From assembly GCA_003151955.1 (NCBI GenBank), contig PLZB01000024.1, forward strand, positions 1 through 64,000: a stretch of 64,000 bases of DNA, given 5' to 3'. The notes under the pieces were generated by a model. That model was not told the origin of the DNA and made no database searches. It worked only from the letters and a program-made list of their open reading frames with translations. The position numbers and the translations under genes were made by a program. This stretch comes from Acidimicrobiaceae bacterium. GTDB lineage: Bacteria > Actinomycetota > Acidimicrobiia > Acidimicrobiales > UBA8190. Positions 1-64,000 of this stretch are shown piece after piece. The stretch's first letter is position 1, and each line of letters opens with the position of its first letter.

Positions 1-898
1 CTAGGACGGAGAAGAGCTTGCCCTGGGGGAGCCAGGCTGGGAGCTCGGCCGTCATGGTGACGCCCAGCTGGACCTGGCCCAGGCCGGAGACGGTGCAGGG
101 GAGGGGCACGGCCAGGCTGCCCTCGCCGTCACCGACGGGGATCTGGAAGGGGGGAACGTCGATGCCGGTGATCTTGCTGGGACCGTTGTTCGGGGCGGCC
201 GGGTTGATGGCGAGGCCGACGAGGACGACGGTCGGGCTGGGGGCGGTGCAGTTGACGGTGATCGGGAAGAGGACGGTTCCGCCGGAGGAGTTGAGGAGGG
301 TGATGGTGGCGGAGATGTTCCCGATGGACAGGTCGGCGATGCCGCTGGCGCCGGCCGTGAAGGGGCCGATGGTGAGGGTCCCGGTGGGCGGGGCGGTGAC
401 GGCGGCGGAGTGACCGGAGGTGACGGGGACCCCGTTGACGTTGATGGGGGTGGCGGCGGCGTTCAGGACGGCCGGGGAGGCGTCGGTGGAATTGATGTTG
501 AGGGTGGTCACCGAGGCGTCGATGGTGGTGGCCCCGACGATGGAGGCCAGGGTCATGAAGATGGCCGGGACCTCGAGGCCACCGCGGACCTCGGTCAGGT
601 AGAACTGCTGGCCGGGGGCAACGACGGTGCCGACGGCGCCGTAGCCCGAGGCGACGAAGGTCATGTTGCCGATGACGGGGAGGGCACAGGTCACGGGGAC
701 CTCGCCGCCGCCGATCTGGGATCCGAGCGGGATGGGGAGGGTCATGGGCTGGGCCGACCCGGGGAGGAGGACCCCCTGCGCACAGGCGGTGGTGACGGCG
801 GCCAGGGTGAGCAGGGCCAGGGCGACGACCCCGGCCTTCCATCTGCGACCGGTACGGCCCCTGGTGGCCGGCTGATCGATGGTCACGTCGGAGTACAT
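1..898 (-). CDS. Exported beta-rich protein, DUF6801-like, C-terminus outside window
   Basis: The ATG at 898-896 opens a frame that stays open to the window edge, so only the first 299 codons are visible. The product begins MYSDVTIDQP, then an Arg-rich stretch and a hydrophobic segment ending LTLAAVTTACAQG, which is a signal peptide or an atypical lipoprotein signal because the residue at -3 is Thr. A domain of about 180 residues follows, starting near CALPVIGNMTF and ending near ITVNCTAP, and a second copy starts before the edge. The pattern (CxLPxIG start, beta-strands, closing Cys) recalls the actinobacterial DUF6801 family; that is recognition by eye. It is a close paralogue of the protein encoded at 1803-3359 and is read divergently from the TetR gene at 1001. 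Function is unknown; the location is probably the cell surface or secreted. Confidence 0.8.
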   Translation of the reverse strand, partial: MYSDVTIDQPATRGRTGRRWKAGVVALALLTLAAVTTACAQGVLLPGSAQPMTLPIPLGSQIGGGEVPVTCALPVIGNMTFVASGYGAVGTVVAPGQQFYLTEVRGGLEVPAIFMTLASIVGATTIDASVTTLNINSTDASPAVLNAAATPINVNGVPVTSGHSAAVTAPPTGTLTIGPFTAGASGIADLSIGNISATITLLNSSGGTVLFPITVNCTAPSPTVVLVGLAINPAAPNNGPSKITGIDVPPFQIPVGDGEGSLAVPLPCTVSGLGQVQLGVTMTAELPAWLPQGKLFSVL

Positions 899-916
899 CG
901 TGGGAACCCCCTCATA

Positions 917-945
917 TTCGGAAATCGGAACGAACGGTTTCCGAA
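917..945. promoter_or_regulatory. Inverted repeat, probable TetR operator
   Basis: TTCGGAAA-N13-TTTCCGAA is a perfect 8-bp inverted repeat in the 102-bp gap between the divergent exported-protein gene and tetR. A tighter option is TCGGAA-N8-TTCCGA at 925-944. The central GAACGAACGGTTT is also present in the equivalent gap at 3375-3404, which supports a shared regulatory site. Binding by the adjacent TetR proteins is inferred. Confidence 0.6.
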
Positions 946-1000
946 CTTCTACCACGGCTGTCAAGGGGTCGGTGGGAGGCGGAGGTGGCCAGGTGTCAGA

Positions 1001-1723
1001 ATGTCCAGGGTGGCACCTCTGACGCCCGTTCCAGCCCTCCCGGACTGTGCCGTCGCTCCCCAGGAGGCCGAATCGAACTCGGTTCGGCCCTACGGGGGAC
1101 AACTCCCCGATGCCCGGCGGGCCGACCGCAGGCAACGGCTCCTCGATGCCGCCCTCGAGCTCTACGGGACGGTCGGGTTCCACCAGACGACCGTGGCCGA
1201 GCTGTGCCGCCAGGCCCGGGTCGCCCCCCGCCAGTTCTACGAGGAGTTCGCGAGCCAGGACGCCGTCCTGCTGGAGCTCTCCCAGAATCTGTCCGCCCTG
1301 CAGGAGGCGGCGATGGTCACGGCGGTGATGGGGGCCGGCCTCGACATGGAGGCCCGGGCCCGAGCCGGCATCTCGGCCTACTGCCACGCCCTCGTCGACG
1401 ACGAGCGGCGGGCCCGGGTGCTGTGCGTCGAGGTCGTGGCCGTGCCCGGCGTCGTGCGACACGCCCACACGGTCACCATCAGCCGCTTCGGCGACTTCCT
1501 CCGGGCCGAGTTCGACGGCCTGGGCCGGGAGCTCAACGAGCCGATCATGGACACGGTGGAGCTCTCGACCCTGGCCACGGCCCTGACGGGAGGGGTCCAC
1601 GAGGCGCTGATGCAGTGGTTGTTCGCTGATGAGCGGCCGGACCTCGAGCGGCTCATCGACACCCTGACCGCTCTCTACGTGGCCGTCGGCAGCTGGCTGA
1701 CGCTGCCCGTCCGCCCGGTCTGA
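1001..1723 (+). CDS. TetR/AcrR-family transcriptional regulator (copy 1)
   Basis: This encodes a 240-residue protein with an N-terminal TetR helix-turn-helix of the form [39 protein letters not shown] at about residues 43-85, followed by an alpha-helical ligand-binding and dimerisation domain. The ATG at 1001 is preferred because the second copy starts at the same relative place (GTGTCAGA before ATG in both) and because an upstream start would run into the operator-like repeat. By family it is a local repressor released by a small ligand. Its divergent partner is the exported protein gene starting at 898. A hairpin lies immediately downstream. It is closely similar to the regulator at 3461 over nearly its whole length, so the pair are recent paralogues. 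The ligand is unknown. Confidence 0.9.
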   Translation: MSRVAPLTPVPALPDCAVAPQEAESNSVRPYGGQLPDARRADRRQRLLDAALELYGTVGFHQTTVAELCRQARVAPRQFYEEFASQDAVLLELSQNLSALQEAAMVTAVMGAGLDMEARARAGISAYCHALVDDERRARVLCVEVVAVPGVVRHAHTVTISRFGDFLRAEFDGLGRELNEPIMDTVELSTLATALTGGVHEALMQWLFADERPDLERLIDTLTALYVAVGSWLTLPVRPV

Positions 1724-1732
1724 GCCCCGGCG

Positions 1733-1770
1733 CGTCGATGCCACCCGGCCGGAGCCGGGCGGCATCGACG
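1733..1770. terminator. Long hairpin between convergent genes, probable bidirectional terminator
   Basis: Arms CGTCGATGCC and CCCGGC pair with GCCGGG and GGCATCGACG around a CGGA loop, with one A/C mismatch: 16 bp of stem. It sits in the 79-bp gap where the TetR gene (ending 1723) and the exported-protein gene (ending 1803) converge. No good T-tract follows on either strand, so terminator activity is inferred from position and stem strength. Confidence 0.6.
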
Positions 1771-1802
1771 ATCCTGCGGTACCGGCTGGTACCGGGGGTT
1801 GG

Positions 1803-3359
1803 TCAGCCGGTGTAGGTGTAGATCGGGCCGATGGGGTTGGGACCGTTGGGGCCGAGGATGGTGACGTCGACCGGCCCGGCGGCCACCCCGGCCGGGACGG
1901 TGGCCGTGATGGAGGTGTCGGAGTTGACGGTGTAGGTGGCCTCGCCGTTGCCGAAGTTGACGGCCGTGGCCCCGGTGAAGCCGGTGCCGGTGATGGTCAC
2001 GCTGGTGGCGCCGGCGGTGGGACCGGAGGCCGGGGCGATGGTGGTGATGGCGGGGATCGCCCCGGAGGTGACGGGCTCGGTGAGGAGGATGGTCGGGCCC
2101 AGGGGGGGATCGCAAGCCACGGTCACGGGCGCTCCGACGGGGTTCCCGGAGGCGTCGAGCATGTGGAGGGTCCCGCCGGCGTTCCCCCAGGTCAGGGTGG
2201 TCTCACCGGCCGAGCCGGCCGTCCAGGGCCCAACGGTGAGGGTGCCGTTCTCGGGGATGGGAATGTCGAGCTGCTGGCCGAAGGTGGCCGGTGAGGGGGC
2301 CACCGTGATGGGGGGACTGGCCACGTTGAAGACGGCCGGGGTCGAGTTCTGGGCGTTGATGTCCAGGGTGTCGATCGTCCCGCTCACGGTGGTGGCCCCG
2401 GGGTAGTTGGCCAGGAGGGCGTTGATCACCCCGGCGGGGAGGTCGAGCGAGCCTGTGGCGCTCTGGAAGACGAAGGGCTTCCCGGCCGGGAGCCAGGCCG
2501 GGAGCTCGGCCGTCATGGTGCCGCCCAGCTGGACCTGGCCCAACCCGGTCACGGTGCAGGGCAGGGGGAGGGCGAGGCTGCCCTCGACGTCTCCGACGGG
2601 GACCTGGAAGGCGGGGGCGGTGACGCCGAGGTACTTGGAGGGCCCGTTGTTCGGGGCGGTCGGGTTGATGTTGAGACCGACGAGGACGACGGCGGGCGTG
2701 GGAGCGGTGCAGGTGACGGTGAAGGGGAAGCCGACGGTGGCACCGCTCGAGTTGAGGAGGGTGATGGTGGCGGCGACGTTCCCGATGGCGAGGGTGGCGG
2801 TGCCGCTCGACGCTGCCGTGAAGGGTCCGAGGGTGAGCGACCCCGTCGGGGGGGCGGTGACGACGAGACCCTGGCCCGCCGTGACCGGGATCCCGGTGAC
2901 GTCGATCGGCGAGGCGGCGGCGTTGAGGACGGCCGGGGTGGCTCCGGTGGTGTCGATGTTCAGGGTGGTCACCGAGGCGTTGACGGTGGTGACACCGATG
3001 AGGGCGGCCAGGGTCATGAAGATGCTGGGGACCTGGAGGGAGCCGTGGACGTCGGTGAGGTAGAACTGCTGGCCGGGGGCGAGGACGGTCCCCACTGCCC
3101 CGGTGCCCGAGGCGATGAAGGTCATGTTCCCGATGACGGGGAGGGCGCAGCTCATGGGGACCTCGCCCGTCCCGATCTGGGCCCCGAGGGGGATGGGGAG
3201 GGTCATGGGCTGGGCCGAGCCGGGGAGGAGGACGCCCTGGGCGCAGGCCGTCGTGAGCCCGGCCATGGTCAGGAGGGCCAGGGTCACGACCCCGAGCCGC
3301 CACTTCCGGCGGGCGCGACCCCGGGCCGCAGCGTCGTCCGGCATGGTCTGCGAATTCAT
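1803..3359 (-). CDS. Exported two-domain DUF6801-like protein with C-terminal IPT/TIG domain
   Basis: This encodes 518 residues. The N terminus has an Arg/Lys-rich stretch and a hydrophobic segment ending TMAGLTTACAQG (about residues 20-42), so the protein is exported or possibly lipid-anchored. Two related domains of about 180 residues follow (roughly 43-225 and 226-410), each opening with a Cys-Leu/Thr-Pro or Val motif and closing with a Cys (FTVTCTAP, VTVACDPP). The C terminus (about 425-517) is a typical IPT/TIG immunoglobulin-like fold: ITTIAPASGPTAG, then TGTGFTGA, then VPAGVAAGPVDV. Such domains occur in surface proteins and suggest adhesion or binding. The gene is divergent from the TetR at 3461 and paralogous to the truncated gene ending the window at position 1. 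The DUF6801 assignment is by eye. Confidence 0.85.
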   Translation of the reverse strand: MNSQTMPDDAAARGRARRKWRLGVVTLALLTMAGLTTACAQGVLLPGSAQPMTLPIPLGAQIGTGEVPMSCALPVIGNMTFIASGTGAVGTVLAPGQQFYLTDVHGSLQVPSIFMTLAALIGVTTVNASVTTLNIDTTGATPAVLNAAASPIDVTGIPVTAGQGLVVTAPPTGSLTLGPFTAASSGTATLAIGNVAATITLLNSSGATVGFPFTVTCTAPTPAVVLVGLNINPTAPNNGPSKYLGVTAPAFQVPVGDVEGSLALPLPCTVTGLGQVQLGGTMTAELPAWLPAGKPFVFQSATGSLDLPAGVINALLANYPGATTVSGTIDTLDINAQNSTPAVFNVASPPITVAPSPATFGQQLDIPIPENGTLTVGPWTAGSAGETTLTWGNAGGTLHMLDASGNPVGAPVTVACDPPLGPTILLTEPVTSGAIPAITTIAPASGPTAGATSVTITGTGFTGATAVNFGNGEATYTVNSDTSITATVPAGVAAGPVDVTILGPNGPNPIGPIYTYTG

Positions 3360-3374
3360 GGTGGACCCCCCACA

Positions 3375-3404
3375 TTGGGAAACGAGAACGAACGGTTTTC
3401 GGAA
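3375..3404. promoter_or_regulatory. Second copy of the putative TetR operator region
   Basis: The gap between the divergent genes carries TTGGGAAA, GAACGAACGGTTTT and CGGAA in the same order as 917-945. The outer arms are less perfect here, but the GAACGAACGGTTT core and the following CTTCTA(A/C)CACG.CTGTCAAG stretch are retained. Conservation of intergenic DNA between the two modules argues for a regulatory role. Confidence 0.5.
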
Positions 3405-3460
3405 CTTCTAACACGTCTGTCAAGCCCACGGTCGGGAGGCCCGGGCGCCCGGGTGTCAGA

Positions 3461-4240
3461 ATGGCGGGGGTGGCACATGCGACGCCCCTCCCCCTCGACA
3501 GCCACCCCGAGCGCCCCTACGCCGGGCAGCTCCCCGATGCCCGGCGGGCGGGCCGGCGCCAGCGGCTTCTCGACTCGGCCCTCGAGCTCTACGGGACGGT
3601 CGGGTTCAACCAGGTCACGATCACCCAACTCTGCCGGGAGGCCCGGGTCGCCCCCCGGCAGTTCTACGAGGAGTTCCCCAGCCAGGAGGCCCTCCTCATG
3701 GCCCTCTGTCAGATCCTGGCCGAGCGCCAGCTGACGGCGGTGATGGAGTCGGTGGCGGAGGCCCATGTCGACATGGAGGCCAGGGCCCGGGCCGGGATCT
3801 CGGCCTACTGCCACGCCATGGTCGACGACGTCCGCTGGGCCCGGGTCCTCTGCATCGAGGTGGTGGGGGTGTCCGACGTGGTGGAGCGGGCCCACCGGGT
3901 CTGGGTGGCCACCTTCGGGGGGTTCGTCCTGGCCGAGTTCGCCGGGCTGGGCCGGGAGGTCGACGAGTCGGCCATGGCGGGGGTCCATCTGGCCACGATG
4001 ACCACGGCCCTGACCGGGGGAGTCCACGAAGCCCTGGTGAAGTGGCTGTTCGACGAGGACCGGCCCGACATCGAAGAGCTCATCGACACCCTGACAGTCC
4101 TCTTCGTGGCGGTGGGCAGCTGGCTCACGCTCCGGGGGGACCCTGAGGCGGGGGGTGCCCTCAGCCGGGGACGTCGGCCAGCTCCGACACCGGCTCGACC
4201 GTCCCGGTGGTGGCGGAGAGGCCCCGGCGCGGGGCGATGA
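3461..4240 (+). CDS. TetR/AcrR-family transcriptional regulator (copy 2)
   Basis: This encodes a 259-residue protein very like the regulator at 1001: an N-terminal helix-turn-helix ([41 protein letters not shown]) and a helical effector-binding domain. The ATG at 3461 follows the same GTGTCAGA sequence as copy 1. Copy 1 stops soon after VGSWLTL, whereas this frame continues for about 30 Pro/Arg/Gly-rich residues to 4240 and so overlaps the convergent clpP gene by 80 bp. The extension looks like stop-codon loss rather than a domain. By family it should repress the divergent exported-protein gene; this is inferred from arrangement. Confidence 0.88.
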
Positions 4241-4823
4241 TGTCGTCGATGAGGCCGTAGGCGCGGGCCTCGTCGGCAGTCATGTAGAAGTCCCGGTCAA
4301 TGTCCTGCTCGACCCGGTCGAGGGGCTGGCCGGTGTGGTGGGCGAGGATCTCGGCCATCCGGTGGGTGGTGGCCAGCACCTCCCGGAGTGCGATCTCCAT
4401 GTCCCGGGGGGCGCCCCGGGTGCCCGCCGAGCCCTGGTGGATCATGATCCGGGAGTTGGGGAGGGCGTAGCGCTTGCCAGGGGTTCCCCCGGCCAGGATC
4501 ATGGCCGCCGCCGACATCCCCATGCCGACGCAGATGGTGGAGACGTCGCAGGAGACATGCTGGATGACGTCATAGATGGCCATGCCGGCGTAGGCGAGAC
4601 CGCCGGGGGAGTTCACGTAGAGGGCGATGTCCTTCTCGGGCTGGTCGGCGGCGAGGTAGAGGATCTGGGCCACGATCAGGTTGGCGATCTGGTCGTCGAC
4701 CTCCTGGCCGAGGAAGACGATCCGTTCCTTCAGGAGGAGGGAGTAGATGTCGAAGGCCCGGTCCCCCCGGGCCGTCTGGTCGATCACGGTCGGGATCACC
4801 GACAGGTGCAGGTTATCTCTCAT
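4161..4823 (-). CDS. clpP: ATP-dependent Clp protease proteolytic subunit
   Basis: This encodes 220 residues, the usual ClpP length. It is a serine peptidase that forms tetradecameric barrels fed by Clp ATPases in the cytoplasm. Catalytic Ser104 lies in GMGMSAA, His129 in NSRIMIHQ, and the acidic triad residue in the [13 protein letters not shown] segment; oligomer motifs YVNSPGG and HTGQPLD are present. The N terminus matches ClpP processing (Ile-Pro at 10-11). No Shine-Dalgarno precedes the ATG, but TAGAGT lies 7 nt upstream, which suits a leaderless transcript. It is head to head with the triad-less ClpP-like gene at 4862, suggesting co-regulation and possibly hetero-oligomers, and it converges on the TetR gene ending at 4240. 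No ATPase partner is encoded nearby. Confidence 0.95.
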
Positions 4824-4836
4824 ATGAGATACTCTA
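4818..4836. promoter_or_regulatory. Divergent clpP promoter region with palindrome and overlapping -10 boxes
   Basis: The 38-bp gap between clpP and the ClpP-like gene is AT-rich for this genome. TCTCATATGAGA (4818-4829) is a perfect palindrome that includes the clpP start codon. TAGAGT on the minus strand (4836-4831) and TACTCT on the plus strand (4830-4835) fit the TAnnnT -10 pattern and overlap. Promoter activity is inferred. Confidence 0.4.
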
Positions 4837-4861
4837 TGAGGTATGGGGAGGTCGTGCCGCC

Positions 4862-5386
4862 ATGAGGGGTGATGCCGTGGCGGCGGCCCTGTTCGACCGG
4901 CGGATCCTGCTCGTGACGGGACAGCTCGACCCGGAGAAGGCGGGGGAGGTGGCGGCCGCCCTCATGACATTGGACGGGCTCGGGGACGGGCATGTCGAGC
5001 TCAGGCTCGGCACCCCGGGGGGGGACATCGAGGCCGGACTGCTCCTGATCGACGTGATCGACCTCCTGGGGGTCCCGGTCCACACCGTGGCGATGGGCCT
5101 GGTCGGAGGCGGGGCGGTGGGGGTCCTGGCCGTGGGGGCACAGCGGCGGATGGCGGGCCATGCCCGGCTCCAGCTCCGGGCGCCGGACCTGGCCGTCGGG
5201 GGCCGGGCCCTCGACATCGAGCGGGCCCTGGCCGAGGAGGCGTCCCGGCGGGACGCCTTCACCGGGCGGCTGGCCCGGGCCACCGGTCGGCCGGCGGGTG
5301 AGGTCGAGGCGCAGTGGAGCCAGGGCCGGTTCCTCGGGGCCGAGGACGCCGTCACGCTGGGCTATGTCGACGGCGTGGGGGCCTGA
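4862..5386 (+). CDS. ClpP-like protein lacking the catalytic triad
   Basis: This encodes 174 residues alignable with ClpP from the N-terminal strand onward: [13 protein letters not shown] matches the YVNSPGG region and [19 protein letters not shown] matches the active-site helix. The nucleophile Ser is Gly83, the catalytic His is Arg106 (ARLQLRAP against SRIMIHQP), and the Asp position reads [10 protein letters not shown], with Gly in place of Asp. The ClpP fold is therefore kept but the protein cannot be a serine protease by this mechanism. Inactive ClpP relatives (plastid and cyanobacterial ClpR) assemble with active ClpP. The head-to-head arrangement with clpP makes a structural or regulatory subunit plausible (inference). 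GGGGAGG upstream of the ATG is a good ribosome-binding site. Confidence 0.85.
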
Positions 5387-5469
5387 CCGACGTTCCGGCG
5401 GCCCGCTGCCACACCTGAGAGTGGCCGGCCCGGCTTCCCATCGTGGTGGTTCCCGACAACACTGTGGGG

Positions 5470-7203
5470 ATGCACGATCTCGTCATCAGGGGTGGGACGG
5501 TCGTCGACGGGACGGGGGCACCGGCCCGGACCGCCGACGTGGCCGTCGATGCCGGCCGGATCACGGCGGTGGGTCACCTCCCCGGGGTGGGGGGCCGGCG
5601 GACGATCGAGGCGGACGGGCTCCTCGTGACCCCGGGGTGGGTCGACATCCACACCCACTACGACGGGCAGGTCACCTGGGACGAGGTGCTCCAGCCGAGC
5701 AGCGGCCATGGGGTCACGACGGTGGTGACGGGGAACTGCGGGGTGGGGTTCGCGCCGGCCCGTGCCGACCGTCACGACTGGCTCATCGGACTGATGGAGG
5801 GAGTGGAGGACATCCCGGGCACGGCACTCTCGGAGGGGATCAGCTGGGAGTGGGAGTCCTTCCCGGAGTACCTCGACGCCCTGGAGAGGCGACGGTGGAC
5901 GATGGACGTCGGGACCCAGATCAGCCACGGGGCGGTCCGGGCCTTCGTGATGGGGGACCGGGGGGCACGCAACGAACCCGCCGCCCCTGACGACATCGCC
6001 GCCATGCGGGCCATCGTCTCCGAGGCGGTCTCGGCGGGGGCGTTGGGATTCTCGACCAGCCGGACGATCGCCCACATTGCCATCGACGGGGAGCCGGTCC
6101 CCGGGACGTTTGCCGCCGAGGACGAGCTCTTCGGGATCGGGGCGGCCCTGGGGGACCTCGGAGCCGGGGTGTTCGAGCTGGCCCCGATGGGGGCGGCCGG
6201 GGAGGACATCATCGGCCCGGCCAAGGAGGTCGACTGGATGCGGCGGCTCTCGGCCGCCATCCGCCGGCCGGTGACCTTCGCCCTCCTCCAGGTCGACGCC
6301 GCTCCCGACCTCTGGCGGGACCTCCTCAAGCTGGCCTCGGAGGCCATGGCGGAGGGGGCCGATCTCTGGCCCCAGGTCGGGGCCCGGGCCACCGGCCTCC
6401 TGTCGGGGCACTTCACGACCTACTGCCTCTTCGACATGATCCCGGCCTACCGGGACCTCAAGGCCAGGGGGCTCTCCCCCATCGACCTCGCCGCCGCCCT
6501 CGGGGACCCGGCCGTCCGGAGCAGCATCATCTCCTGGGAGCCGACCGACCCGGCCACGGCCGAGCGGATGGCAAAGGCCTATGCCACCACCTTCCTCCTG
6601 GGATCTCCACCCGACTACGAGCCGGGTCCGGAACGGTCCCTGGCCGCTGTGGCGGCCGGTCGAGGTGTCACTCCCCTCGAGGTCGCCTACGAGGCCATGG
6701 CGGAGGACGGGGGCCGGGCGCTGCTCTACGTCCCGATCCTGAACTACTCCTGGGGGAACCTCGACCCGGCCCACGAGATGCTCCTCCACGAGCGGTCGGT
6801 GGTCGGCCTCGGCGACGGCGGGGCCCATTGCGGGGTCATCTGCGACGCCCCCCAGCCGACGTTCATGCTGACCCACTGGACCCGGGACCGGACCAGGGGG
6901 GAGCGGATCCCCCTGGAGGCGGCCGTCCGGAAGCAGACGGGGGACACGGCCCGGCTCTACGGACTGCGCGATCGGGGGATCCTCGCCCCCGGGCTCCTCG
7001 CCGACGTGAACGTCATCGACTACGACCGACTCGAGCTGGACCGGCCGAGGGTGGTCGCCGACCTCCCCGCCGGGGGCCGGCGGATCCTCCAGGAGGCGAT
7101 CGGCTACGTGGCCACGGTGAAATCGGGCGCGGTCACGTTCGAGGAGGGAGCCGTCACCGAAGCCCGGCCGGGCCGGCTGGTCCGGGGAGGGCGGTCGGGT
7201 TGA
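5470..7203 (+). CDS. Amidohydrolase, N-acyl-D-amino-acid deacylase (D-aminoacylase) family
   Basis: This encodes 577 residues from the ATG at 5470, preceded by GTGGGG; a GTG nine codons upstream is possible but lacks support. The family hydrolyses N-acyl-D-amino acids or related amides with a metal centre in a TIM barrel. Metal ligands His61 and His63 are in DIHTHYDGQ; TGNCGVGFAP is the family signature; the late GDGGAHCG supplies the catalytic Asp region. The N- and C-terminal beta-sandwich segments typical of composite-domain amidohydrolases are present (IRGGTVVDGTG; ILAPGLLADVNV). It is translationally coupled to the SnoaL-like gene by a 4-bp overlap. The exact substrate is not predictable; many homologues are annotated only as amidohydrolases. 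Confidence 0.88.
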   Translation: MHDLVIRGGTVVDGTGAPARTADVAVDAGRITAVGHLPGVGGRRTIEADGLLVTPGWVDIHTHYDGQVTWDEVLQPSSGHGVTTVVTGNCGVGFAPARADRHDWLIGLMEGVEDIPGTALSEGISWEWESFPEYLDALERRRWTMDVGTQISHGAVRAFVMGDRGARNEPAAPDDIAAMRAIVSEAVSAGALGFSTSRTIAHIAIDGEPVPGTFAAEDELFGIGAALGDLGAGVFELAPMGAAGEDIIGPAKEVDWMRRLSAAIRRPVTFALLQVDAAPDLWRDLLKLASEAMAEGADLWPQVGARATGLLSGHFTTYCLFDMIPAYRDLKARGLSPIDLAAALGDPAVRSSIISWEPTDPATAERMAKAYATTFLLGSPPDYEPGPERSLAAVAAGRGVTPLEVAYEAMAEDGGRALLYVPILNYSWGNLDPAHEMLLHERSVVGLGDGGAHCGVICDAPQPTFMLTHWTRDRTRGERIPLEAAVRKQTGDTARLYGLRDRGILAPGLLADVNVIDYDRLELDRPRVVADLPAGGRRILQEAIGYVATVKSGAVTFEEGAVTEARPGRLVRGGRSG

Positions 7204-7628
7204 ACGGGACGGCCGACGCCAACCGGACGGTGGTGGCCGGGTTCTGGGCCGCCCTCTACGACCGGGACTGGGACCGGATCGGTTCCTTCTTCGGCCCGGA
7301 CTCGCAGTACACCGACGTCTGCTCCCCCGCCGACGACGTCGCCCGGGGGCCGGGGCAGATCGTGGCCCGTCTCCGGCTCGGCCTGGAGCCGATCAGCGGA
7401 TACACCCACGAGCTCCGGCTCGTGGTGGCCGACGGGGACACTGTCGTCACCGAGCACGCCGAGACCTGGCACTGGCACACCGGGGAGTCCGTCACCCTGC
7501 CCTTCGTCTCCGTCCAGGAGCTGGCCGGAGGGGTCATCGTCCGGTGGTGGGACTACTGGGACCTCCAGACGCTGCTCCAGGGCGCACCGGCCTGGTGGGT
7601 CGAGCACATCATGGCGGGATACGGCTGA
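7200..7628 (+). CDS. SnoaL-like / NTF2-fold protein
   Basis: The frame starts with a TTG at 7200 whose last two bases overlap the stop of the upstream deacylase-like gene (TTGA). It gives 142 residues with the NTF2-like pattern: an N-terminal helix (VVAGFWAALYDRDWDRIGSFF), a central region with GPGQIVARLRLGLEP, and C-terminal strands ending VRWWDYWDLQTLL. Relatives include limonene-1,2-epoxide hydrolase and SnoaL cyclases. The Tyr/Asp/Arg set needed for epoxide hydrolysis cannot be confirmed without alignment. The coupling implies a shared pathway or condition with the amidohydrolase. Identification rests on fold pattern and length. Confidence 0.75.
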   Translation: MNGTADANRTVVAGFWAALYDRDWDRIGSFFGPDSQYTDVCSPADDVARGPGQIVARLRLGLEPISGYTHELRLVVADGDTVVTEHAETWHWHTGESVTLPFVSVQELAGGVIVRWWDYWDLQTLLQGAPAWWVEHIMAGYG

Positions 7629-7650
7629 AGCCGACGCCGTCACCTCTGGG

Positions 7651-9024
7651 CTACGTCGACGACGTCCGGGCCTGATCGTCCACGGCCCAGATCCGGCGGG
7701 GACCGGGGACGCCCTTGAGGGTGTGCTCGCCCCGGTCGGCGAATTCGATCCCGGACCCCTCGACGAGGTCGACGACGGTGTTGGAGACGAGGACCTCGCC
7801 GGCCCACGCCGCGGCGGCCACCCGGGCCGCCACGTGGACGGCGATGCCGCCGACGTCGTCCCCCAGGCGCTCGATCTCCCCGGCGTGGAGCCCGGCCCGG
7901 AGGGCGATGCCCAGGTGGGAGGCCTGCCGACCCAGGGCCAGGGCGCAGCGGATGGCCCGGGCCGGGCTGTCGAAGGTGGCCAGGGCCCCGTCGCCGGTGT
8001 CCTTCACGAAGGTTCCGCCGAAGCGGTCGAGCTGGCGGCGGACGAGGGCGTCGTGGTCGAGGAGGACCTCGGTCCAGCGGCGGTCGCCGAGACGGGCGGC
8101 GGTGGCGGTGGAGTCGACGATGTCGGTGAAGAGGACGGTGGCGAGGACCCGGTCCGGCCCTGGCCGGTAGCGGTCGCCGGTGACGAACTCCTGGATCTCG
8201 TCGAGGAGGGCGTCGGTGTCGCCGACGAAGGGGACGACGTCGGCGCCGGGGAGGAGGACGAATCGGGCTCCGGGGATCCGGTCGGCGACGTAGCGGCCGT
8301 GGTCGACGCTCGGGACCCGGGCGTCCCGGCGGTGGAGAACCAGGGTGGGGGCGGCCACCTCGGGGAGGAGGTGGCGAAGGTCGGCCTGGGCGGTGAGGGC
8401 CCCGAGGACGGCGGCGGCGGCGGGCCCGGCCCCCCGTTTCGAGGCCCGGGCCCACCAGCGCCTGAAGTCGGGGTCGTCGGCGGCAGCGGGGGCGAAGAGG
8501 CGGAGGTCGCTCAGCACCTCGCTCCCCTCCCCGGGGCGGTCGGGGTCGAGGCCGGCCCGGAACTCCTCGACCAGGGCCCGGGGAACGCCGATGGCGTAGT
8601 CGTCGGCCTCGAGGTAGCGGGCCGAGGGGTTGACCAGGACGAGGGAGCCGGTCCGGTCGGGATGGTGGGCGGCCAGGAGGAGGGCGGCGAGAGCGGAGCC
8701 GGAGGAGGCCAGGAGGGCGGCCCGGGTGGAGCCGACGGCGTCCATGACGGCCAGGGCGTCCTCGACCCAGGTCTCGAAGGTGAGCTCGGCCAGGTCGGTG
8801 GGGGCGTCGGAGAGCCCGATCCCGGCCGGGTCGAACCGGATGAGCCGGGCGAAGCCGGCCAACCGCTCGGTGTAGCGGCGCCAGCGGGGCTCGTCGGCGG
8901 CCTCGTCGACGGAGATGAAGGTCCCCGTCCCGAGCTCGAGGATGTCGAGGTCACCCTGGCCCCAGACCTGGTAGCCGATGTGGAGGTCCCCCCGGCGGGC
9001 GTAGCGGGTCTCGGGGGTCTCCAT
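7651..9024 (-). CDS. Alpha/beta-hydrolase fused to class III adenylate cyclase
   Basis: This encodes 457 residues. Residues 1-280 form an alpha/beta-hydrolase domain: RFDPAGIGLSD, a nucleophile-elbow region ASSGS around 106-110, and a late VLHRRDARVP segment carrying the usual acid. Residues 291-450 form a class III cyclase catalytic domain: metal-binding Asp301 in LFTDIVDST and Asp345 in KDTGDG, with Lys341 in the adenine-specifying place, so ATP is the likely substrate. The elbow is not a clean GxSxG because Ala and Ser replace the flanking glycines; hydrolase activity is doubtful and the domain may be a sensor. Similar fusions are common in actinobacteria. It lies 37 bp downstream of the yceI-like gene on the same strand, so co-transcription is likely. 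No membrane segment is seen. Confidence 0.88.
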   Translation of the reverse strand: METPETRYARRGDLHIGYQVWGQGDLDILELGTGTFISVDEAADEPRWRRYTERLAGFARLIRFDPAGIGLSDAPTDLAELTFETWVEDALAVMDAVGSTRAALLASSGSALAALLLAAHHPDRTGSLVLVNPSARYLEADDYAIGVPRALVEEFRAGLDPDRPGEGSEVLSDLRLFAPAAADDPDFRRWWARASKRGAGPAAAAVLGALTAQADLRHLLPEVAAPTLVLHRRDARVPSVDHGRYVADRIPGARFVLLPGADVVPFVGDTDALLDEIQEFVTGDRYRPGPDRVLATVLFTDIVDSTATAARLGDRRWTEVLLDHDALVRRQLDRFGGTFVKDTGDGALATFDSPARAIRCALALGRQASHLGIALRAGLHAGEIERLGDDVGGIAVHVAARVAAAAWAGEVLVSNTVVDLVEGSGIEFADRGEHTLKGVPGPRRIWAVDDQARTSST

Positions 9025-9061
9025 CGGGGAAGTCTGCCGCAGACCGGCGGGATCGGTTCGG

Positions 9062-9574
9062 TCAATCCGGGGTGGTGGCCAGGATCTCGACCCGGACCCG
9101 GACCTCGGGGTCGACCCTCAGGAGGAGGACCCGGGGGGGTTCCATCCCGAAGTGGCGGACGTCGAACCTGGAGGACCCGGCCAGGGTGACGGTTCGGTCG
9201 TCGAGGGCCCCGATGGTCATGGTGTCCCGGTGGGGCCGGGAGACGCCCCGAAAGCTGACCACGCCCGAGACCAGGTAGGACCCCTCCTCCCCGGATGGCT
9301 CCAGGGCCTGGAGGACGCCGTCGATGGTCGGGTGGCGGCGGACGTCGATCCGCTTGAGGAGCTCCCGATCCTCCAACGGGTGGCCGGAGGTCAGCCGGCG
9401 GACGGGGAGGGAGAGCTCCCCTGTGACAGCCGCCCTCAGGTCGACCCGGCCGGACGGGTCGAGCTCGAGGTCGACGAAGCCCTCCAGGCCGGCGGTGCCG
9501 GTGTGGATGGGGTGGAGGCTGGAGGTGGCCTCGATCCAGACCCGTGACCGCTCGGGGTCGATGGTGTAGCGCAT
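9062..9574 (-). CDS. YceI-family lipid-binding-like protein
   Basis: This encodes 170 residues with the YceI lipocalin-like pattern: MRYTIDPERSRVWIEATSSLHPIH at the start in the place of the family's YxIDxxHSxVxFxxxH motif, a central HPLEDRELLKRIDVRRHPTI, and alternating strands to the end. YceI proteins bind polyisoprenoid or amphiphilic ligands and are often periplasmic, but no signal peptide is visible here, so this copy may be cytoplasmic. The start follows a structured intergenic stretch with a hairpin at 9628-9663. It is transcribed toward the cyclase gene 37 bp downstream. The ligand is unknown. Confidence 0.82.
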   Translation of the reverse strand: MRYTIDPERSRVWIEATSSLHPIHTGTAGLEGFVDLELDPSGRVDLRAAVTGELSLPVRRLTSGHPLEDRELLKRIDVRRHPTIDGVLQALEPSGEEGSYLVSGVVSFRGVSRPHRDTMTIGALDDRTVTLAGSSRFDVRHFGMEPPRVLLLRVDPEVRVRVEILATTPD

Positions 9575-9627
9575 CGGGCACCAGTCTGGCCCGGGACCCC
9601 TGGGGCCGGTTCACAGGGGACGGCGAA

Positions 9628-9663
9628 AGGCGCCCGTCCCACGATCGGGGGGACCGGGCGCCT
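9628..9663. terminator. Strong hairpin, probable intrinsic terminator
   Basis: AGGCGCCCG plus TCCC pair with GGGA plus CGGGCGCCT, giving 13 bp with one bulged base. On the minus strand it is followed by TTTCGCC, on the plus strand by TCTTCTTCC. The lack of an upstream plus-strand gene and the position 54 bp before the yceI-like start favour action on a minus-strand transcript entering from 9669-9838, either as the 3' end of a small RNA or as an attenuator. Function is inferred. Confidence 0.5.
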
Positions 9664-9668
9664 CTTCT

Positions 9669-9838
9669 TCCTGTTGCCCGCGGCGAGCGCCGGGGTTCTT
9701 TCGGGCGCTGCAACCCGGTGGAGCCCAAGGGCTCCTCCTCGGCCGGAGGACCCGGGGCCTACCCAACCAGCGAACTGGCCGTTCCCGGGGTACAACACCA
9801 CCGGAGGCCCCTTTCGTCCCGCTGGGAGAGCTTTCCCA
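9669..9838 (-). ncRNA. Candidate structured RNA or leader, class unknown
   Basis: No convincing ORF lies in 9575-9910. Read on the minus strand the segment folds into several stems: TGGGA/TCCCA (9838-9823), an outer CCGGTGG/CCACCGG pairing (9804-9798 with 9721-9715), CCAG-TTCG-CTGG (9778-9767), TCCTC/GAGGA (9750-9736), a small AGCC/GGCT stem (9733-9722) and AGCGCC/GGCGCT (9709-9686), followed by the terminator-like hairpin at 9663-9628. The UUCG tetraloop and the T-run favour the minus strand. I could not match it to 6S RNA, RNase P RNA, tmRNA or a known riboswitch. A plus-strand leader for the M50 protease gene at 9911 is the alternative. Confidence 0.3.
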
Positions 9839-9910
9839 CCCTGGTGACCTTCGGCTCTGGCCGGCCCGACCCGGGGGCCGGAGGATGGAGACAGGAACCA
9901 AGGAGGACCG

Positions 9911-10720
9911 GTGACCACCATCCACCGGGAGGACCACGAGGGCCGGGACCGGCAGCACCGGGACCGGACCCCGGTCGTCGGGCCGAACCCCCCGTCGGCC
10001 GGCCAGGCCGGCAGCGTCACCGTGGGCCGGGTGGCCGGGATCCCGATCCGGGTGCACTGGACCTTCCTCCTGCTGATCAGCCTCATCGTGGTCGGCGGCG
10101 GGAACGCCGGCCCGGGGGCGATCGCCCTGGGGATCCTCTGGATCGTGGCCCTCTTCGGATTCGTGGTGGCCCACGAGGTCTCCCACTGCCTGATGGCCCG
10201 GCGCCGGGGCGGCGTCGTCGCCGACATCCTGCTCCTCCCCATCGGTGGGGTGTCCCGGATGACGATCATGCCGGAGGCTCCCGCCGACGAGCTGGCCGTG
10301 GCCCTGGTGGGCCCGGTGACGAGCCTCGTCATCGGGATCGGCCTGCTCGGGACGGGGATCCTGACCGGGGTCGGGATCTGGCCCCCCACCCTCTTCGCCG
10401 GGAGCTGGCTGGTCCGGCTGGGATGGCTGAACCTCGTCCTGGGAGGCTTCAACCTCGTCCCCGCCCTCCCCATGGACGGCGGCCGGGTCCTCCGGGCCGC
10501 CCTCACCGCGCGGCGGGGCCGGCTCGAGGCCACGGTGCTGGTGTGCCGGATCGCCCGGGTGGTCGCCTTCGCCCTGGTGGCGGTGGGCTTCCTCTACGAC
10601 TTCTGGCTCGTCCTCATCGGGCTGTTCGTCCTCCTGGGGGCGGCCGCCGAGGAGGCGGCGGCCCGCCAGGCCGCTCCCCCGCCGCCTTCGCCCCAGGCCG
10701 CTCCCCCGCCGCCCCGGTGA
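9911..10720 (+). CDS. Site-2 protease (M50 family) intramembrane metallopeptidase
   Basis: This encodes 269 residues from a GTG with AAGGAGG upstream. Zinc site: HEVSH at 88-92 inside a transmembrane helix, and the third ligand Asp189 in NLVPALPMDGGR. There are hydrophobic helices at about 50-65, 70-90, 128-150, 162-182 and 208-240, then a Pro-rich cytoplasmic tail (QAAPPPPSPQAAPPPPR). No PDZ or CBS domain is visible, so it belongs to the compact group of M50 proteases such as archaeal S2P or SpoIVFB relatives. By family it cleaves transmembrane substrates such as anti-sigma factors; none is encoded beside it. Its stop overlaps the next start (GTGA), so the two genes are coupled. Confidence 0.92.
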   Translation: MTTIHREDHEGRDRQHRDRTPVVGPNPPSAGQAGSVTVGRVAGIPIRVHWTFLLLISLIVVGGGNAGPGAIALGILWIVALFGFVVAHEVSHCLMARRRGGVVADILLLPIGGVSRMTIMPEAPADELAVALVGPVTSLVIGIGLLGTGILTGVGIWPPTLFAGSWLVRLGWLNLVLGGFNLVPALPMDGGRVLRAALTARRGRLEATVLVCRIARVVAFALVAVGFLYDFWLVLIGLFVLLGAAAEEAAARQAAPPPPSPQAAPPPPR

Positions 10721-12003
10721 CAACCGGGACCGCAGGCTGGCCGTTCGCGGCCGTGCGGGAGACGCACACCGGGGTGGTCTTCTTCGTGGGGGACCGGGCC
10801 TACAAGCTGAAGAAGCCGGTCCACTACGGCTTCGTCGACTTCCGGAGCCGGGAGGCCCGGCTGGCGGCCTGCCGACGGGAGGTCGAGCTGAACCGGCGGC
10901 TGGCGCCGGACGTCTACCTGGGAGTGGCCGACGTCCTCGACGCCGGGGGGCGGGCCTGCGACCACCTGGTGGTCATGCGGCGGCTCCCCGAGGACCGTCG
11001 GCTGGCCGACCTGGTGGCGGCCGGGGCCCCGGTGGAGGCGGAGCTCGGCCGCCTGGCCCGGCTCCTGGCGGAGTTCCACGCCGGGGCAGACCGGTCGGCC
11101 CGGGCGGACGAGGCGGCCGGGTCTGAGGCCCTGACCCGCCGATGGGCGGCCAACTCCGCCGAGATGGCCCGGCTGGTGGGGCCGGTCTTCGACGCCGGGG
11201 TCGTCGACCGGGTCGACAGGCTGGCCCGGCGCTACCTGGCCGGACGGGGCCCCCTCTTCGGGGACCGGGTGGCGGCCGGCCGGGCCTGCGACGGTCACGG
11301 AGACCTCCTGGCCGAGGACATCTTCTGCCTGGAGGACGGCCCAAGGGTCCTCGACTGCCTGGAGTTCGACGACGGCCTCCGGCTGGGAGACGTCCTCGCC
11401 GACGTGGCCTTCCTGGCCATGGACCTCGAGCGGCTGGGCCGGCCCGAGCTCGCCTACCGGCACCCGGCTGCGGTGGACAGCCTGGTCCTCGTCAACTCCA
11501 TCGGGAGCTCGACCTGGAGTGGCAGCGGGACCACCTTGCGGACGATGTCCCAGCGGCCCCTCTGGGACTGGGGGCTCCACTTCCCAGCCGCCCTCTGGCC
11601 CCTCCGGCAGGCCCGGAAGGTCCTCCCCGTGATCGTCTCGGAGGCGGTCGGGAACATGGCCCGGCACCCCCTGACCTTCCTGAAGGTGGCCGACATCGCC
11701 CGGCGGGCCGATCTGACCGATGCTCTCGACGCCCTGAAGTGGCGCCGGCTCCCCGTGGCCGTCTTCTGGGGGAAACGGGACCAGGTCATCACCCGGGACT
11801 CGTTCGAGCAGATGTGCCGGACCCTCGGGAACCCGACGGCAGTCACCGTGGACGGCTCCCACGGCTGGATGATCGCCGACCCGGAGGCCTTCGGGGAGGT
11901 CATGACCAACGTCCTGGCTGTGGTGGCCGAGGCGGGAGGAGCGGTGGGCGAGCTGCCTACGCTGGCCGTCCCTCTCCACGGACGGCTGGCGGCGACCGGC
12001 TGA
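10717..12003 (+). CDS. Chimeric ORF: aminoglycoside-phosphotransferase-like N-half joined to alpha/beta-hydrolase C-half
   Basis: The GTG at 10717 overlaps the upstream stop; 428 residues. Residues 1-248 resemble the phosphotransferase half of COG2187-type proteins: DRAYKLKKPV near residue 30, catalytic DGHGDLLAEDIF near 190-202, and LDCLEFDDGLRLGDVLADVAFLAMDLERLG. At about 11458-11465 the sequence changes to the C-terminal half of an alpha/beta hydrolase: HPAAVDSLVLVNSIGSS, a cap region, VAVFWGKRDQVI with the acid, and GSHGWMIADPEAF with the His. The hydrolase nucleophile half and the usual kinase C-terminus with its P-loop are both absent. An in-frame deletion joining two neighbouring genes, or an assembly join, explains this best. 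Activity of either half is uncertain. Confidence 0.8.
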   Translation: MTTGTAGWPFAAVRETHTGVVFFVGDRAYKLKKPVHYGFVDFRSREARLAACRREVELNRRLAPDVYLGVADVLDAGGRACDHLVVMRRLPEDRRLADLVAAGAPVEAELGRLARLLAEFHAGADRSARADEAAGSEALTRRWAANSAEMARLVGPVFDAGVVDRVDRLARRYLAGRGPLFGDRVAAGRACDGHGDLLAEDIFCLEDGPRVLDCLEFDDGLRLGDVLADVAFLAMDLERLGRPELAYRHPAAVDSLVLVNSIGSSTWSGSGTTLRTMSQRPLWDWGLHFPAALWPLRQARKVLPVIVSEAVGNMARHPLTFLKVADIARRADLTDALDALKWRRLPVAVFWGKRDQVITRDSFEQMCRTLGNPTAVTVDGSHGWMIADPEAFGEVMTNVLAVVAEAGGAVGELPTLAVPLHGRLAATG

Positions 12004-12022
12004 GGCCGGGAGCGCCGGAGGT

Positions 12023-12862
12023 TCAGCGCCGACGAAGACCGAGGCCGAAGCGGCGGGGCTTCTCGACGACCAGGCCGATCGAGGTGGCCTCGAAGCGGTC
12101 GTAGGTGGTCCGGAGATGGGTGTCGGTGTAGGGGGGGACGTCGACGTGGCGGTCGGCGGGGAGCTCCCCGGAGGTGAAGTCGCAGTAGATCCGGTATCCC
12201 TCCCGGCGGAGCCGGTTCACGAGCGCCTCGATGTCCCGCCGGCGGTAGAGGACGGTGGGCCCGGACTCGACGGTCTCGTCGTCGGAGGAGGCGTTGAACT
12301 CTGTGGTGTGGACGGCGACGCCGCCAGGGGCGAGGCAGTCCATCTGGTTGACGACGAAGTCGAGACCGGCCTCGATCGTGCCGAGGTGCTCGAAGGAGCA
12401 GGAGGACCAGGAGAAGTCGAAGCCCCGGAGGTCAGCGGGAATGTCGTTCATGTCGACGTCCCGGTAGGAGACCCGGGCGGCCAGGAGGTCGGGGTCGCAG
12501 AGGCCGGGCTGCTGGAGACCCTCGAGGGCCCCGGCGTACTCTCCCCCGTCCCGGGCCCAGCCCGAGGCCACCGCCTGCTCAGGGGCCTGGTCGGTGGCGA
12601 GCACGGTGCAGCCCAGCCCGGCGAAGAGGGCGATCAGGGGCTCGGCCCCGACCCCGAAGCCGATCCCGTGGCGTCCGGGCCGGAGCATCTTGCGCTGGCC
12701 CAGGGCCTCACAGATGAAGAGCCACTCCCACATCTTGCGGTGGACGATGTAGGGCTTGGGATCGGTGCCGTCGGGATCCCAGACGGGCCGGATCCGGTCG
12801 GACCAGGCCAGGAAGGCCGGGGAGACGAGGGTCTCGTAGCGGCAGAGCTGGGAGACGAGCAC
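12023..12862 (-). CDS. SAM-dependent methyltransferase
   Basis: The start chosen is the GTG at 12862, which has GGAGGGGG nine bases upstream; a GTG at 12910 would add 16 residues, and longer readings run into the promoter region of the divergent gene. The product is 279 residues. Class I motif I is GIGFGVGAE (66-74), followed by LATDQAPEQA as the acidic post-I segment and a FSWSSCSFEHLG...MDCLAPGG region typical of methyltransferases acting in sugar or natural-product modification. The substrate is not inferable. It is divergent from the exported repeat protein at 13018, so a surface-glycan role would be speculation. Confidence 0.82.
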   Translation of the reverse strand: MLVSQLCRYETLVSPAFLAWSDRIRPVWDPDGTDPKPYIVHRKMWEWLFICEALGQRKMLRPGRHGIGFGVGAEPLIALFAGLGCTVLATDQAPEQAVASGWARDGGEYAGALEGLQQPGLCDPDLLAARVSYRDVDMNDIPADLRGFDFSWSSCSFEHLGTIEAGLDFVVNQMDCLAPGGVAVHTTEFNASSDDETVESGPTVLYRRRDIEALVNRLRREGYRIYCDFTSGELPADRHVDVPPYTDTHLRTTYDRFEATSIGLVVEKPRRFGLGLRRR

Positions 12863-13017
12863 CGGGCCCGACCCCCTCCCGCCGGCGGCGGCGCCCTTCG
12901 TCCCCTCCACAGCCGAATCGTAACGGACGGGCGGCGGGGCCCGGGACCTCCGGTTCGGGGCCGGTTGGCCGGGTTGGTAGCCTGCCCCCACCATCGGGCG
13001 GCTGAAGGGCGGGGACC

Positions 13018-14994
13018 ATGCGGATGTCGAGGTTGCGCCTGACCGCCGTCGTCGGAGGAACCGGCGCCCTCCTGGCCGGGCCAGGGGCCGGGGCGGCGCC
13101 CGCTCCCCGGACCCCGGTGCCGGCCGCCCCCATCGTGACGGTGGCTCCGGTGACGCCACCGGCGGGGGCGTTCATGGCCGGTGCGGCCTGCGCCCCGGGT
13201 GGACCGTGCTTCTCGGTCGGGTCAGCCGCCAACGGGAACGCCTTCAGCGACGTGATCGCCCAGGAGTCCGGGGGGAGCTGGCAGATCGACACCGACCTCG
13301 GTCCCCAGCCGGGCGGGACGACGGCGACCTTCCTGAACAACGCCGGGTGCGCCTCGGCCACGGACTGCTGGGCGGTGGGCGCGACGGGAACGGACGGGGT
13401 GAACGGCGTGACGCCGACGGCCGGCTACATCACCCACTGGAACGGGAGCACCTGGTCGTCAGTGCCGAGTCCCACGCCGGGAGGGGTCACCACCGCCGCC
13501 CTCAACGAGGTCTCCTGTGCCTCCACCACCTTCTGTCTGGCCGTCGGGGCCACCACCACCGGGACGGGGAACAGCGCCGTCGTCAACCTGTTCGCCGAGG
13601 AGTGGCTGGGGTCGAGCTGGGTCCTCACCACGGGCACCCCGACAACGGCCAACTACGGATTCGGCGCCGTCTCCTGCCCGGCCGTGGACGAGTGCTGGAC
13701 GGCCGCCACCGACAACACGGGCTCCACCGACCTCTTCTACCAGTGGAACGGCACCAGCTGGACGGCCGGGGCTGGGACCCTGCGCGAATTCCACGGGGGG
13801 CGGATGGTCGTGAACGACCTGAAGTGCCTGACGACGACGGTGTGCGAGGTCGTCGGTGACGAGCAGCCCCCGAGCGAGGCCGACCACGCCTTCACCTCCC
13901 AGCTGACCGGGGCCGACGTCCCGGCCACGACCCAACTAGCCCCGGTGGCGGTGCTCCCCGATCCCGACTTCGACCAGTACACCGGCCTCATCGCCGTGTC
14001 CTGCCCCAGCACCGATGAGTGCTGGGCCGACGGCTACGCCGCCGAGGGGGGGACGAACATCCAGCAGTCCCTGGTAGCCCACTGGAACGGGTCGACTTGG
14101 AGCACCGTCCCGGCCCAGAGCCCCCCCGGGGCGTTCCTCCAGGCTGCCGCCTGCAGCGGGCCGGGCGCCTGCATCTTCGGCGGGGGCCAGGGCCAGGATG
14201 CGGCCACCTTCGGGCCGCTCCTGGAGGAGACGACCACAGCCCGGAACCCCCAGGGGGCGGGGACCTGGATGGTGGCCTCCGACGGGGGCATCTTCGCCTT
14301 CGGGGCCGCCCCCTTCCAGGGGTCCATGGGGGGCCGACCCCTCAACCGGCCCATCGTCGCGATGGCGGCCGACCCGGCCACGGGGGGCTACTGGGAGCTG
14401 GCCTCCGACGGGGGCATCTTCGCCTTCAACGCCCCCTTCTACGGCTCGATGGGGGGCCAGTCCCTCAACCAGCCCATCGTGGGAATGGCGGCCACCCCCG
14501 ACGGCGGGGGCTACTGGGAGGTGGCCTCCGACGGGGGGATCTTCGCCTTCGGGGACGCCGCCTTCTTCGGCTCGATGGGGGGCGCCACCCTGAACCAGCC
14601 CGTAGTGGCCATGCTGTCGAGCGGCGACGGCCACGGCTACGAGCTGGTGGCCTCCGACGGCGGGATCTTCGCCTTCGGGGACACCAACTTCTACGGGTCG
14701 ATGGGCGGCCAGCACCTCAACCGGTCCATCGTGGGGATGGCCGCCGACCCGGCCACCGGCGGCTACTGGATGGTGGCCTCCGACGGGGGGATCTTCGCCT
14801 TCAACGCCCCCTTCTCTGGCTCGACCGGTGGCATGGCCCTGAACCGGCCCATCGTCGGGATGGCCGCCGACCCGGCCACCGGGGGGTACTGGCTGGTGGC
14901 CTCCGACGGGGGGATCTTCGCCTACAACGCCCCCTTCTACGGCTCGATGGGCGGGAGGCCCCTCAACCGGCCCATCGTCGGAATCGCCACCTGA
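13018..14994 (+). CDS. Exported protein with Cys-paired repeats and six C-terminal 42-residue repeats
   Basis: This encodes 658 residues from an ATG preceded by AAGGGCGGGG. A short signal peptide (MRMSRLRLTAVVGGTGALLAG.GAGA) is followed by a Pro/Ala-rich stretch. Residues about 55-390 hold imperfect repeats of the pattern C.S...C.AVG, each with a nearby Trp (AGCASATDCWAVG, VSCASTTFCLAVG, VSCPAVDECWTAA, ISCPSTDECWADG-type), suggesting a disulphide-stabilised beta-propeller-like fold. Residues about 416-658 are six units of WxVASDGGIFAF..A.F.GSMGG..LN.PIVGMA. The same unit ends the surface proteins at 27304-36179 and 51889-64000. Function is unknown; cell-surface placement is inferred from the signal peptide and repeats. 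Confidence 0.88.
   Translation: MRMSRLRLTAVVGGTGALLAGPGAGAAPAPRTPVPAAPIVTVAPVTPPAGAFMAGAACAPGGPCFSVGSAANGNAFSDVIAQESGGSWQIDTDLGPQPGGTTATFLNNAGCASATDCWAVGATGTDGVNGVTPTAGYITHWNGSTWSSVPSPTPGGVTTAALNEVSCASTTFCLAVGATTTGTGNSAVVNLFAEEWLGSSWVLTTGTPTTANYGFGAVSCPAVDECWTAATDNTGSTDLFYQWNGTSWTAGAGTLREFHGGRMVVNDLKCLTTTVCEVVGDEQPPSEADHAFTSQLTGADVPATTQLAPVAVLPDPDFDQYTGLIAVSCPSTDECWADGYAAEGGTNIQQSLVAHWNGSTWSTVPAQSPPGAFLQAAACSGPGACIFGGGQGQDAATFGPLLEETTTARNPQGAGTWMVASDGGIFAFGAAPFQGSMGGRPLNRPIVAMAADPATGGYWELASDGGIFAFNAPFYGSMGGQSLNQPIVGMAATPDGGGYWEVASDGGIFAFGDAAFFGSMGGATLNQPVVAMLSSGDGHGYELVASDGGIFAFGDTNFYGSMGGQHLNRSIVGMAADPATGGYWMVASDGGIFAFNAPFSGSTGGMALNRPIVGMAADPATGGYWLVASDGGIFAYNAPFYGSMGGRPLNRPIVGIAT
14261..14994 (+). 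repeat. Six tandem units of about 123-126 bp
   Basis: These encode the 41-42 residue units of the protein at 13018. Each unit contains a near-identical SDGGGGCATCTTCGCCT-like block and a GGSTCSATGGGGGGCC-like block. Variation between units is mostly at the flanking residues, consistent with duplication within the gene. Confidence 0.9.
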
Positions 14995-15010
14995 GGCACC
15001 GTCCCCGGAC

Positions 15011-16225
15011 TCAGATGGGCGGGGCCGGGGGGTTGAGGATGGCCTGGGCCAGCTCCATCCTGGAGGTCCCGGCGGTGATGTAGCCGTTTCCTGACGTCTC
15101 GGCCGTGACCACGGTCCGGAGCCGAGCGGCGTCGGCAGCGGGGAGCCCGGGAAGGAGGGCCTGGGCGGCCCGGAGGGCCTGGTACTGCTCCATGGCCGTC
15201 CGGGAGTTCCCGATGGAGGAGAGGACGGCCTCGACGTCGGCCACTGAGGGGTCCTGGGCCATCATGGCCAGGGCGATCTCCCGCTGGCGGGACCCCAGGT
15301 CGTAGAGGGCCCGGACGGCGTCGGCAGCGGGGTGGGCGGCCAGCTGGGCCGTGGCCAGCTCGTTGACCGTCTCGTCGAGTCGGGCCGTCCGGGTGGGGTC
15401 GTGGAAAGGCAGGGCATAGACGCTCGAGTAGGTGGCCAACAGCGACTGGGCCCGAAGGGCCTGGGCATTGCTGTCGGCCCGGAGCTGTCGGGCCCTCTCG
15501 GGCCTGCCGGCCAGGGCGGCCCGGTCGGCCTGGGCAGCGAGGACGGTGGAGCGCTCGAAGGCGACGCCGATGTTCTTCTCCACCTTGACCATGGCCGGGG
15601 TCAGGAAGAAGTAGGTGGAGAGCCAGCCCACGACGAAGCCGAGGCCGGCGAAGTAGAGGACGACGGCGCCGGCCACGGCCGGGGCCGAGACCTTCCCCCC
15701 CAGGGCGGGGGCCATGGCCCCGAAGAGCTTGCCCGAGGCCGAGGGGATCCGGCCCAACTGGGTCAGGCCGGCGCCGATGATGAGCTTGGTGAGCCAGTCG
15801 GCGATCTGCTGGAGGTGGGTCGAGGGAGTAACCGAGGGGGGCGGGGGCGGCCCGGGGGCCGGAGCGGGAGCCGCGCCAGTCCCCGCCACGGCAGGGGGGT
15901 TGGCCCCGGCCGGAGCCGGGGCCGGGGGGGTGCCCCCGGTCGTGTCGACATAGGGCATGCCGAAGAGGAACCCGAAGAGGCCACCGACGACGAGGGCGGC
16001 CAGGGAGAAGAGGACGGCGGCGGCGAAGGTCGGGGCCCAGGGGTGGACGAGGAGGGCGTAGAGGGCCTCGGCGCCGAGGCCGAGGGCCAGGGCCCATCCC
16101 ACCAGGAGCCACCGCCGGGGGACTCCGGCGAAGCCCCCGAGGCGGGCCGGGGCCAGGAGGGACCTCCTCGTCTGAGGGCCTCCCGGTGGCAGGGTGACCA
16201 GGGCCTCACCGGGTAGCTCGCTCAT
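15011..16225 (-). CDS. Uncharacterised membrane protein with FGFLFG motif
   Basis: This encodes 404 residues from the ATG at 16225, which has GGAGGCAGGTCC upstream; an in-frame start at 16261 is weaker. Two hydrophobic helices at about 37-60 and 68-90 end in GGLFGFLFGMPY. A Pro/Ala-rich linker follows, then HLQQIADWLTKLIIGAGLTQL, a further helix (AVAGAVVLYFAGLGFVVGWLSTYFFLTP) and a long helical C-terminal region with many Ala, Arg and Gln. The combination GGLxGFLFGxP then (N/T)xLxQIxDWLTKxIxGxGLxQL recurs in bacterial hypothetical proteins; I know no assigned function. It converges with the exported repeat protein and lies 95 bp downstream of recD on the same strand. Confidence 0.75.
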   Translation of the reverse strand: MSELPGEALVTLPPGGPQTRRSLLAPARLGGFAGVPRRWLLVGWALALGLGAEALYALLVHPWAPTFAAAVLFSLAALVVGGLFGFLFGMPYVDTTGGTPPAPAPAGANPPAVAGTGAAPAPAPGPPPPPSVTPSTHLQQIADWLTKLIIGAGLTQLGRIPSASGKLFGAMAPALGGKVSAPAVAGAVVLYFAGLGFVVGWLSTYFFLTPAMVKVEKNIGVAFERSTVLAAQADRAALAGRPERARQLRADSNAQALRAQSLLATYSSVYALPFHDPTRTARLDETVNELATAQLAAHPAADAVRALYDLGSRQREIALAMMAQDPSVADVEAVLSSIGNSRTAMEQYQALRAAQALLPGLPAADAARLRTVVTAETSGNGYITAGTSRMELAQAILNPPAPPI

Positions 16226-16320
16226 GGACCTGCCTCCGTCCCGCTCCGCCGGCCCCCCCATCCCGGACCGCCGTCCTCTGTCGGTCCATGTCTAGTGCAA
16301 CCGTCCCGGGGGCCGCTACC

Positions 16321-18129
16321 TCAGGCCTCCCCCCAGAGCCTCCCCCGCAGTCCGGAGGCCCGGGCGATGGGCCGGCCCACCCCGGCCCGGACGGACTCCT
16401 CGGAGCCGACGAGGATGACCCGGCCCCGGGCCCGGGTCACGGCGGTGTAGAGGAGCTCCCGGGTCAGGATCCGGGAGGTGGGCTCGGGGAGGACGACGGC
16501 GACGGTGTCGAACTGGGAGCCCTGGGCCTTGTGGACGGTCATGGCGTAGATGGTCTCGACCCGGCCGAGCCGTCCGGGGCTGCAGGCCAGGACCCCGGCG
16601 GACCGGTCGAAGACGGCCTCGAGCCGGCCCTCGGGCCGGGTCATGACCACCCCGGTGTCTCCGTTCCAGAGGCCGAGGTCGTAGTCGTTCCCGGTGACCA
16701 TGAGGGGCTGGCCGGGATACCAGCGACCACCCGGCCCGGGGCCGGCCCCGGCCTCCCCGAGCCAGCCCTCGACCAGGGCCCGCCAGGCCGCCGCCCCGAA
16801 GGGCCCCTCCCGGTGGGCGCAGAGGAGCCGGAACCGGCCCAGCTCGTCGAGAGCGGCCCGGTCCTCACCGCCGACCGCGGCGGCCCGGAGGGCCGTCCCC
16901 GCCGCCACCGCCGCCTCACGGAGGGGGCCGGTGTCCTGGTCGGGTTCCAGCCAGACGACGTCCCCGGCCCCGCCCCTGAGGACGGCCAGGGTGGCGTCAC
17001 CGTCGTCGGCCTGGATGGCGGAGGCCAACTCGGCGATGGCCCCCTCGTAGCGGTACCGGCGACGGAGGACGACCACGGCCTCGGCCATGGCCCCGGTGGC
17101 CGTCCCGGTCCCGGCCGGGCCGACGATGTCGCCGAGGACGGCCCCGGCCTCGACCGAGGCCAGCTGCTCGTGGTCCCCGACCAGGATCAGCCGGGCGTCG
17201 GGCCGGACGGCGTCGACGAGCCGGGCCATGAGGGAGAGGGAGGCCATCGAGCACTCGTCGACGACGACGACGTCGTGGGGGAGGAGGTTGTCGTGGTGGT
17301 GCCGGAACCGGGTCGAGGCCCAGGGCTGGGAGCCGAGGAGCCGGTGGAGGGTGGAGGCCGCCGCTCCGGCCACGGCCTCCCGGACGGCCGGGGGGCAGTC
17401 GAGGCCGGCGGCGGACTGGCGGACGGCCTCCTGGAGCCGGGCCGCCGCCTTCCCGGTGGGGGCGGCCAGGGCCACCAGCGGGGGGCGGCCCCCGGTGGCG
17501 GGGGCCTGCTCGTGGAGGAGGGCCAAGATCCGGGCCACGGTCGTCGTCTTCCCGGTCCCGGGGCCCCCGGAGACGACGGTGAAGCGCCGGAGGACGGCGG
17601 TGGCGGCGGCCCGGCGCTGGAGGTCGGGCCCGGCGCCGGGGGCGGGGCGGAAGAGCCGGTCGAGGCCGTCCTCGAGGACGGCCCCGTCGACGCCGGGGAA
17701 GGGGGTGGACCGGGCCTCGAGGCTCGCCCCCAGGAGCTGCTCGTCCCGCCAGTAGCGGTCCAGGGAGAGGTTCGTCCCCTCCAGGTGGAGGACCCCGGAG
17801 GCGACCAGTGGGCTGGCCGCGACCCGAGTTCGCCATCCCTCGGGCTCGGGCCAGTCCGGCTCGGGGGTGTCCCCCACCGGGTCGGCCTGGTCGGCAGCGC
17901 CGGCCAGCTGGTCGGCGATGCGGCTCAGATCGACCAGGACGGACCCGGTCCGCGGCGCCCGGACGGCCAGGGCGACGGCCAGGAGCACCTCGGGGTCGGT
18001 CTCCCCGGCCAGCCGGCCGAGGCAGGAGGCGACGTGGACGTCGGCGGCGTCGAGGTTTCCGGCCCGGTTGAACTCGGCCAGGGTCCCGCCGGCGCCGAGG
18101 GCCAGGCCGGCGTCGAAGAGGTCGGTCAT
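16321..18129 (-). CDS. recD: Exodeoxyribonuclease V subunit alpha (RecD helicase)
   Basis: This encodes 602 residues, the normal RecD size. It is a superfamily 1B 5'-3' helicase of the RecBCD complex, which processes double-strand ends and degrades foreign linear DNA. Walker A is GGPGTGKTT at 188-196; Walker B VVVVDECSMASL; then LILVGDHEQLASVEAGAVLGD; and the C-terminal TIYAMTVHKAQGSQFD and LLYTAVTRARGRV motifs. The N-terminal RecB-contact region (1-150) is present. recC and recB lie upstream on the same strand, but recD is separated from recB by about 965 bp holding two oppositely oriented genes, so it probably has its own promoter in 18130-18210. Confidence 0.95.
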   Translation of the reverse strand: MTDLFDAGLALGAGGTLAEFNRAGNLDAADVHVASCLGRLAGETDPEVLLAVALAVRAPRTGSVLVDLSRIADQLAGAADQADPVGDTPEPDWPEPEGWRTRVAASPLVASGVLHLEGTNLSLDRYWRDEQLLGASLEARSTPFPGVDGAVLEDGLDRLFRPAPGAGPDLQRRAAATAVLRRFTVVSGGPGTGKTTTVARILALLHEQAPATGGRPPLVALAAPTGKAAARLQEAVRQSAAGLDCPPAVREAVAGAAASTLHRLLGSQPWASTRFRHHHDNLLPHDVVVVDECSMASLSLMARLVDAVRPDARLILVGDHEQLASVEAGAVLGDIVGPAGTGTATGAMAEAVVVLRRRYRYEGAIAELASAIQADDGDATLAVLRGGAGDVVWLEPDQDTGPLREAAVAAGTALRAAAVGGEDRAALDELGRFRLLCAHREGPFGAAAWRALVEGWLGEAGAGPGPGGRWYPGQPLMVTGNDYDLGLWNGDTGVVMTRPEGRLEAVFDRSAGVLACSPGRLGRVETIYAMTVHKAQGSQFDTVAVVLPEPTSRILTRELLYTAVTRARGRVILVGSEESVRAGVGRPIARASGLRGRLWGEA

Positions 18130-18210
18130 GGGAGCCGGTCCCGCACCCTCGTCACCCTACGGCCCGGCTGGGTCGCCCACTGCCCACCGAACCGTCCGAA
18201 GGTCACGTCC

Positions 18211-18240
18211 TTGACGTACTTTACGTACGTCTCGTACCCT
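18211..18240 (+). promoter_or_regulatory. Promoter and autoregulatory operator of the toxin-antitoxin-like module
   Basis: TTGACG at 18211-18216 and TACCCT at 18235-18240 (18-bp spacer) form a plausible promoter. GACGTAC-N5-GTACGTC at 18213-18231 is a perfect inverted repeat across it, with an extra GTAC at 18234. YefM-type antitoxins are known to bind GTAC-centred palindromes, which fits the gene that follows. The -10 box ends six bases before the ATG at 18247 and there is no Shine-Dalgarno, so the message is probably leaderless. Confidence 0.6.
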
Positions 18241-18246
18241 TGTGTC

Positions 18247-18660
18247 ATGTCCGTGCGCAGCTTCAACAGCTTCAGCGAAGCCAGGGGGCACTTGAAGGAC
18301 GTCCTCGACGCGGCCGCGGACGGCCTTCCCGTCGTCGTCCATCGGAAGGGGACGACGGCCGCGGTGGTGGATGCGGACCGGCTGCGGCGACTTCTCAACC
18401 GGCTCGGGCCGAGGGCCGAAGTGGTCGGAGAGGCAGGGGGGTGGTCGGTGTTCATCCCCGGCATCCCGGTGGCGGCCGACGGGGCGACGTTCGATGAGGC
18501 CATCGGCGAGATGGTGGATGCGCTGCGGGAGTACGCCGAGGACTGGCAGGACCGTCTGCTCAGTGCTCCGAACCATCGGGAGAACTGGCCATTGGTGCAA
18601 CTGATCAGCCTGAGCGACGACGAACAGCTGGGGGCGTGGCTCGTCGGATCGTCGGTGTGA
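18247..18660 (+). CDS. Phd/YefM-type antitoxin-like protein
   Basis: This encodes 137 residues. The N-terminal part has the Phd/YefM layout (SFNSFSEARGHLKDVLDAAADGLPVVVHRKGTTAAVVDADRLRRLL: helix, strand, VVxRKG turn, then a second helix). The C-terminal part (IPVAADGATFDEAIGEMVDALREYAEDW) resembles a HicB-like segment, as found in some two-part actinobacterial antitoxins. The stop overlaps the next start as GTGA, the usual arrangement for antitoxin and toxin. The upstream palindrome suggests autorepression. It stands on the plus strand between recD and recB. The assignment is by pattern and context. Confidence 0.75.
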   Translation: MSVRSFNSFSEARGHLKDVLDAAADGLPVVVHRKGTTAAVVDADRLRRLLNRLGPRAEVVGEAGGWSVFIPGIPVAADGATFDEAIGEMVDALREYAEDWQDRLLSAPNHRENWPLVQLISLSDDEQLGAWLVGSSV

Positions 18661-19085
18661 CCACCTGGCCCACGCCGACCAGGGCCGATCACGACAGGTT
18701 CTGCCAGGTGGAGGGGTGGAGCCGGGTCCGTGATTCCCGGGGACGGACTGGGACGCACCACGTCACCTATGAGTTCGGACTGCCCGATGGCCGGAATCTT
18801 CGGACCAGGATCTCCCACCCCCCCGACCGCACCGGCTACGGGTCGAGGATGTGGGCCCACATCCTCCGGGACCAGCTCCATGTGACGGAGGTTGAATTCT
18901 GGGCTTGCGCCAACGGGGGAACAGCCCCGGACCGGGGCGAGCCCGCCCTTCCGGCAGAAGCCCTTCCCGCCGAACTCGTCCATCTCCTCGTCCACCGGGT
19001 CGGGATCTGCGAGGAGGAGGTGGCGGCGATGGGAAAGGCCGAGGCGGTCGAACGCCTCAACGGGTACTGGGCCGCCGGGACCTGA
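18657..19085 (+). CDS. Putative toxin of type II module (translational-repressor-like)
   Basis: The frame starts at the GTG at 18657, which overlaps the antitoxin stop; a GTG at 18636 is possible. It gives 142 residues beginning TTWPTPTRADHDRFCQVEGW. The block TGTHHVTYEFGLPDGRNLRTRISHP resembles the small single-domain toxins annotated in actinobacteria as cytotoxic translational repressors: an Arg-Thr-Gly-Thr-His-His core, LRTRISHPPDRTGYG, and IWAHILRDQL-type helices. A C-terminal helical region (PAELVHLLVHRVGICEEEVAAMGK) follows. Toxicity and target are inferred from family resemblance only. It converges on recB with a 9-bp gap. Confidence 0.65.
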   Translation: MTTWPTPTRADHDRFCQVEGWSRVRDSRGRTGTHHVTYEFGLPDGRNLRTRISHPPDRTGYGSRMWAHILRDQLHVTEVEFWACANGGTAPDRGEPALPAEALPAELVHLLVHRVGICEEEVAAMGKAEAVERLNGYWAAGT

Positions 19086-19094
19086 TCCCGGGAT

Positions 19095-22000
19095 TCAGCC
19101 GGGACCGGCCGGCAGACAGCTCGCTCCGCCGGCCTGGTCGAGGAGGTCGGAGGTCTCCTCGACCAGGCCGGGGGTGAACCGCCAGGTGAAGACCCCGCAG
19201 GGGAGGCCCCCGTCACGGGGGGTCTCCTCCCCCACCATGCCCCGGAGGAAGAGGTAGGCGGCTCCGGGGAGGTTCACGGCCGGGTCGTAGCCGGCCAACC
19301 GCCACCGGAGGTAGCGGTGGAGGGCGACGGCGTAGAGGAGGGCCTGGAGGGGGTAGTGGGCCTGGGTCATGGCCCCGGCCAGGACCTCGGGCCGGTAGTC
19401 CCGGGCCGTGCCGGGACGGTCGACCGGGGTGAGCCGGTTCGTCTTGTAGTCGACGACGACGAACCGCTCCGGCTCCCGGAGCCGGAGGACGAGGTCGATG
19501 CTCCCGGTCAGATATCCCCGGATCCCCCGGGCCAGGGCCGGATCCCGGAGCCGGGCCGGATAGCCGGCCAGGAGGTCCCCGGCCGGGAGGTGCCGGTCGA
19601 GGAGGTCGGCGATGTCGGCCGGGTCGACCTGACCGGTGGGCCGGTCCCCCCCGGCCACGGGGAGCTCGAAGGTCAGCTCGTCGAGCCGGTCGGCCCGGGC
19701 CAGGTCGCAGAGCCGGACCTCGTCCCAGTCCGGCCCGAGGGGGGTGGCCAGGGCCGCCCCCAGCTGGCTGGCCAGCAGGCCCCGCTGGTCGGGGTCGAAC
19801 CGCTCCCGGCCGGCTGCCTCCCCGATCCGGACCAGGCACTCCGCCTCCGGGTCGGCGGCGGCGAAGTCGACGGTCTCGAGGACCTGGTGGACGAACGTCC
19901 CGAACGCCGCTCCCCCGCCGATGCTGTCGAAGTTGGCCGGAAGGATCCTCCCATCCGGCCCGGTGTTGCCCTCGGTGTCGGCGCCCTGCGCAGCAGTGTC
20001 GTCTTCGTCGTAGCCCTGGGCAGCAGTGGTGTGCTCGTCGCTGATGCCCTGGCCGGCGGTGTCGGCCTCGTGGGCGGCGGCGGTTATGCCGGAGTAGGAG
20101 GTTCTCCGCCAGAGCCGGTCGATGGTCCGGTCGAAAGCGGCCACGTCGAGTCCGTCGGCCGAGGTGGAGTCCGGATCTGAAGCCACCGCAGCGGGCGGAG
20201 CGCCCGGATCGGCGTCGGCCGCCTCGACGGCGACGGTCCCCCCGGCCCCGGCGGCCAGGTCCTCGAGCTGGGCCATGGCGTCGTCGTCGTCGGGGGGTTG
20301 TCGGAGCTCGTCAACGATGGCGCCGTCTGCTCCCCGGTCGAACAGGAGCCGGCCCAGGGGGGACTCCCGGCTCTTCCAGGTTGGGGCCCAGTGGACGACG
20401 GCCTGGTGCCGGGCCCGGGTCAGGGCCACGTAGGCCAGCCGGAGCTCCTCCCCCCGGGCCTCTTCCAGGGAGAGCGTCCAGTGCCGGACCGAGGAGGCCA
20501 GGGACTTCCCCCCGGCCACGTCCAGGGTCCGGGCGTCCCCGTTGTCGGGGTCGTGGAACGTGAAGGGCCCCCCCTCCCGGTGGCCGGGGGGCCGCCAGAG
20601 GAAGGCGGCGTAGACGACGGGGAACTCGAGCCCTTTGCTGCTGTGGGTGGTGACGACCTGGACGGCCTCGGCGTCCGACTCGAGCCGCCGGCTGAGCCGG
20701 TCGTCGCCGGACTCCTCCCGGGCCGCCGACATCCGCCGCCGGAGCCAGATGGTGAGAGCGGCCAGGCCGGGCCGATCGGCCACCGAGGCCCGGTGGAGGA
20801 GCTGGCCGACGTGGTCGAGATCGGTGAGGAGCCGCTCCCCGTCGGGCCGGGCCAGGAGCCGGGCCGGGAGGTCCCCGGCCCGGGTGACGTGCTGGAGGAG
20901 GGCCGCCACGCCCCGTTCGGCCAGGACCCCGGCCCAGCGACTGATCCGCTCGGTCAGGGCCTCCCAGTCGGCCTCCCCGGCCGTCGCCACCCTGCCGGCC
21001 TCCCAGCCGACCAGGTCCCCGACGGCCACCGCCGCGGCCCGGTCCCGGGACCCCGGGAACTCGAGGGCCTGGAGGAGGTCGAGCCAGGTCCCGGCGGCCC
21101 GGGTGGCGAACACGGTCGAGGTCCCCCGGACGACGGCGGGGACGCCCCACCCGACCAGGGCGTCCCGGACGGCGGCGGCGTCCTCGTTGCGGTAGGTCAG
21201 CACGGCGATGTCCCCCGGGCCGAGGGGCCGCCAGGCCTCCTCCACCCCGACCCGGATCCCCCCCGGGGGGTCGTTCCGGATGGTCGTCCCGGCGGCCAGG
21301 AGCCGGCCGATGTCGGCGGCGACGTCCCCGGCCACGGCGGCGGTGGCCGCCTTCTCGGGGAGGTAGCCCTTGGCCGTCAGGTCCCCCCGGCCGGCCCGAC
21401 CGACGACCCGGATCCGGAGGGGGGTGGCGACCGGCGCCCCGGCGATCCCGGACACCTCGTGGCCGGGGGCGGCGGCCACCGGCCGGTAGAGGATCTCGGC
21501 GTGGCCGAGTCGGGCCCGGCCGAAGAGGGCGTCGTAGGCGTCGATCAGCCCCTGGTCGGACCGCCAGTTGACGGCCAGGGTGGCCTGCCCGGCCGAGCCC
21601 CGGGCCGCGGCCAGGTAGGCGTAGACGTCGGCCCCCCGGAAGGAGTAGATGGCCTGCTTCGGGTCCCCGATGAGGACCAGGGTCCGCTCGGCGAAGGCCA
21701 GCCGGAGGACGTCCCACTGGACCGGGTCGGTGTCCTGGAACTCGTCGACGAGGACCACACGGAACCGGTCCCCGAGCCGCCGTCGGGCCACCTCCCCGTT
21801 GGTCGGGTCGGCCAGTGCGCTCCGGAGCTGGACGAGGAGGTCCTCGTAGTCCATGACCGATCCCGCCGCCTTCCGGCTCCCGAACTCGACCCGGGCCCGC
21901 TCGGCCAGCCGCCGCCTCATGGCGAAGTCCGACCGGGCGTCGACGTCGGTCGGCTCGACCGGGATGCTCGGGTTGTCGAGGGCGGCCGTGACGATGTCCC

Positions 22001-22553
22001 GGGCGTCGGCCAGGCCGAGCGGGGGGCTCTCGGTGCCGTGGAACCGCCAGACGTAGAGGTCGTCGACGACCTGCCGCCGGAGGTCGGAGAGGTTCTCGGC
22101 CAGCCGCCGCTCGTAGGGGACGGCAGCGGCCACCCCCAGGCCGGCCAGCATCCGCTGGCAGAACCCGTGGGTGGTGTCGATGGTGGCGGCGTCGAATCGC
22201 CGGAGGGCGGCCCGGAGCCGCTCGAGGCGGACCCCTCCCTCGGCCGCCGACCCCGCCGCCAGCGCCCCGACCAGAGGGTCGGCCGGCTCCGCCCCGGCCA
22301 GGGTCCGCTCCAGGCCGGTGGCGGCCGCGGCCAGCTGCCGCCGGACCCGGTCCCGGAGCTCTCCGGTGGCGGCCTTCGTGAAGGTGACGACGAGCATCTC
22401 GTCGAGGGGGACCCCCTCGGCCACGTAGCGGGCCGTCAGGGCGGCGATGGTGAAGGTCTTCCCGGTTCCGGCGCTGGCCTCGAGGAGGGTGACCCCCGGT
22501 CCGGGCAACGGCCCCCAGACGTCGAACGGCTCGGGGGTGGCCCCGGTCGTCAC
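19095..22553 (-). CDS. recB: Exodeoxyribonuclease V subunit beta (RecB helicase-nuclease)
   Basis: The GTG at 22553 overlaps the recC stop (GTGA), giving 1,152 residues; the open frame further upstream is an artefact of recC in another frame. This is a UvrD-type superfamily 1A helicase plus nuclease of RecBCD. Walker A ASAGTGKT is at 26-33; then VTFTKAATGELRDRV, VLVDEFQDTDPVQWDVL, VLIGDPKQAIYSFRGADV and VVTTHSSKGLEFPVVYAAF. The C-terminal nuclease carries VVVDYKTNRL and LQALLYAVALHRYLRWR. Between helicase and nuclease lies an acidic low-complexity linker with AAQG repeats (DNA 19975-20075). It works with RecC and RecD in double-strand-break repair and defence against linear DNA. Confidence 0.95.
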   Translation of the reverse strand: MTTGATPEPFDVWGPLPGPGVTLLEASAGTGKTFTIAALTARYVAEGVPLDEMLVVTFTKAATGELRDRVRRQLAAAATGLERTLAGAEPADPLVGALAAGSAAEGGVRLERLRAALRRFDAATIDTTHGFCQRMLAGLGVAAAVPYERRLAENLSDLRRQVVDDLYVWRFHGTESPPLGLADARDIVTAALDNPSIPVEPTDVDARSDFAMRRRLAERARVEFGSRKAAGSVMDYEDLLVQLRSALADPTNGEVARRRLGDRFRVVLVDEFQDTDPVQWDVLRLAFAERTLVLIGDPKQAIYSFRGADVYAYLAAARGSAGQATLAVNWRSDQGLIDAYDALFGRARLGHAEILYRPVAAAPGHEVSGIAGAPVATPLRIRVVGRAGRGDLTAKGYLPEKAATAAVAGDVAADIGRLLAAGTTIRNDPPGGIRVGVEEAWRPLGPGDIAVLTYRNEDAAAVRDALVGWGVPAVVRGTSTVFATRAAGTWLDLLQALEFPGSRDRAAAVAVGDLVGWEAGRVATAGEADWEALTERISRWAGVLAERGVAALLQHVTRAGDLPARLLARPDGERLLTDLDHVGQLLHRASVADRPGLAALTIWLRRRMSAAREESGDDRLSRRLESDAEAVQVVTTHSSKGLEFPVVYAAFLWRPPGHREGGPFTFHDPDNGDARTLDVAGGKSLASSVRHWTLSLEEARGEELRLAYVALTRARHQAVVHWAPTWKSRESPLGRLLFDRGADGAIVDELRQPPDDDDAMAQLEDLAAGAGGTVAVEAADADPGAPPAAVASDPDSTSADGLDVAAFDRTIDRLWRRTSYSGITAAAHEADTAGQGISDEHTTAAQGYDEDDTAAQGADTEGNTGPDGRILPANFDSIGGGAAFGTFVHQVLETVDFAAADPEAECLVRIGEAAGRERFDPDQRGLLASQLGAALATPLGPDWDEVRLCDLARADRLDELTFELPVAGGDRPTGQVDPADIADLLDRHLPAGDLLAGYPARLRDPALARGIRGYLTGSIDLVLRLREPERFVVVDYKTNRLTPVDRPGTARDYRPEVLAGAMTQAHYPLQALLYAVALHRYLRWRLAGYDPAVNLPGAAYLFLRGMVGEETPRDGGLPCGVFTWRFTPGLVEETSDLLDQAGGASCLPAGPG
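19975..20075 (-). repeat. Imperfect tandem repeat of about 30 bp inside recB
   Basis: About three units of GCCCTGSGCAGCAGTG-like DNA encode TAGQG.SDEHT-, TAAQGYDEDD- and TAAQGADTEG-like peptides. They lie in the linker between helicase and nuclease of RecB, where length changes should be tolerated. Confidence 0.6.
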
Positions 22554-25500
22554 CGGTCGGTCACCGTCTCGGCGGCGAGGATCGGGTTCCAGAGCCGCCG
22601 GGCGTAGCGGTCCAGGGGGACGGCGGCGGCGAGCTCCTCGAAGCCGAGGGTCCCGTGGACCTGGCGGTGGGCCGCCTCGGCCTCCTCCCGCTCGAAGTCC
22701 CAGTCCGAGTTCCACTCCTTCGCCGCCGCCGCCTCCGGGCTCCTCCCCGCCCCGATGGCCTCGGCCCAGGCCGCCGAGGTCTTCAGGAACAGGGGGAGGG
22801 GTGCCTCCATCCCCTCCCGGTAGAGCCCGACCAGGTCCCCCAGCCGGTTCCCGACCGCCTCCGGTCCGGGGGCGAGGAGCTCGGCCACCGACACCCGCTT
22901 CCCCCTGGCCCCGCTCCGGGCCCTCCCCACCGTCCGGGCCCTGAACCCGGCCCCGGGGTCGGCGGCGGCCAGGGCCAGGAGCCGGACCCAGGCCGTGAGC
23001 CGGGCCTTGGGGCCGAGCCGGGAGTAGCTCACGCTCTGGAGGACCGGGCCCAGCACCCCGGGGACCGTCCCCACCAGCCGCGTCCCCCCCACGGCGACGT
23101 TGACCGCCCTCGACCCCGACCCGGCCACCGGGCCGGCGGCGGCGACCAGCGCCTCGACGTCGACGCCGGTCCAGTGGAGGATGGGAGTGGCCAGGTCCCC
23201 AGGGGGGAGGACCCCCCGGGACCGCTCGGCGGCCAGGGCCGTCTCGAGGGGAAGGCCGGCCAGCCGGCTCCGCAGGACCCGGTCCCCAACCCCCCACTTG
23301 ACCAGGGCGTCGGGCTCGAGGGGGAGGTCATCGGTGGCCTCCTCCTCCCCGGAGACGAACCGGAGCCGGAGCCGACGGCGGAGGAAGGTCTCGACCGGGG
23401 CGCAGAGGAACCGGACCAGGTCCCCGAGCTCGATGACCTCCTCCTCGAGCGGCGGGAGGGGACCCTCGAGGAAGCCCCGGGCCGCTTCCCGGGGGAGGGC
23501 GGACCGCCGCGCCCCCCGGAGATCGACCCGGTCGAAGCTCCAGGGCCCCGCCGTCCCCAGGGCCCCGGGCCGGAAGAGGACCGGGTCGAAGGGCTGGAGG
23601 GGATGGGCCCGGACGACCTGGTCCCGGGCCGGCCCGCCCCCGGCCGTCCGGGCCGTGGCGTCGACGGCGTCGAGGAGCTCCCCCACCGGGACGGCCGGGT
23701 GGCTGACGGCGTTGGTCCGCTCGTTTCGACCCGAGTAGGTCACCACCAGAGCGTCCCCGGCGGCGAGGAGGGCGTCGAGGAGGAGCTGCCGGTCCTCCCC
23801 CCGCCGGTCCGGGTCCCCGACCTGGGGGTCCCGGGCCAGGAGGTCGTCCCCGTCCTCCCCCCCCGGCCGGGGGAAGGCCCCGTCGTCGAGGCCGAGGAGG
23901 CAGACGACCCGGTGGGGAACCGACCGCATCGGGACCAGCGTGCAGACGGTGAGGTCCCCGGTCCGGAAATTGGCCCTCCCGGGCCGGCCCCGGAGCCTGT
24001 CCCCGAGGAGGCTCCGCATCTCGCTCAGCGTCAGTCCCGACCCGGCCCCGGCCGCCTCCTCCCGGACCCCGGCCAGGAGCCCCTCGAGCTGGGTCCGCTG
24101 CCAGGCCTCGGCCGGCCCGACGTCGGTGAGGAGGTCGGCGGCCGTCCCCATCGCCCCGACCCATCCCTCGACGGGGTGGGGCCCGGCCAGGGCGTCGACG
24201 ACCCGGCCCAGCCGGTCGAGGAGCTCGGCCAGCCGGCCGGCCAGCTCGATGTCCCCGCTCCCGACGTCGTCGACGGGGACGACCCCACCGACGAGGTGGT
24301 CCCCCTCCTCGGCCATGGCCACCCCTACCAGGAGCCGGTCCAGGCCGGCCCGCCAGCTGTTCTCCCCGATCTCCCCCAGGTGGAACGGGACCCGGTGGCC
24401 GGCGTCGAGCCCCCACCGCACCCCGGCCCCAACCACCCACTGCCGGGCTCGGGCCAGGTCGTCCTCGTCGAACCCGAACCGTCGCCGGACCGGGCCCCGG
24501 GCCGCCAGGTCCAGGACCTCCGAGGCCGTCAGCCGGCCGTCGGCCAGCTCCAGCAGGGTGGACAGCACCCCGAGGAGGTCGTTCGTCTGCCGGAGCGACC
24601 GGTCGGCGAGCCGGACCCGGAGGCTCACGGGCCGGTCCCCGATCGGGATGTCCTCCTCCCCCACCCCTTCCCCGCTGTCCCCGAAGGCGGCCGAGACGAG
24701 GGGGGCCCACTCCTCGACGTCCGGGCACATGACGATGACGTCCCGGGGCTCGAGGCCGGGGTCGGCGGCCAGGAGGTGGAGGACAGCCTCCCGGGCCACC
24801 TCCACCTGCCGGGCCCGCCCGTGGCAGGCGTGGACCTGGACGGACCGGTCCCCGGGGTCGAGCACCATCGGCTCCCAGGCCGGCTCCCGGTCGGCCCGGA
24901 CGTCGGCCTGGAGCCGGCCCAGGAGCGTGGTCCGCTCCGGACGGCCCAGCGGGTGGTGCTCGTCGGTGACCTCTTCCCCGCCACCCAGGACCAGCTGGAG
25001 CTCCCGGGCGTCCCGGCCCCAGGAGCCCAGCAGGGGGTTCCGGGCCGTCTGGGCCGTCGGGTCCCCGGCCCGCCCGACGACCGGTCCGGTCCCGGCCACC
25101 AGGGCCCCGACCCGGTCCCAGAGGAGGGGCGAGGGATGGAGGAGGTAGAGGTCGACCTCCCGGCGGACGGCCAGGGCCCGGAGGACCTCGACCGAGGAGG
25201 AGGGGAGCCGGGTCAGCCCGAAGAGCCCGAACCGGCCCGGGAGGTCGACCTCCACCTCCCCGTCGCCGATGGCCCGGCAGGCGGCCGGGAGCCGTTCGGC
25301 CGGGCTCTCGGACCCGATCCGGCTCCGGAGCCGCCGCCAGAGCTCGGCCTGCCACCGGCCGTCGTCGGGGAGGGCCGACCCGCTCCCGTCGACGTCGTCC
25401 CCGGCGGCCCAGGCCCGGATCATGGCCGGCCGCTCCACCGCGTACCGGTCGAAGAGGACGGCCAGGTGCCGGACCGAGGCGAACCGCTGGCCCGGCCCCA

Positions 25501-25870
25501 CCCCTTCGAGGTGGGCCGCCACCATGGCCATGCCCTGCTCCCCCGACGACTCCTCGACCACCTCGAGCAGCGGCCAGACCACCCGGTCCAGCTGCCAGGG
25601 GTCCGACCCGGCCGGGATCCCCCCAGCCGCCTCGAGGGCCCGGCCCACCACGACCGACGGGAAGGGGAACTCGACGTTGGCACACACCCCGTCGGCCTCA
25701 CCCGGCCCCGTCCCCAGCATGGTGGCGAGCTGCTGGGCCAGCCACCGCTCGATCCCCCGGGTGGGGACCGCCGCCACCTCGGCCGCCATCGGGTCCCCGG
25801 GCCGGCCCAGGACGGCGGCCAACGCCTCTACGAGGATGTCGGCCCGCTCGGCCCGGTGGATGTGGATCAT
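22550..25870 (-). CDS. recC: Exodeoxyribonuclease V subunit gamma (RecC)
   Basis: This encodes 1,106 residues, normal for RecC, beginning MIHIHRAERADILVEALAAVL. RecC is the scaffold that recognises Chi and splits the duplex. Family signatures seen: VPTRGIERWLAQQLATMLG near residue 55, ANVEFPFPSVVV, VHACHGRARQVEVAREAVLHLL, VIVMCPDVEEWAPLVSAAFG, and later FRTGDLTVCTLVPMRSVPHRVVCLLGLDDGAFPR. Only four bases overlap recB, so the two are coupled. The 128-bp gap to the divergent radical SAM gene must contain the recCB promoter; I could not point to a clear one. Confidence 0.94.
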   Translation of the reverse strand: MIHIHRAERADILVEALAAVLGRPGDPMAAEVAAVPTRGIERWLAQQLATMLGTGPGEADGVCANVEFPFPSVVVGRALEAAGGIPAGSDPWQLDRVVWPLLEVVEESSGEQGMAMVAAHLEGVGPGQRFASVRHLAVLFDRYAVERPAMIRAWAAGDDVDGSGSALPDDGRWQAELWRRLRSRIGSESPAERLPAACRAIGDGEVEVDLPGRFGLFGLTRLPSSSVEVLRALAVRREVDLYLLHPSPLLWDRVGALVAGTGPVVGRAGDPTAQTARNPLLGSWGRDARELQLVLGGGEEVTDEHHPLGRPERTTLLGRLQADVRADREPAWEPMVLDPGDRSVQVHACHGRARQVEVAREAVLHLLAADPGLEPRDVIVMCPDVEEWAPLVSAAFGDSGEGVGEEDIPIGDRPVSLRVRLADRSLRQTNDLLGVLSTLLELADGRLTASEVLDLAARGPVRRRFGFDEDDLARARQWVVGAGVRWGLDAGHRVPFHLGEIGENSWRAGLDRLLVGVAMAEEGDHLVGGVVPVDDVGSGDIELAGRLAELLDRLGRVVDALAGPHPVEGWVGAMGTAADLLTDVGPAEAWQRTQLEGLLAGVREEAAGAGSGLTLSEMRSLLGDRLRGRPGRANFRTGDLTVCTLVPMRSVPHRVVCLLGLDDGAFPRPGGEDGDDLLARDPQVGDPDRRGEDRQLLLDALLAAGDALVVTYSGRNERTNAVSHPAVPVGELLDAVDATARTAGGGPARDQVVRAHPLQPFDPVLFRPGALGTAGPWSFDRVDLRGARRSALPREAARGFLEGPLPPLEEEVIELGDLVRFLCAPVETFLRRRLRLRFVSGEEEATDDLPLEPDALVKWGVGDRVLRSRLAGLPLETALAAERSRGVLPPGDLATPILHWTGVDVEALVAAAGPVAGSGSRAVNVAVGGTRLVGTVPGVLGPVLQSVSYSRLGPKARLTAWVRLLALAAADPGAGFRARTVGRARSGARGKRVSVAELLAPGPEAVGNRLGDLVGLYREGMEAPLPLFLKTSAAWAEAIGAGRSPEAAAAKEWNSDWDFEREEAEAAHRQVHGTLGFEELAAAVPLDRYARRLWNPILAAETVTDR

Positions 25871-25998
25871 GCCGTCGACACGATAGGACCCCGCTGTGTC
25901 GGGGGCCTCCCGATCACCAGGGTCGGCGAAGGTCTTTGGACCCTTCTCCCCCCTCCGACTCCTCCCTACCCTGGCAGAAGCCCTCCAGGAGGCAACCG

Positions 25999-27198
25999 AT
26001 GACCGTGCTTGACGTCCCCGCCCACCAGGCCACCGCCCACCAGGCCCTGAGCCGCCGCTTCGACGACCGGCCCCTCCTGGTCTTCTGGGAGACGACCCGG
26101 GCCTGTGGCCTGGCCTGTGCCCACTGCCGGGCCGACGCCCAGCCCACGGCCGGGCCGGACGAGCTCTCCACCGCCGAGGGAATGGCCCTGATCGACGAGC
26201 TGGCCGCCCTCGGCCGGCCCCGCCCCATCCTGATCCTGACCGGGGGGGACTGCCTCCAGCGTCCCGACCTCCAGGACCTCGTCCGCCACGCCCGCCGGAG
26301 CCAGGTCCCCGTGGCCATCGCCCCCTCGGTCACCTCCCTGCTCACCCCGCCCACTCTCCGGGGGCTGCGCCGGGAGGGGGTGAGGACGGCCTCGTTGAGC
26401 CTCGACGGCGCCGACCCGGCCACCCACGACACCGTCCGGGGCATCCCCGGCCACCACCGGGCCACCCTCCGGGCCATCGCCGAGCTCCGGCGCCAGGGCT
26501 TCACCGTCCAGGTCAACACCACCGTCATGCGACCCAACCTGGAGGAGCTGGCCGACGTCGCCGCCCTCGTCCGGGAAGCCCGGGTCGACATCTGGGAGGT
26601 CTTCTTCCTCATCACCACCGGCCGGGGCACCGCGGTCGAGGCCACCACGGCGGCCGAGAACGAGGAGGTCTGCCACTTCCTCCTCGACGCCTCCCGCTAC
26701 GGCTTCACCGTCCGGACCGTCGAGGCCCCCTTCTTCCGCCGGGTCGCCCTCGACCGCGCCGGGGACGACGGCTCCCCCGACCGGCCGACGCCCACCGGCC
26801 CCCTCCACGCCCGGCTCCGGGTCCGCCTCGAGGGCCGCCTGGGTCCGGCGACGGCCCCGGTCCGGGCCCCCAGCGCCGCCACCCGGGACGGGAAGGGCAT
26901 CGTCTTCGTCGCCTCCGACGGCGCCGTCCACCCTTCTGGCTTCCTCCCCATCCACCTCGGAAACATCCGGGAGGAGAGTCTCCTGGCCATCTACCGGGAC
27001 CATCCCCTCCTCCAGGCCATCCGCGCCGCCGATTTCTCGGGGGCCTGTGGCCGGTGCAGCCATGCCGATCTCTGCGGCGGGTCCCGATCCCGGGCCTACG
27101 CCGCCTCCGGGGATCCCCTCGGGGAGGACCCGGGCTGCATCCTGACGGTTGCCCCGGGCAAGGACCGGCCACGGGCAAAACCCCCGGTCCGCCCCTAG
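25999..27198 (+). CDS. Radical SAM/SPASM protein, TIGR04053-like
   Basis: The start at 25999 has CAGGAGG seven bases upstream; 399 residues. The radical SAM cluster motif is C36-x3-C40-x2-C43 in TRACGLACAHCRA, followed by TGGDCLQRPDL (GGE-like position), LSLDGADPATHD and VNTTVMRPN. A C-terminal SPASM-type region carries CGRCSHADLCGGSRSRAYAASGDPLGEDPGC, which binds an extra Fe-S cluster. The layout, with the long insert before GKGIVFVASDGAVHPSGFLPIHLGNIR, matches the TIGR04053 group related to NirJ-type heme-modifying and peptide-modifying enzymes. No precursor-peptide gene or heme gene is adjacent, so the substrate is open. Confidence 0.88.
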   Translation: MTVLDVPAHQATAHQALSRRFDDRPLLVFWETTRACGLACAHCRADAQPTAGPDELSTAEGMALIDELAALGRPRPILILTGGDCLQRPDLQDLVRHARRSQVPVAIAPSVTSLLTPPTLRGLRREGVRTASLSLDGADPATHDTVRGIPGHHRATLRAIAELRRQGFTVQVNTTVMRPNLEELADVAALVREARVDIWEVFFLITTGRGTAVEATTAAENEEVCHFLLDASRYGFTVRTVEAPFFRRVALDRAGDDGSPDRPTPTGPLHARLRVRLEGRLGPATAPVRAPSAATRDGKGIVFVASDGAVHPSGFLPIHLGNIREESLLAIYRDHPLLQAIRAADFSGACGRCSHADLCGGSRSRAYAASGDPLGEDPGCILTVAPGKDRPRAKPPVRP

Positions 27199-27303
27199 AC
27201 TTCGCCGTAGTCCCGGCACCACCTCCACTGTCCCGCCGGCCATCCCCCGGCTTCCTCGGCACTTCGGCGCTCTCCCGGAACCCTCCCCGGCGGAAAGGCC
27301 ACG

Positions 27304-29778
27304 ATGACATCACCAGGCAGGGAGAGGACCATTTCCCGGACGATCCGCGGCTGGACCACCCTGGCCGTCACAGCCGCCACGGCGGCATTCGGACTGGCCG
27401 TGGTGGCCCCCGCGGCCGGCCGCCTGACCACGGCCGGACAGCTGACCCAGGGAGGGACGCTCACCTGCACCGGTGGCGCCGGGCTGAACCAGACCATGGC
27501 GGCCGGCACGTCGGGCACCGTGGTGGCCAACCCCACCACCGTCTCCGGCGCCACCGCCTGCACCCTGACCGGGGTCATCCCCACCGGATGGTCCGTCACC
27601 GTGGCCCAGTTCCCCCTGACCCTGACAGCCGGGGCCGGCAACTCCGGGACCCTGACCATCAGCGACTTCAACGGCTCCCCCACCACCGCCACCGGGCCCA
27701 ACTTCCAGAACGAGGGGACCCTCAAGTTCGCCCACATCGGGGCCACCGGCAACCCCTTCAGCTTCCACGTCGCCGCCCTCACCAACCTGACGGGCGGAAC
27801 GGTGACCACCGACGCCTCCTCCGACGTCACCTTCAACTACGACAACGCCACCGTGGCCGGCACCTTCGTGAACCAGGGGGCCATCACCGTCCCGGCGGGA
27901 CGGACCCTCCAGGTCGGCGCCGGGAACTGCACCACCGGCATCGACTTCACCAACGACGCCGGGGCCACCGTCACCATCGGCTCCGGCGGCATCTTCGACG
28001 TGGCCTGCGGCGGCCTCGACATCGAGGGCGGCACCGTGACCGGGGCCCCCATCACCTCCGGCGGCAACCACCTGGCCCTCTCCTTCGGGGCCTCGGTCCC
28101 ACCCGCCTCGACCGGCACCATCGACTTCAGCGGGGGGAGCGGCGCCACCCTGAGCGGGACCATCGCCAGCGGATGGACCGTGGACACCACCTCCCCCCTG
28201 GCCGCCACCGCCGGCGCCGGCAACGCCGGGATCCTCGAATTCGCCAACCAGTTCACCAGCAACAGCCTGACCGACCCCGGCACCTTCACCAACTCCGGCA
28301 CCTTCGACGACGTCGCCTCCAACATCGGCATCAGCTCCCCCGACTTCGTCAACACCGGGACGGTGTCGCTCACCGGCAGCCAGTCGGTGGTCACCTTCAC
28401 CTACGACAACGCCACCACCCCGGGCCTGTTCGACAACTCGGGGACCCTGAGCGTGGCCACCGGCGAGCAGGTCATCGTCGGCCCCCAGAGCTGCACCCAG
28501 GGCGTCAACCTGGTGACCGAGGCCGGCTCCACCATCAACGCCGTCGGTGCCGTCACCGAGAAGTGCGGGACCCTCGACCTCAACGGCGGCGCCGTGACCG
28601 CCTCCGGGCCCCTGTCCGTCGCCCCGGTCGGGCACGCCACCGTCGACTTCGCCGGCGGCCTGGCCGCCGGCCCGGGGACGGCCGGGACCGACACCGTCGA
28701 CATCACCGCGGCCGGCTCGACCGTGGAGGGCACCATCCCGGTGGGCTGGACCCTCACCCCCATCTCCCCCACCACCATCGCCTCGGGGACGACCAACGCC
28801 GGCACCATCATCCTGCCCAGCAACGTCTACACCGTCACCGGGGCCGGGACCTTCACCAACTCCGGCACCGTCGACGTCCCAGCCAACGGATCGGTCAACC
28901 TGGCCATCCCCCACGTCATCAACACCGGGACCATGGAGGCGACGGGGACGGTGGCCAACCCCTCCACCCTGGCCTTCACCTACGACAACGCGTCGGTGGC
29001 CGGGACGATCGACAATTCAGGGACATTCACCGTGGACGCCGGCCAGACCATGAACGTCGGCCCCGTGAGCTGCACCCACGGGGAGGCCCTGACCGAGGAG
29101 ACCGGCTCCACCGTGGTGGCCCCCGGCGCCTTCCAGGTCCGCTGCGGCTCCCTCGACATCGCCGGCGGCTCGGTCACCGCCGCCGGACCGATCTCCCTGT
29201 CCCCCACCCCGGCGGTGGCCGTCACCTTCGCTCCCGGGCTCCCGACCGGAACCGGCGGGACCACCGACACCCTGAGCGTGGACGGCGCCGGGGTCTCCTT
29301 CACCGACGACATCGCCGCCGGCTGGACCGTCTCGACGGGGGGCGCCGGCGAGTCCTTCAACATGGTCGACGGCGCGGCCAACAACGGCACCATCATCCTC
29401 CACGGCGACAACACCTTCGGAGGCGGTCCCAACCTCCCCACCGGAACCTTCAACAACAACGGCACCTTCGAGTCCACCTGGGGGGCCGCGCCGCAGATCC
29501 AGACCTTCGTGAACACCGGCACCGTCACCGTCGACGCCGGGGCCAGCCTCAACCTCCAGATCTCGAGCGTCACCAACGACGGCACCGTCACCATCGCCTC
29601 CACCGGCGTCTTCGACGCCGTGAACTTCACCCAGGACCCGGCCGGGACGCTGGCCGTAGCCGTCAACGGGAGCCAGATCGGGACGTACCGGGGATCGGGG
29701 GGCCAGGCCACCCTGGGCGGGACCCTGGCCATCACCACGGCCACCCCCCCACCGTCGGCGCCGCCCTCCGGGTCGTGA
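27304..29778 (+). CDS. Giant surface protein, N-terminal part before frame break
   Basis: This encodes 824 residues from an ATG with GGAAAGG upstream. An Arg-containing N terminus and a hydrophobic segment (about 17-38) form a signal peptide. The rest is a beta-helix-like repeat region: paragraphs of about 170 residues, each with FNYDNATVAGTFVNQG-like strands, a single CTxGxxxxxxAG motif and a xCGxLDIxGGxVT motif, as in filamentous adhesin-type proteins. The frame stops at 29778 eight codons after a C7 tract (29744-29750), in the middle of the segment GGTLAITTATPP. The expected remainder (TVGAALRVVSAHVTTGTF) continues in the next frame to 36179, so this is probably the first part of one protein of nearly 3,000 residues. 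Confidence 0.85.
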   Translation: MTSPGRERTISRTIRGWTTLAVTAATAAFGLAVVAPAAGRLTTAGQLTQGGTLTCTGGAGLNQTMAAGTSGTVVANPTTVSGATACTLTGVIPTGWSVTVAQFPLTLTAGAGNSGTLTISDFNGSPTTATGPNFQNEGTLKFAHIGATGNPFSFHVAALTNLTGGTVTTDASSDVTFNYDNATVAGTFVNQGAITVPAGRTLQVGAGNCTTGIDFTNDAGATVTIGSGGIFDVACGGLDIEGGTVTGAPITSGGNHLALSFGASVPPASTGTIDFSGGSGATLSGTIASGWTVDTTSPLAATAGAGNAGILEFANQFTSNSLTDPGTFTNSGTFDDVASNIGISSPDFVNTGTVSLTGSQSVVTFTYDNATTPGLFDNSGTLSVATGEQVIVGPQSCTQGVNLVTEAGSTINAVGAVTEKCGTLDLNGGAVTASGPLSVAPVGHATVDFAGGLAAGPGTAGTDTVDITAAGSTVEGTIPVGWTLTPISPTTIASGTTNAGTIILPSNVYTVTGAGTFTNSGTVDVPANGSVNLAIPHVINTGTMEATGTVANPSTLAFTYDNASVAGTIDNSGTFTVDAGQTMNVGPVSCTHGEALTEETGSTVVAPGAFQVRCGSLDIAGGSVTAAGPISLSPTPAVAVTFAPGLPTGTGGTTDTLSVDGAGVSFTDDIAAGWTVSTGGAGESFNMVDGAANNGTIILHGDNTFGGGPNLPTGTFNNNGTFESTWGAAPQIQTFVNTGTVTVDAGASLNLQISSVTNDGTVTIASTGVFDAVNFTQDPAGTLAVAVNGSQIGTYRGSGGQATLGGTLAITTATPPPSAPPSGS
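29745..29751 (+). other. C CCC CCA heptamer in the phase of a -1 slippery site
   Basis: The codons ACC CCC CCA at 29743-29751 fit X_XXY_YYZ. A one-base backward slip joins the N-terminal frame to the downstream 2,100-codon frame without loss of a residue of the domain. A homopolymer sequencing error, phase variation (7 versus 8 C) or a recent mutation gives the same picture. Confidence 0.5.
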
Positions 29779-32700
29779 GCGCCCACGTCACCACCGGGAC
29801 CTTCGCCGCCGTGACGGGCCAGATCGCCGGAGGCGGCGTGGCCTACTCCGTCGACTACGCCGCCACCACCGATTTCGGGACGCCGGGCGCGACCCTGGAC
29901 GTGGTCTCCGCCTCCGTCCTCCAGTCCCTCTCGGCCGGCTCGGTGACCCTGCCCACCCCGTCCACCCCCGTCCCGGGCGAGCAGATCACCGGGTCCTTCT
30001 CGGTCACGAACACCGGTGCCGACCCGGCCACCGGGAGCTGGCAGAACTCGATCTACCTCGGCACCGGCACCACCTACCAGCCCGGCGACACCCTCCTCCA
30101 GCGGATCCCCCACACCGGCCCCCTCGCCCCCGGGGCCAGCTACACCGTCCCGGTCTCGGCCTCCCTGCCCTTCGTCCCGGCCGGCTCCTACCACCTCATC
30201 GCCGTGCCCGACAGCACCGACGTGGTGGCCGCCGCCCACAACGACCAGCAGGCCGCCTCGGCCTCCTTCACGGTGGCGGACATCCCGACCCTCACTCCGG
30301 GGACCCCGGTCACCACCCCGATCAGACAGGGCGGGGACCTCTATTACCGGCTGGTCGTGCCGACCACCAGCGACGTCCGCGTCTCCGTGACCCTGCCGGC
30401 CGGCAGCACGGCCACCCTCTACGCCGCCCGGGGGAGCCTGGCCACACCGCTCAACACCCAGCAGCAGAGCACCTTCATGTCGACGGCGCCCTCGGTCACC
30501 CTCCCGCAATCCTCTCCGGGGACCTGGTTCCTCGACCTCAGCAGCGCCGAGATCGGCCCCGGCTCGACCGCCACCATCGACCCCGAGCTGGCCGGCCTGG
30601 CCGTCACCGGGGTGACGCCGGGGACGGCCTCCAACACCGGCCCCGTCACCCTGACCGTCACCGGGAGCGGCCTGGTCGACGTCGTCTACCACCTGGTCTC
30701 AGTGGCCTCCCACGAGACGATCGGCGACATCGGGTCCACCCGGCAGAGCTCGACCACGGTCTTCCCCACCTTCCCCCTGGCCGGCGCCCCGCCCGGCTCC
30801 TACGACCTCGTCGTCGGCGTCGACGTGCCCAACGGCCAGCAGGTGACCTTCCCCAACGCCGTCACGGTCACCGCCGGTACCGTGGCCGGGCAGCTCGAGA
30901 TCAGCACCACCGGAGGCGGCAACCTCCGCTACGGCTGGATCAGCCCCATGTCGGTGACCCTGTCCAACACGGGCGGGGCCGACGTCGCCATCCCCGAGCT
31001 CACCGTGGCCGGGGTGGACGGGGAGGTCATCCCCGCCCTCGGGTTGTACTGCAATCCCCTGACCCTGGGCGACTGCAGTGTGATCCCGGGCACCGGTGGG
31101 TTCCGCCCCTCGATCACACTGTTCGACCCGGCGGCGACACCCATCCCGGGAGAGGCTCCCTTCCCGGCCGGCATCCTCCCCCCGGGGCGGAGCGAGACGT
31201 TCCAGTTCGGCGTCATCTCGTCCACCACCACTGACGGCGCCCCCATCACCGTCAACACCACCGTCGTCAACAGCACCGACCCCACCCCCATCGACTGGCC
31301 CACCCTCCTGGACACCGGCCAACCGCCGGGGCTCACCACGGCCCAGTGGAACAGCGTGGTCGCCCTCATCGAGCGCTACTACGGGACCACCGAAGGGCAG
31401 TACGCCGCCGCCCTGGTGCCCCTGATCCGGCAGGCCCAGGGCTACGGCGTCACCCTCAGCGACGACAACAGCATCCTGGCCTTCATCATCGACCAGACCA
31501 TCGTTGAGAGCGGCTCTCCCTTCGCCTCCGTCTTCGACAGCACCACCAATGCGCCGCTGGCCCGGACGCCGGTCACCTTCACCAGTACCACCAACTCGGC
31601 GCCGGCGGTGGAGACGACCACCTGGTACGACGGGACCTTCTCGTTCCTCGGCGGCCTCCCCGACGGCACCTACGACGTCTCGGTCGGCGGTCACCTGCCC
31701 CGGACGCAGCAGGTGACGATCCTGCACGGCGCGCTCGAGGGCCTACGGGTCGTCGTCACCGACGGCGCCCGCCTGACCGGGACCGTCACCCGCAGCGACA
31801 CCAGCGCCCCGGTGTCCGGTGCCACGGTCACCGCCACCGACGCCGACGGTCCGGTGAGCGCCAACACGGCTGCTGACGGCACCTACATCATCGACGGGCT
31901 CGACACGGGAGCGGCGACCGTCACCGTCATCGCCGACCTCCTGGCCGGACCGCCGCCCATGCCGGTGGTGGTGAGCGCAGCTGCCCCCACCACCCAGGAC
32001 CTCTCCATGTCCCCGGCCGGGGAGATCACCGGGCAGATCACCGAGACGCCGGCCGGCTCTCCCGCCGTGCTGGCCACGGCCGTCGGCGGCGGGGCCCAGA
32101 CGGTCGGCGACGTCGCTCCCGGTGGATCGTTCGTCATCGGTGGCCTCCCCACCGGCTCCTACCAGGTCACCGCCACCGACAGCGGCCTGGGTGCCGCCAC
32201 CTCCCCGCCCGTGTCGGTGACGGTGGGGTCGGTCACCTCAGGCGTCGACCTGACGCTCGACCCGCCGGCCACCATCACCGGCACGGTGACCGACGCGGTG
32301 ACGGGCCAGCCCATCGTCGGAGCCACCGTCACCAGCCTGGCCCCGGGCGGTCCGCCCGCGGCCGTCACCAACGCCTCCGGGACCTACTCCCTGGCCGGGG
32401 CGCCCGGAGCCTCGCAGACCATCGAGACCGCCGCCCCCGGCTCGACCACCCTGGACGAAACGGTGAGCCCGGCCAGCGGCGCCACCCTGACCCATGACTT
32501 CGTCCTCTCCCCGAAGGGATCCCTCTCCGCGTCGGTGCTCGACGGCGGAGGTGCGCCCCTGGCCAACCAGGACCTCGTCCTGGCCGCCCCCTCCCCGGCT
32601 GGCGGAGCCCAGAGCGTCGGGGCCCAGCACCTGACCACCGATGCAGCCGGCGCCGCCGACCTGACCGGCCTCGACTTCGGCACGTACGTCCTGTCGGTCC

Positions 32701-35700
32701 CCGGCTCGGACGCCACCGCCACCTTCACGCTCGACAACGCCCATCTGGCCGCGTCGGTCACCCTCACCGTCCCGACCGGCATCCTGACCGGCACAGTGCT
32801 CACCGCCGGCGGCGGTCCGGCCGGCGGGGTGCCCGTGACCGTGGCCGACGGCTCCCGCCCGATCGCCGGGACCCAGACCGCGGCCGACGGCACCTACAGC
32901 TTCACGGTGACCGCCGCGGGCTCGCTGGACGTGGTCGTCACCGACCCGACCGTCGGGATCCTCATCGACTCGGCCGTGTCCGTCGTCACCGGGGCCACCA
33001 CGACCGCGCCCACCCTCCAGGGCGGGAGCTCGACGTTGGCGGTGACAGTTAACGACGGCGGTGGGGTCGTGACCGGCGCCTTCGTCAGTGTGACCTCGGG
33101 ATCGGTCGCCGACCAGCCGGCGTCCGTGGCCACGGTGACCGACGCCTCGGGCTCGGCCTCCTTCGCCTCGCTCGTTCCCGGCACCTACCAGCTCAAAGTG
33201 GCTCACGGCAGCGACGCCACCTCCGCCACCACCGTGGTCGTGGCCGCCGGAGCCAACACCAGCCCCGTGGCGCTGAGCGCGGGCGGGTCGGTTGCCGGGA
33301 CGGTGTCCGGCGCCAGCGGGCCCGTGACCGGTGCCCAGGTCGTGGCCGTGGGCTCCGTCGGGTCGATGACCGGTCAGGCGACGACAGCAGCCGACGGCAC
33401 CTACAGCATCGCGGGGCTGGCCCCCGACACCTACCAGCTCTCGGTCAGTGACGGCAAGGACGCCCCCGCCATCGTCAGCGGGGTGGCGGTCACCGCCGGG
33501 ACGGGCACCGTCGAGAACGTCACCCTGTCCCCGACCGGGACCGACCTCACGGTGACCGAGCAGGCCGCCCAGCCGGGAGGCCCGCTTCCGGGCGCCGCCG
33601 TCATGGTCGTCGACGCCAGCGGCACACCGGTCCTGCCCGCCATCGTGGGCCCGGCGGTCCTGGCCGGCGACCCGACCGACTCCACCGTGCTCGGCCCGCT
33701 CTCGCCCGGTCACTACACAGTGGAACTGGTCGGCACAGGAACGAGCACGAACAGCCTGCCCGTGACGATCGGCGGGAGCCCTGCCTCGTTGACGCTGATA
33801 GCACCGGCCGGGGAGGTCCTCCCCGATCAGTCCATCCCGCCGTCCCCGGCGCTGCGCCCGGCGGCCCAGCCGTCCTCGTCGAACCCCTTCGCGCTGCTCC
33901 AGCCCAACGCATCCTCCCCGACCCAGGCACTGCCCTCATGGACCGACGTGCTCAGTGCCTGGATCGCCGGGCTGGACAGTCCCACCACCCACCAGCCCGT
34001 CATGGACCAGGTGACGGCGCTCTACAACGAGGTGATCGCCAACCTCGTCGGCCAGTGCGGGGCCAACTCCGGGCCCCTCATCGCCCAACTCGGCCACGAG
34101 CTCATCGTCGTCCAGCGGGCCTACGGGGCCATCGACACCGCCTACAAAGCCTTCAACCAGAACCGGTACGCCGGGCTGGCGCTCTCGGCCTTCAATGTGG
34201 TGGCGTTGGTCGGCCACATTCTCGACATCCTGCTCTCGGGCGCCGCGCCCATCAAGGCGGCCGTGCTCAGCCTCAACAGCGAGTCCACATTCGTCATCCA
34301 GCTTCAGCTCCTCAACAACGTGGACGCCGGCACCGAGGACGCCATCAAGGCTCTGGACATCGCCAACCTGGTGACCACCGTGGGCATCATCGGTCAGAGC
34401 ATCTCGGAGGGGCCGGAAGACGGATCGTCGAACTTCGACAACATCGTGAGGATCATCGGCATCCTGAACGACGGCCTGAAGGCGATCCAGGCCGTGGCGG
34501 CGTTCGGCTCCGCCATCCCCGGCTTGTCCGCCCTGGCCGCTGGCATCGCCGCCGTCAAGGAGCTGGTCTCGCTGTTCGAGAACCTCAAGATCGCCTACGA
34601 CGCCGCCGTCCAGGACATCGACAACTACAACACGGCCCAGACCAACTTCCTCACGCTGGCGACGGCCATGATCGCCCACCTCAACTCCGTCAATCAGAGC
34701 ATCAGCACCACGGGCTGCCCGCCGCCGCCGCCACCGCCCTATCCGCCGCCGCCGCCCGGACCCGTCCAGCCCCCGGCCCAGTTCCAGAACAACCTGGGCA
34801 AGGACCCGAACGGCATCGACGGCCCCCCGGGCGTCGGGGTCCCGCGGTTCGTGGCCGGCCGGACCGGGCTCGGCTATGTCATCCACTTCCAGAACGAGCC
34901 CACGGCCAGCGCCTCGGTGGCCGAGGTCACCGTCACCGAGCCGGTGCCGGCCGATGTCGACCCGGCCTCGGTCCAGCTCACCGGGTTCGGGTACGGCTCG
35001 ACCGTGATCTTCGTCCCCCCCGGCCTCCAGACCTTCTCCGAGACCATCCCCGACTCGGCCCCCAACGGGAACGGCGACAGCGTCACCGTGACCGGCGCCT
35101 ACGACCGGGCCACGTCGACCATCACCTGGACCCTGTCGGCGATCAACCCGGCCACCGGCGACGTCGACGCCGCCGCCACCGGCGGGTTCCTGCCGCCCGA
35201 CAACACCGACCGGACCGGTGAGGGGTTCGTCTCCTACTCGGGCACCCTCCAACCCGGCCTGGCCTCCGGCACCACCGTGACCGACCAGGCCACCATCACC
35301 TTCGACCGCAACGCCCCCATCGACACCCCGGCCTGGACCAACACGGTGGACGCCACGGCACCCACGGCGACGGTGACGGCCCTCCCCCCGACCACCCGGG
35401 CCGGGAGCCTGCCGGTCTCCTGGACCGGCTCGGACGGGGCGGGGTCGGGGGCAGAGACCTTCGACGTCTACGTCTCGGTCGACGGCGGTCCCTTGACGGT
35501 GTGGCAACACGACACGACCGCGACCTCGGCCAGCTATCCCACCATCGCCGACTCGAGCTACGGCTTCGCGGCGGTGGCCACCGACCAGGTCGGCAACGCC
35601 GGCCCGGTCCCCACCGCCCCCCAGACCACCACCCGGGCCCTCCTCCTCTTCCGGCAGGCCCCGGCCGGCTACTGGCTGGCCGGCGCCGACGGCGGGGTCT

Positions 35701-36179
35701 ACGCCTTCGGCGACGCCGGCTTCCACGGATCGATGGGCGGCCACCCCCTCAACGCCCCCGTCATCGCCATGACCACCACCCCCGACGGCGGCGGCTACTG
35801 GCTCCTCGGCGCCGACGGCGCCGTCTACGCCTTCGGGGACGCCGGCTTCCAGGGCTCCATGGGCGGCCACCCCCTCAACGCCCCCGTCATCGCCATGACC
35901 ACCACCCCCGACGGCAGGGGCTACTGGCTCCTCGGCGCCGACGGCGCCGTCTACGCCTACGGCGACGCCACCTTCCAGGGGTCCATGGGCGGTCACCAAC
36001 TCGCCGCCCGGGTGGTGGCCGTGCTCACCACCGGCACCGGGAACGGCTACTGGCTCGTCGGCGCCGACGGCGCCGTCTACGCCTTCGGGGACGCCACCTT
36101 CCAAGGCTCCATGGGAGGAACCCACCTCAGCGGCCCCATCGTGACCGCCACCACCGGAGCGGCCCGCCCCCCGGTCTGA
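29775..36179 (+). CDS. Giant surface protein, C-terminal part after frame break
   Basis: If translated alone it would start at the GTG overlapping the upstream stop (GTGA), but the protein domain begins before that point, so continuation of the upstream frame is likelier. About 2,134 residues. In order: end of the beta-helix region; CARDB-like beta-sandwich (VPGEQITGSFSVTNTGADPATG); PPC-like and Ig-like segments; at least six carboxypeptidase-regulatory-like units (LTGTVTRSDTSAPVSGATVTA, ADGTYIIDGL); a helical block with hydrophobic stretches (DNA about 33900-34700); a Pro-rich linker; a DUF11-like conserved-repeat region; an Ig-like domain; and four C-terminal units of GYWLLGADGAVYAFGDA...GSMGG (35662-36150). 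It is probably an exported adhesin-like or matrix protein. Confidence 0.85.
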   Translation: MSAHVTTGTFAAVTGQIAGGGVAYSVDYAATTDFGTPGATLDVVSASVLQSLSAGSVTLPTPSTPVPGEQITGSFSVTNTGADPATGSWQNSIYLGTGTTYQPGDTLLQRIPHTGPLAPGASYTVPVSASLPFVPAGSYHLIAVPDSTDVVAAAHNDQQAASASFTVADIPTLTPGTPVTTPIRQGGDLYYRLVVPTTSDVRVSVTLPAGSTATLYAARGSLATPLNTQQQSTFMSTAPSVTLPQSSPGTWFLDLSSAEIGPGSTATIDPELAGLAVTGVTPGTASNTGPVTLTVTGSGLVDVVYHLVSVASHETIGDIGSTRQSSTTVFPTFPLAGAPPGSYDLVVGVDVPNGQQVTFPNAVTVTAGTVAGQLEISTTGGGNLRYGWISPMSVTLSNTGGADVAIPELTVAGVDGEVIPALGLYCNPLTLGDCSVIPGTGGFRPSITLFDPAATPIPGEAPFPAGILPPGRSETFQFGVISSTTTDGAPITVNTTVVNSTDPTPIDWPTLLDTGQPPGLTTAQWNSVVALIERYYGTTEGQYAAALVPLIRQAQGYGVTLSDDNSILAFIIDQTIVESGSPFASVFDSTTNAPLARTPVTFTSTTNSAPAVETTTWYDGTFSFLGGLPDGTYDVSVGGHLPRTQQVTILHGALEGLRVVVTDGARLTGTVTRSDTSAPVSGATVTATDADGPVSANTAADGTYIIDGLDTGAATVTVIADLLAGPPPMPVVVSAAAPTTQDLSMSPAGEITGQITETPAGSPAVLATAVGGGAQTVGDVAPGGSFVIGGLPTGSYQVTATDSGLGAATSPPVSVTVGSVTSGVDLTLDPPATITGTVTDAVTGQPIVGATVTSLAPGGPPAAVTNASGTYSLAGAPGASQTIETAAPGSTTLDETVSPASGATLTHDFVLSPKGSLSASVLDGGGAPLANQDLVLAAPSPAGGAQSVGAQHLTTDAAGAADLTGLDFGTYVLSVPGSDATATFTLDNAHLAASVTLTVPTGILTGTVLTAGGGPAGGVPVTVADGSRPIAGTQTAADGTYSFTVTAAGSLDVVVTDPTVGILIDSAVSVVTGATTTAPTLQGGSSTLAVTVNDGGGVVTGAFVSVTSGSVADQPASVATVTDASGSASFASLVPGTYQLKVAHGSDATSATTVVVAAGANTSPVALSAGGSVAGTVSGASGPVTGAQVVAVGSVGSMTGQATTAADGTYSIAGLAPDTYQLSVSDGKDAPAIVSGVAVTAGTGTVENVTLSPTGTDLTVTEQAAQPGGPLPGAAVMVVDASGTPVLPAIVGPAVLAGDPTDSTVLGPLSPGHYTVELVGTGTSTNSLPVTIGGSPASLTLIAPAGEVLPDQSIPPSPALRPAAQPSSSNPFALLQPNASSPTQALPSWTDVLSAWIAGLDSPTTHQPVMDQVTALYNEVIANLVGQCGANSGPLIAQLGHELIVVQRAYGAIDTAYKAFNQNRYAGLALSAFNVVALVGHILDILLSGAAPIKAAVLSLNSESTFVIQLQLLNNVDAGTEDAIKALDIANLVTTVGIIGQSISEGPEDGSSNFDNIVRIIGILNDGLKAIQAVAAFGSAIPGLSALAAGIAAVKELVSLFENLKIAYDAAVQDIDNYNTAQTNFLTLATAMIAHLNSVNQSISTTGCPPPPPPPYPPPPPGPVQPPAQFQNNLGKDPNGIDGPPGVGVPRFVAGRTGLGYVIHFQNEPTASASVAEVTVTEPVPADVDPASVQLTGFGYGSTVIFVPPGLQTFSETIPDSAPNGNGDSVTVTGAYDRATSTITWTLSAINPATGDVDAAATGGFLPPDNTDRTGEGFVSYSGTLQPGLASGTTVTDQATITFDRNAPIDTPAWTNTVDATAPTATVTALPPTTRAGSLPVSWTGSDGAGSGAETFDVYVSVDGGPLTVWQHDTTATSASYPTIADSSYGFAAVATDQVGNAGPVPTAPQTTTRALLLFRQAPAGYWLAGADGGVYAFGDAGFHGSMGGHPLNAPVIAMTTTPDGGGYWLLGADGAVYAFGDAGFQGSMGGHPLNAPVIAMTTTPDGRGYWLLGADGAVYAYGDATFQGSMGGHQLAARVVAVLTTGTGNGYWLVGADGAVYAFGDATFQGSMGGTHLSGPIVTATTGAARPPV
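35662..36150 (+). repeat. Four tandem units of 126 bp
   Basis: These encode GYWL(A/L/V)GADG(G/A)VYAFGDA.F.GSMGG.. units, a variant of the repeats at 14261-14994 and 51895-52640 with ADGAVYAF in place of SDGGIFAF. Units two and three are almost identical at the DNA level, indicating recent duplication. Confidence 0.88.
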
Positions 36180-36227
36180 CCATCCGACCCCTCATGCCCA
36201 ACACTTACTGCTGGGTGGACTGCTGTC

Positions 36228-36602
36228 ATGACAATGCCGGCTCCGGTCAAGCTCCGGTCCGCGGCGGATGCGGTGTACGGACCCCTCGTTGCTCTCGACC
36301 GTGCCTTGACTGCCGTCGGGAACAACACCACTGCATCGCTCCTCGGGGTCAGCAAGTCCCAGCCCGGCCGGTGGCGGAGCCGGCAAGAGCAGATGTCCGC
36401 CGTGAACGCGTCGGCGATCGTGGCACTCGACGCGTTCTTGAGCCTCGTCCTGCAGGTCTTCACCCGGGAGCAGGCCACGCTGTGGCTCGTCGGCTCGGAG
36501 CCCTTCCTGGGCGGAGCCAGGCCGGTCGACGTGTTCCGGCTCCGGGGCCTGGCCGGGGTCCTCCCCGCGCTCCAGGCCGTCGAGCAGGGTGCCTTCGCCT
36601 GA
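36228..36602 (+). CDS. Xre/MbcA/ParS-type antitoxin of a RES module
   Basis: This encodes 124 residues. The N-terminal half holds a helix-turn-helix-like segment (NNTTASLLGVSKSQPGRWRSRQEQM); the C-terminal half has the toxin-binding pattern of Xre-MbcA-ParS antitoxins (ALDAFLSLVLQVFTREQATLWLVGSEPFLGGARPVDVFRLRGLAGVLPALQAVEQGAFA), whose tail normally plugs the toxin active site. The ATG lies in TGTCATGACA, a 10-bp palindrome that could serve autoregulation. The RES toxin gene starts two bases after the stop. The chromosomal arrangement antitoxin-then-toxin is standard for this family. Confidence 0.88.
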   Translation: MTMPAPVKLRSAADAVYGPLVALDRALTAVGNNTTASLLGVSKSQPGRWRSRQEQMSAVNASAIVALDAFLSLVLQVFTREQATLWLVGSEPFLGGARPVDVFRLRGLAGVLPALQAVEQGAFA

Positions 36603-36604
36603 CC

Positions 36605-37171
36605 GTGGCCGTCTTCTGGCGGGTGATCACCTGGAGTCCCGACGCCCCTTCGGGAGTCAACGGTCATCCGCTGTTCATCTGGCCCTGGCAGGGCCAGAGC
36701 CGGATCGACGACCCCCAGGGTGAGTACCAGGTCCTGTACGTCGGCGACTGCCCCGAGGTGGCCGTGGCAGAAGCGCTCGGACGGTTCCAGACCTGGAGCT
36801 CAGTTGTCCTCGATCCGGCGCCGGCGGCGCCGGCGGGGTCGGTCCGAGCACTTGTGGCCTACGAAGGCGAGCCGGTGCTCTGCGATCTGGACGATCCGCA
36901 TCAGCTCGGGGTGTTGGGACTCCGGCCCTCCCGGGTCGTCACCCGCAAGAGAGCGGTCACCCAGGCCGGGGCTCGAGCCGTCTACGACACCAGGGCCATC
37001 GCCAATCCGAAGGTCGACGGGATCAGCTGGTGGTCCTCCTACGACCCGGACTGGGCGTCGATCGGGTTGTGGCGACCGGAGGCCCTGACGGTGGTCGATG
37101 TCGAGCCGTTGACCGTGGACCTGCCGGCCACGGTGCGGGCGGCCGAGGTCCTCCTCCGGCTCATCGAGTAG
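36605..37171 (+). CDS. RES-domain toxin (NAD+-degrading, MbcT-like)
   Basis: This encodes 188 residues from the GTG at 36605. RES toxins deplete NAD+ (MbcT is an NAD+ phosphorylase). Residues expected in the active site are visible: Arg6 in VFWRV, Tyr45 in VLYVGDC and Glu56 in VAVAEALGRF. The later SWWSSYDPDWASIGLW segment supplies the usual Ser/Trp motif. No frameshift or stop interrupts it, so the pair with the upstream antitoxin looks intact, unlike the toxin-antitoxin remnants that follow. Confidence 0.9.
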   Translation: MAVFWRVITWSPDAPSGVNGHPLFIWPWQGQSRIDDPQGEYQVLYVGDCPEVAVAEALGRFQTWSSVVLDPAPAAPAGSVRALVAYEGEPVLCDLDDPHQLGVLGLRPSRVVTRKRAVTQAGARAVYDTRAIANPKVDGISWWSSYDPDWASIGLWRPEALTVVDVEPLTVDLPATVRAAEVLLRLIE

Positions 37172-37330
37172 CGACGACGTCCTCCGGCTCGTCTCCGGGC
37201 TCACCATGGTCGAGTTCGTCCAGCCCGGCCAGCGGGAGGCGGGTCCTCGGGATGGCCCTCGACGGGCTCCGGAGCCAGCCCGCTGGGATCCGGCTCTTCC
37301 GGTATCGTTGCACTATATATTCGTTGGCCT

Positions 37331-37731
37331 GTCCCCAACGAGCTCTTCGAGATCGCCGCAGGTCAGAACGGATACATCACGAGCCGCGATGTCCGGCAGG
37401 CAGGGGGGTCGGTCCAGGTGTTGACGGACATGCACCGACACGGCCAGCTCGACCACGTGACTCAGGGGGTCTACCGCTTTCGTGCGTTTCCCCCGAACCG
37501 GCTCGACGAAGTTCATGCAGGCGACGCTGTGGCCGCGTGGCCTCGGCATCATTTCGCACGACTCGGCCCTCGATCTGTGGGAGCTCTGCGATGTGAACCC
37601 GGCCAGGATCCACCTGAGGGGTGCCGAGGGCGGCGAGGATCCGTCGGGCGGTGCCAGCGCTCCCTCGACGGGTATGAGCGTCATGTCACCGCCGACGAGT
37701 TCGCAGGGAAGACGGTAACCGGCTGAGGACG
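37331..37731 (+). pseudogene. Decayed AbiEi-type antitoxin
   Basis: PNELFEIAAGQNGYITSRDV followed by RQAGGSVQVLTDMHRHGQL and VYRFRAFPPNRLDE (37334-37511) matches the N-terminal winged helix of AbiEi antitoxins. The homology then moves to the next frame (LWPRGLGIISHDSALDLWELCDVNPARIHL, about 37526-37616), then to a third (VPRAARIRRAVPALPRR), then back to the first (YERHVTADEFAGKTVTG). At least three frameshifts therefore interrupt it, and the start codon position reads GTC. A TTGCACTATATATT stretch at about 37308-37321 may be the old promoter. Confidence 0.7.
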
Positions 37732-37765
37732 ACGTTGCCGACGAAGCAGAAGCCCCCGGTTCAAC

Positions 37766-37860
37766 GTGGCCGTGATCGAACGATGGCTCCGCGAGGCATC
37801 GAAGCAGTCCGGTGTTGCTGCCGGTCGATGGCTGGGCTTCAGGTTGGTATCCGCTGTGGC
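37766..37860 (+). pseudogene. Fragment of AbiEii-type nucleotidyltransferase toxin
   Basis: From the GTG at 37766 about 30 codons read VAVIERWLREASKQSGVAAGR..WLGFRLVSAVAV, the typical opening of the AbiEii-like toxins that follow AbiEi. The resemblance then stops and the nucleotidyltransferase core is absent. It directly follows the AbiEi remnant in the expected order. The next 360 bp (37861-38221) contain no gene I can support. Confidence 0.6.
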
Positions 37861-38221
37861 GGTGGGGAGCGTCGGCGGGTCACGTTCATGTGCCGTTGAT
37901 CGGCACCCGGTCGGCCGGGATGCCCCGTCGGGCTGGTCTGCGGCGCACCACGGGGGCACAGCCTCCACGTCGTCGACGTCACCCCTCGCTCCTCCGGCGA
38001 ACCGGCGGTGTGGAGGTCCGGGCCCCTGACCAAACGGATTCGAGGTCGACCGGTTCACCTTGACCCGCCCCGGATAGTACGTCTGCACCAGGAAACCGGC
38101 CCCTTCTGTAAACATTTCGAGAACACCGCCGACAACCCCTTGTCAGTCCCCCGCTCGTCACGCAGAGTGTGGGTGTTGCTTCACATTCGGTGGATTCAAG
38201 CGTGTCGGTGGAGGTAGTGGC

Positions 38222-38452
38222 GTGGGGAAGACGATGGCCCAGCTGTCAAGCATCACGGGAGCCGACCAGCTGGAGGTCGGGATGGAGGTGGACGTCCGGA
38301 GCCGGTACGTCGGGAGCTGGTGCCGGGGCTTCGCCGTGGCCGAGAGCCTCCCCGGCGGGGTCCGGGTCCGGCGGAAGTCGGACGGGGCCCTCTTCCCCGA
38401 CCTCTTCGACCCGGACGACGTGAGGCCGGAGACCCCCGCCCGGGGGTGGTAA
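38222..38452 (+). CDS. Small conserved-looking protein, SH3/Tudor-like pattern
   Basis: This encodes 76 residues from a GTG with GGAGG seven bases upstream; an ATG at 38234 is the alternative. The sequence LEVGMEVDVRSRYVGSWCRGFAVAESLPGGVRVRRKSDGALFPDLFDPDDVRP reads as a compact beta-barrel: V-V strand, Arg/Tyr/Trp turn, alternating strands, and a terminal DDVR. Codon third positions are strongly G/C, supporting real coding. No function is recognised. It stands alone between decayed toxin-antitoxin genes. Confidence 0.6.
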   Translation: MGKTMAQLSSITGADQLEVGMEVDVRSRYVGSWCRGFAVAESLPGGVRVRRKSDGALFPDLFDPDDVRPETPARGW

Positions 38453-38508
38453 CAGGATGACGCGGGATGGCCGGATCGCCCGACCACCCCGCCCAACCGC
38501 TGAGGGCT

Positions 38509-38855
38509 CTACCAGCGGCCCACCACCACGTGAGGAGGCCACCAGTAGAGGCGGCCCAGACTCCGTGGCAGTTGCCCGTTCCCCAGCCACTGGCCCACTC
38601 GTCGAGGAGTTCGCCGGCGGTCAGGCAGATCTCCCCCGGGGCGTAGCGCTCACAGGCGATCACCGCTCCCCAGATGGCCCCGTGGGCGATGTCGGCATAG
38701 GAAGCGGTGATCCAGAAATGGTTGCCGCTGACCCCGTAGGTGACATCGAGCTGGGTGGTCGAGACACCTGTCGGGACGGCCGCCGGAGCGCTCGAGGCAG
38801 GCATCGGCCCCACCCCGACCTGGGCCCGCTGGACGGGGGTGGCCGGGAGCGGCAC
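38509..38855 (-). pseudogene. Frameshifted small ORF, truncated at its 5' end
   Basis: The frame entering at 38855 reads MPASSAPAAVPTGVSTTQLDVTYG, SGNHFWITASYADIAHGAIWGAV, CERYAPGEICLTAGELLDEW and GTGNCHGVWAA; a single missing base near 38560 then diverts it. In the neighbouring frame the sequence ends naturally LYWWPPHVVVGRW with a stop at 38511-38509. It resembles small actinobacterial proteins ending in WW/GRW motifs near NHGVW, whose function I do not know. Its 5' end abuts the VapB remnant on the opposite strand at about 38857. Confidence 0.45.
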
Positions 38856-38863
38856 GCCAGGGG

Positions 38864-38992
38864 ACGAGCGTGTCCGGATGGCTGGCCGGCGCGGCTGCCG
38901 ACCGGCTCCGCAACGAGCTGTTGGGGGAGGCGCTGGACGCCGCCGCCCGGGTCCTGGGCGTCAAGCAGCGGGCCCGGGCCCGGGAGACCTGA
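38864..38992 (+). pseudogene. VapB-type antitoxin remnant with internal deletion
   Basis: The 42 codons read TSVSGWLAGAAADRLRNELLGEALDA then AARVLGVKQRARARET and stop. This matches the C-terminal half of CopG/VapB-type antitoxins that precede PIN toxins in actinobacteria, but the usual acidic linker (WEAEDGPFTEEEL-like) between LGEALDA and AARVLG is missing and the N-terminal DNA-binding part is cut off at about 38857. The stop overlaps the next ATG (TGATG). Confidence 0.6.
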
Positions 38993-39181
38993 TGGCGGTC
39001 GTCATCGACGCGGGCGGACTGATCGCCGTCGAACGTGGGACGAACCGGGACCACCGACGTGGTCGACGGGCATCTGAGCTCCATCGTCCAGGCGGGAGAC
39101 ACCGTCCTGACGGGTGACGCCGAAGGCATCCGGGGGATCCTCCGGGCCCGGGCCGTCAGGGCCACGATCCACCGGGTCTGA
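38992..39181 (+). pseudogene. VapC-type PIN toxin remnant
   Basis: The frame opens MAVVIDAGGLIAVERG, the PIN-domain first strand with its Asp, and then breaks. The C-terminal PIN part is found in another frame: VVDGHLSSIVQAGDTVLTGDAEGIRGILRARAVRATIHRV with a stop at 39179-39181. Only about 63 codons remain of the usual 130, so the core with the other acidic residues has been deleted. It cannot be active. Confidence 0.65.
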
Positions 39182-39217
39182 ACCCGCCGCCTCTGTCAGT
39201 CGTCGCCGCCCTCCCGG

Positions 39218-39231
39218 ACCGTTCGAACGGT
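39218..39231. promoter_or_regulatory. 14-bp palindrome ACCGTTCGAACGGT
   Basis: This is a perfect palindrome in the 332-bp non-coding stretch 39182-39513, which otherwise shows only the promoter listed next. Its half-site GAACGGT is shared with the putative TetR sites at 917-945 and 3375-3404. It could be an operator for the large two-gene operon. Confidence 0.3.
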
Positions 39232-39437
39232 TCCCGCTGATGCCGGCAGGGGACCGGCAGGGGAAGAGCCATCCGGAAAGAAAATGCCTCACCACGGCCG
39301 GTGGCCCTTCGGTCCCTTTGCGCCTCCAGGGGCCGATTTCGGCGACCAGAGGAACTGATTCCGCGCCCAACGCGGTCGAGCTCCCGCCACCGGCGAGAAC
39401 GGGCCCGCCGGTTCTGCGGGGAGCCGATTCGTTGGTG

Positions 39438-39466
39438 TTGACAAGGAGGCCGACCCCGTCTATTCC
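39438..39466 (+). promoter_or_regulatory. Probable promoter of the giant two-gene operon
   Basis: TTGACA at 39438-39443 and TATTCC at 39461-39466 are separated by exactly 17 bp, 48 bp upstream of the ATG at 39514. The -35 box is a perfect consensus; the -10 box is weaker. GGAGGAAG before the ATG is a good ribosome-binding site. Confidence 0.55.
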
Positions 39467-39513
39467 TACCCGGGGCGGGTCCACCGTCTTCGTCGACCGG
39501 AGGAAGAACGGCC

Positions 39514-42500
39514 ATGGACCGAGCATCCGCCCTGTCCCGGCTGACCGCCCTCACGGCCGGCCACATCACGGCCACCGTGGTCGGGGGGAGCGCCGTCCCG
39601 GCCCTGTCGAGAACCCTGACGGCCGGCGAGCTGGCCGACCTCGGCCCCCTCCTGGAGCGGACCCCGGCCCCGGGCGGCCCGGGAGCCCCGACCCCCCAGG
39701 CCGTCCTTCGGACCCTCCCGACGCTGGCCCTGGGGAACCCGGTCCTGACCCCGGCGGCGACGAGGGGGATGCTCCCGGAAACGGAGGGGCCCATCCTCGA
39801 CGAGCTGGGGAATCCCCACTGGATCGACCTCTTTCCCCCGGTGGTCGAGACGGCCGTGAGTCGGGCCCCGGGGACGATCCCCTTCCTGGTCCTCCCCCTG
39901 GCCCTCGGGAGCGGGCCGGTCCCGGCCACGGTCGAGATCGGGGCGGGGAGCCTTTGGATCGAGGCTGGTCTCCTGGCCCCGGGGAGCCCGGCGGGGGGCT
40001 TCGCCGGGTTGGCCATCAGCGGGGGGACCCTGACGGCGTCGACGGCCCCGACCCAGACCCCGGGCGGGGGACTCGCCGTGGCGGCGGGGACGACGCTCAC
40101 CCTGACGGTGACCCCGTCGGGCTCGACCGGTCCGGTCGGGGGCGGCGATCCCGGGGCCGACGGGGGGGCCGTGGTGGCCGACCTCCCGGGGCAGGTCACC
40201 TTCGTCCTCGGTCCCGGAGGGGGCGGGATCAGCGCCGCCGGGCCGGCCGCCCTCACCGTCTACGGGACGAGGGTCGGCCTCAGCTGGGAGGGGGCCGCCC
40301 CGATCTACGAGGCCGTCATGGGGAGCATCGTCGTCCCCCTCACCCCGGACAGGGCCGACTTCACCCCGACGACGGTCCTGTCGACCCTCCTGTCGGTCAC
40401 CGGGACGGCGCCCATCGGGCTCGGGGGCTGGTCCCTCCCGGTGGCGGTGACGGCACCGGCCCTGCTGGGGACGGCCTCGACGGGAGGGCTCCTCGGCCTC
40501 GGCCTCGACCGCGGGCTGGAGATCAGCTGGGCCGGAGTGACGGGGGGGCCGGCCACGCTCCGGTCGGTGTTCCTGGCCGCCACGGGGGGTGTCGTGAGCC
40601 TCCTGGGCTCCCTCGGGGGGCCGAACCGGTTCGGGGCCGTGGTCGATCTCTGGAGCGACGGGCCGGCCCCGTCGACGGTCCGGAGCAGCCTGGAGCTGAC
40701 CTTCGCCGAGGGGGAGCTCGTCTACTACACGAGCGTGGCCGCCCTCGGGCCGGTCGACCACGTCGAGCTCCTCACCTGCGGGGCCGTCGTGGCCGCCCAC
40801 ATCGACCGGCCGGTGGCCGCCGACGGGGGCCGGCTGGGGCCGACCCTCCCGGGGATCCTGGCCGTCTTCGAGACGGCCACCGAGCAGGGGGTCGTCGTCA
40901 TGGGGATCGCCCCCAAGACGACCCCCCCGCCGTCGCCGATGGCCCTGGCGCTGCGCAACGCCCTCCTGGTGACGACGCCTCCGGAGCTGCTCCTGGTCCG
41001 GGGCCGGTTCTCGGTCACCCCGGCCGAGCTCGACTCCGGGGTCCTCCTCCTCGCCTTCGGCCTCGACACCCTCCTCCCCACCCTCCCTGACCCGTACGCC
41101 GCCAACTTCCTGCCCCTCCGGCCCATGGTCAGCCCCCGGGACCCTGCCCTCGGCAACGCCGCCGTTGGGGCCCCCGGACCGGGCCCGGGGCCGCCGTCGG
41201 TCCTCCTGGCCGCCGTCCGGTGGACGCCGTCGCAGGCCAGGCTGGCCTTTCTCGACCTGGCCGGCCTCCGGGGCCGGGTCCTCGTCGACCCCCTGGCCCG
41301 CCGGGGCGCCACCGCCCTCATGCTCCTCGACGTCTCGAGCAACATCGACCAGCTCGGGGTGGCGATGGACCTGGTCCAGACGGGCCGGGTCATCGACACC
41401 CTGGCCCCGCCGGCCGCCCCGGGGGCCGGGGGCCTGGCCATCGTCGGTCTCGACCTGGTGGCCCCCTGCCTCGACCTCCGGGTCTTCACCGTCCCGGCCG
41501 TCTCCTGGGAGCCGGTCGTCACCGTCCAGAACCCGCTCGTCGCGCCCGATCCGTTCCCGTCGCCGGCCGGGTTCCTCGACGACGGCGGACCCTCGGTGTT
41601 GGGGGCGTCCGACGTCACGCTGGTCCCCGTGGCGCCCGGGCCGCTCCTCGACCGGGTCCTCAGCGCCTACGCCGGGGGGGCGGCCGGGGAGGCCAGGTTC
41701 ACGCTGCCCTTCGGGATGGTGGCCACCGCTGCGCTGCCGGCCTCGTCGGCCGGTCCGGCCGGGTCCCGCCCCCGGCTGGTCGAGGTCCAGCCGGAATTCG
41801 CCGGCCGGGACATGGCCGGGGGCCGCCAGGTCAGCATCAGGGCCGGGGGGTCGGGGGGCCCGGGTGGGGTCAGCCCGAGCCTCCCCGGGGAAACGGTCCA
41901 GCTCCGGAACCTGGTCCAGGGGGATGGGACGCCGGCCATGGACCCCCGGCCGGGTGGGGACCAGCTGAGCGTCCTCGGCCCCGACGTGGACACCATCTTC
42001 AACGGGGACTTCGGTCCAGGTGGGCACCAGCCCCTGGTGCCGGTGAGCCGCTACGACCTGTCCGGATACGGGGCCTCGGCCGTGAGCGCCTGGGTCGATC
42101 CGACGGCCGACCCCCCGGCCGTGGTGCAGGCCACCTTCAACGTCCTGGTGGGCCGGACCAGCCGGGAGGTGGTGCAGGTCAAGAGCATCCTCTACCCCTG
42201 GGGGGCCATCGTCGTCCGGACCATCACCATCGACCGGCAGGACGACAGCGAGGTCCACCGCTACGACAGCGGCTGGGTGGCGGCCACCCCCGGGGTGTTC
42301 GCCACGGCCGGGATCACCGTCCACCCCGGGGCCGTCACGGGAGCCTTCAACCTCCGGGAGATCGCCGACACCTCCCAGACGTGGACGACGGGGGGGCCGG
42401 GGGGGCCGGTCCTGGTCGGGGTGGTCTTCGACGCCGACATCCGGATCGAGGGGGTCGTGAGCGGGGCCCGGGGGGGACTGGTCCCGAGCACGGGTCAGCT

Positions 42501-44145
42501 CGGGTTCGTCCAGACGGCCCCGGTGGGGACGCCGGTCACCCCGGCGGAGCTGGCCCTCCTCCTCGACCACGAGGGCCCCCTGGGGGGGCCGGTGGACTGC
42601 GTGGTCTCGGTGGGGAGGACGGCCCAGACCATGCGGGTCTCCCGGGTCGAGGTCGGGAACGCCCCCCATACCGGGGCGAGCCCCTCCCAGGAGTTCGCCG
42701 CGACGGCCCGGGGGAGCGTGGTCCTCCCCCAGCCGGGGTCCTGGAGCGTCCTGTCCCGGACCGACGACACGGGCGAGCCGACCCCGATCGACCCCCAGAA
42801 GGGGGTGGCCCTCATCCGGCAGGGGCCGGCCGGGACCGGGTCGACGGAGCCGTGGCGGCTGGCCGAGCCGGTCGATCTCTGGGTGCCGGCCAGCCCGTCG
42901 ATGGACTTCTGTCTCCTCCACGCCACCGACTCCACCCGGATCCTCTTCCCCCGGCCCGTGGTCGAGGACGGGGCCGCCGCCGTCACGAGCGACGTCGTCC
43001 CCCTGCTGGCCGACGGGATGGCCCTGACGGCGGCCACCTCGGTCTGCCCCCGCCAGGACAGCCTCCTGGGCTTCCCCGACGCCTCGTACTCCCTGGACAT
43101 CAGCGGGGCCGGGGCCTTCACCCTGGCCGGGGTCCCGGTCCCGTTCCCGCCCACCATCCCGGAGCGGTCCCTGGCCACGGCCACGGCCGGGACCATCGCC
43201 TTCGAGTACGCCGACGTCAACGGGAATCCGGCCGAGGTCTCGGTCTCGATCACCCCCGACGACTGGTCCATCGGGGTGGCCGGGGTGAACGTCCGGCTCG
43301 ACATGGGACCCTTCGGCGGGCTCATGCGGACCTACGGGGACCTGAACGGGTCGAAGGCAGGGGGGATCGGCTACCAGAACCCGAACCTGGTCCTGGGCTC
43401 GGTCCTGTCCCCGCTCCAGGACCTCATGGGGTTCCTGAAGGACCTGGGCCTCCCCATTCCGATGGCGATGGCCTTCTCGAACTCGGGGGTGATGAACAGC
43501 CCGAAGATCAAGATGAACGCCGGGATCCAGTTCAGCCTGCCCAACGACACCCTGTTCCCGTTCCTGACCCCCCTGCTGGACACCCCGTTGGGAAAGCTGG
43601 AGATCGCCGTCAAGGCCAACGTCGGGAACATGGCCTCCTCCTACGCCGCCCTCCTGGGGTCGTCGTCGCAGTGGATCTTCGGGTTCACCTTCTCGGGATC
43701 GATCCAGGTCGCCATCATCCCCTCCATCCCGGTGAAGGCCGGGGGGATGGTGGCCTTCGGGTTGCAGCTGGCCTTCCCGGCCGGGAAGCTGCCCCAGTCG
43801 GAGACGTTCAGCTTCGAGGCCGGGGTGATCATCACCATCGGGGGGAACCTGGTCCCCGGGGTCCTCCAGCTCGAGGCCTCCATCGCCTTCGCCTTCAAGC
43901 TGGTCATCGTGGTCACGGGATCGACGTCAGTGTCGATGGGGGTGGCCCTGATCTTCACGGCCAAGGGGATGGTCCTGGGCGGGCTGATCGGGATCACCTT
44001 CACAGCCGAGGCCGACGGGATGATCACGGTGACCTCCCCCCAGGCCGTCCAGGCCACCTTCTCCGTCTCGGTCGACATCTGCGTCTGCTGGTTCATCAAC
44101 ATCCCCTTCAGCACCTCGGTCCAGTACACCAAGCAGCTCACCTAA
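39514..44145 (+). CDS. Giant uncharacterised protein A (1,543 residues)
   Basis: The ATG has GGAGGAAG upstream. No signal peptide or clear transmembrane helix is seen at the start (MDRASALSRLTALTAGHITATVVGG). The sequence is almost wholly beta-strand-like with short Gly/Pro loops, few Cys and few Lys. Recognisable stretches: SILYPWGAIVVRTITIDRQ near residue 895, SPSMDFCLLHATDSTRILFPRP near 1130, and a C-terminal 300 residues of long amphipathic hydrophobic strands (IFGFTFSGSIQVAIIPSIPV, AFAFKLVIVVTGSTSVSMGV, MVLGGLIGITFTAEADG) ending SVDICVCWFINIPFSTSVQYTKQLT. I do not recognise a family. The tail could be an oligomer-forming or membrane-inserting beta structure (speculation). The next gene follows after 11 bp. 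Confidence 0.85.
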   Translation: MDRASALSRLTALTAGHITATVVGGSAVPALSRTLTAGELADLGPLLERTPAPGGPGAPTPQAVLRTLPTLALGNPVLTPAATRGMLPETEGPILDELGNPHWIDLFPPVVETAVSRAPGTIPFLVLPLALGSGPVPATVEIGAGSLWIEAGLLAPGSPAGGFAGLAISGGTLTASTAPTQTPGGGLAVAAGTTLTLTVTPSGSTGPVGGGDPGADGGAVVADLPGQVTFVLGPGGGGISAAGPAALTVYGTRVGLSWEGAAPIYEAVMGSIVVPLTPDRADFTPTTVLSTLLSVTGTAPIGLGGWSLPVAVTAPALLGTASTGGLLGLGLDRGLEISWAGVTGGPATLRSVFLAATGGVVSLLGSLGGPNRFGAVVDLWSDGPAPSTVRSSLELTFAEGELVYYTSVAALGPVDHVELLTCGAVVAAHIDRPVAADGGRLGPTLPGILAVFETATEQGVVVMGIAPKTTPPPSPMALALRNALLVTTPPELLLVRGRFSVTPAELDSGVLLLAFGLDTLLPTLPDPYAANFLPLRPMVSPRDPALGNAAVGAPGPGPGPPSVLLAAVRWTPSQARLAFLDLAGLRGRVLVDPLARRGATALMLLDVSSNIDQLGVAMDLVQTGRVIDTLAPPAAPGAGGLAIVGLDLVAPCLDLRVFTVPAVSWEPVVTVQNPLVAPDPFPSPAGFLDDGGPSVLGASDVTLVPVAPGPLLDRVLSAYAGGAAGEARFTLPFGMVATAALPASSAGPAGSRPRLVEVQPEFAGRDMAGGRQVSIRAGGSGGPGGVSPSLPGETVQLRNLVQGDGTPAMDPRPGGDQLSVLGPDVDTIFNGDFGPGGHQPLVPVSRYDLSGYGASAVSAWVDPTADPPAVVQATFNVLVGRTSREVVQVKSILYPWGAIVVRTITIDRQDDSEVHRYDSGWVAATPGVFATAGITVHPGAVTGAFNLREIADTSQTWTTGGPGGPVLVGVVFDADIRIEGVVSGARGGLVPSTGQLGFVQTAPVGTPVTPAELALLLDHEGPLGGPVDCVVSVGRTAQTMRVSRVEVGNAPHTGASPSQEFAATARGSVVLPQPGSWSVLSRTDDTGEPTPIDPQKGVALIRQGPAGTGSTEPWRLAEPVDLWVPASPSMDFCLLHATDSTRILFPRPVVEDGAAAVTSDVVPLLADGMALTAATSVCPRQDSLLGFPDASYSLDISGAGAFTLAGVPVPFPPTIPERSLATATAGTIAFEYADVNGNPAEVSVSITPDDWSIGVAGVNVRLDMGPFGGLMRTYGDLNGSKAGGIGYQNPNLVLGSVLSPLQDLMGFLKDLGLPIPMAMAFSNSGVMNSPKIKMNAGIQFSLPNDTLFPFLTPLLDTPLGKLEIAVKANVGNMASSYAALLGSSSQWIFGFTFSGSIQVAIIPSIPVKAGGMVAFGLQLAFPAGKLPQSETFSFEAGVIITIGGNLVPGVLQLEASIAFAFKLVIVVTGSTSVSMGVALIFTAKGMVLGGLIGITFTAEADGMITVTSPQAVQATFSVSVDICVCWFINIPFSTSVQYTKQLT

Positions 44146-44156
44146 GCGAGGCATCC

Positions 44157-47100
44157 GTGGCCACCACCCCGACGTTCGAGCTGAGCCTGCTGGCCTTCCC
44201 CCAGTCCTGGGACGGGAGCCGGATCGGGCTCCGGATCCTGGTCCTGCCCCAGGGGGACCCCCTGGCCCCGTTGCTGACGGGCCTGTCCCCGACGCCGGAC
44301 TCGCCCGCCTTCGCCGACGCCGGGCCCCGGTTCGTGGCCGAGCTGATCCCGTCGCTGGCGGCCCTGCCGGCCCCGGCCGCGGTCACGGCCACGGTCCCCC
44401 TGGTGACGGCCCCGGTGACGGGGGCCCGGGCCCTGTTCGAGGCGCTGGCCGGCCAGTTCTCCATCGCCCCGGACCCGGCCGGGGAAACCCCCCGGCGGGT
44501 GGGGTACAGCACGAGGAAGTTCCTCCCGGAGAGCTACCGGAGCGCCTTCGCCTTCGACCGGCCGTCGACCCCGTTCGCGGTCACGGACGACTCATACCAG
44601 TGCATGCTGGAGAACCCGGCCGTCACCACCGTCCAGCCGCCGCCGCCGTCCACGGTGAGCTGGGGCCGGGTCATCGGCTTCGCCCTCCGCCAGCCGCTGC
44701 TGGCCCTCGGCCTGGGCCTCCTCTACGAGACGACGGTCACCCTCCCCGACCCCGCCTACTTCGCCGCCGGGGGCTGGCTGTCGGTGGGGCTGGACCCGGG
44801 GAGCGACTTCTCGGCCCAGGTGGCCGTCAAGCCGGGCCTCCTCCAGCCCTACGGGGCCCGGATCCCGGCCCTGTCGACCCCCAGGAGCCTGTACGCCGCG
44901 GTCCTCTTCCCGGTCCTGGCCGGGCCCCCGGCCGGGTCCTACGACGGGGTGGTGGTGGAGGCGGAGGACTACGACGACGGGTTCGTGAAGATCGTCCACG
45001 GGATGCAGCCCGACCGGGCCTCGGTGGTGGAGGCCCCGGCCGGCGGGCTACCCCCGACGGCGGACTTCGGGCTGCGGCTGGGCTGGGACGACGAGCAGGT
45101 GACGGCCTGGTTCAACCGGCAGGTCGACGCCGGGGCCGTGGACGCCCCCTTCGGGACGGCCGGCTACCGGGTCGACGTCCGGTCGACGGGGTCGACGGCC
45201 TGGCACTCGCTCACGGCCGTGACGGGGGCCCTGGCCCTGGGTTCGACGGCGCTCGGGACGTTCACGGGGGAGCTCAGCGTGGAGACGGTGCCGGTCAACC
45301 ACGACCCGGGGCAGCCCGAGGCGTGGTGGCTGCCGAGCTACTTCACGGAGTGGAGGGGGGGCTCGATGGTGGTGTCGGACCCGGTGGCCCAGGAGCTCCA
45401 CGGGGACCCGACCCCGGGGTCGGGCCAGCAGTACAGCGCCGTCGTCGACGCCGCCGTGACGCTCCTGTACGGGTCGAGCTACGACTTCCGGGTCCGGATG
45501 GTCGACCTGAGCCGGGGTGGGCCGGCCCTCACCGACTCGGCCGTGAACCCGGGCCCGGCGCCGGTGGCGACGCTGCCCTTCCGGCGGCTGGTGCCGTTCC
45601 GGCCGGTGACGGTCACGAACCTCGACCAGGGGGCCAGCCCGGCGGCCCCGCAGACGACCTACCGGATCGCCCGGCCGCTGCTGAATTACCCGTCGGCGGT
45701 GTTCGCCGGGATCCCGGGGGCGGTGGCGGCCCTCCAGGCCGACCTGCCGGTGGCGGCGGCGGCGGGCCGGGAGGCGGGGCTCCCCGATCCGGACTGCGCC
45801 CAGGTCTCCATCGAGGTCCAGGTGCGGCAGCTCGGGAACGACGCCGCCACCTTCGTCGCCGACGGGGACCACTCGAGCTACGGGCTTCTCTACTCGACGA
45901 CCCGGGACTTCCCGGCCGACCCGTCGGCGGTGCTCGAGCTCGACATCTCCTTCGTGGACGTCCCCGACGTCTGGACGTTCCCACCCCAACCCACCAGCGG
46001 GGCCCTGGTGGTGCCCCAGGCCCGGGACATCCGGCTCGTGTTGCGGGCCGGGGCGGCCGCCGATCCGGAGCTCCTGTACTGGGGGTCGACGGAGGCCATG
46101 GTGGGGGCGCCGATCGAGATCGTGACGGGAGCGGAAGGGGTCGACGAGCGGGGGCTCTTCGCCCCGGACACCGCCGCCGACCGGATCCGGGGGATCATGC
46201 TCCAGCCCGACCCGGTGGCCACGGGGAATTCGGTGGCGGTGTCAGCCCTGCTGGGCCAGAGCGGGACGACGGCGTTCGATGTGGCCGGGCGCCTGGCCCA
46301 GGCGCTGTCGCTGTCGGTGTCGGCCCTGAGCTACTCGGGGCAGTCGGGGGAGCGGGTGGTCTTCGGGTGCTCGTCGGCCCTCCGGCACACGCTGTCCCCG
46401 GAGCACGGGACCTTGACGCTGGCGGCCCGGACGGAGCTGACGGGGCACTGGCTGGTGGTGGTGACGCTCCGGCTGGCCCGGGACTGGAGCTGGGGCGGGC
46501 TGGGGGCAACCAGCTTCGAGGTGGGCAACGGGGCCGGGACGGTGGTGGGGACGATCGATCTCCCCGACGCCATCAGCCTGACCGCCCTGGAGGATCCGGA
46601 CCGGAGCGGGACGACCCTGGTCTTCCTCGACGCCGTCGACCCCAAGCCGGCGGCGGGGTCGCTCCCGGCCGAGCTGGACCTGACCTACACGGTGACGCCG
46701 GTGCTGTCGTCGCCGGCGGTCCTGGAGGACCCGCCGGTGGTGCTCCCGGTGGTCCTCCCGGTGGCGGCCCGGCCCCTGCAGACCCCGGTACTGGCCTCGG
46801 CCGGGATCGCCCTGTCGCCGTACAGCCCGGCGGGGGACTACTCGGCCACGACACCTCGGCAGCGGGCCCTGTGGCTGGAGTTCGCCGAGCCCCTCGACGA
46901 CCCGGAGGACGGCTACTTCTGCCGGGTCCTCTCCTACGCCCCGGACCAGCTCCTGACGGGGGCCCCCTTCGCCGACCCGGGGGGGATCGATGTCCCGCCG
47001 GAACCTCCGCTGGCCATCGACCCGGAGCTGATCCGGACGGTCGTCCCGGGGCAGTCGGACGACCTGGCCGGGCTCGGGGCCATGCAGCCCCTGGTGGCCT

Positions 47101-47711
47101 CGAGCTCGCCGGTCCACTTCATGGTGCCCCTGCCGCCGGGGATGGCGGTCGATGCCCCCGAGCTGTTCGGCCTGTTCGTGTACGAGCTCCGGGTCGGCCA
47201 CGCCAAGCTGTGGTCGACGGCCCAGGGGCGGTTCGGGCCGGCGCTGCGGGTGGCCGGGGTCCAGCACCCGGCGCCGGTGCTCCTGAACGTGGTGAGCAGC
47301 CAGCCGGAGCGGTTCAGCGTCACCGCCGCCCACGCCATGCCGGTGTTCAACGGCCGGGACCTGACGCCGGCGGTCCCCCGGACGGGACTCTGGGCGCTGC
47401 TCTACGCCCAGGTGACCCAGGCCGACGGGAAGTCGCAGCGGAACGTCCTCCTGGACCGGCGGCGGCTGATCCGGCTGGGCGCCCACCTGGGCAGCCACGG
47501 GAAGCCGAAACTGCCGTTCACCCTATGGGCCCGGGCTGACGTCGAGGTCCTCCTCGACCACCTGGGGCTGTCCCCGGGGTCCCCGCTGAGCGTGCTGGTG
47601 GTGGAGACCCTGCCCGAGTTGGGCCAGCTCGAGGATCCCCTGGGCGGGGACCTGGGAGCCGTCCGCATCCTGCGGACCTCGCCTCTGACGGCCCTTCCCG
47701 CGGTGTGCTGA
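44157..47711 (+). CDS. Giant uncharacterised protein B (1,184 residues)
   Basis: It starts at the GTG at 44157, 11 bp after protein A, with only GCGAGG as a ribosome-binding site, so translation is probably coupled. The sequence opens ATTPTFELSLLAFPQSWDGSRIGLRILVLPQGDPLAP and continues RVGYSTRKFLPESYRSAFAFDRPSTPFAVTDDSYQCML. It is again beta-rich, soluble-looking and without a signal peptide. Later blocks: VEVQVRQLGNDAATFVADGD, GIMLQPDPVATGNSVAVSALLGQSGTTAFDVAGRL, FCRVLSYAPDQLLT, and a C-terminal LWARADVEVLLDHLGLSPGSPLSVLVVETLPELG. The orderly FxxRLVPFRPVTVTN and GLFVYELRVGHAKLW motifs suggest an assembled structure or binding scaffold. No family or catalytic motif is recognised. Confidence 0.85.
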   Translation: MATTPTFELSLLAFPQSWDGSRIGLRILVLPQGDPLAPLLTGLSPTPDSPAFADAGPRFVAELIPSLAALPAPAAVTATVPLVTAPVTGARALFEALAGQFSIAPDPAGETPRRVGYSTRKFLPESYRSAFAFDRPSTPFAVTDDSYQCMLENPAVTTVQPPPPSTVSWGRVIGFALRQPLLALGLGLLYETTVTLPDPAYFAAGGWLSVGLDPGSDFSAQVAVKPGLLQPYGARIPALSTPRSLYAAVLFPVLAGPPAGSYDGVVVEAEDYDDGFVKIVHGMQPDRASVVEAPAGGLPPTADFGLRLGWDDEQVTAWFNRQVDAGAVDAPFGTAGYRVDVRSTGSTAWHSLTAVTGALALGSTALGTFTGELSVETVPVNHDPGQPEAWWLPSYFTEWRGGSMVVSDPVAQELHGDPTPGSGQQYSAVVDAAVTLLYGSSYDFRVRMVDLSRGGPALTDSAVNPGPAPVATLPFRRLVPFRPVTVTNLDQGASPAAPQTTYRIARPLLNYPSAVFAGIPGAVAALQADLPVAAAAGREAGLPDPDCAQVSIEVQVRQLGNDAATFVADGDHSSYGLLYSTTRDFPADPSAVLELDISFVDVPDVWTFPPQPTSGALVVPQARDIRLVLRAGAAADPELLYWGSTEAMVGAPIEIVTGAEGVDERGLFAPDTAADRIRGIMLQPDPVATGNSVAVSALLGQSGTTAFDVAGRLAQALSLSVSALSYSGQSGERVVFGCSSALRHTLSPEHGTLTLAARTELTGHWLVVVTLRLARDWSWGGLGATSFEVGNGAGTVVGTIDLPDAISLTALEDPDRSGTTLVFLDAVDPKPAAGSLPAELDLTYTVTPVLSSPAVLEDPPVVLPVVLPVAARPLQTPVLASAGIALSPYSPAGDYSATTPRQRALWLEFAEPLDDPEDGYFCRVLSYAPDQLLTGAPFADPGGIDVPPEPPLAIDPELIRTVVPGQSDDLAGLGAMQPLVASSSPVHFMVPLPPGMAVDAPELFGLFVYELRVGHAKLWSTAQGRFGPALRVAGVQHPAPVLLNVVSSQPERFSVTAAHAMPVFNGRDLTPAVPRTGLWALLYAQVTQADGKSQRNVLLDRRRLIRLGAHLGSHGKPKLPFTLWARADVEVLLDHLGLSPGSPLSVLVVETLPELGQLEDPLGGDLGAVRILRTSPLTALPAVC

Positions 47712-47985
47712 CCCACCTCGATCACGCGGCCTCCGGCGTACCCTGCAGGTTCCCGAGGAACCGGCGCATCGGCCTGGATCTTGTGTAGGAGATGCTGCCA
47801 GAACCAGCTTTCGGCTCTTTGTTCGCAGCCCCTGTCGACCGTGGCACGATGCGGGCCTTGCCTGTCATCGATGCCGCCCCGCGCCAACCCGAGTGCGACG
47901 CCCTCATGGACGCCAGGCCGTGCCGGTGCGGATCGGGCCGCAGGTCCAAGCGGCGTTGCGGCCGGTGAGCGACGGGGACGAGGAC

Positions 47986-49314
47986 ATGGACGCCGCAGTC
48001 CAGCGGGCTGAATCCGGGCGAGCCGACCTGGACGGCCTGATCCGGACCGTCGCCGACGCCCTGACGGGCGGCGGGGATGCCGACCTGATCCACCAGGCCA
48101 CTCTCCAGCAGTTCCTGTGGTGGCGGCTCCCCCGGGCCTACCCGGAGGAGGACTGGGAGGGGCTGGTCGAGGCCGCCCACGTCCTCCTGGACGAGCTCGG
48201 AATGGCACGGCTGGCTGGGATCGCCCGCTCGGAGGAGACCCGGAAGATCCTGGGGGTGTGGGCGATCGACGATGAAGACGGCGCCGCGGCCTTCAGGGCG
48301 GCCTATGGAGCCTCGGGGGTGGAGCCTCCCGATACGCCGGACCTGGCCTGGGGCTCGTACTTGGAGATCGACGAGGTCCGTGCGCTCGACGCCGTGGAGC
48401 GGGCCCTGGGCGACGCGCTGGAGACCGGGGCCCTGGTGGCGGGCGTACCGCGGTGGAAGGCGAAGGCGGCCGCCATCACCACGGAGGTCCTGACACGGCC
48501 CCTCGACATCCCGCCGGGCCAGACCCTGGCAGGAATGGTGACGACGGAACGAGTGGCCCACTGGATCCGGGCGGCCCGTGACCCGGAGCACGAGGCGTGG
48601 CGGTCGGGGGTGGCGAACCGACTTCTCAACCCGGTGACGGCTCGGGCTGATCCAGCTACGGCCGTGGCCCCGGTCGTGTGGCTCCTGCAACTGGCCAGTG
48701 CTCAGGGGGGTGCGGAGCTGACCCAGAGCTTCTCCCTGGCCCGGGCCAGTGTGGTCGAGGCGGCCGAGCGATTCGGCTGGTGGGACTGGCCCAAGGCCCC
48801 CCGCTCCGAGGCGGACGTCCACCAGCTCGGAACCGTCCGGGACGCGTTGACCCGGCTCCGGCTGGTGCGGCGCCGGGGCCGGCGGCTCCACACCACCGCC
48901 GGCGGGGCCGAGCTCCTGGCCGATCCGGCCGGGCTGTGGTCGGTGGTGGCGGCCGAGACCGAGGACGGGGAGGACTTCACCCGGATGGTGGCGGAGTTGG
49001 TCGGGCTCCGGCTGCTCCGGGGGCGGGCCGAGTACAACCAGCTCACGACGACCATCCTCCCGATCCTGGTGGCCCAGGGATGGCCGGCCGGCGGTGGACC
49101 GATCACGTTGAACCAGGTCTCATCCGCCGTGTGGAAACCGTTGCGCTGGTGGCTGCTGCTGGGCGCCGTTGACGAGCAGGAATCGACCTGGGACCGTGAG
49201 ACCCACCGTCAGGTCACCCCCCAGGCGTTCACTCTCACTGCCGACGGGGTCCAGATGGTGCTCGCCTATATGAGGTCGAGGGCGGTCGCTCCCCGGCGTC
49301 GAATCTGGGAGTAG
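47986..49314 (+). CDS. Uncharacterised 442-residue protein upstream of HNH endonuclease
   Basis: The start is uncertain: ATG at 47986 (GACGAGG upstream), with in-frame GTGs at 47965, 47926, 47920 and 47893. The product is mostly alpha-helical. The N-terminal third reads DADLIHQATLQQFLWWRLPRAYPEEDWEGLVEAAHVLLDELGMARLAGIARSEETRKIL; the middle has ERVAHWIRAARDPEHEAW and WLLQLASAQGG; the C-terminal third carries two possible winged-helix segments (VRDALTRLRLVRRRGRRLHTTAGGAELL and WWLLLGAVDEQESTWD...VTPQAFTLTADGVQM). It may be DNA-binding; no family is named. The preceding 274 bp (47712-47985) hold no gene I can support. The HNH gene follows 89 bp later on the same strand. Confidence 0.75.
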   Translation: MDAAVQRAESGRADLDGLIRTVADALTGGGDADLIHQATLQQFLWWRLPRAYPEEDWEGLVEAAHVLLDELGMARLAGIARSEETRKILGVWAIDDEDGAAAFRAAYGASGVEPPDTPDLAWGSYLEIDEVRALDAVERALGDALETGALVAGVPRWKAKAAAITTEVLTRPLDIPPGQTLAGMVTTERVAHWIRAARDPEHEAWRSGVANRLLNPVTARADPATAVAPVVWLLQLASAQGGAELTQSFSLARASVVEAAERFGWWDWPKAPRSEADVHQLGTVRDALTRLRLVRRRGRRLHTTAGGAELLADPAGLWSVVAAETEDGEDFTRMVAELVGLRLLRGRAEYNQLTTTILPILVAQGWPAGGGPITLNQVSSAVWKPLRWWLLLGAVDEQESTWDRETHRQVTPQAFTLTADGVQMVLAYMRSRAVAPRRRIWE

Positions 49315-49403
49315 TCGGCTGAACCCTCTTGGCTGAGGTCCCGGCGGGCCGGACGCGTGGGACCGGGCCCCTCCGGGGGCGCCCTCCCATAGAGTTCGGT
49401 GCG

Positions 49404-50315
49404 ATGGACGCCACGACAGACCGTCTGATGCGGATGGCGGCGTTCACGTGGCTCGACGATCTCCGGAGGCAACACGGCGAGGTCATGCCCCGCACCGCCC
49501 TCCAGGAGGGATTCGACTTCCAGGGGGGCCGGGTCCGGGTGTTGGGACCGCAGGGGATCTTCATCCCCCAGGGTGGAACGGTCCCCCTGTCGATCACGAC
49601 GGCTCCGGAGAAGACGGGGAAGCCCCGGCCCTACGACGACCAGGTCGGCCCGGACGGGCTCCTCCGCTACAGGTACCGGGGCCAGGACGTCCAGCACCGG
49701 GAGAATGTCGGCCTACGGACGGCGATGGCGGAGCGGATCCCGTTGATCTACCTCTGGGGCATCGGTACGGGCCGGTACTTCCCGGTGTGGCCGGCCTTCG
49801 TCGAGGCCGACGATCCCGGGATGTTGACGTTCACGATCGGCTTCGACGCCGAGCAGGCGATGTTCGGAGAGCTGCCCCTCGCCATCGGCGGTGAGGCGCG
49901 GCGGGCGTACATCACCCAGGAGCGGCTGGTCAGGGTGCATCAGGCCCAGTTCCGGCAGAAGGTCCTGGTGGCCTACCGGTCCGCCTGCGGGATCTGCAAC
50001 CTCCGGCACACGGAGTTGCTCGACGCTGCCCACATCCTCCCCGACGGGCACCCCAGGGGCGAGCCCATCGTTCCCAACGGCCTCTCCCTGTGCAAGATCC
50101 ACCATGCGGCCTTCGACCGGAACATCATCGGGATCCGACCCGACCTGGTCCTCGAGGTCCGGTCCGACATCCTCGAGGAGGTGGACGGCCCCATGCTCCG
50201 GTACGGGCTCCAGGCCTTCGACAAGCAGACCCTGCATGCGCCGAAGCGGGACGCCGACCAGCCCCGGGTCGAGTTCCTCGAGGAACGGTTCCAGGAGTTC
50301 CGGGACGCGGGCTGA
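49404..50315 (+). CDS. HNH restriction-type endonuclease
   Basis: This encodes 303 residues from the ATG at 49404. Residues 1-165 form an N-terminal recognition-type domain (PQGIFIPQGGTVPLSITTAPEKTGKPRPYDDQ, LLRYRYRGQDVQHRENVGLRTAMAERIPLIYLWGIGTGRYFPVWPAFV), similar to that found before HNH domains in modification-dependent or ScoMcrA-like nucleases. The HNH nuclease occupies about 190-245: CGIC at 195-198, LLDAAHI with His210, NGLSLC with Asn225 and Cys230, and IHHAAFDRN. A complete beta-beta-alpha metal site is present. It is likely a restriction enzyme acting on incoming DNA; whether it needs modified bases cannot be told. There is no companion methyltransferase. Confidence 0.88.
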   Translation: MDATTDRLMRMAAFTWLDDLRRQHGEVMPRTALQEGFDFQGGRVRVLGPQGIFIPQGGTVPLSITTAPEKTGKPRPYDDQVGPDGLLRYRYRGQDVQHRENVGLRTAMAERIPLIYLWGIGTGRYFPVWPAFVEADDPGMLTFTIGFDAEQAMFGELPLAIGGEARRAYITQERLVRVHQAQFRQKVLVAYRSACGICNLRHTELLDAAHILPDGHPRGEPIVPNGLSLCKIHHAAFDRNIIGIRPDLVLEVRSDILEEVDGPMLRYGLQAFDKQTLHAPKRDADQPRVEFLEERFQEFRDAG

Positions 50316-50319
50316 GCCG

Positions 50320-50817
50320 TCAACCACCTGAAGGTAGGGATCGGGACTCGCCGGGTGCCGCCGCCTCGGCCCGAAGGCAACCCAGGAGCCGGGCGAAGAC
50401 CGCTCCCAGGGTGACGAGCTCCCGGTCGGAGAGGAGGTCGAAGAAGAGGCGGTGGGTGGCCTCGGCGTGGCCCGGGGCGGCCTCCGCGATGGCGGTCCGG
50501 CCGGCGTGGGTGAGGCGGACCATGGATCCCCGGCCGTCCTCGGAGCACTCCTGCCGGGCGACGAGGCCCCGCTTCTCCATCCGGGAGACCTGATGGGAGA
50601 GGCGGCTGCGGTCCCAGCCGATCTCGGTGCAGAGCTCCCGGGCCCGGAGGAGCCCCTCGGGAGAGGCGGACAGGGGCACGAGGACGGTGTAGTCGGCGGC
50701 GGAGAGGCCGGCTTCGAGGAGCTGGGCCTCGAGGGTGGCGTAGAGCTCCCGGTTGAGGGCCAGGTAGTCCTGCCAGACCTCGGCCTGGCGGTCGTCGAGC
50801 CATCGGGGCTGGGCCAC
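50320..50817 (-). CDS. MarR-family transcriptional regulator
   Basis: This encodes 165 residues with the MarR winged helix: YTVLVPLSASPEGLLRARELCTEIGWDRSRLSHQVSRMEKRGLVARQECSEDGRGSMVRLTHAGRTAI (about residues 43-110), flanked by dimerisation helices. It is divergent from the pirin gene; the 96-bp gap holds a promoter overlapped by a palindrome, so it probably represses pirin and itself and is released by a small phenolic or oxidative signal, as usual for MarR. It converges on the HNH gene with a 4-bp gap and no visible terminator. Confidence 0.92.
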   Translation of the reverse strand: MAQPRWLDDRQAEVWQDYLALNRELYATLEAQLLEAGLSAADYTVLVPLSASPEGLLRARELCTEIGWDRSRLSHQVSRMEKRGLVARQECSEDGRGSMVRLTHAGRTAIAEAAPGHAEATHRLFFDLLSDRELVTLGAVFARLLGCLRAEAAAPGESRSLPSGG

Positions 50818-50833
50818 AGTCTCCAGCCTACCC

Positions 50834-50868
50834 TGTTTGTTGACGTATCCTCAAACAAGGGATATTGT
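50834..50868 (+). promoter_or_regulatory. Pirin promoter with overlapping MarR operator
   Basis: TTGACG (50840-50845) and TATTGT (50863-50868) are spaced by 17 bp. TGTTTG (50834-50839) and CAAACA (50852-50857) form a perfect inverted repeat with a 12-bp spacer that covers the -35 box. AT-rich DNA in this GC-rich setting and position between marR and pirin support the reading. Confidence 0.65.
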
Positions 50869-50913
50869 AGACGTGTCACCAAAAGAGGGGTGACGCGAGA
50901 GGAAGGGATCGCC

Positions 50914-51885
50914 ATGCCGGCCATCACCGTCGAGGACACCCTGGTCCTGCCCCGGATCCCCCGCCCGGACACCGCCGTGTCCCGGGCCCGCCCCGTCCAG
51001 CGGGTCGTCACCGCCCACCAGCAGACGGAAGGTGCCGGCTTCGCCATCCGGCGGCCCTTCCCCGGGGAGCTCTCCATGGCCCAGGCCGACCCCTTCCTCC
51101 TCCTCGACCAGTTGGGGCCCCAGCTCACGGCCCCCGACGAGGCCAAGGGGGCACCCTGGCATCCCCACCGGGGCTTCGAGACGGTCAGCTACATCCTGGA
51201 TGGGGAGATCGCCCACCACGACACCAACGGCGGTGGCGGCGTGATCGGCGAGGGGGACACCCAGTGGATGACGGCGGGCGGCGGGATCCTCCACGACGAG
51301 CTGCCCACGGAGCGGATGTACCGGGCCGGGGGCCCGTCCCACGGGGTCCAGCTCTGGGTGAACCTTCCATCCCACCTGAAGATGACACCACCCCGGTACC
51401 AGTCGATCACCCGGGACGACCTCCGGCTGCTCAGCTCGGACGACGGAGGCGCCCTGGTCCGGCTCATCGCCGGCGGCATGGCCGGGTTCAGCGGGCCGGG
51501 GGTCACCCACACCCCGATCACCTACGCCCACGCCACCCTGGCCCCCGGGGCCCGGCTGTCGGTCCCCTGGACCCCGGCCTACAGCGCCTTCGCCTACGTC
51601 CTGACCGGCCAGGGCACCGTCGGCACCGGGGACCGCCCACTGCAGCAGGGCCAGCTCGTGGTCTTCGGCCCCGGCGACCATCTGGAGGTGACAGCGGCCG
51701 ACCACACCGCCGAGCCCCTCGACGTCCTCCTCCTGGGCGGCCTCCCCATCGGGGAGCCCATCGCCCACTACGGGCCCTTCGTCATGAACAGCCGCCAGGA
51801 GATCCTCCAGGCCGTGGAGGACTACCAGGCCGGCCGGCTCGGGATCATCCCCGCCGACCAGCTCGCCCCGAGGAGCTTCGCCTGA
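50914..51885 (+). CDS. Pirin-family bicupin protein
   Basis: This encodes 323 residues from an ATG preceded by GAGAGGAAGGG. Metal ligands fit the pirin pattern: His83 and His85 in WHPHRGFETV, and His127 and Glu129 in GGGILHDELPTE. A second cupin follows (LAPGARLSVPW, LTGQGTVGTGDRPLQQGQLVVFGPGD, GLPIGEPIAHYGPFVMNSRQEI). Bacterial pirins act as quercetinase-type dioxygenases or as redox-sensing partners; which one is not decided by sequence. It is paired divergently with a MarR regulator, suggesting induction by an aromatic or oxidative signal. It ends three bases before the convergent giant surface gene. Confidence 0.93.
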   Translation: MPAITVEDTLVLPRIPRPDTAVSRARPVQRVVTAHQQTEGAGFAIRRPFPGELSMAQADPFLLLDQLGPQLTAPDEAKGAPWHPHRGFETVSYILDGEIAHHDTNGGGGVIGEGDTQWMTAGGGILHDELPTERMYRAGGPSHGVQLWVNLPSHLKMTPPRYQSITRDDLRLLSSDDGGALVRLIAGGMAGFSGPGVTHTPITYAHATLAPGARLSVPWTPAYSAFAYVLTGQGTVGTGDRPLQQGQLVVFGPGDHLEVTAADHTAEPLDVLLLGGLPIGEPIAHYGPFVMNSRQEILQAVEDYQAGRLGIIPADQLAPRSFA

Positions 51886-51888
51886 ACC

Positions 51889-54800
51889 CTAGGTGTCGGC
51901 CATCCCCACGATGGGCTCGTTCAGCTTGATGGACCCGGCCGAGCCGAAGAAGCCGGCGTCGCCGTAGGCGAAGATGCCGCCGTCGGCGGCCACCAGCCAG
52001 TAGCCGGCGCCGTCGGGGGTGGGGGCCATCCCGACCACGGGCTGGTTGAGGTGGATGGAACCGGTCGAGCCGTGGAAGCCGGCATCGCCGTAGGCGAAGA
52101 TCCCGCCATCGGAGGCGACCAGCCAGTAACCCCTGCCGTCCGCGGTAGGGGCCATCCCGACCACCGGCCGGTTCAGGGTGATCGACCCCGTCGAGCCATA
52201 GAAGCCGGCGTCGCCGTAGGCGAAGATCCCGCCGTCCGAGGCCACCAGCCAGTAGCCCCGACCATCGGGAGTGGGGGCCATGCCCACCACCGGCCGGTTC
52301 AGGGTGATCGACCCCGTCGAGCCGTAGAAACCGGCGTCGCCGTAGGCGAAGATCCCGCCGTCCGAGGCCACCAGCCAGTAGCCCCCGCCGTCGGGGGTGA
52401 CCGCCATGCCCACCACGGGCTTGTTCGGGGTGAGGGAGCCGGCCGACCCGTGGAAGGCGGCGTCGCCGTAGGCGAAGATCCCGCCGTCCGAGGCCACCAG
52501 CCAGTAGCCCCCGTCGTCGGCGGTGGCGGCCATGCCCACCACCGGCTTGTTCAGGGTGAGGGAGCCGGCGGAGCCGTGGAAGGTGGCGGTGCCGTAGGCG
52601 AAGATGCCGCCGTCGGAGGCCACCAGCCAGTAGCCATTCCCGGTCCGCGACGAGCTCACCGTGGCCGAGGTGCCCCGGGACCGGGTCGACTCGCCCGGGG
52701 CCGACAGGGAGCTGATGGTCCAGGTGTAGGTCCCGGCGGCCAGACCGGCGTCGACGTACGCCTCGGCGGCGGGACCGACGGTGGCCACCAGGACCGGCGC
52801 TCCCCCGTTCAGCGAACGGTAGATCCGGTAGCCGGTGACCGAGGGGTCGAGCGACGCGAACCACCGGAGGCTGGCCGACGTTCCCGTCACGCCCACCGAC
52901 AGGCCGATGGGGGCGCCGGCCGGGGTGGGGGCCGTCACGTCGAGGGGCAGGCTGAAGGTGGCGCCGGCCGGGGCCACCGTGACCGTCAGGGTGTGGCTCC
53001 CGGCCCCCAGGTGACCGAAGTCCACGGTCAACTCGTTGTAGCCCCCGTTGAGGCTGACGGTGGGGGTGGCCACGGTGGTGCCGTCGACGTCGACGTCGAG
53101 GGTGGTGGACCCGCCGCCGCTGATCCCGAGGGTGCCGGTCACATCCTGGCCGGGGGTGTAGGCCGGCTGGGCCAGGGTCAGCCCCGAGATCGAGGTCCCG
53201 GCGATGTCGATGGCGATGGCCCCCGAGGTCAGGATCTCGAGGGCCGGATTCCCGCCGGGGAGGGGCGGGTCGAGGTACAGGAGCTGGTAGGTGAGGTAGC
53301 TCGTCCCCGAGACGTAGCTCGGGAGCAGCACGTCCACGCCGAAGGTGTTGTCCCCGGCCGTCAGGGGGAGCATCTCGGTCTCGACGGGAATGACGATGCC
53401 GTTGTCGGAAGCCAGGTCCACCACCAGCTGGGCCTCCATGTCCTTGTTCACGACGGCGGACACGTCGAGCTTCACCGTGGTCCCGGGCTCGTAGCCCAGG
53501 CCGGTGGCGCACTGGGGCCCGCCGTAGAGGCTGCCCCCGTAGGGACCGCCGATGCCGGAGCCACCGGCCAGGACGCCCCCGCCGAGGAGGCCGCCGTAGG
53601 AGTAGGTGGCGATGGCAACGCCGCCCCCGCCGCTGGAGACGGTTGCCGTCACCGGGCAGTAGGTGACGCCCGGGAGGGTGATGAGGTTGACGATGGCCTG
53701 GGCCCCCTGGACATCGAAGGGGACCGAGTCGGTCTCGGGCTGGCCCCCGCCGGACGGGCTGTAGGACCAGTCGAGGCTGTAGGAGCCGGCCGTGAGGTCG
53801 GGGACGGCGAAGGTGACCTGCTGGCTGGCGCCGCCACCGGCCACGGCCATGGACTCGGTGTCCGAGGTCCCCCCGGTGAAGGGTCCCGGGGCCGTGAAGG
53901 TCACGGTCCCGGCCGACTGGGCCGTCACCGTCACCGTGGCGGTGTTGAGGGGTTGGTAGATCTGCTGGTCCAGGCCGACCTGGACGGCGCCGGTGTTCCG
54001 GTAGAGGTAGAGGGCGTCGGAGTACATGGCCTGGCCGAACTGCTCCGAGACGGAGAAGTGGAGCTTCTGGTCGAAGGCGACCGGCACCGTGAACGAGACG
54101 GTGGCCGTGCCGGCTCCCGGCCCCGTCGACGGGATGGTGACGAGGGTGGTCTGGGAGAAGGCGTCGAGGGCGGCGGTGACGCTGTAGGTCCCCGACGTCC
54201 CGACCAGGTCGAGGGTGAGCACGGCGTTGCTGCCGGCCACGTAGCTGGACTGGTCGAGGCTGGCCGTGGCCGTGACCGAGGCGCCGGTGATGTTCAGGCC
54301 CAGGGGGTACTGGGTCCCGTCGATCTGGGCCGTGACCGGGTTCTCGGCGTCGTAGGTGGCGGCCGAGAGGTCGCCGGGGATGACGGGCTGCTGGGAGGTC
54401 GACGGGGTGGTGGCCGGGATCGACACCGAGAAGGTGATGGTCTGGGTGGCGCCCGGGACGACCTGGGCGCTCTGGGACCCGGTGAACAGGCCGGGGATGT
54501 TCAGGGCCACGGTGGCCGTGCCGGTGGCCCCCCCGGTGTTCTGGACCTCGAAGCTGACGGTGGAGGGGGAACCGGCCGTGAGGTTCACCGTGGGAAGGGC
54601 CACGACGATGATGGTTGTGGTCTCGCTGACGGTGCCGCTCTGGGTGCCGATCTGCCCGCCCGCCCCGTCGAGCCCGACGGTGACGGCCAGGGGCCCGGTG
54701 ATCGGAGGCTGTCCGGCGGGGGGGACGGCATCGAGGACCACCGTGGTGCTGGACAGGACGGCCAGGCCCTCGACGGGGGCGGTCACGACGCCGAACGGCG

Positions 54801-57800
54801 TGGTCATGACCAGGGTTCCGTCGAAGGGGCTGGACCCGGTGTTGACGACCACGACGTCGACACTGAAGGCCCCGCTGGCGGTGAGGGGGATCCCGGCCAC
54901 CATGGTGGCCGCCTCCGGGGGGGCCACCACCACGGTGGTGGTGCCCGAGCCGTAGCCGGTGACCCAGTTCATGGTGTACCTCCCGGCCGGGAGGGGGGCG
55001 AAGGCGGTCTGGTCCGACACCTGCCCCCCGGGGGGGACGGTCTCGGTCAGGGCGCTGGTGACGCCGTCGAGGGTGAAGCTGACGGGGACGGTGTTGAGCA
55101 GGGGGCTGGTGCTGGCCAGGGTGAAGGGGATGGTGACGGGTGCCCCGGTCGGGTAGACGGCGGCGATGGTGGGGGTGAACCTGCCCGTGGTGGTCAGCTC
55201 GATGGTCCGGCTCAGGGTCGCGGTCAGGTCTCCGGTGATGACCACGGTGACGGTGGTGGGGGCGGTCACCGGGACGGTGAAATTGAGGGTCAGGGTGGAC
55301 CCGACGGGGATGGTCTCGGGCTGGGGGACGCCCCCGTCGAAGGCGACCTGGACGGTGGCCACGATCTGGCCGGTGTCGGCCAGGCTGAGGGCCACGCCCA
55401 CGGGGCCGGGGCCGCCGGCCACCGGGGCGGCCAGGGTGGCGGTCACGCGGGCGGTGGCCACCGGGACGTACAGCTCGGTGGTGAACCCACCGGCCTGGCC
55501 GGAGAGGGTGGTGCCGGCGGTGGCGGTGAAGGTGGCCTGCACGGTGGCGCCGGTCCCGGCGGACAGGGCCACGCTCTGGGAGACGAGCGTGGTGGCCCCG
55601 GCCGAGACGGTGAGGGGGACGGTCTGGGAGGTGGCGCCCACGTTGTCGACGGTGGCCGTCACGGTGACCGTCTGGCCGGCGGTGTAGGCCTGCTGGTCGG
55701 TGGACAGGAGGAGGACGATCCCGTTGTCGGCCCGGTCGACGGTGATGCCGGTGCTGGCCACGACCTGGCCCGTGGAGGAGAGGTAGGTGGCCACCCCGGT
55801 GTAGGCGCCGGCGGTGGGGAGGAAGGGCATGGGGACGGGGACCGAGACGCTTCCCCCGACGCCGATGGCGCCGACGGGGGCCTGGACCAGGCCGCTGGTG
55901 GCCTGGGCCTGGCCGGGGTACGCCTCGGAGATGAAGCCCGTGGTCAGGCCGACGGCAGGGACGGTGGGGGGGACACCGCCAGGCGTGTAGGTGGCGCTGA
56001 CCCCGATGAGGTAGGTCCCGGCCGGGAGGACGACCGGCCCGGTGGAGGCCGGGGCCCCGGTGGCGCCGGTCACCGGCGTGACGACGACCGTCCCGTCGGC
56101 CAGGACGATCTCGACGGTGACGGCCCAGTTGGGGTCGGTGGGGGTGGCCGTGGCGGTGAGCGTGCCCCCGGTGGCGAGGGTCAGGCTCTCGAAGACGGTC
56201 TGGCCGGGGGTGGCCGGGTAGAGGTCGACGGGCTGGCCCAGGTCGAGGGTGAGGGCTCCCGCCATGGTGGCCGCACCGGCGGGAACTCCCACCACCGGCG
56301 CCAGGGTGGCGGACACCAGGTAGGAGCCGGTCCCGGGTTGGCCGCCGGGATCGGTCACGGTGAGCCGGTAGACGGCCTCCACACCGGTCGGGGCGGTGGC
56401 CACGAAGCTGACCGTCTCCGGATGGCCGGCGGCGGCCCCGGCGGTGCAGCCCATCGAGGCGCCGTCGGCGACCCGGATGACGCACAGCGAGGTGGTGGCC
56501 TCCTGGCCGGAGGGGGCCTGGACCGAGGCGGTGACGATCCCGGACCCGGGCACGTCGACGGTGTACTGGTCACTCTGGGACGGGAGGAGCAGGGTGTCGA
56601 GGACGGACTGGTTCACGGTGACCGTGGCCGGCCCCGAGCCGGTGGGCTGGCCCGGCCCGGCCAGCATCGTCACCGGGGCCAGGGTCGAGGCCAGGGCCAA
56701 CGTCCCGATGTCGGCCGGGCCGGAGTCGGTAACGGTGACGAGATAGGTGGTGGTGCCGGCCGGGAGGGGCGTGGCCGGCCAGGACACGGTGACGGCGTCC
56801 CCGGCGGCGGCGGCGGTGGACGAGGTCACGGTGACCGGCGACCCCCCGGTGGTGGACACTGTGACGGTCAGGGTCAGCGACGATCCGGCCAGGGGGGTGG
56901 CGGTGACCGTCAGCCGGCCCGGGGTGGGGACGCTGAGGGTCTCGGTGGCGGTCGGCAGGGGGGAGCCGAGCCAGAGGTCGGTGGTGCCGCCCAGGGGGCC
57001 GGCGGGCGCGCTGGCCGGGCTGGTGGCGTAGCCACCCCCGGTCCCGACGAGGGGGGTGGTGGGGATCACGGCCGAGCCGACGGCCAGCGGCCCGCTGTCC
57101 CCGGGCCCCGAGTCGGTGACGGTGACCAGATAGGTGGTCGTCCCGTGCGGGAGGGGGGTGGCCGGCCAGCTGACGGTGACGGCCTGGCCCGTGGTGGCGG
57201 CGGTGCCGCTGGCGACGGTGACGGGGGATCCGCCCGTGGTGGACACGGTGACGGTGAGGGTGAGGGTGGAGCCGGCCAGCGGGGTGGCCGTGACCGAGGT
57301 GACGCCGGGGCTGGACACCGTGAGGAGCTCGTCGACGGTGGGTTCGGTGGAGGACAACCAGGCGTCGGAGGTGGTGCCGGGGACGGCGGCGGCGGCGGTG
57401 CCGGCGGTGGGGGCGAAGACGACGCCCGGTCCGGCCCGGACGGGGTTGGACGTGACGACCTGCTCGACCACGGTCACGGTCGGGGTGGTCCCGATGTCGG
57501 TGCCGGGGTACCCGACCACCAGGTAGAAGGTGCCGGCCGGCACCGTCACGGAGAAGGTGCTCCCGGAGCCGAGGCCACCGGGGACGAGCGTCTGGCCGGA
57601 GTCGAGGACGGCCACGGCCCCGCCGGTGGGGAGGCCACCGAGCTCGAGGGTCCCGCCGGCGGGGACGGTGAAGGTGAACCAGGCGGCATCGGCCGTCCCC
57701 GTCCCGGCGGTGTCCCCGCCCGCCGTCAGGATCTCGGAGAGGGAGGTGGGGGTGGCCGGGGTTCCGGGGGCGAAGGGGTCGGCGGTCCCGGCGTTGAGGT

Positions 57801-60800
57801 TGCCGGCCAGGGGCCCGGCGGTGGGGGTGAGGATGGAGGACAGGGTGAAGGGACGGGTCTCGCCCGAGTTGTCCGACACCCACACCAGGTAGGTCCCGGC
57901 CGCCAGCGTCCTGGTCAGGGTGAGGGTGTCGGCCGTGCTGTTCCAGTAGCCCTCGGTGCTGCCGATCTCGGAGGTGTTCGTCCCGTTCTCGAGGTGGAGC
58001 CGGCCGTAGTCCCCGCTGGGGGCGTTGGGTTGGGGCTCGCTCAGGGTGAGGGTGTCCGAACCGGCCACGGGCACGGTGACGGTGTACCAGTACTGCGTGT
58101 TGGCGGTGAAGAGGAAGCCCTCCACGTCGCCGTTGGTGGCCAGGGGGACGGGGTCGGCCCCGGGCCCGGTGGGGACGGTGTTGGCCAGGCCGGTGTCGGC
58201 GCCGGCCTGGACGGCGCTCAGGGTGAACGGCCTGGTCTCACCGGCGTTGTCGGACACCCAGACCAGGTAGGTCCCGGCCACCAGGTCCTCGGTCAGCGTG
58301 AGGGTGTCGGCCGTGCTGTTCCAGTAGCCCTCGGAGCTGCCGATCTCGGAGGTGTTCGTCCCGTTCTCGAGGTGCAGCCGGCCGTAGTCCCCGCTGGGGG
58401 CGTTGGGCTGGGGCTCGCTCAGGGAGAGGGTGACCCGGCCGTTGGTGGGAACGGTCAGTGCGTACCAGTACTGGGTGGCGGCGGTGAAGAGGTAGCCGGA
58501 GACGGCCCCGCCGACGGCCAGGGGGGCGGCCGAGGCCACAGACGTGTTGTCGGCGGCCGTGGCCGCCGGGACCACGGTGGCCGTCAGGGTGAAGGGGTTG
58601 ACCTCGCCTTCGTTGTCCCCGACCCAGACCAGGTAGGTGCCGGCGTCGAGGTCGGCGGTGAGGCTGACGGTGTCCCCGACCGAGTTCCAGTAGCTCTCGG
58701 AGCTGGTGATCTCGGAGGTGTCCGTGGCGTTCTCGAGGTGGAGCCGCCCGTAGTCGCCGGTCGGGGCGTTGGGGTGGGGCTCGGCCAGGGACAGCGTGAC
58801 CCGGCTGTTGGTGGGGACGGACAGGCTGTACCAGTACTGGGTGTTGGCCGGGAACAGGTAGCCCTGGTCCACCCCGTTGACGGCCAGGGGCGCGGGGGAG
58901 GTGGGGGTGGTGTCGGTCAGGCCGGAGGCGGCCGGGAGGAAGACGTCGGACAGCGTGAAGGGGTTGACCTCGCCCTGGTTGTCCTCGACCCAGACCAGGT
59001 AGGTCCCGGCCAGGAGGTCGAAGGTGACCGACAGGGTGTTCCCGGTGGTGCCGCTCCAGTTGGCGATGTCCGAGCCGATCTCGGAGGTGTTCCCGGCGTT
59101 CTCGAGGTGGAGGGCGCCCTGGTCTCCGCTGGCGGCATTGGGGTGGGGCTCGGTCAGGGCGACCGTCAGCCGGCCGTTGGTGGGGAGGACGAGCTCGTAC
59201 CAGTGCTGGACGTTGGCCGGGAAGAGGTAGCCCTGGACGGCGCCGTCGGTGGGGACGACCGGGGGGCTGGCCGGGGGGCTCCCCCCGGCGTTGGCCTGGC
59301 CGGTGTCCGACGGGGTGAAGGCGGCGGCCAGGGTGAAGGGCCGGGTCTCCCCCTGGTTGTCCGCCACCCAGATCAGGTAGTTCCCCGGGGCCAGGTCGAC
59401 GGTGACGGTGAGGACCCCGCCGTCGCTGCTCCAGTAGTTCTCGGCACTGGCGATCTCGCCGGTGTTGGTGCCGTTCTCGAGGTGGAGCCGGCCGTAGTCC
59501 CCGGAGGGGGAGTTCGGGGCGGTTTCGGTCAGGGTGACGGTGACGCGGCCGTTGGCGGGGACGACCAGCTGGTACCAGTACTGGGTGTTGGCCGGGAAGA
59601 GGTACCCCTGGACCGATCCGTTGGGCTGCACGGCGGGCGGGGTGGGAGGTGGGGTGCCGCCGCTGTCGGCCAGGCCGGTGGTGGCCGGGACGAAGACGTC
59701 GGACAGGGTGAAGGGGTTGACCTCGCCCTGGTTGTCGGAGACCCAGATGAGGTAGGTCCCGGGGAGGAGGTCCTCGGTCAGGGTGAGGGTGTCGCCGGTG
59801 CTGTTCCAGTAGCCCTCGGAGGAGCCGATCTCGGATCTGTTCGTGCCGTTCTCGAGATGGAGCCGGCCGTAGTCGCCGCTGGTCGAGTTGGGCTGGGGCT
59901 CGGCCAGGTCGATGGTGATCCTCCCCGCCTGGCTGATGGTGAGGCTGTACCAGTACTGCTGGCCCGAGGGGAAGAGGTAGCCGGTGACGGCCCCGTTGGG
60001 CGTGAGGGCGGCGGGACTGGCCGAGGTGGTGTCGCCGGCCCCGGTGTCGGCCGGGACGTAGGCGTCGGCCAGGGTGAAGGGACGGGGCTCGGACTCGTTG
60101 TCGGACACCCAGACCAGGTAGGTCCCGGCCGGCAGGTCCTCGGTCAGGGTCAGGGTGTCGCCGACCGAACTCCAGTAGTTCGAGACGGTGCCGATCTCGG
60201 AGGTGTTGGTGCCGTTCTCCACGTGGAGCTGGGCGGCGTCCCCGCTCGGGGCCGCCGGGTCGGGCTCGGTCAGGGTGAAGGTGACCCGGCCGTTCTGGGG
60301 CAGGGTGAGGACGTACCAGTAGGCCTGGCCGGCCGGGGCCATGGTCCCCTCGGCGGTGCCGTCGGGAGCCAGGACGGCGGCGGTGCCGGCGGTGGTGTCG
60401 GTACCGATGGCGGTCCAGGGCTGGGTGATGTCGACGGTGTAGGGCTCGTCGGTGGTCTTTGCCGGGGAGGCAGCCACGGTGACGAGGTACTGGCCCGGCT
60501 GGAGGAGGCCGGTCGAGGCGGTGTCGCCGGTGGCGTTGGTGAAGGGGGAGCCGGGGGCGGCGGCGGTAGCCACGGTGACGACCGGGGTCCAGCCCGGGGT
60601 GCCGGGGGTGACGGTGACGGTGACCGGACCGGGGTGGGTGAGGGTGACGCCGTAGGTGTCGGTCCCGCCCGGGGGGAGGGTGGAGGTGGTGGGGACACCG
60701 ACGGTGATGGGAGCGGGATCGGTGGGCCCGTTGGGCTCCTGGGCCACGCCACCGCTGGCCGCCACCGGGGTCACGGTCCCCACGGTGGCGGGGGTCCCCA

Positions 60801-63800
60801 CCGTGACGGGCAAGGTGAGGTCGACGGTCTGGGCGTTGGGGACGGTGATCTGGATGAGGACCGTCCCGGTGGTCCCACCCCGGGCCCCGAGGCTGGCGGC
60901 CAGGGAGAAGGTGCCGTTGGCGTTGACGGTGACCTGGGTCCCGGCCTCGACGGTGTAGGTCCCGTCGGGGTTCTCGGTCACCTGTTCCACGGTGGATCCG
61001 GCCGGGGCCGACCCCTGGCCGCCGATCCCGGTGACGGTCCCCCTGACGGGGACGACGCCGGGGGTGGCCGTGAGCGTGACGGGGGCGACCACGGTGACGC
61101 CGGAGGAGGTCACCACGGCCTGGACGGTGGTCGTCTGCCAACCGGGCTCGGTGAAGGTGATCAGGTAGGTGGCCGGGGTGAGGCCGACCAGGGACCAGGT
61201 CCCCTTGGCCCCGGCGTAGACGGTCTCGGCCTGGGCCGCCCCCTGGGCGTCGGCCAGGGGCTGGGCCTGGACCTGGACGCCGGCCACGGGGACACCGGCC
61301 CCATCGACCACCGTGCCCTGGAGAGCCCCGGGGGGGAGGGCGGCGAGGACGACGCCGACGGCGGCGCCGGTGGCCTGGATGACCCGTTGGACGGTGACCG
61401 AGCCGAGCTTGGAGACCTGGAGGAGGTGGGCCCCGGGGACCACGTTGGTGAACGTGAAATGGCCGCCACCGTCGCTGGTGGCGGGGAGGCCGTCCAGGCT
61501 GACGAGGGCCCCGACAACGGGGTGGCCGGTGCCGTCGAGGACGATGCCGGCCACGGTGAGGGTGGACCCGGCCCCGGACAGCTGGATCTGGACGTCACCC
61601 CCGGCCGGGACGGGGAGGTCCCCGGTATTGGTCACGACCAGGGTGGTGGCGGGGGGCTGGCCGTCGACGGTCAGCACCGGGGTGGCCGGCCCGGTGACGG
61701 TGGCGGCCACCCCGTCGATCTGGATCTCGACCTGGGAGGTGGTGGTCTTGCCGGCCACGGTGACCGACAGCTGGAGCCAGTAGGGGCCGGTGACGGCCCC
61801 GGCCGGGATGGTGAAGGCCTCGGCGGTGCTGCCCCCGGCGGACACGGTGGCGGTCCGGGTGGTGGCGAAGAGGGAGGTGGTGGCGTTGGCCAGGGTGGCG
61901 GCCAGGGAGAAGGTCCCGGCGCTGCCCCCGGCGTTGGTGACCGTGACCCCGATGTTCTGGCCGGCCTGGTCGGAGGTGGCCGGGACCGAGACCTGGAAGA
62001 CGGGGGGCAGGATGGTGAGATCCGCCGTCCCGATGACCTGGCCGTTGACGCTGGCCACCACCGGGTAGGTCCCGGCGGCGGCGTTGGGCGGGACGGCCCC
62101 GAGGTCGAAGGCCGCGGTGGCCGTGACGGGGGAGCCGGTGCCTGTCACCGTGAACGGCCCGGCCGTTCCCGTCAGGCTCAAGCCGCTGGCGGTCAGGGTG
62201 GCGGTGACCGGGCCCAGTGCGAATTGGGAGTCGGCCGTCATCGTGAGGGTCCCCGTCAGCTCGTCCCCGTCGCGGAGGCTGGTGGCGGCCAGGGTGGGCT
62301 GCCCGGTCATGTCGTTCAGAACGGGGGTGCCGGCCGACGCCGTCTGCCCGTCGTAGACGAGGACCTCGGTCAGCCGGTAGGTGCCGGGGAGCAGGGCGTT
62401 GGGGCCGGGGACGGTCACGTCGAAGGTGGCGGATTCGGTCCCCCCCGAGGCCAGGTCGAAGGTCTGGGTTGTGGACGTCCCGGTCACGACGGTTCCCGTG
62501 GGGTCGACCAGAGCCACGGTCAGCTGGTCGCCGGCCTGGTCCGCCCCACCGGTGTTCATCACCGTGACCGGGACCGGGACGGTCGAGCCCGGTGTGACCG
62601 GGGTCGGCACGACAGGGGTGGAGAGCGTCACCCGGGGGAGCGATCCGGGAAGGGACAGGCTGACCTCGCCGATGGGTTGGTTCGTGGGTCCGAGAACGGT
62701 GGCGGTGTAGACGTAGAAGGCGGCGGCGGGAAGGCCGGGGCTGCCGCTGGCCAGGGGACAGGTCGGGGACCCGGTCTCGGGGTCGAGGACCAGGGCGATG
62801 GGGGTGACGTCGGCGCTGGCGGCCATGGTGACGGGGACGGTCTCCTGGCAGACCAGGGTGTTGGTGTCGGTGACGACGTGGATGAGCACGGAGCCGTCGA
62901 TGGGGGCCGGGGTGGAGTTGGCCAGGTCGAGGGTGACGGTGGGCTTGGACCCGGGGGCGTAGAAGGTGGCAACCGGGGCCACGGTGGCCGCCCCCTCCAC
63001 CTGGGGGGCGTAGACGTTGATGCCGGGGCCCTGGCCGAAGCCGGAGGCGTAGACCTTGTTGTTCTGGTCGGTCACGCTCATCCTCAGGCTGCCGCCCGTG
63101 GCCACCGAGGTGAAGGTGTGGGTCCAGGGGGCGCTGCTGTGGGCCGGGACGGTGAGGGTGTCGACGTGGGGGACGTTCTCGTTGTGGCCGAGGAGGTAGG
63201 AGAGGGTCAGGTCGAGGGGTGAGCCGGTGTGGTTGGTGAACTGCCCGACGTAGGTGACGCTGCCCCCCACCGGGATGTTGGTGTCGTTGGAGGAGATGGA
63301 GATGGTCAGGTTGGACTGGTTGGGGTTGGGGAGACCGCTGTCGGGCTCGATGGCGAATTTGGCCACCCCCTGGTCGAGCTCCATCTGGTTCCCGTTGGCG
63401 TCGAGCTGCTGGACGTCGGCCTGCCAGAGGCCGGCGCCGTTGTAGCCGAGGGGCCAGGCCCCCGAGGCCGGGATGGTCAGTGTCACCGGCACCGACGCCG
63501 TCTGGCCCGGGCCCAGGGTGACGTTGAGGGGCTCGGTGGAGGGGAAGGGGGAGGGCGGGGCCTGGCCGGAGGGGTCGACCAGAACGAGGTGGGCGGAGGT
63601 GGTCCGCTGCGAGTGGTTGGTCACGGTGAGGGACAAGGTCACGGTGAAGTTCCCGGCGAAGCCGGGGACGACGGACGGCTCCACGGCGAACTTGTCGAGG
63701 GCCCAGTCCACGGCGTCGCGGACGTAGCTCACCTCGTCGGGGGTGATGGGCTGGGCCGCTGACTTCCAGTCGGTGTAGGCCGAGGTGGCCAGAACCTGGC

Positions 63801-64000
63801 CCTTCCCGAAGGGGTAGAGGACGGTGGTGACGTCGCCGGTGGACTGGTCGAGGGTGACGTCTTCCCCGCCGGCGGGGACCCCGGTGAAGAAGCCGTCGGT
63901 GTCGACGTTGGCGGTGCCGCTGCCGGTTGCGAAGCTGGCCAGCGGGGTGCCGTCGGTGGCCTGGTTGAGGACCTCCATGTTGCCGGTGAACCACGTCGGG
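51889..64000 (-). CDS. Giant surface protein, more than 4,030 residues, N-terminus outside window
   Basis: The frame is open from the window edge to the stop at 51889. From the N-terminal side: a segment resembling the end of a peptidase- or GATase-like domain (TWFTGNMEVLN, YPFGKGQVLATSAYTDWKSA, VSYVRDAVDWALDKF at 63700-64000); many CARDB/Ig-like beta sandwiches; a carboxypeptidase-regulatory-like pair (about 60960-61600); seven PPC-like repeats (57830-60420); paired TATPLAGSSLTLTVTVSTTGGSP units (56700-57350); more Ig-like domains; a Gly-rich block with GGLLGGGVLAGGSGIGG (near 53520-53600); a fibronectin type III domain (RWFASLDPSVTGYRIYRSLNGG, near 52700-52920); and six C-terminal GYWLVASDGGIFAYGDA units. 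It is probably an exported cell-surface or matrix protein. Confidence 0.88.
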   Translation of the reverse strand, partial: PTWFTGNMEVLNQATDGTPLASFATGSGTANVDTDGFFTGVPAGGEDVTLDQSTGDVTTVLYPFGKGQVLATSAYTDWKSAAQPITPDEVSYVRDAVDWALDKFAVEPSVVPGFAGNFTVTLSLTVTNHSQRTTSAHLVLVDPSGQAPPSPFPSTEPLNVTLGPGQTASVPVTLTIPASGAWPLGYNGAGLWQADVQQLDANGNQMELDQGVAKFAIEPDSGLPNPNQSNLTISISSNDTNIPVGGSVTYVGQFTNHTGSPLDLTLSYLLGHNENVPHVDTLTVPAHSSAPWTHTFTSVATGGSLRMSVTDQNNKVYASGFGQGPGINVYAPQVEGAATVAPVATFYAPGSKPTVTLDLANSTPAPIDGSVLIHVVTDTNTLVCQETVPVTMAASADVTPIALVLDPETGSPTCPLASGSPGLPAAAFYVYTATVLGPTNQPIGEVSLSLPGSLPRVTLSTPVVPTPVTPGSTVPVPVTVMNTGGADQAGDQLTVALVDPTGTVVTGTSTTQTFDLASGGTESATFDVTVPGPNALLPGTYRLTEVLVYDGQTASAGTPVLNDMTGQPTLAATSLRDGDELTGTLTMTADSQFALGPVTATLTASGLSLTGTAGPFTVTGTGSPVTATAAFDLGAVPPNAAAGTYPVVASVNGQVIGTADLTILPPVFQVSVPATSDQAGQNIGVTVTNAGGSAGTFSLAATLANATTSLFATTRTATVSAGGSTAEAFTIPAGAVTGPYWLQLSVTVAGKTTTSQVEIQIDGVAATVTGPATPVLTVDGQPPATTLVVTNTGDLPVPAGGDVQIQLSGAGSTLTVAGIVLDGTGHPVVGALVSLDGLPATSDGGGHFTFTNVVPGAHLLQVSKLGSVTVQRVIQATGAAVGVVLAALPPGALQGTVVDGAGVPVAGVQVQAQPLADAQGAAQAETVYAGAKGTWSLVGLTPATYLITFTEPGWQTTTVQAVVTSSGVTVVAPVTLTATPGVVPVRGTVTGIGGQGSAPAGSTVEQVTENPDGTYTVEAGTQVTVNANGTFSLAASLGARGGTTGTVLIQITVPNAQTVDLTLPVTVGTPATVGTVTPVAASGGVAQEPNGPTDPAPITVGVPTTSTLPPGGTDTYGVTLTHPGPVTVTVTPGTPGWTPVVTVATAAAPGSPFTNATGDTASTGLLQPGQYLVTVAASPAKTTDEPYTVDITQPWTAIGTDTTAGTAAVLAPDGTAEGTMAPAGQAYWYVLTLPQNGRVTFTLTEPDPAAPSGDAAQLHVENGTNTSEIGTVSNYWSSVGDTLTLTEDLPAGTYLVWVSDNESEPRPFTLADAYVPADTGAGDTTSASPAALTPNGAVTGYLFPSGQQYWYSLTISQAGRITIDLAEPQPNSTSGDYGRLHLENGTNRSEIGSSEGYWNSTGDTLTLTEDLLPGTYLIWVSDNQGEVNPFTLSDVFVPATTGLADSGGTPPPTPPAVQPNGSVQGYLFPANTQYWYQLVVPANGRVTVTLTETAPNSPSGDYGRLHLENGTNTGEIASAENYWSSDGGVLTVTVDLAPGNYLIWVADNQGETRPFTLAAAFTPSDTGQANAGGSPPASPPVVPTDGAVQGYLFPANVQHWYELVLPTNGRLTVALTEPHPNAASGDQGALHLENAGNTSEIGSDIANWSGTTGNTLSVTFDLLAGTYLVWVEDNQGEVNPFTLSDVFLPAASGLTDTTPTSPAPLAVNGVDQGYLFPANTQYWYSLSVPTNSRVTLSLAEPHPNAPTGDYGRLHLENATDTSEITSSESYWNSVGDTVSLTADLDAGTYLVWVGDNEGEVNPFTLTATVVPAATAADNTSVASAAPLAVGGAVSGYLFTAATQYWYALTVPTNGRVTLSLSEPQPNAPSGDYGRLHLENGTNTSEIGSSEGYWNSTADTLTLTEDLVAGTYLVWVSDNAGETRPFTLSAVQAGADTGLANTVPTGPGADPVPLATNGDVEGFLFTANTQYWYTVTVPVAGSDTLTLSEPQPNAPSGDYGRLHLENGTNTSEIGSTEGYWNSTADTLTLTRTLAAGTYLVWVSDNSGETRPFTLSSILTPTAGPLAGNLNAGTADPFAPGTPATPTSLSEILTAGGDTAGTGTADAAWFTFTVPAGGTLELGGLPTGGAVAVLDSGQTLVPGGLGSGSTFSVTVPAGTFYLVVGYPGTDIGTTPTVTVVEQVVTSNPVRAGPGVVFAPTAGTAAAAVPGTTSDAWLSSTEPTVDELLTVSSPGVTSVTATPLAGSTLTLTVTVSTTGGSPVTVASGTAATTGQAVTVSWPATPLPHGTTTYLVTVTDSGPGDSGPLAVGSAVIPTTPLVGTGGGYATSPASAPAGPLGGTTDLWLGSPLPTATETLSVPTPGRLTVTATPLAGSSLTLTVTVSTTGGSPVTVTSSTAAAAGDAVTVSWPATPLPAGTTTYLVTVTDSGPADIGTLALASTLAPVTMLAGPGQPTGSGPATVTVNQSVLDTLLLPSQSDQYTVDVPGSGIVTASVQAPSGQEATTSLCVIRVADGASMGCTAGAAAGHPETVSFVATAPTGVEAVYRLTVTDPGGQPGTGSYLVSATLAPVVGVPAGAATMAGALTLDLGQPVDLYPATPGQTVFESLTLATGGTLTATATPTDPNWAVTVEIVLADGTVVVTPVTGATGAPASTGPVVLPAGTYLIGVSATYTPGGVPPTVPAVGLTTGFISEAYPGQAQATSGLVQAPVGAIGVGGSVSVPVPMPFLPTAGAYTGVATYLSSTGQVVASTGITVDRADNGIVLLLSTDQQAYTAGQTVTVTATVDNVGATSQTVPLTVSAGATTLVSQSVALSAGTGATVQATFTATAGTTLSGQAGGFTTELYVPVATARVTATLAAPVAGGPGPVGVALSLADTGQIVATVQVAFDGGVPQPETIPVGSTLTLNFTVPVTAPTTVTVVITGDLTATLSRTIELTTTGRFTPTIAAVYPTGAPVTIPFTLASTSPLLNTVPVSFTLDGVTSALTETVPPGGQVSDQTAFAPLPAGRYTMNWVTGYGSGTTTVVVAPPEAATMVAGIPLTASGAFSVDVVVVNTGSSPFDGTLVMTTPFGVVTAPVEGLAVLSSTTVVLDAVPPAGQPPITGPLAVTVGLDGAGGQIGTQSGTVSETTTIIVVALPTVNLTAGSPSTVSFEVQNTGGATGTATVALNIPGLFTGSQSAQVVPGATQTITFSVSIPATTPSTSQQPVIPGDLSAATYDAENPVTAQIDGTQYPLGLNITGASVTATASLDQSSYVAGSNAVLTLDLVGTSGTYSVTAALDAFSQTTLVTIPSTGPGAGTATVSFTVPVAFDQKLHFSVSEQFGQAMYSDALYLYRNTGAVQVGLDQQIYQPLNTATVTVTAQSAGTVTFTAPGPFTGGTSDTESMAVAGGGASQQVTFAVPDLTAGSYSLDWSYSPSGGGQPETDSVPFDVQGAQAIVNLITLPGVTYCPVTATVSSGGGGVAIATYSYGGLLGGGVLAGGSGIGGPYGGSLYGGPQCATGLGYEPGTTVKLDVSAVVNKDMEAQLVVDLASDNGIVIPVETEMLPLTAGDNTFGVDVLLPSYVSGTSYLTYQLLYLDPPLPGGNPALEILTSGAIAIDIAGTSISGLTLAQPAYTPGQDVTGTLGISGGGSTTLDVDVDGTTVATPTVSLNGGYNELTVDFGHLGAGSHTLTVTVAPAGATFSLPLDVTAPTPAGAPIGLSVGVTGTSASLRWFASLDPSVTGYRIYRSLNGGAPVLVATVGPAAEAYVDAGLAAGTYTWTISSLSAPGESTRSRGTSATVSSSRTGNGYWLVASDGGIFAYGTATFHGSAGSLTLNKPVVGMAATADDGGYWLVASDGGIFAYGDAAFHGSAGSLTPNKPVVGMAVTPDGGGYWLVASDGGIFAYGDAGFYGSTGSITLNRPVVGMAPTPDGRGYWLVASDGGIFAYGDAGFYGSTGSITLNRPVVGMAPTADGRGYWLVASDGGIFAYGDAGFHGSTGSIHLNQPVVGMAPTPDGAGYWLVAADGGIFAYGDAGFFGSAGSIKLNEPIVGMADT
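51895..52640 (-). repeat. Six tandem 126-bp units
   Basis: These encode GYWLVASDGGIFAYGDAGF(Y/H/F)GS(T/A)GS..LN.PVVGMA.TPDG. The middle two units are nearly identical at DNA level over more than 100 bp, so array expansion is recent. Confidence 0.92.
57830..60420 (-). repeat. Seven tandem units of about 360-380 bp
   Basis: Each unit encodes about 120 residues: GYLFPANTQYWYSL, then a strand, EPQPNAPSGDYGRLHLENGTN, TSEIGSSEGYWNS, DTLTLTEDL, AGTYLVWVSDN, GE..PFTL. The pattern is like a pre-peptidase C-terminal (PPC) beta sandwich. Spacers between units are acidic and end in DTG or ATG. Units differ mainly in the first 25 residues. Confidence 0.88.

What the first reader, a model, noticed from the sequence alone, without database searches (positions are those of the whole stretch)
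39438..47711. Two-gene operon of giant uncharacterised beta-rich proteins, candidate new system
Seen: a consensus-like promoter, then two same-strand genes 11 bp apart encoding 1,543 and 1,184 residues without signal peptide, known motif or internal repeats; the C-terminus of protein A is a run of long hydrophobic amphipathic strands. Neighbours are toxin-antitoxin remnants on one side and an HNH nuclease on the other. Inference: co-translated large soluble proteins suggest an assembled structure (shell, injection-like particle or secreted scaffold), possibly a defence or competition system.
Basis: partly seen in the sequence, partly recalled or inferred. Interest (0 to 1): 0.8.

Follow-up and report, generated by a model that had tools for sequence, protein, structure and literature searches.

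The report
Undescribed two-protein system with barrel
Two very large neighbouring genes encode a pair of proteins that travel together across at least nine bacterial phyla, match no described protein family, and include a membrane-pore-like barrel on a protein without an export signal, so this looks like a real but undescribed bacterial machine that most likely acts on membranes or lipids.

Summary
The genes are real: A, 39514-44145, 1,543 aa; B, 44157-47711, 1,184 aa; 11 bp apart. Neither matches Pfam, NCBIfam, PHROGs, PADLOC or PDB sequences. They form an obligate pair: a B profile found 208 loci, A stands directly upstream in 82 of 83 loci checked (the other is cut by its contig end), and in 196 unselected Chitinophagaceae genomes 12 of 12 A genes adjoin a B. 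The pair spans at least nine phyla, is patchy (1 of 99 genomes around the window's own), crosses phyla, shares no neighbours outside one genus and is under purifying selection. By the tests made it is not a defence operon, an eCIS accessory or phage-borne. New: A's last ~237 residues are predicted as a porin-like beta-barrel (VIA Z 15.7 to CymA), and all 71 homologues tested show the matching amphipathic pattern; yet no clear signal peptide is seen, and the window's genome and two Actinomycetota carriers lack Omp85. Best reading: a cytoplasmically made, membrane- or lipid-active two-protein complex, most likely a released pore-former with B as its partner (inferred, ~0.38). Rivals: lipid carrier, soluble assembly. 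No biochemical function is shown.

The parts
39438..39466 (+). possible promoter: TTGACA (39438-39443), 17 bp, TATTCC (39461-39466); weak -10
   Evidence: read from sequence; not found by the promoter scan
39499..39506 (+). Shine-Dalgarno-like GGAGGAAG, 7 bp before the ATG of A
   Evidence: read from sequence
39514..44145 (+). gene A, 1,543 aa, beta-rich giant protein with C-terminal barrel-like domain
   Evidence: ORF and translation; homologues; GC3 0.96
42040..42276 (+). most conserved core of A (residues 843-921, RxDxSGYGAS ... DSGW)
   Evidence: conservation of 59 A proteins
43432..44142 (+). A residues 1307-1543: predicted porin-like amphipathic beta-barrel
   Evidence: AlphaFold2 model and VIA Z 15.7 to CymA; face alternation in 71 of 71 homologues
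44157..47711 (+). gene B, 1,184 aa, multidomain beta protein, obligate partner of A
   Evidence: translation; homologues and conservation; model pLDDT 86.8
47280..47708 (+). B residues 1042-1184: Ig/FN3-like C-terminal domain with conserved ILRTSPLTxxPxxC tail
   Evidence: VIA Z up to 6.9, generic; tail conserved

Best explanation
A and B are the two obligate components of one undescribed protein system. Shown: the genes are adjacent, A before B, in every intact case seen, diverge together, are under purifying selection, have moved between phyla, and share no further gene. Predicted: A is a large beta-rich protein whose last ~237 residues fold as a single-chain, porin-like amphipathic beta-barrel; B is a multidomain beta protein ending in Ig/FN3-like domains and a conserved Cys tail. 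Inferred: without a signal peptide, and in some hosts without an outer membrane, A and B are made and assembled in the cytoplasm, with B or the bulk of A keeping the barrel soluble; after cell lysis or another non-Sec exit the barrel enters a membrane that is not the producer's outer membrane and perforates it, B's domains mediating contact. That would make it a released pore-former used against competitors or grazers.
For: Obligate adjacency: 82 of 83 loci and 12 of 12 in an unselected sample. Correlated divergence r 0.92. Purifying selection on both, strongest on the barrel part in six close pairs. Patchy and cross-phylum. Barrel fold match Z 15.7 over 211 residues, rmsd 4.3, and model-free alternation 0.73 against 0.35 in 71 of 71 homologues. 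Polar face small-residue-rich and charge-poor, closer to TamA/OmpG than to the TamB groove. No clear signal peptide. No Omp85 in the window's genome, Nonomuraea or Streptomyces carriers.
Against: No toxicity, pore activity, release route or target is shown. The barrel part has modest pLDDT (about 50-76). The amphipathic pattern also occurs in the TamB lipid groove (0.64). No adjacent immunity, lysis or secretion gene. The A-B contact is not modelled.
Confidence: 0.38

Rival explanations
1. An intracellular lipid- or hydrophobic-ligand-binding complex: the amphipathic strands of A form a lipid-holding barrel or groove, or coat stored lipid, and B completes the particle.
For: The same alternation density is seen in the TamB groove (0.64); Foldseek lists ApoB100 among weak matches; no signal peptide and no secretion gene nearby; stable retention in Algoriphagus.
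Against: ApoB matches have TM-scores near 0.1. The best fold matches are closed membrane barrels. The polar face is poorer in charge than expected for a water-exposed face. No lipid-metabolism gene recurs nearby.
Confidence: 0.25
2. A soluble structural assembly (scaffold, shell or particle) in which the C-terminal strands of A pack against B or each other; no membrane is involved.
For: Two large partners with conserved residues spread over their whole length; B built partly of Ig/FN3-like domains; no signal peptide.
Against: The hydrophobic face is more hydrophobic than that of the control membrane barrels (2.9 against about 2.2), hard to bury in a large soluble barrel without a ligand; the fold matches are porin-like.
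Confidence: 0.22
3. A is an outer-membrane or cell-surface protein that leaves the cytoplasm by an unusual route.
For: Barrel similar to porins and autotransporter translocators; most carriers found are diderms.
Against: No signal peptide; carriers without Omp85; the C-terminus ends in RQIA/KQL rather than the terminal aromatic of the usual beta-signal (the signal itself is general knowledge).
Confidence: 0.07
4. A defence system, or an accessory of extracellular contractile injection systems (eCIS).
For: 12 of 15 Bacteroidota carriers have eCIS Pvc16_N against 33 of 246 Bacteroidia (my count by organism). TA remnants and an HNH protein lie near in this window.
Against: Within Chitinophagaceae eCIS is in 4 of 11 complete carriers against about 50 of 185 others. 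Geller et al. report eCIS in 89% of Chitinophaga and 69% of Algoriphagus (PMC8213781), which can explain the raw excess. PADLOC negative. No conserved neighbours.
Confidence: 0.05

Closest known systems
Outer-membrane beta-barrels (CymA, OmpG, EspP translocator, TamA)
   Same: Predicted fold of A residues 1307-1543: long antiparallel amphipathic strands, VIA Z 12.6-15.7
   Different: No signal peptide; carriers without Omp85; barrel at the end of a 1,500-1,900 aa protein with an obligate partner; about 6% identity; no Pfam match
TamB/AsmA-type lipid grooves and large lipid transfer proteins (ApoB)
   Same: Long run of amphipathic strands; TamB shows a similar alternation density
   Different: No Pfam match; the run is only about 240-300 residues; polar face composition closer to membrane barrels
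Ig/FN3 multidomain proteins
   Same: C-terminal half of the B model matches Ig/FN3 chains
   Different: Generic match only (Z under 7); no sequence match; no export signal
Extracellular contractile injection systems (eCIS) and Tc-type toxins
   Same: Large signal-less proteins in similar environmental taxa with a patchy distribution (general knowledge for Tc; PMC8213781 for eCIS)
   Different: No eCIS core gene beside the pair, no association within one family, no Pfam domain of either kind

Membership tests
Outer-membrane beta-barrel protein (A) | membrane beta-barrel fold | tested here: inconclusive
   VIA Z 15.7 to CymA, but pLDDT is modest there and the sequence pattern is shared with the TamB groove
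Outer-membrane beta-barrel protein (A) | N-terminal Sec signal peptide | tested here: not met
   N-termini of A homologues read and scored for hydropathy; no dedicated predictor was available
Outer-membrane beta-barrel protein (A) | host has an outer membrane with Omp85/BamA | tested here: not met
   No Omp85 in the window's genome (94.7% complete) or in two Actinomycetota carriers; present in three diderm carriers
Pore-forming protein (A+B) | membrane permeabilisation | not testable with these tools
   needs purified protein
Lipid-transfer groove or large lipid transfer protein (A) | recognisable Pfam family of that kind | tested here: not met
   25 A proteins, no such Pfam match at E 0.1
Lipid-transfer groove or large lipid transfer protein (A) | open hydrophobic groove or bound lipid | not tested
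   model coordinates were not readable; bound lipid needs an experiment
eCIS component | located in an eCIS gene cluster or co-occurring with one | tested here: not met
   no such neighbour recurs; 4 of 11 carriers against about 50 of 185 non-carriers in Chitinophagaceae
Anti-phage defence system | match to PADLOC models or conserved defence neighbours | tested here: not met
   PADLOC negative apart from one chance-level hit; no conserved neighbours
Tc-type toxin | recognisable Tc domains by sequence | tested here: not met
   no such Pfam or NCBIfam match in 25 A and 30 B proteins

The most novel reading that the evidence does not exclude
A widespread, undescribed two-protein machine in which a signal-less cytoplasmic giant carries a complete single-chain porin-like barrel that enters foreign or internal membranes with the help of a dedicated partner, in monoderm and diderm bacteria alike.
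Probability: 0.38. Interest if true: 0.9.

Novelty: categorically new. Interest (0 to 1): 0.72.

Why it matters
A gene pair of about 2,700-3,300 residues, found in at least nine phyla and under purifying selection, has no entry in Pfam, NCBIfam, PHROGs or PADLOC and no sequence relative in the PDB. If the barrel is real, it is a porin-like domain on proteins without export signals, also in bacteria without an outer membrane. That makes three questions testable: how such a barrel is kept soluble, how it leaves the cell, and which membrane or lipid it meets. 'Categorically new' refers to the family and its combination of features; the barrel and Ig/FN3 folds themselves are known.

Tried and rejected
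Family and PDB-sequence searches with single proteins and profiles gave nothing credible. A single-protein scan of genome contigs found nothing; the four-member profile found 208 loci. Viral contigs and phage records: none. Homology between A and B: none. eCIS link: raw excess, gone within one family. Shared neighbours: only genus-level synteny in Algoriphagus. Fold search of B gave generic Ig/FN3 matches; B residues 1-660 and A residues 344-1306 were barely tested by VIA, and A residues 1-343 were not modelled, so no claim of a new fold is made for them. The BFVD search with A gave barrel-like matches only. Paper searches found no description of the pair, but the library is open access only and matches exact words. 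OmpF scored no higher than soluble enzymes in the alternation test, so that test has limited sensitivity.

Full report
What is there. Gene A (39514-44145, ATG, 1,543 aa) and gene B (44157-47711, GTG, 1,184 aa) lie 11 bp apart on the + strand. GC3 is 0.96-0.97 and homologue alignments support both starts. A perfect TTGACA is followed after 17 bp by a poor TATTCC, and the promoter scan finds nothing, so 'consensus-like promoter' is only half right.

Not a known family. Neither protein, nor a set of 25 A and 30 B homologues, matches Pfam or NCBIfam credibly. PADLOC, PHROGs and PDB sequences are negative too, apart from isolated chance-level hits.

A widespread obligate pair. tblastn against plasmids found the pair in Candidatus Chlorohelix (Chloroflexota), Microvirga terrae and Tistrella mobilis, and a lone B remnant in Microvirga sp. 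VF16. A profile of four B proteins then found 208 loci in the GTDB set, of which 80 were kept. Of 83 loci with a near-complete B, 72 have an A of over 1,200 aa directly upstream. The other 11 lie near contig ends or hold a broken A; A is still visible in 10 of them, and only L046, which begins inside B, shows none. Named phyla: Bacteroidota, Pseudomonadota, Acidobacteriota, Actinomycetota, Chlorobiota, Cyanobacteriota, Ignavibacteriota, Thermodesulfobacteriota and Chloroflexota. In an unselected sample of 196 Chitinophagaceae genomes the A profile found 12 genes in 11 genomes, each adjoining a B; the only further substantial B match is a fragment at a contig start. The divergence of A and B is correlated across 73 pairs (r 0.92, reached by none of 1000 permutations); shared species history contributes to that figure.

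Mobility and selection. Of 99 genomes searched around the window's own (same family and order), only the window's own has B, and 3 of 246 sampled Bacteroidia do (one of them is the centre of the sample). The nearest B relatives lie in a Rhodanobacter (66% identity) and an alphaproteobacterial MAG, with full support, so the pair crosses wide taxonomic distances. No neighbour recurs outside Algoriphagus. dN/dS is about 0.03-0.16 in close pairs where dS is not saturated. In all six close diderm pairs dN of the last 240 residues of A is below that of the rest; in window against L007 it is not.

The barrel. AlphaFold2 on A residues 344-1543 with 56 rows gave mean pLDDT 79.6, lower (about 50-76) in the last ~240 residues, which form long antiparallel strands. 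That part aligns to membrane barrels of the PDB: CymA Z 15.7 (211 residues, rmsd 4.3), OmpG 13.6, EspP 13.3, TamA 12.6. The strand faces alternate strongly. A model-free test agrees: windows with membrane-barrel-like alternation cover 0.73 of the last 240 residues in 71 homologues against 0.35 in the rest of A, and are denser there in all 71. Controls: OmpG 0.59, TamA 0.42, FadL 0.41, OmpF 0.36, two soluble enzymes about 0.3, TamB groove 0.64. So the pattern shows a lipid-compatible sheet, not specifically a membrane barrel; the charge-poor, small-residue-rich polar face leans toward the barrel reading.

Where it could act. The N-termini of A and B show no clear signal peptide. The window's genome and two Actinomycetota carriers lack Omp85, while three diderm carriers have it. 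An ordinary outer-membrane protein is thus unlikely. What remains is a protein made in the cytoplasm that meets a membrane after release, an internal membrane, or lipid.

B. AlphaFold2 gave pLDDT 86.8 and pTM 0.60. The C-terminal half matches Ig/FN3 chains at a generic level (Z up to 6.9). B ends in a conserved ILRTSPLTxxPxxC tail, often CC..C in Bacteroidota.

Tests of associations. eCIS (Pvc16_N) is in 14 of 33 carriers searched and in 33 of 246 Bacteroidia, but within Chitinophagaceae in 4 of 11 complete carriers against about 50 of 185 others: no association. Published rates for Chitinophaga (89%) and Algoriphagus (69%) can explain the raw excess (PMC8213781). The RES, AbiEi and HNH neighbours are local to this window.

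Conclusion. The pair is real and undescribed in every library searched. That A+B acts on membranes or lipids is likely (about 0.65 over the two readings); that it is a released pore-former is my best single mechanism, inferred, at about 0.38.

Noticed in passing
window 51889-63978 (-) and 27054-36179 (+): Two giant ORFs (4,029 and 3,041 aa) with CarboxypepD_reg, CARDB and Ig-like domains flank the pair at a distance; they look like surface or adhesin-like proteins.
   Followed up: partly
window 36602-37171 and 37346-37726 (+): RES-domain toxin-like protein (E 7e-10) and an AbiEi_4 antitoxin-like piece (E 4.5e-6) that looks broken.
   Followed up: partly
window 49329-50315 and 50452-51885 (+): HNH_2 endonuclease-domain protein and a pirin-family protein downstream of the pair.
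   Followed up: no
window 25936-27198 (+): Radical SAM/SPASM protein directly before the 3,041-aa adhesin-like ORF.
   Followed up: no
L003 13276-17975, L010 3-4419, L004 18053-19087: Broken copies: A is split between reading frames in Tistrella (L003) and in a Solibacter MAG (L010); Microvirga sp. VF16 (L004) keeps only a B remnant.
   Followed up: no
window 47706-47708 (B residue 1184): The last residue of B, Cys1184, is conserved nearly throughout, and many Bacteroidota end in CC..C; its role (metal, disulfide, lipid) is unknown.
   Followed up: no
genome G501, contigs C4 and C12: One Chitinophagaceae genome carries two divergent A-B pairs on separate contigs.
   Followed up: no
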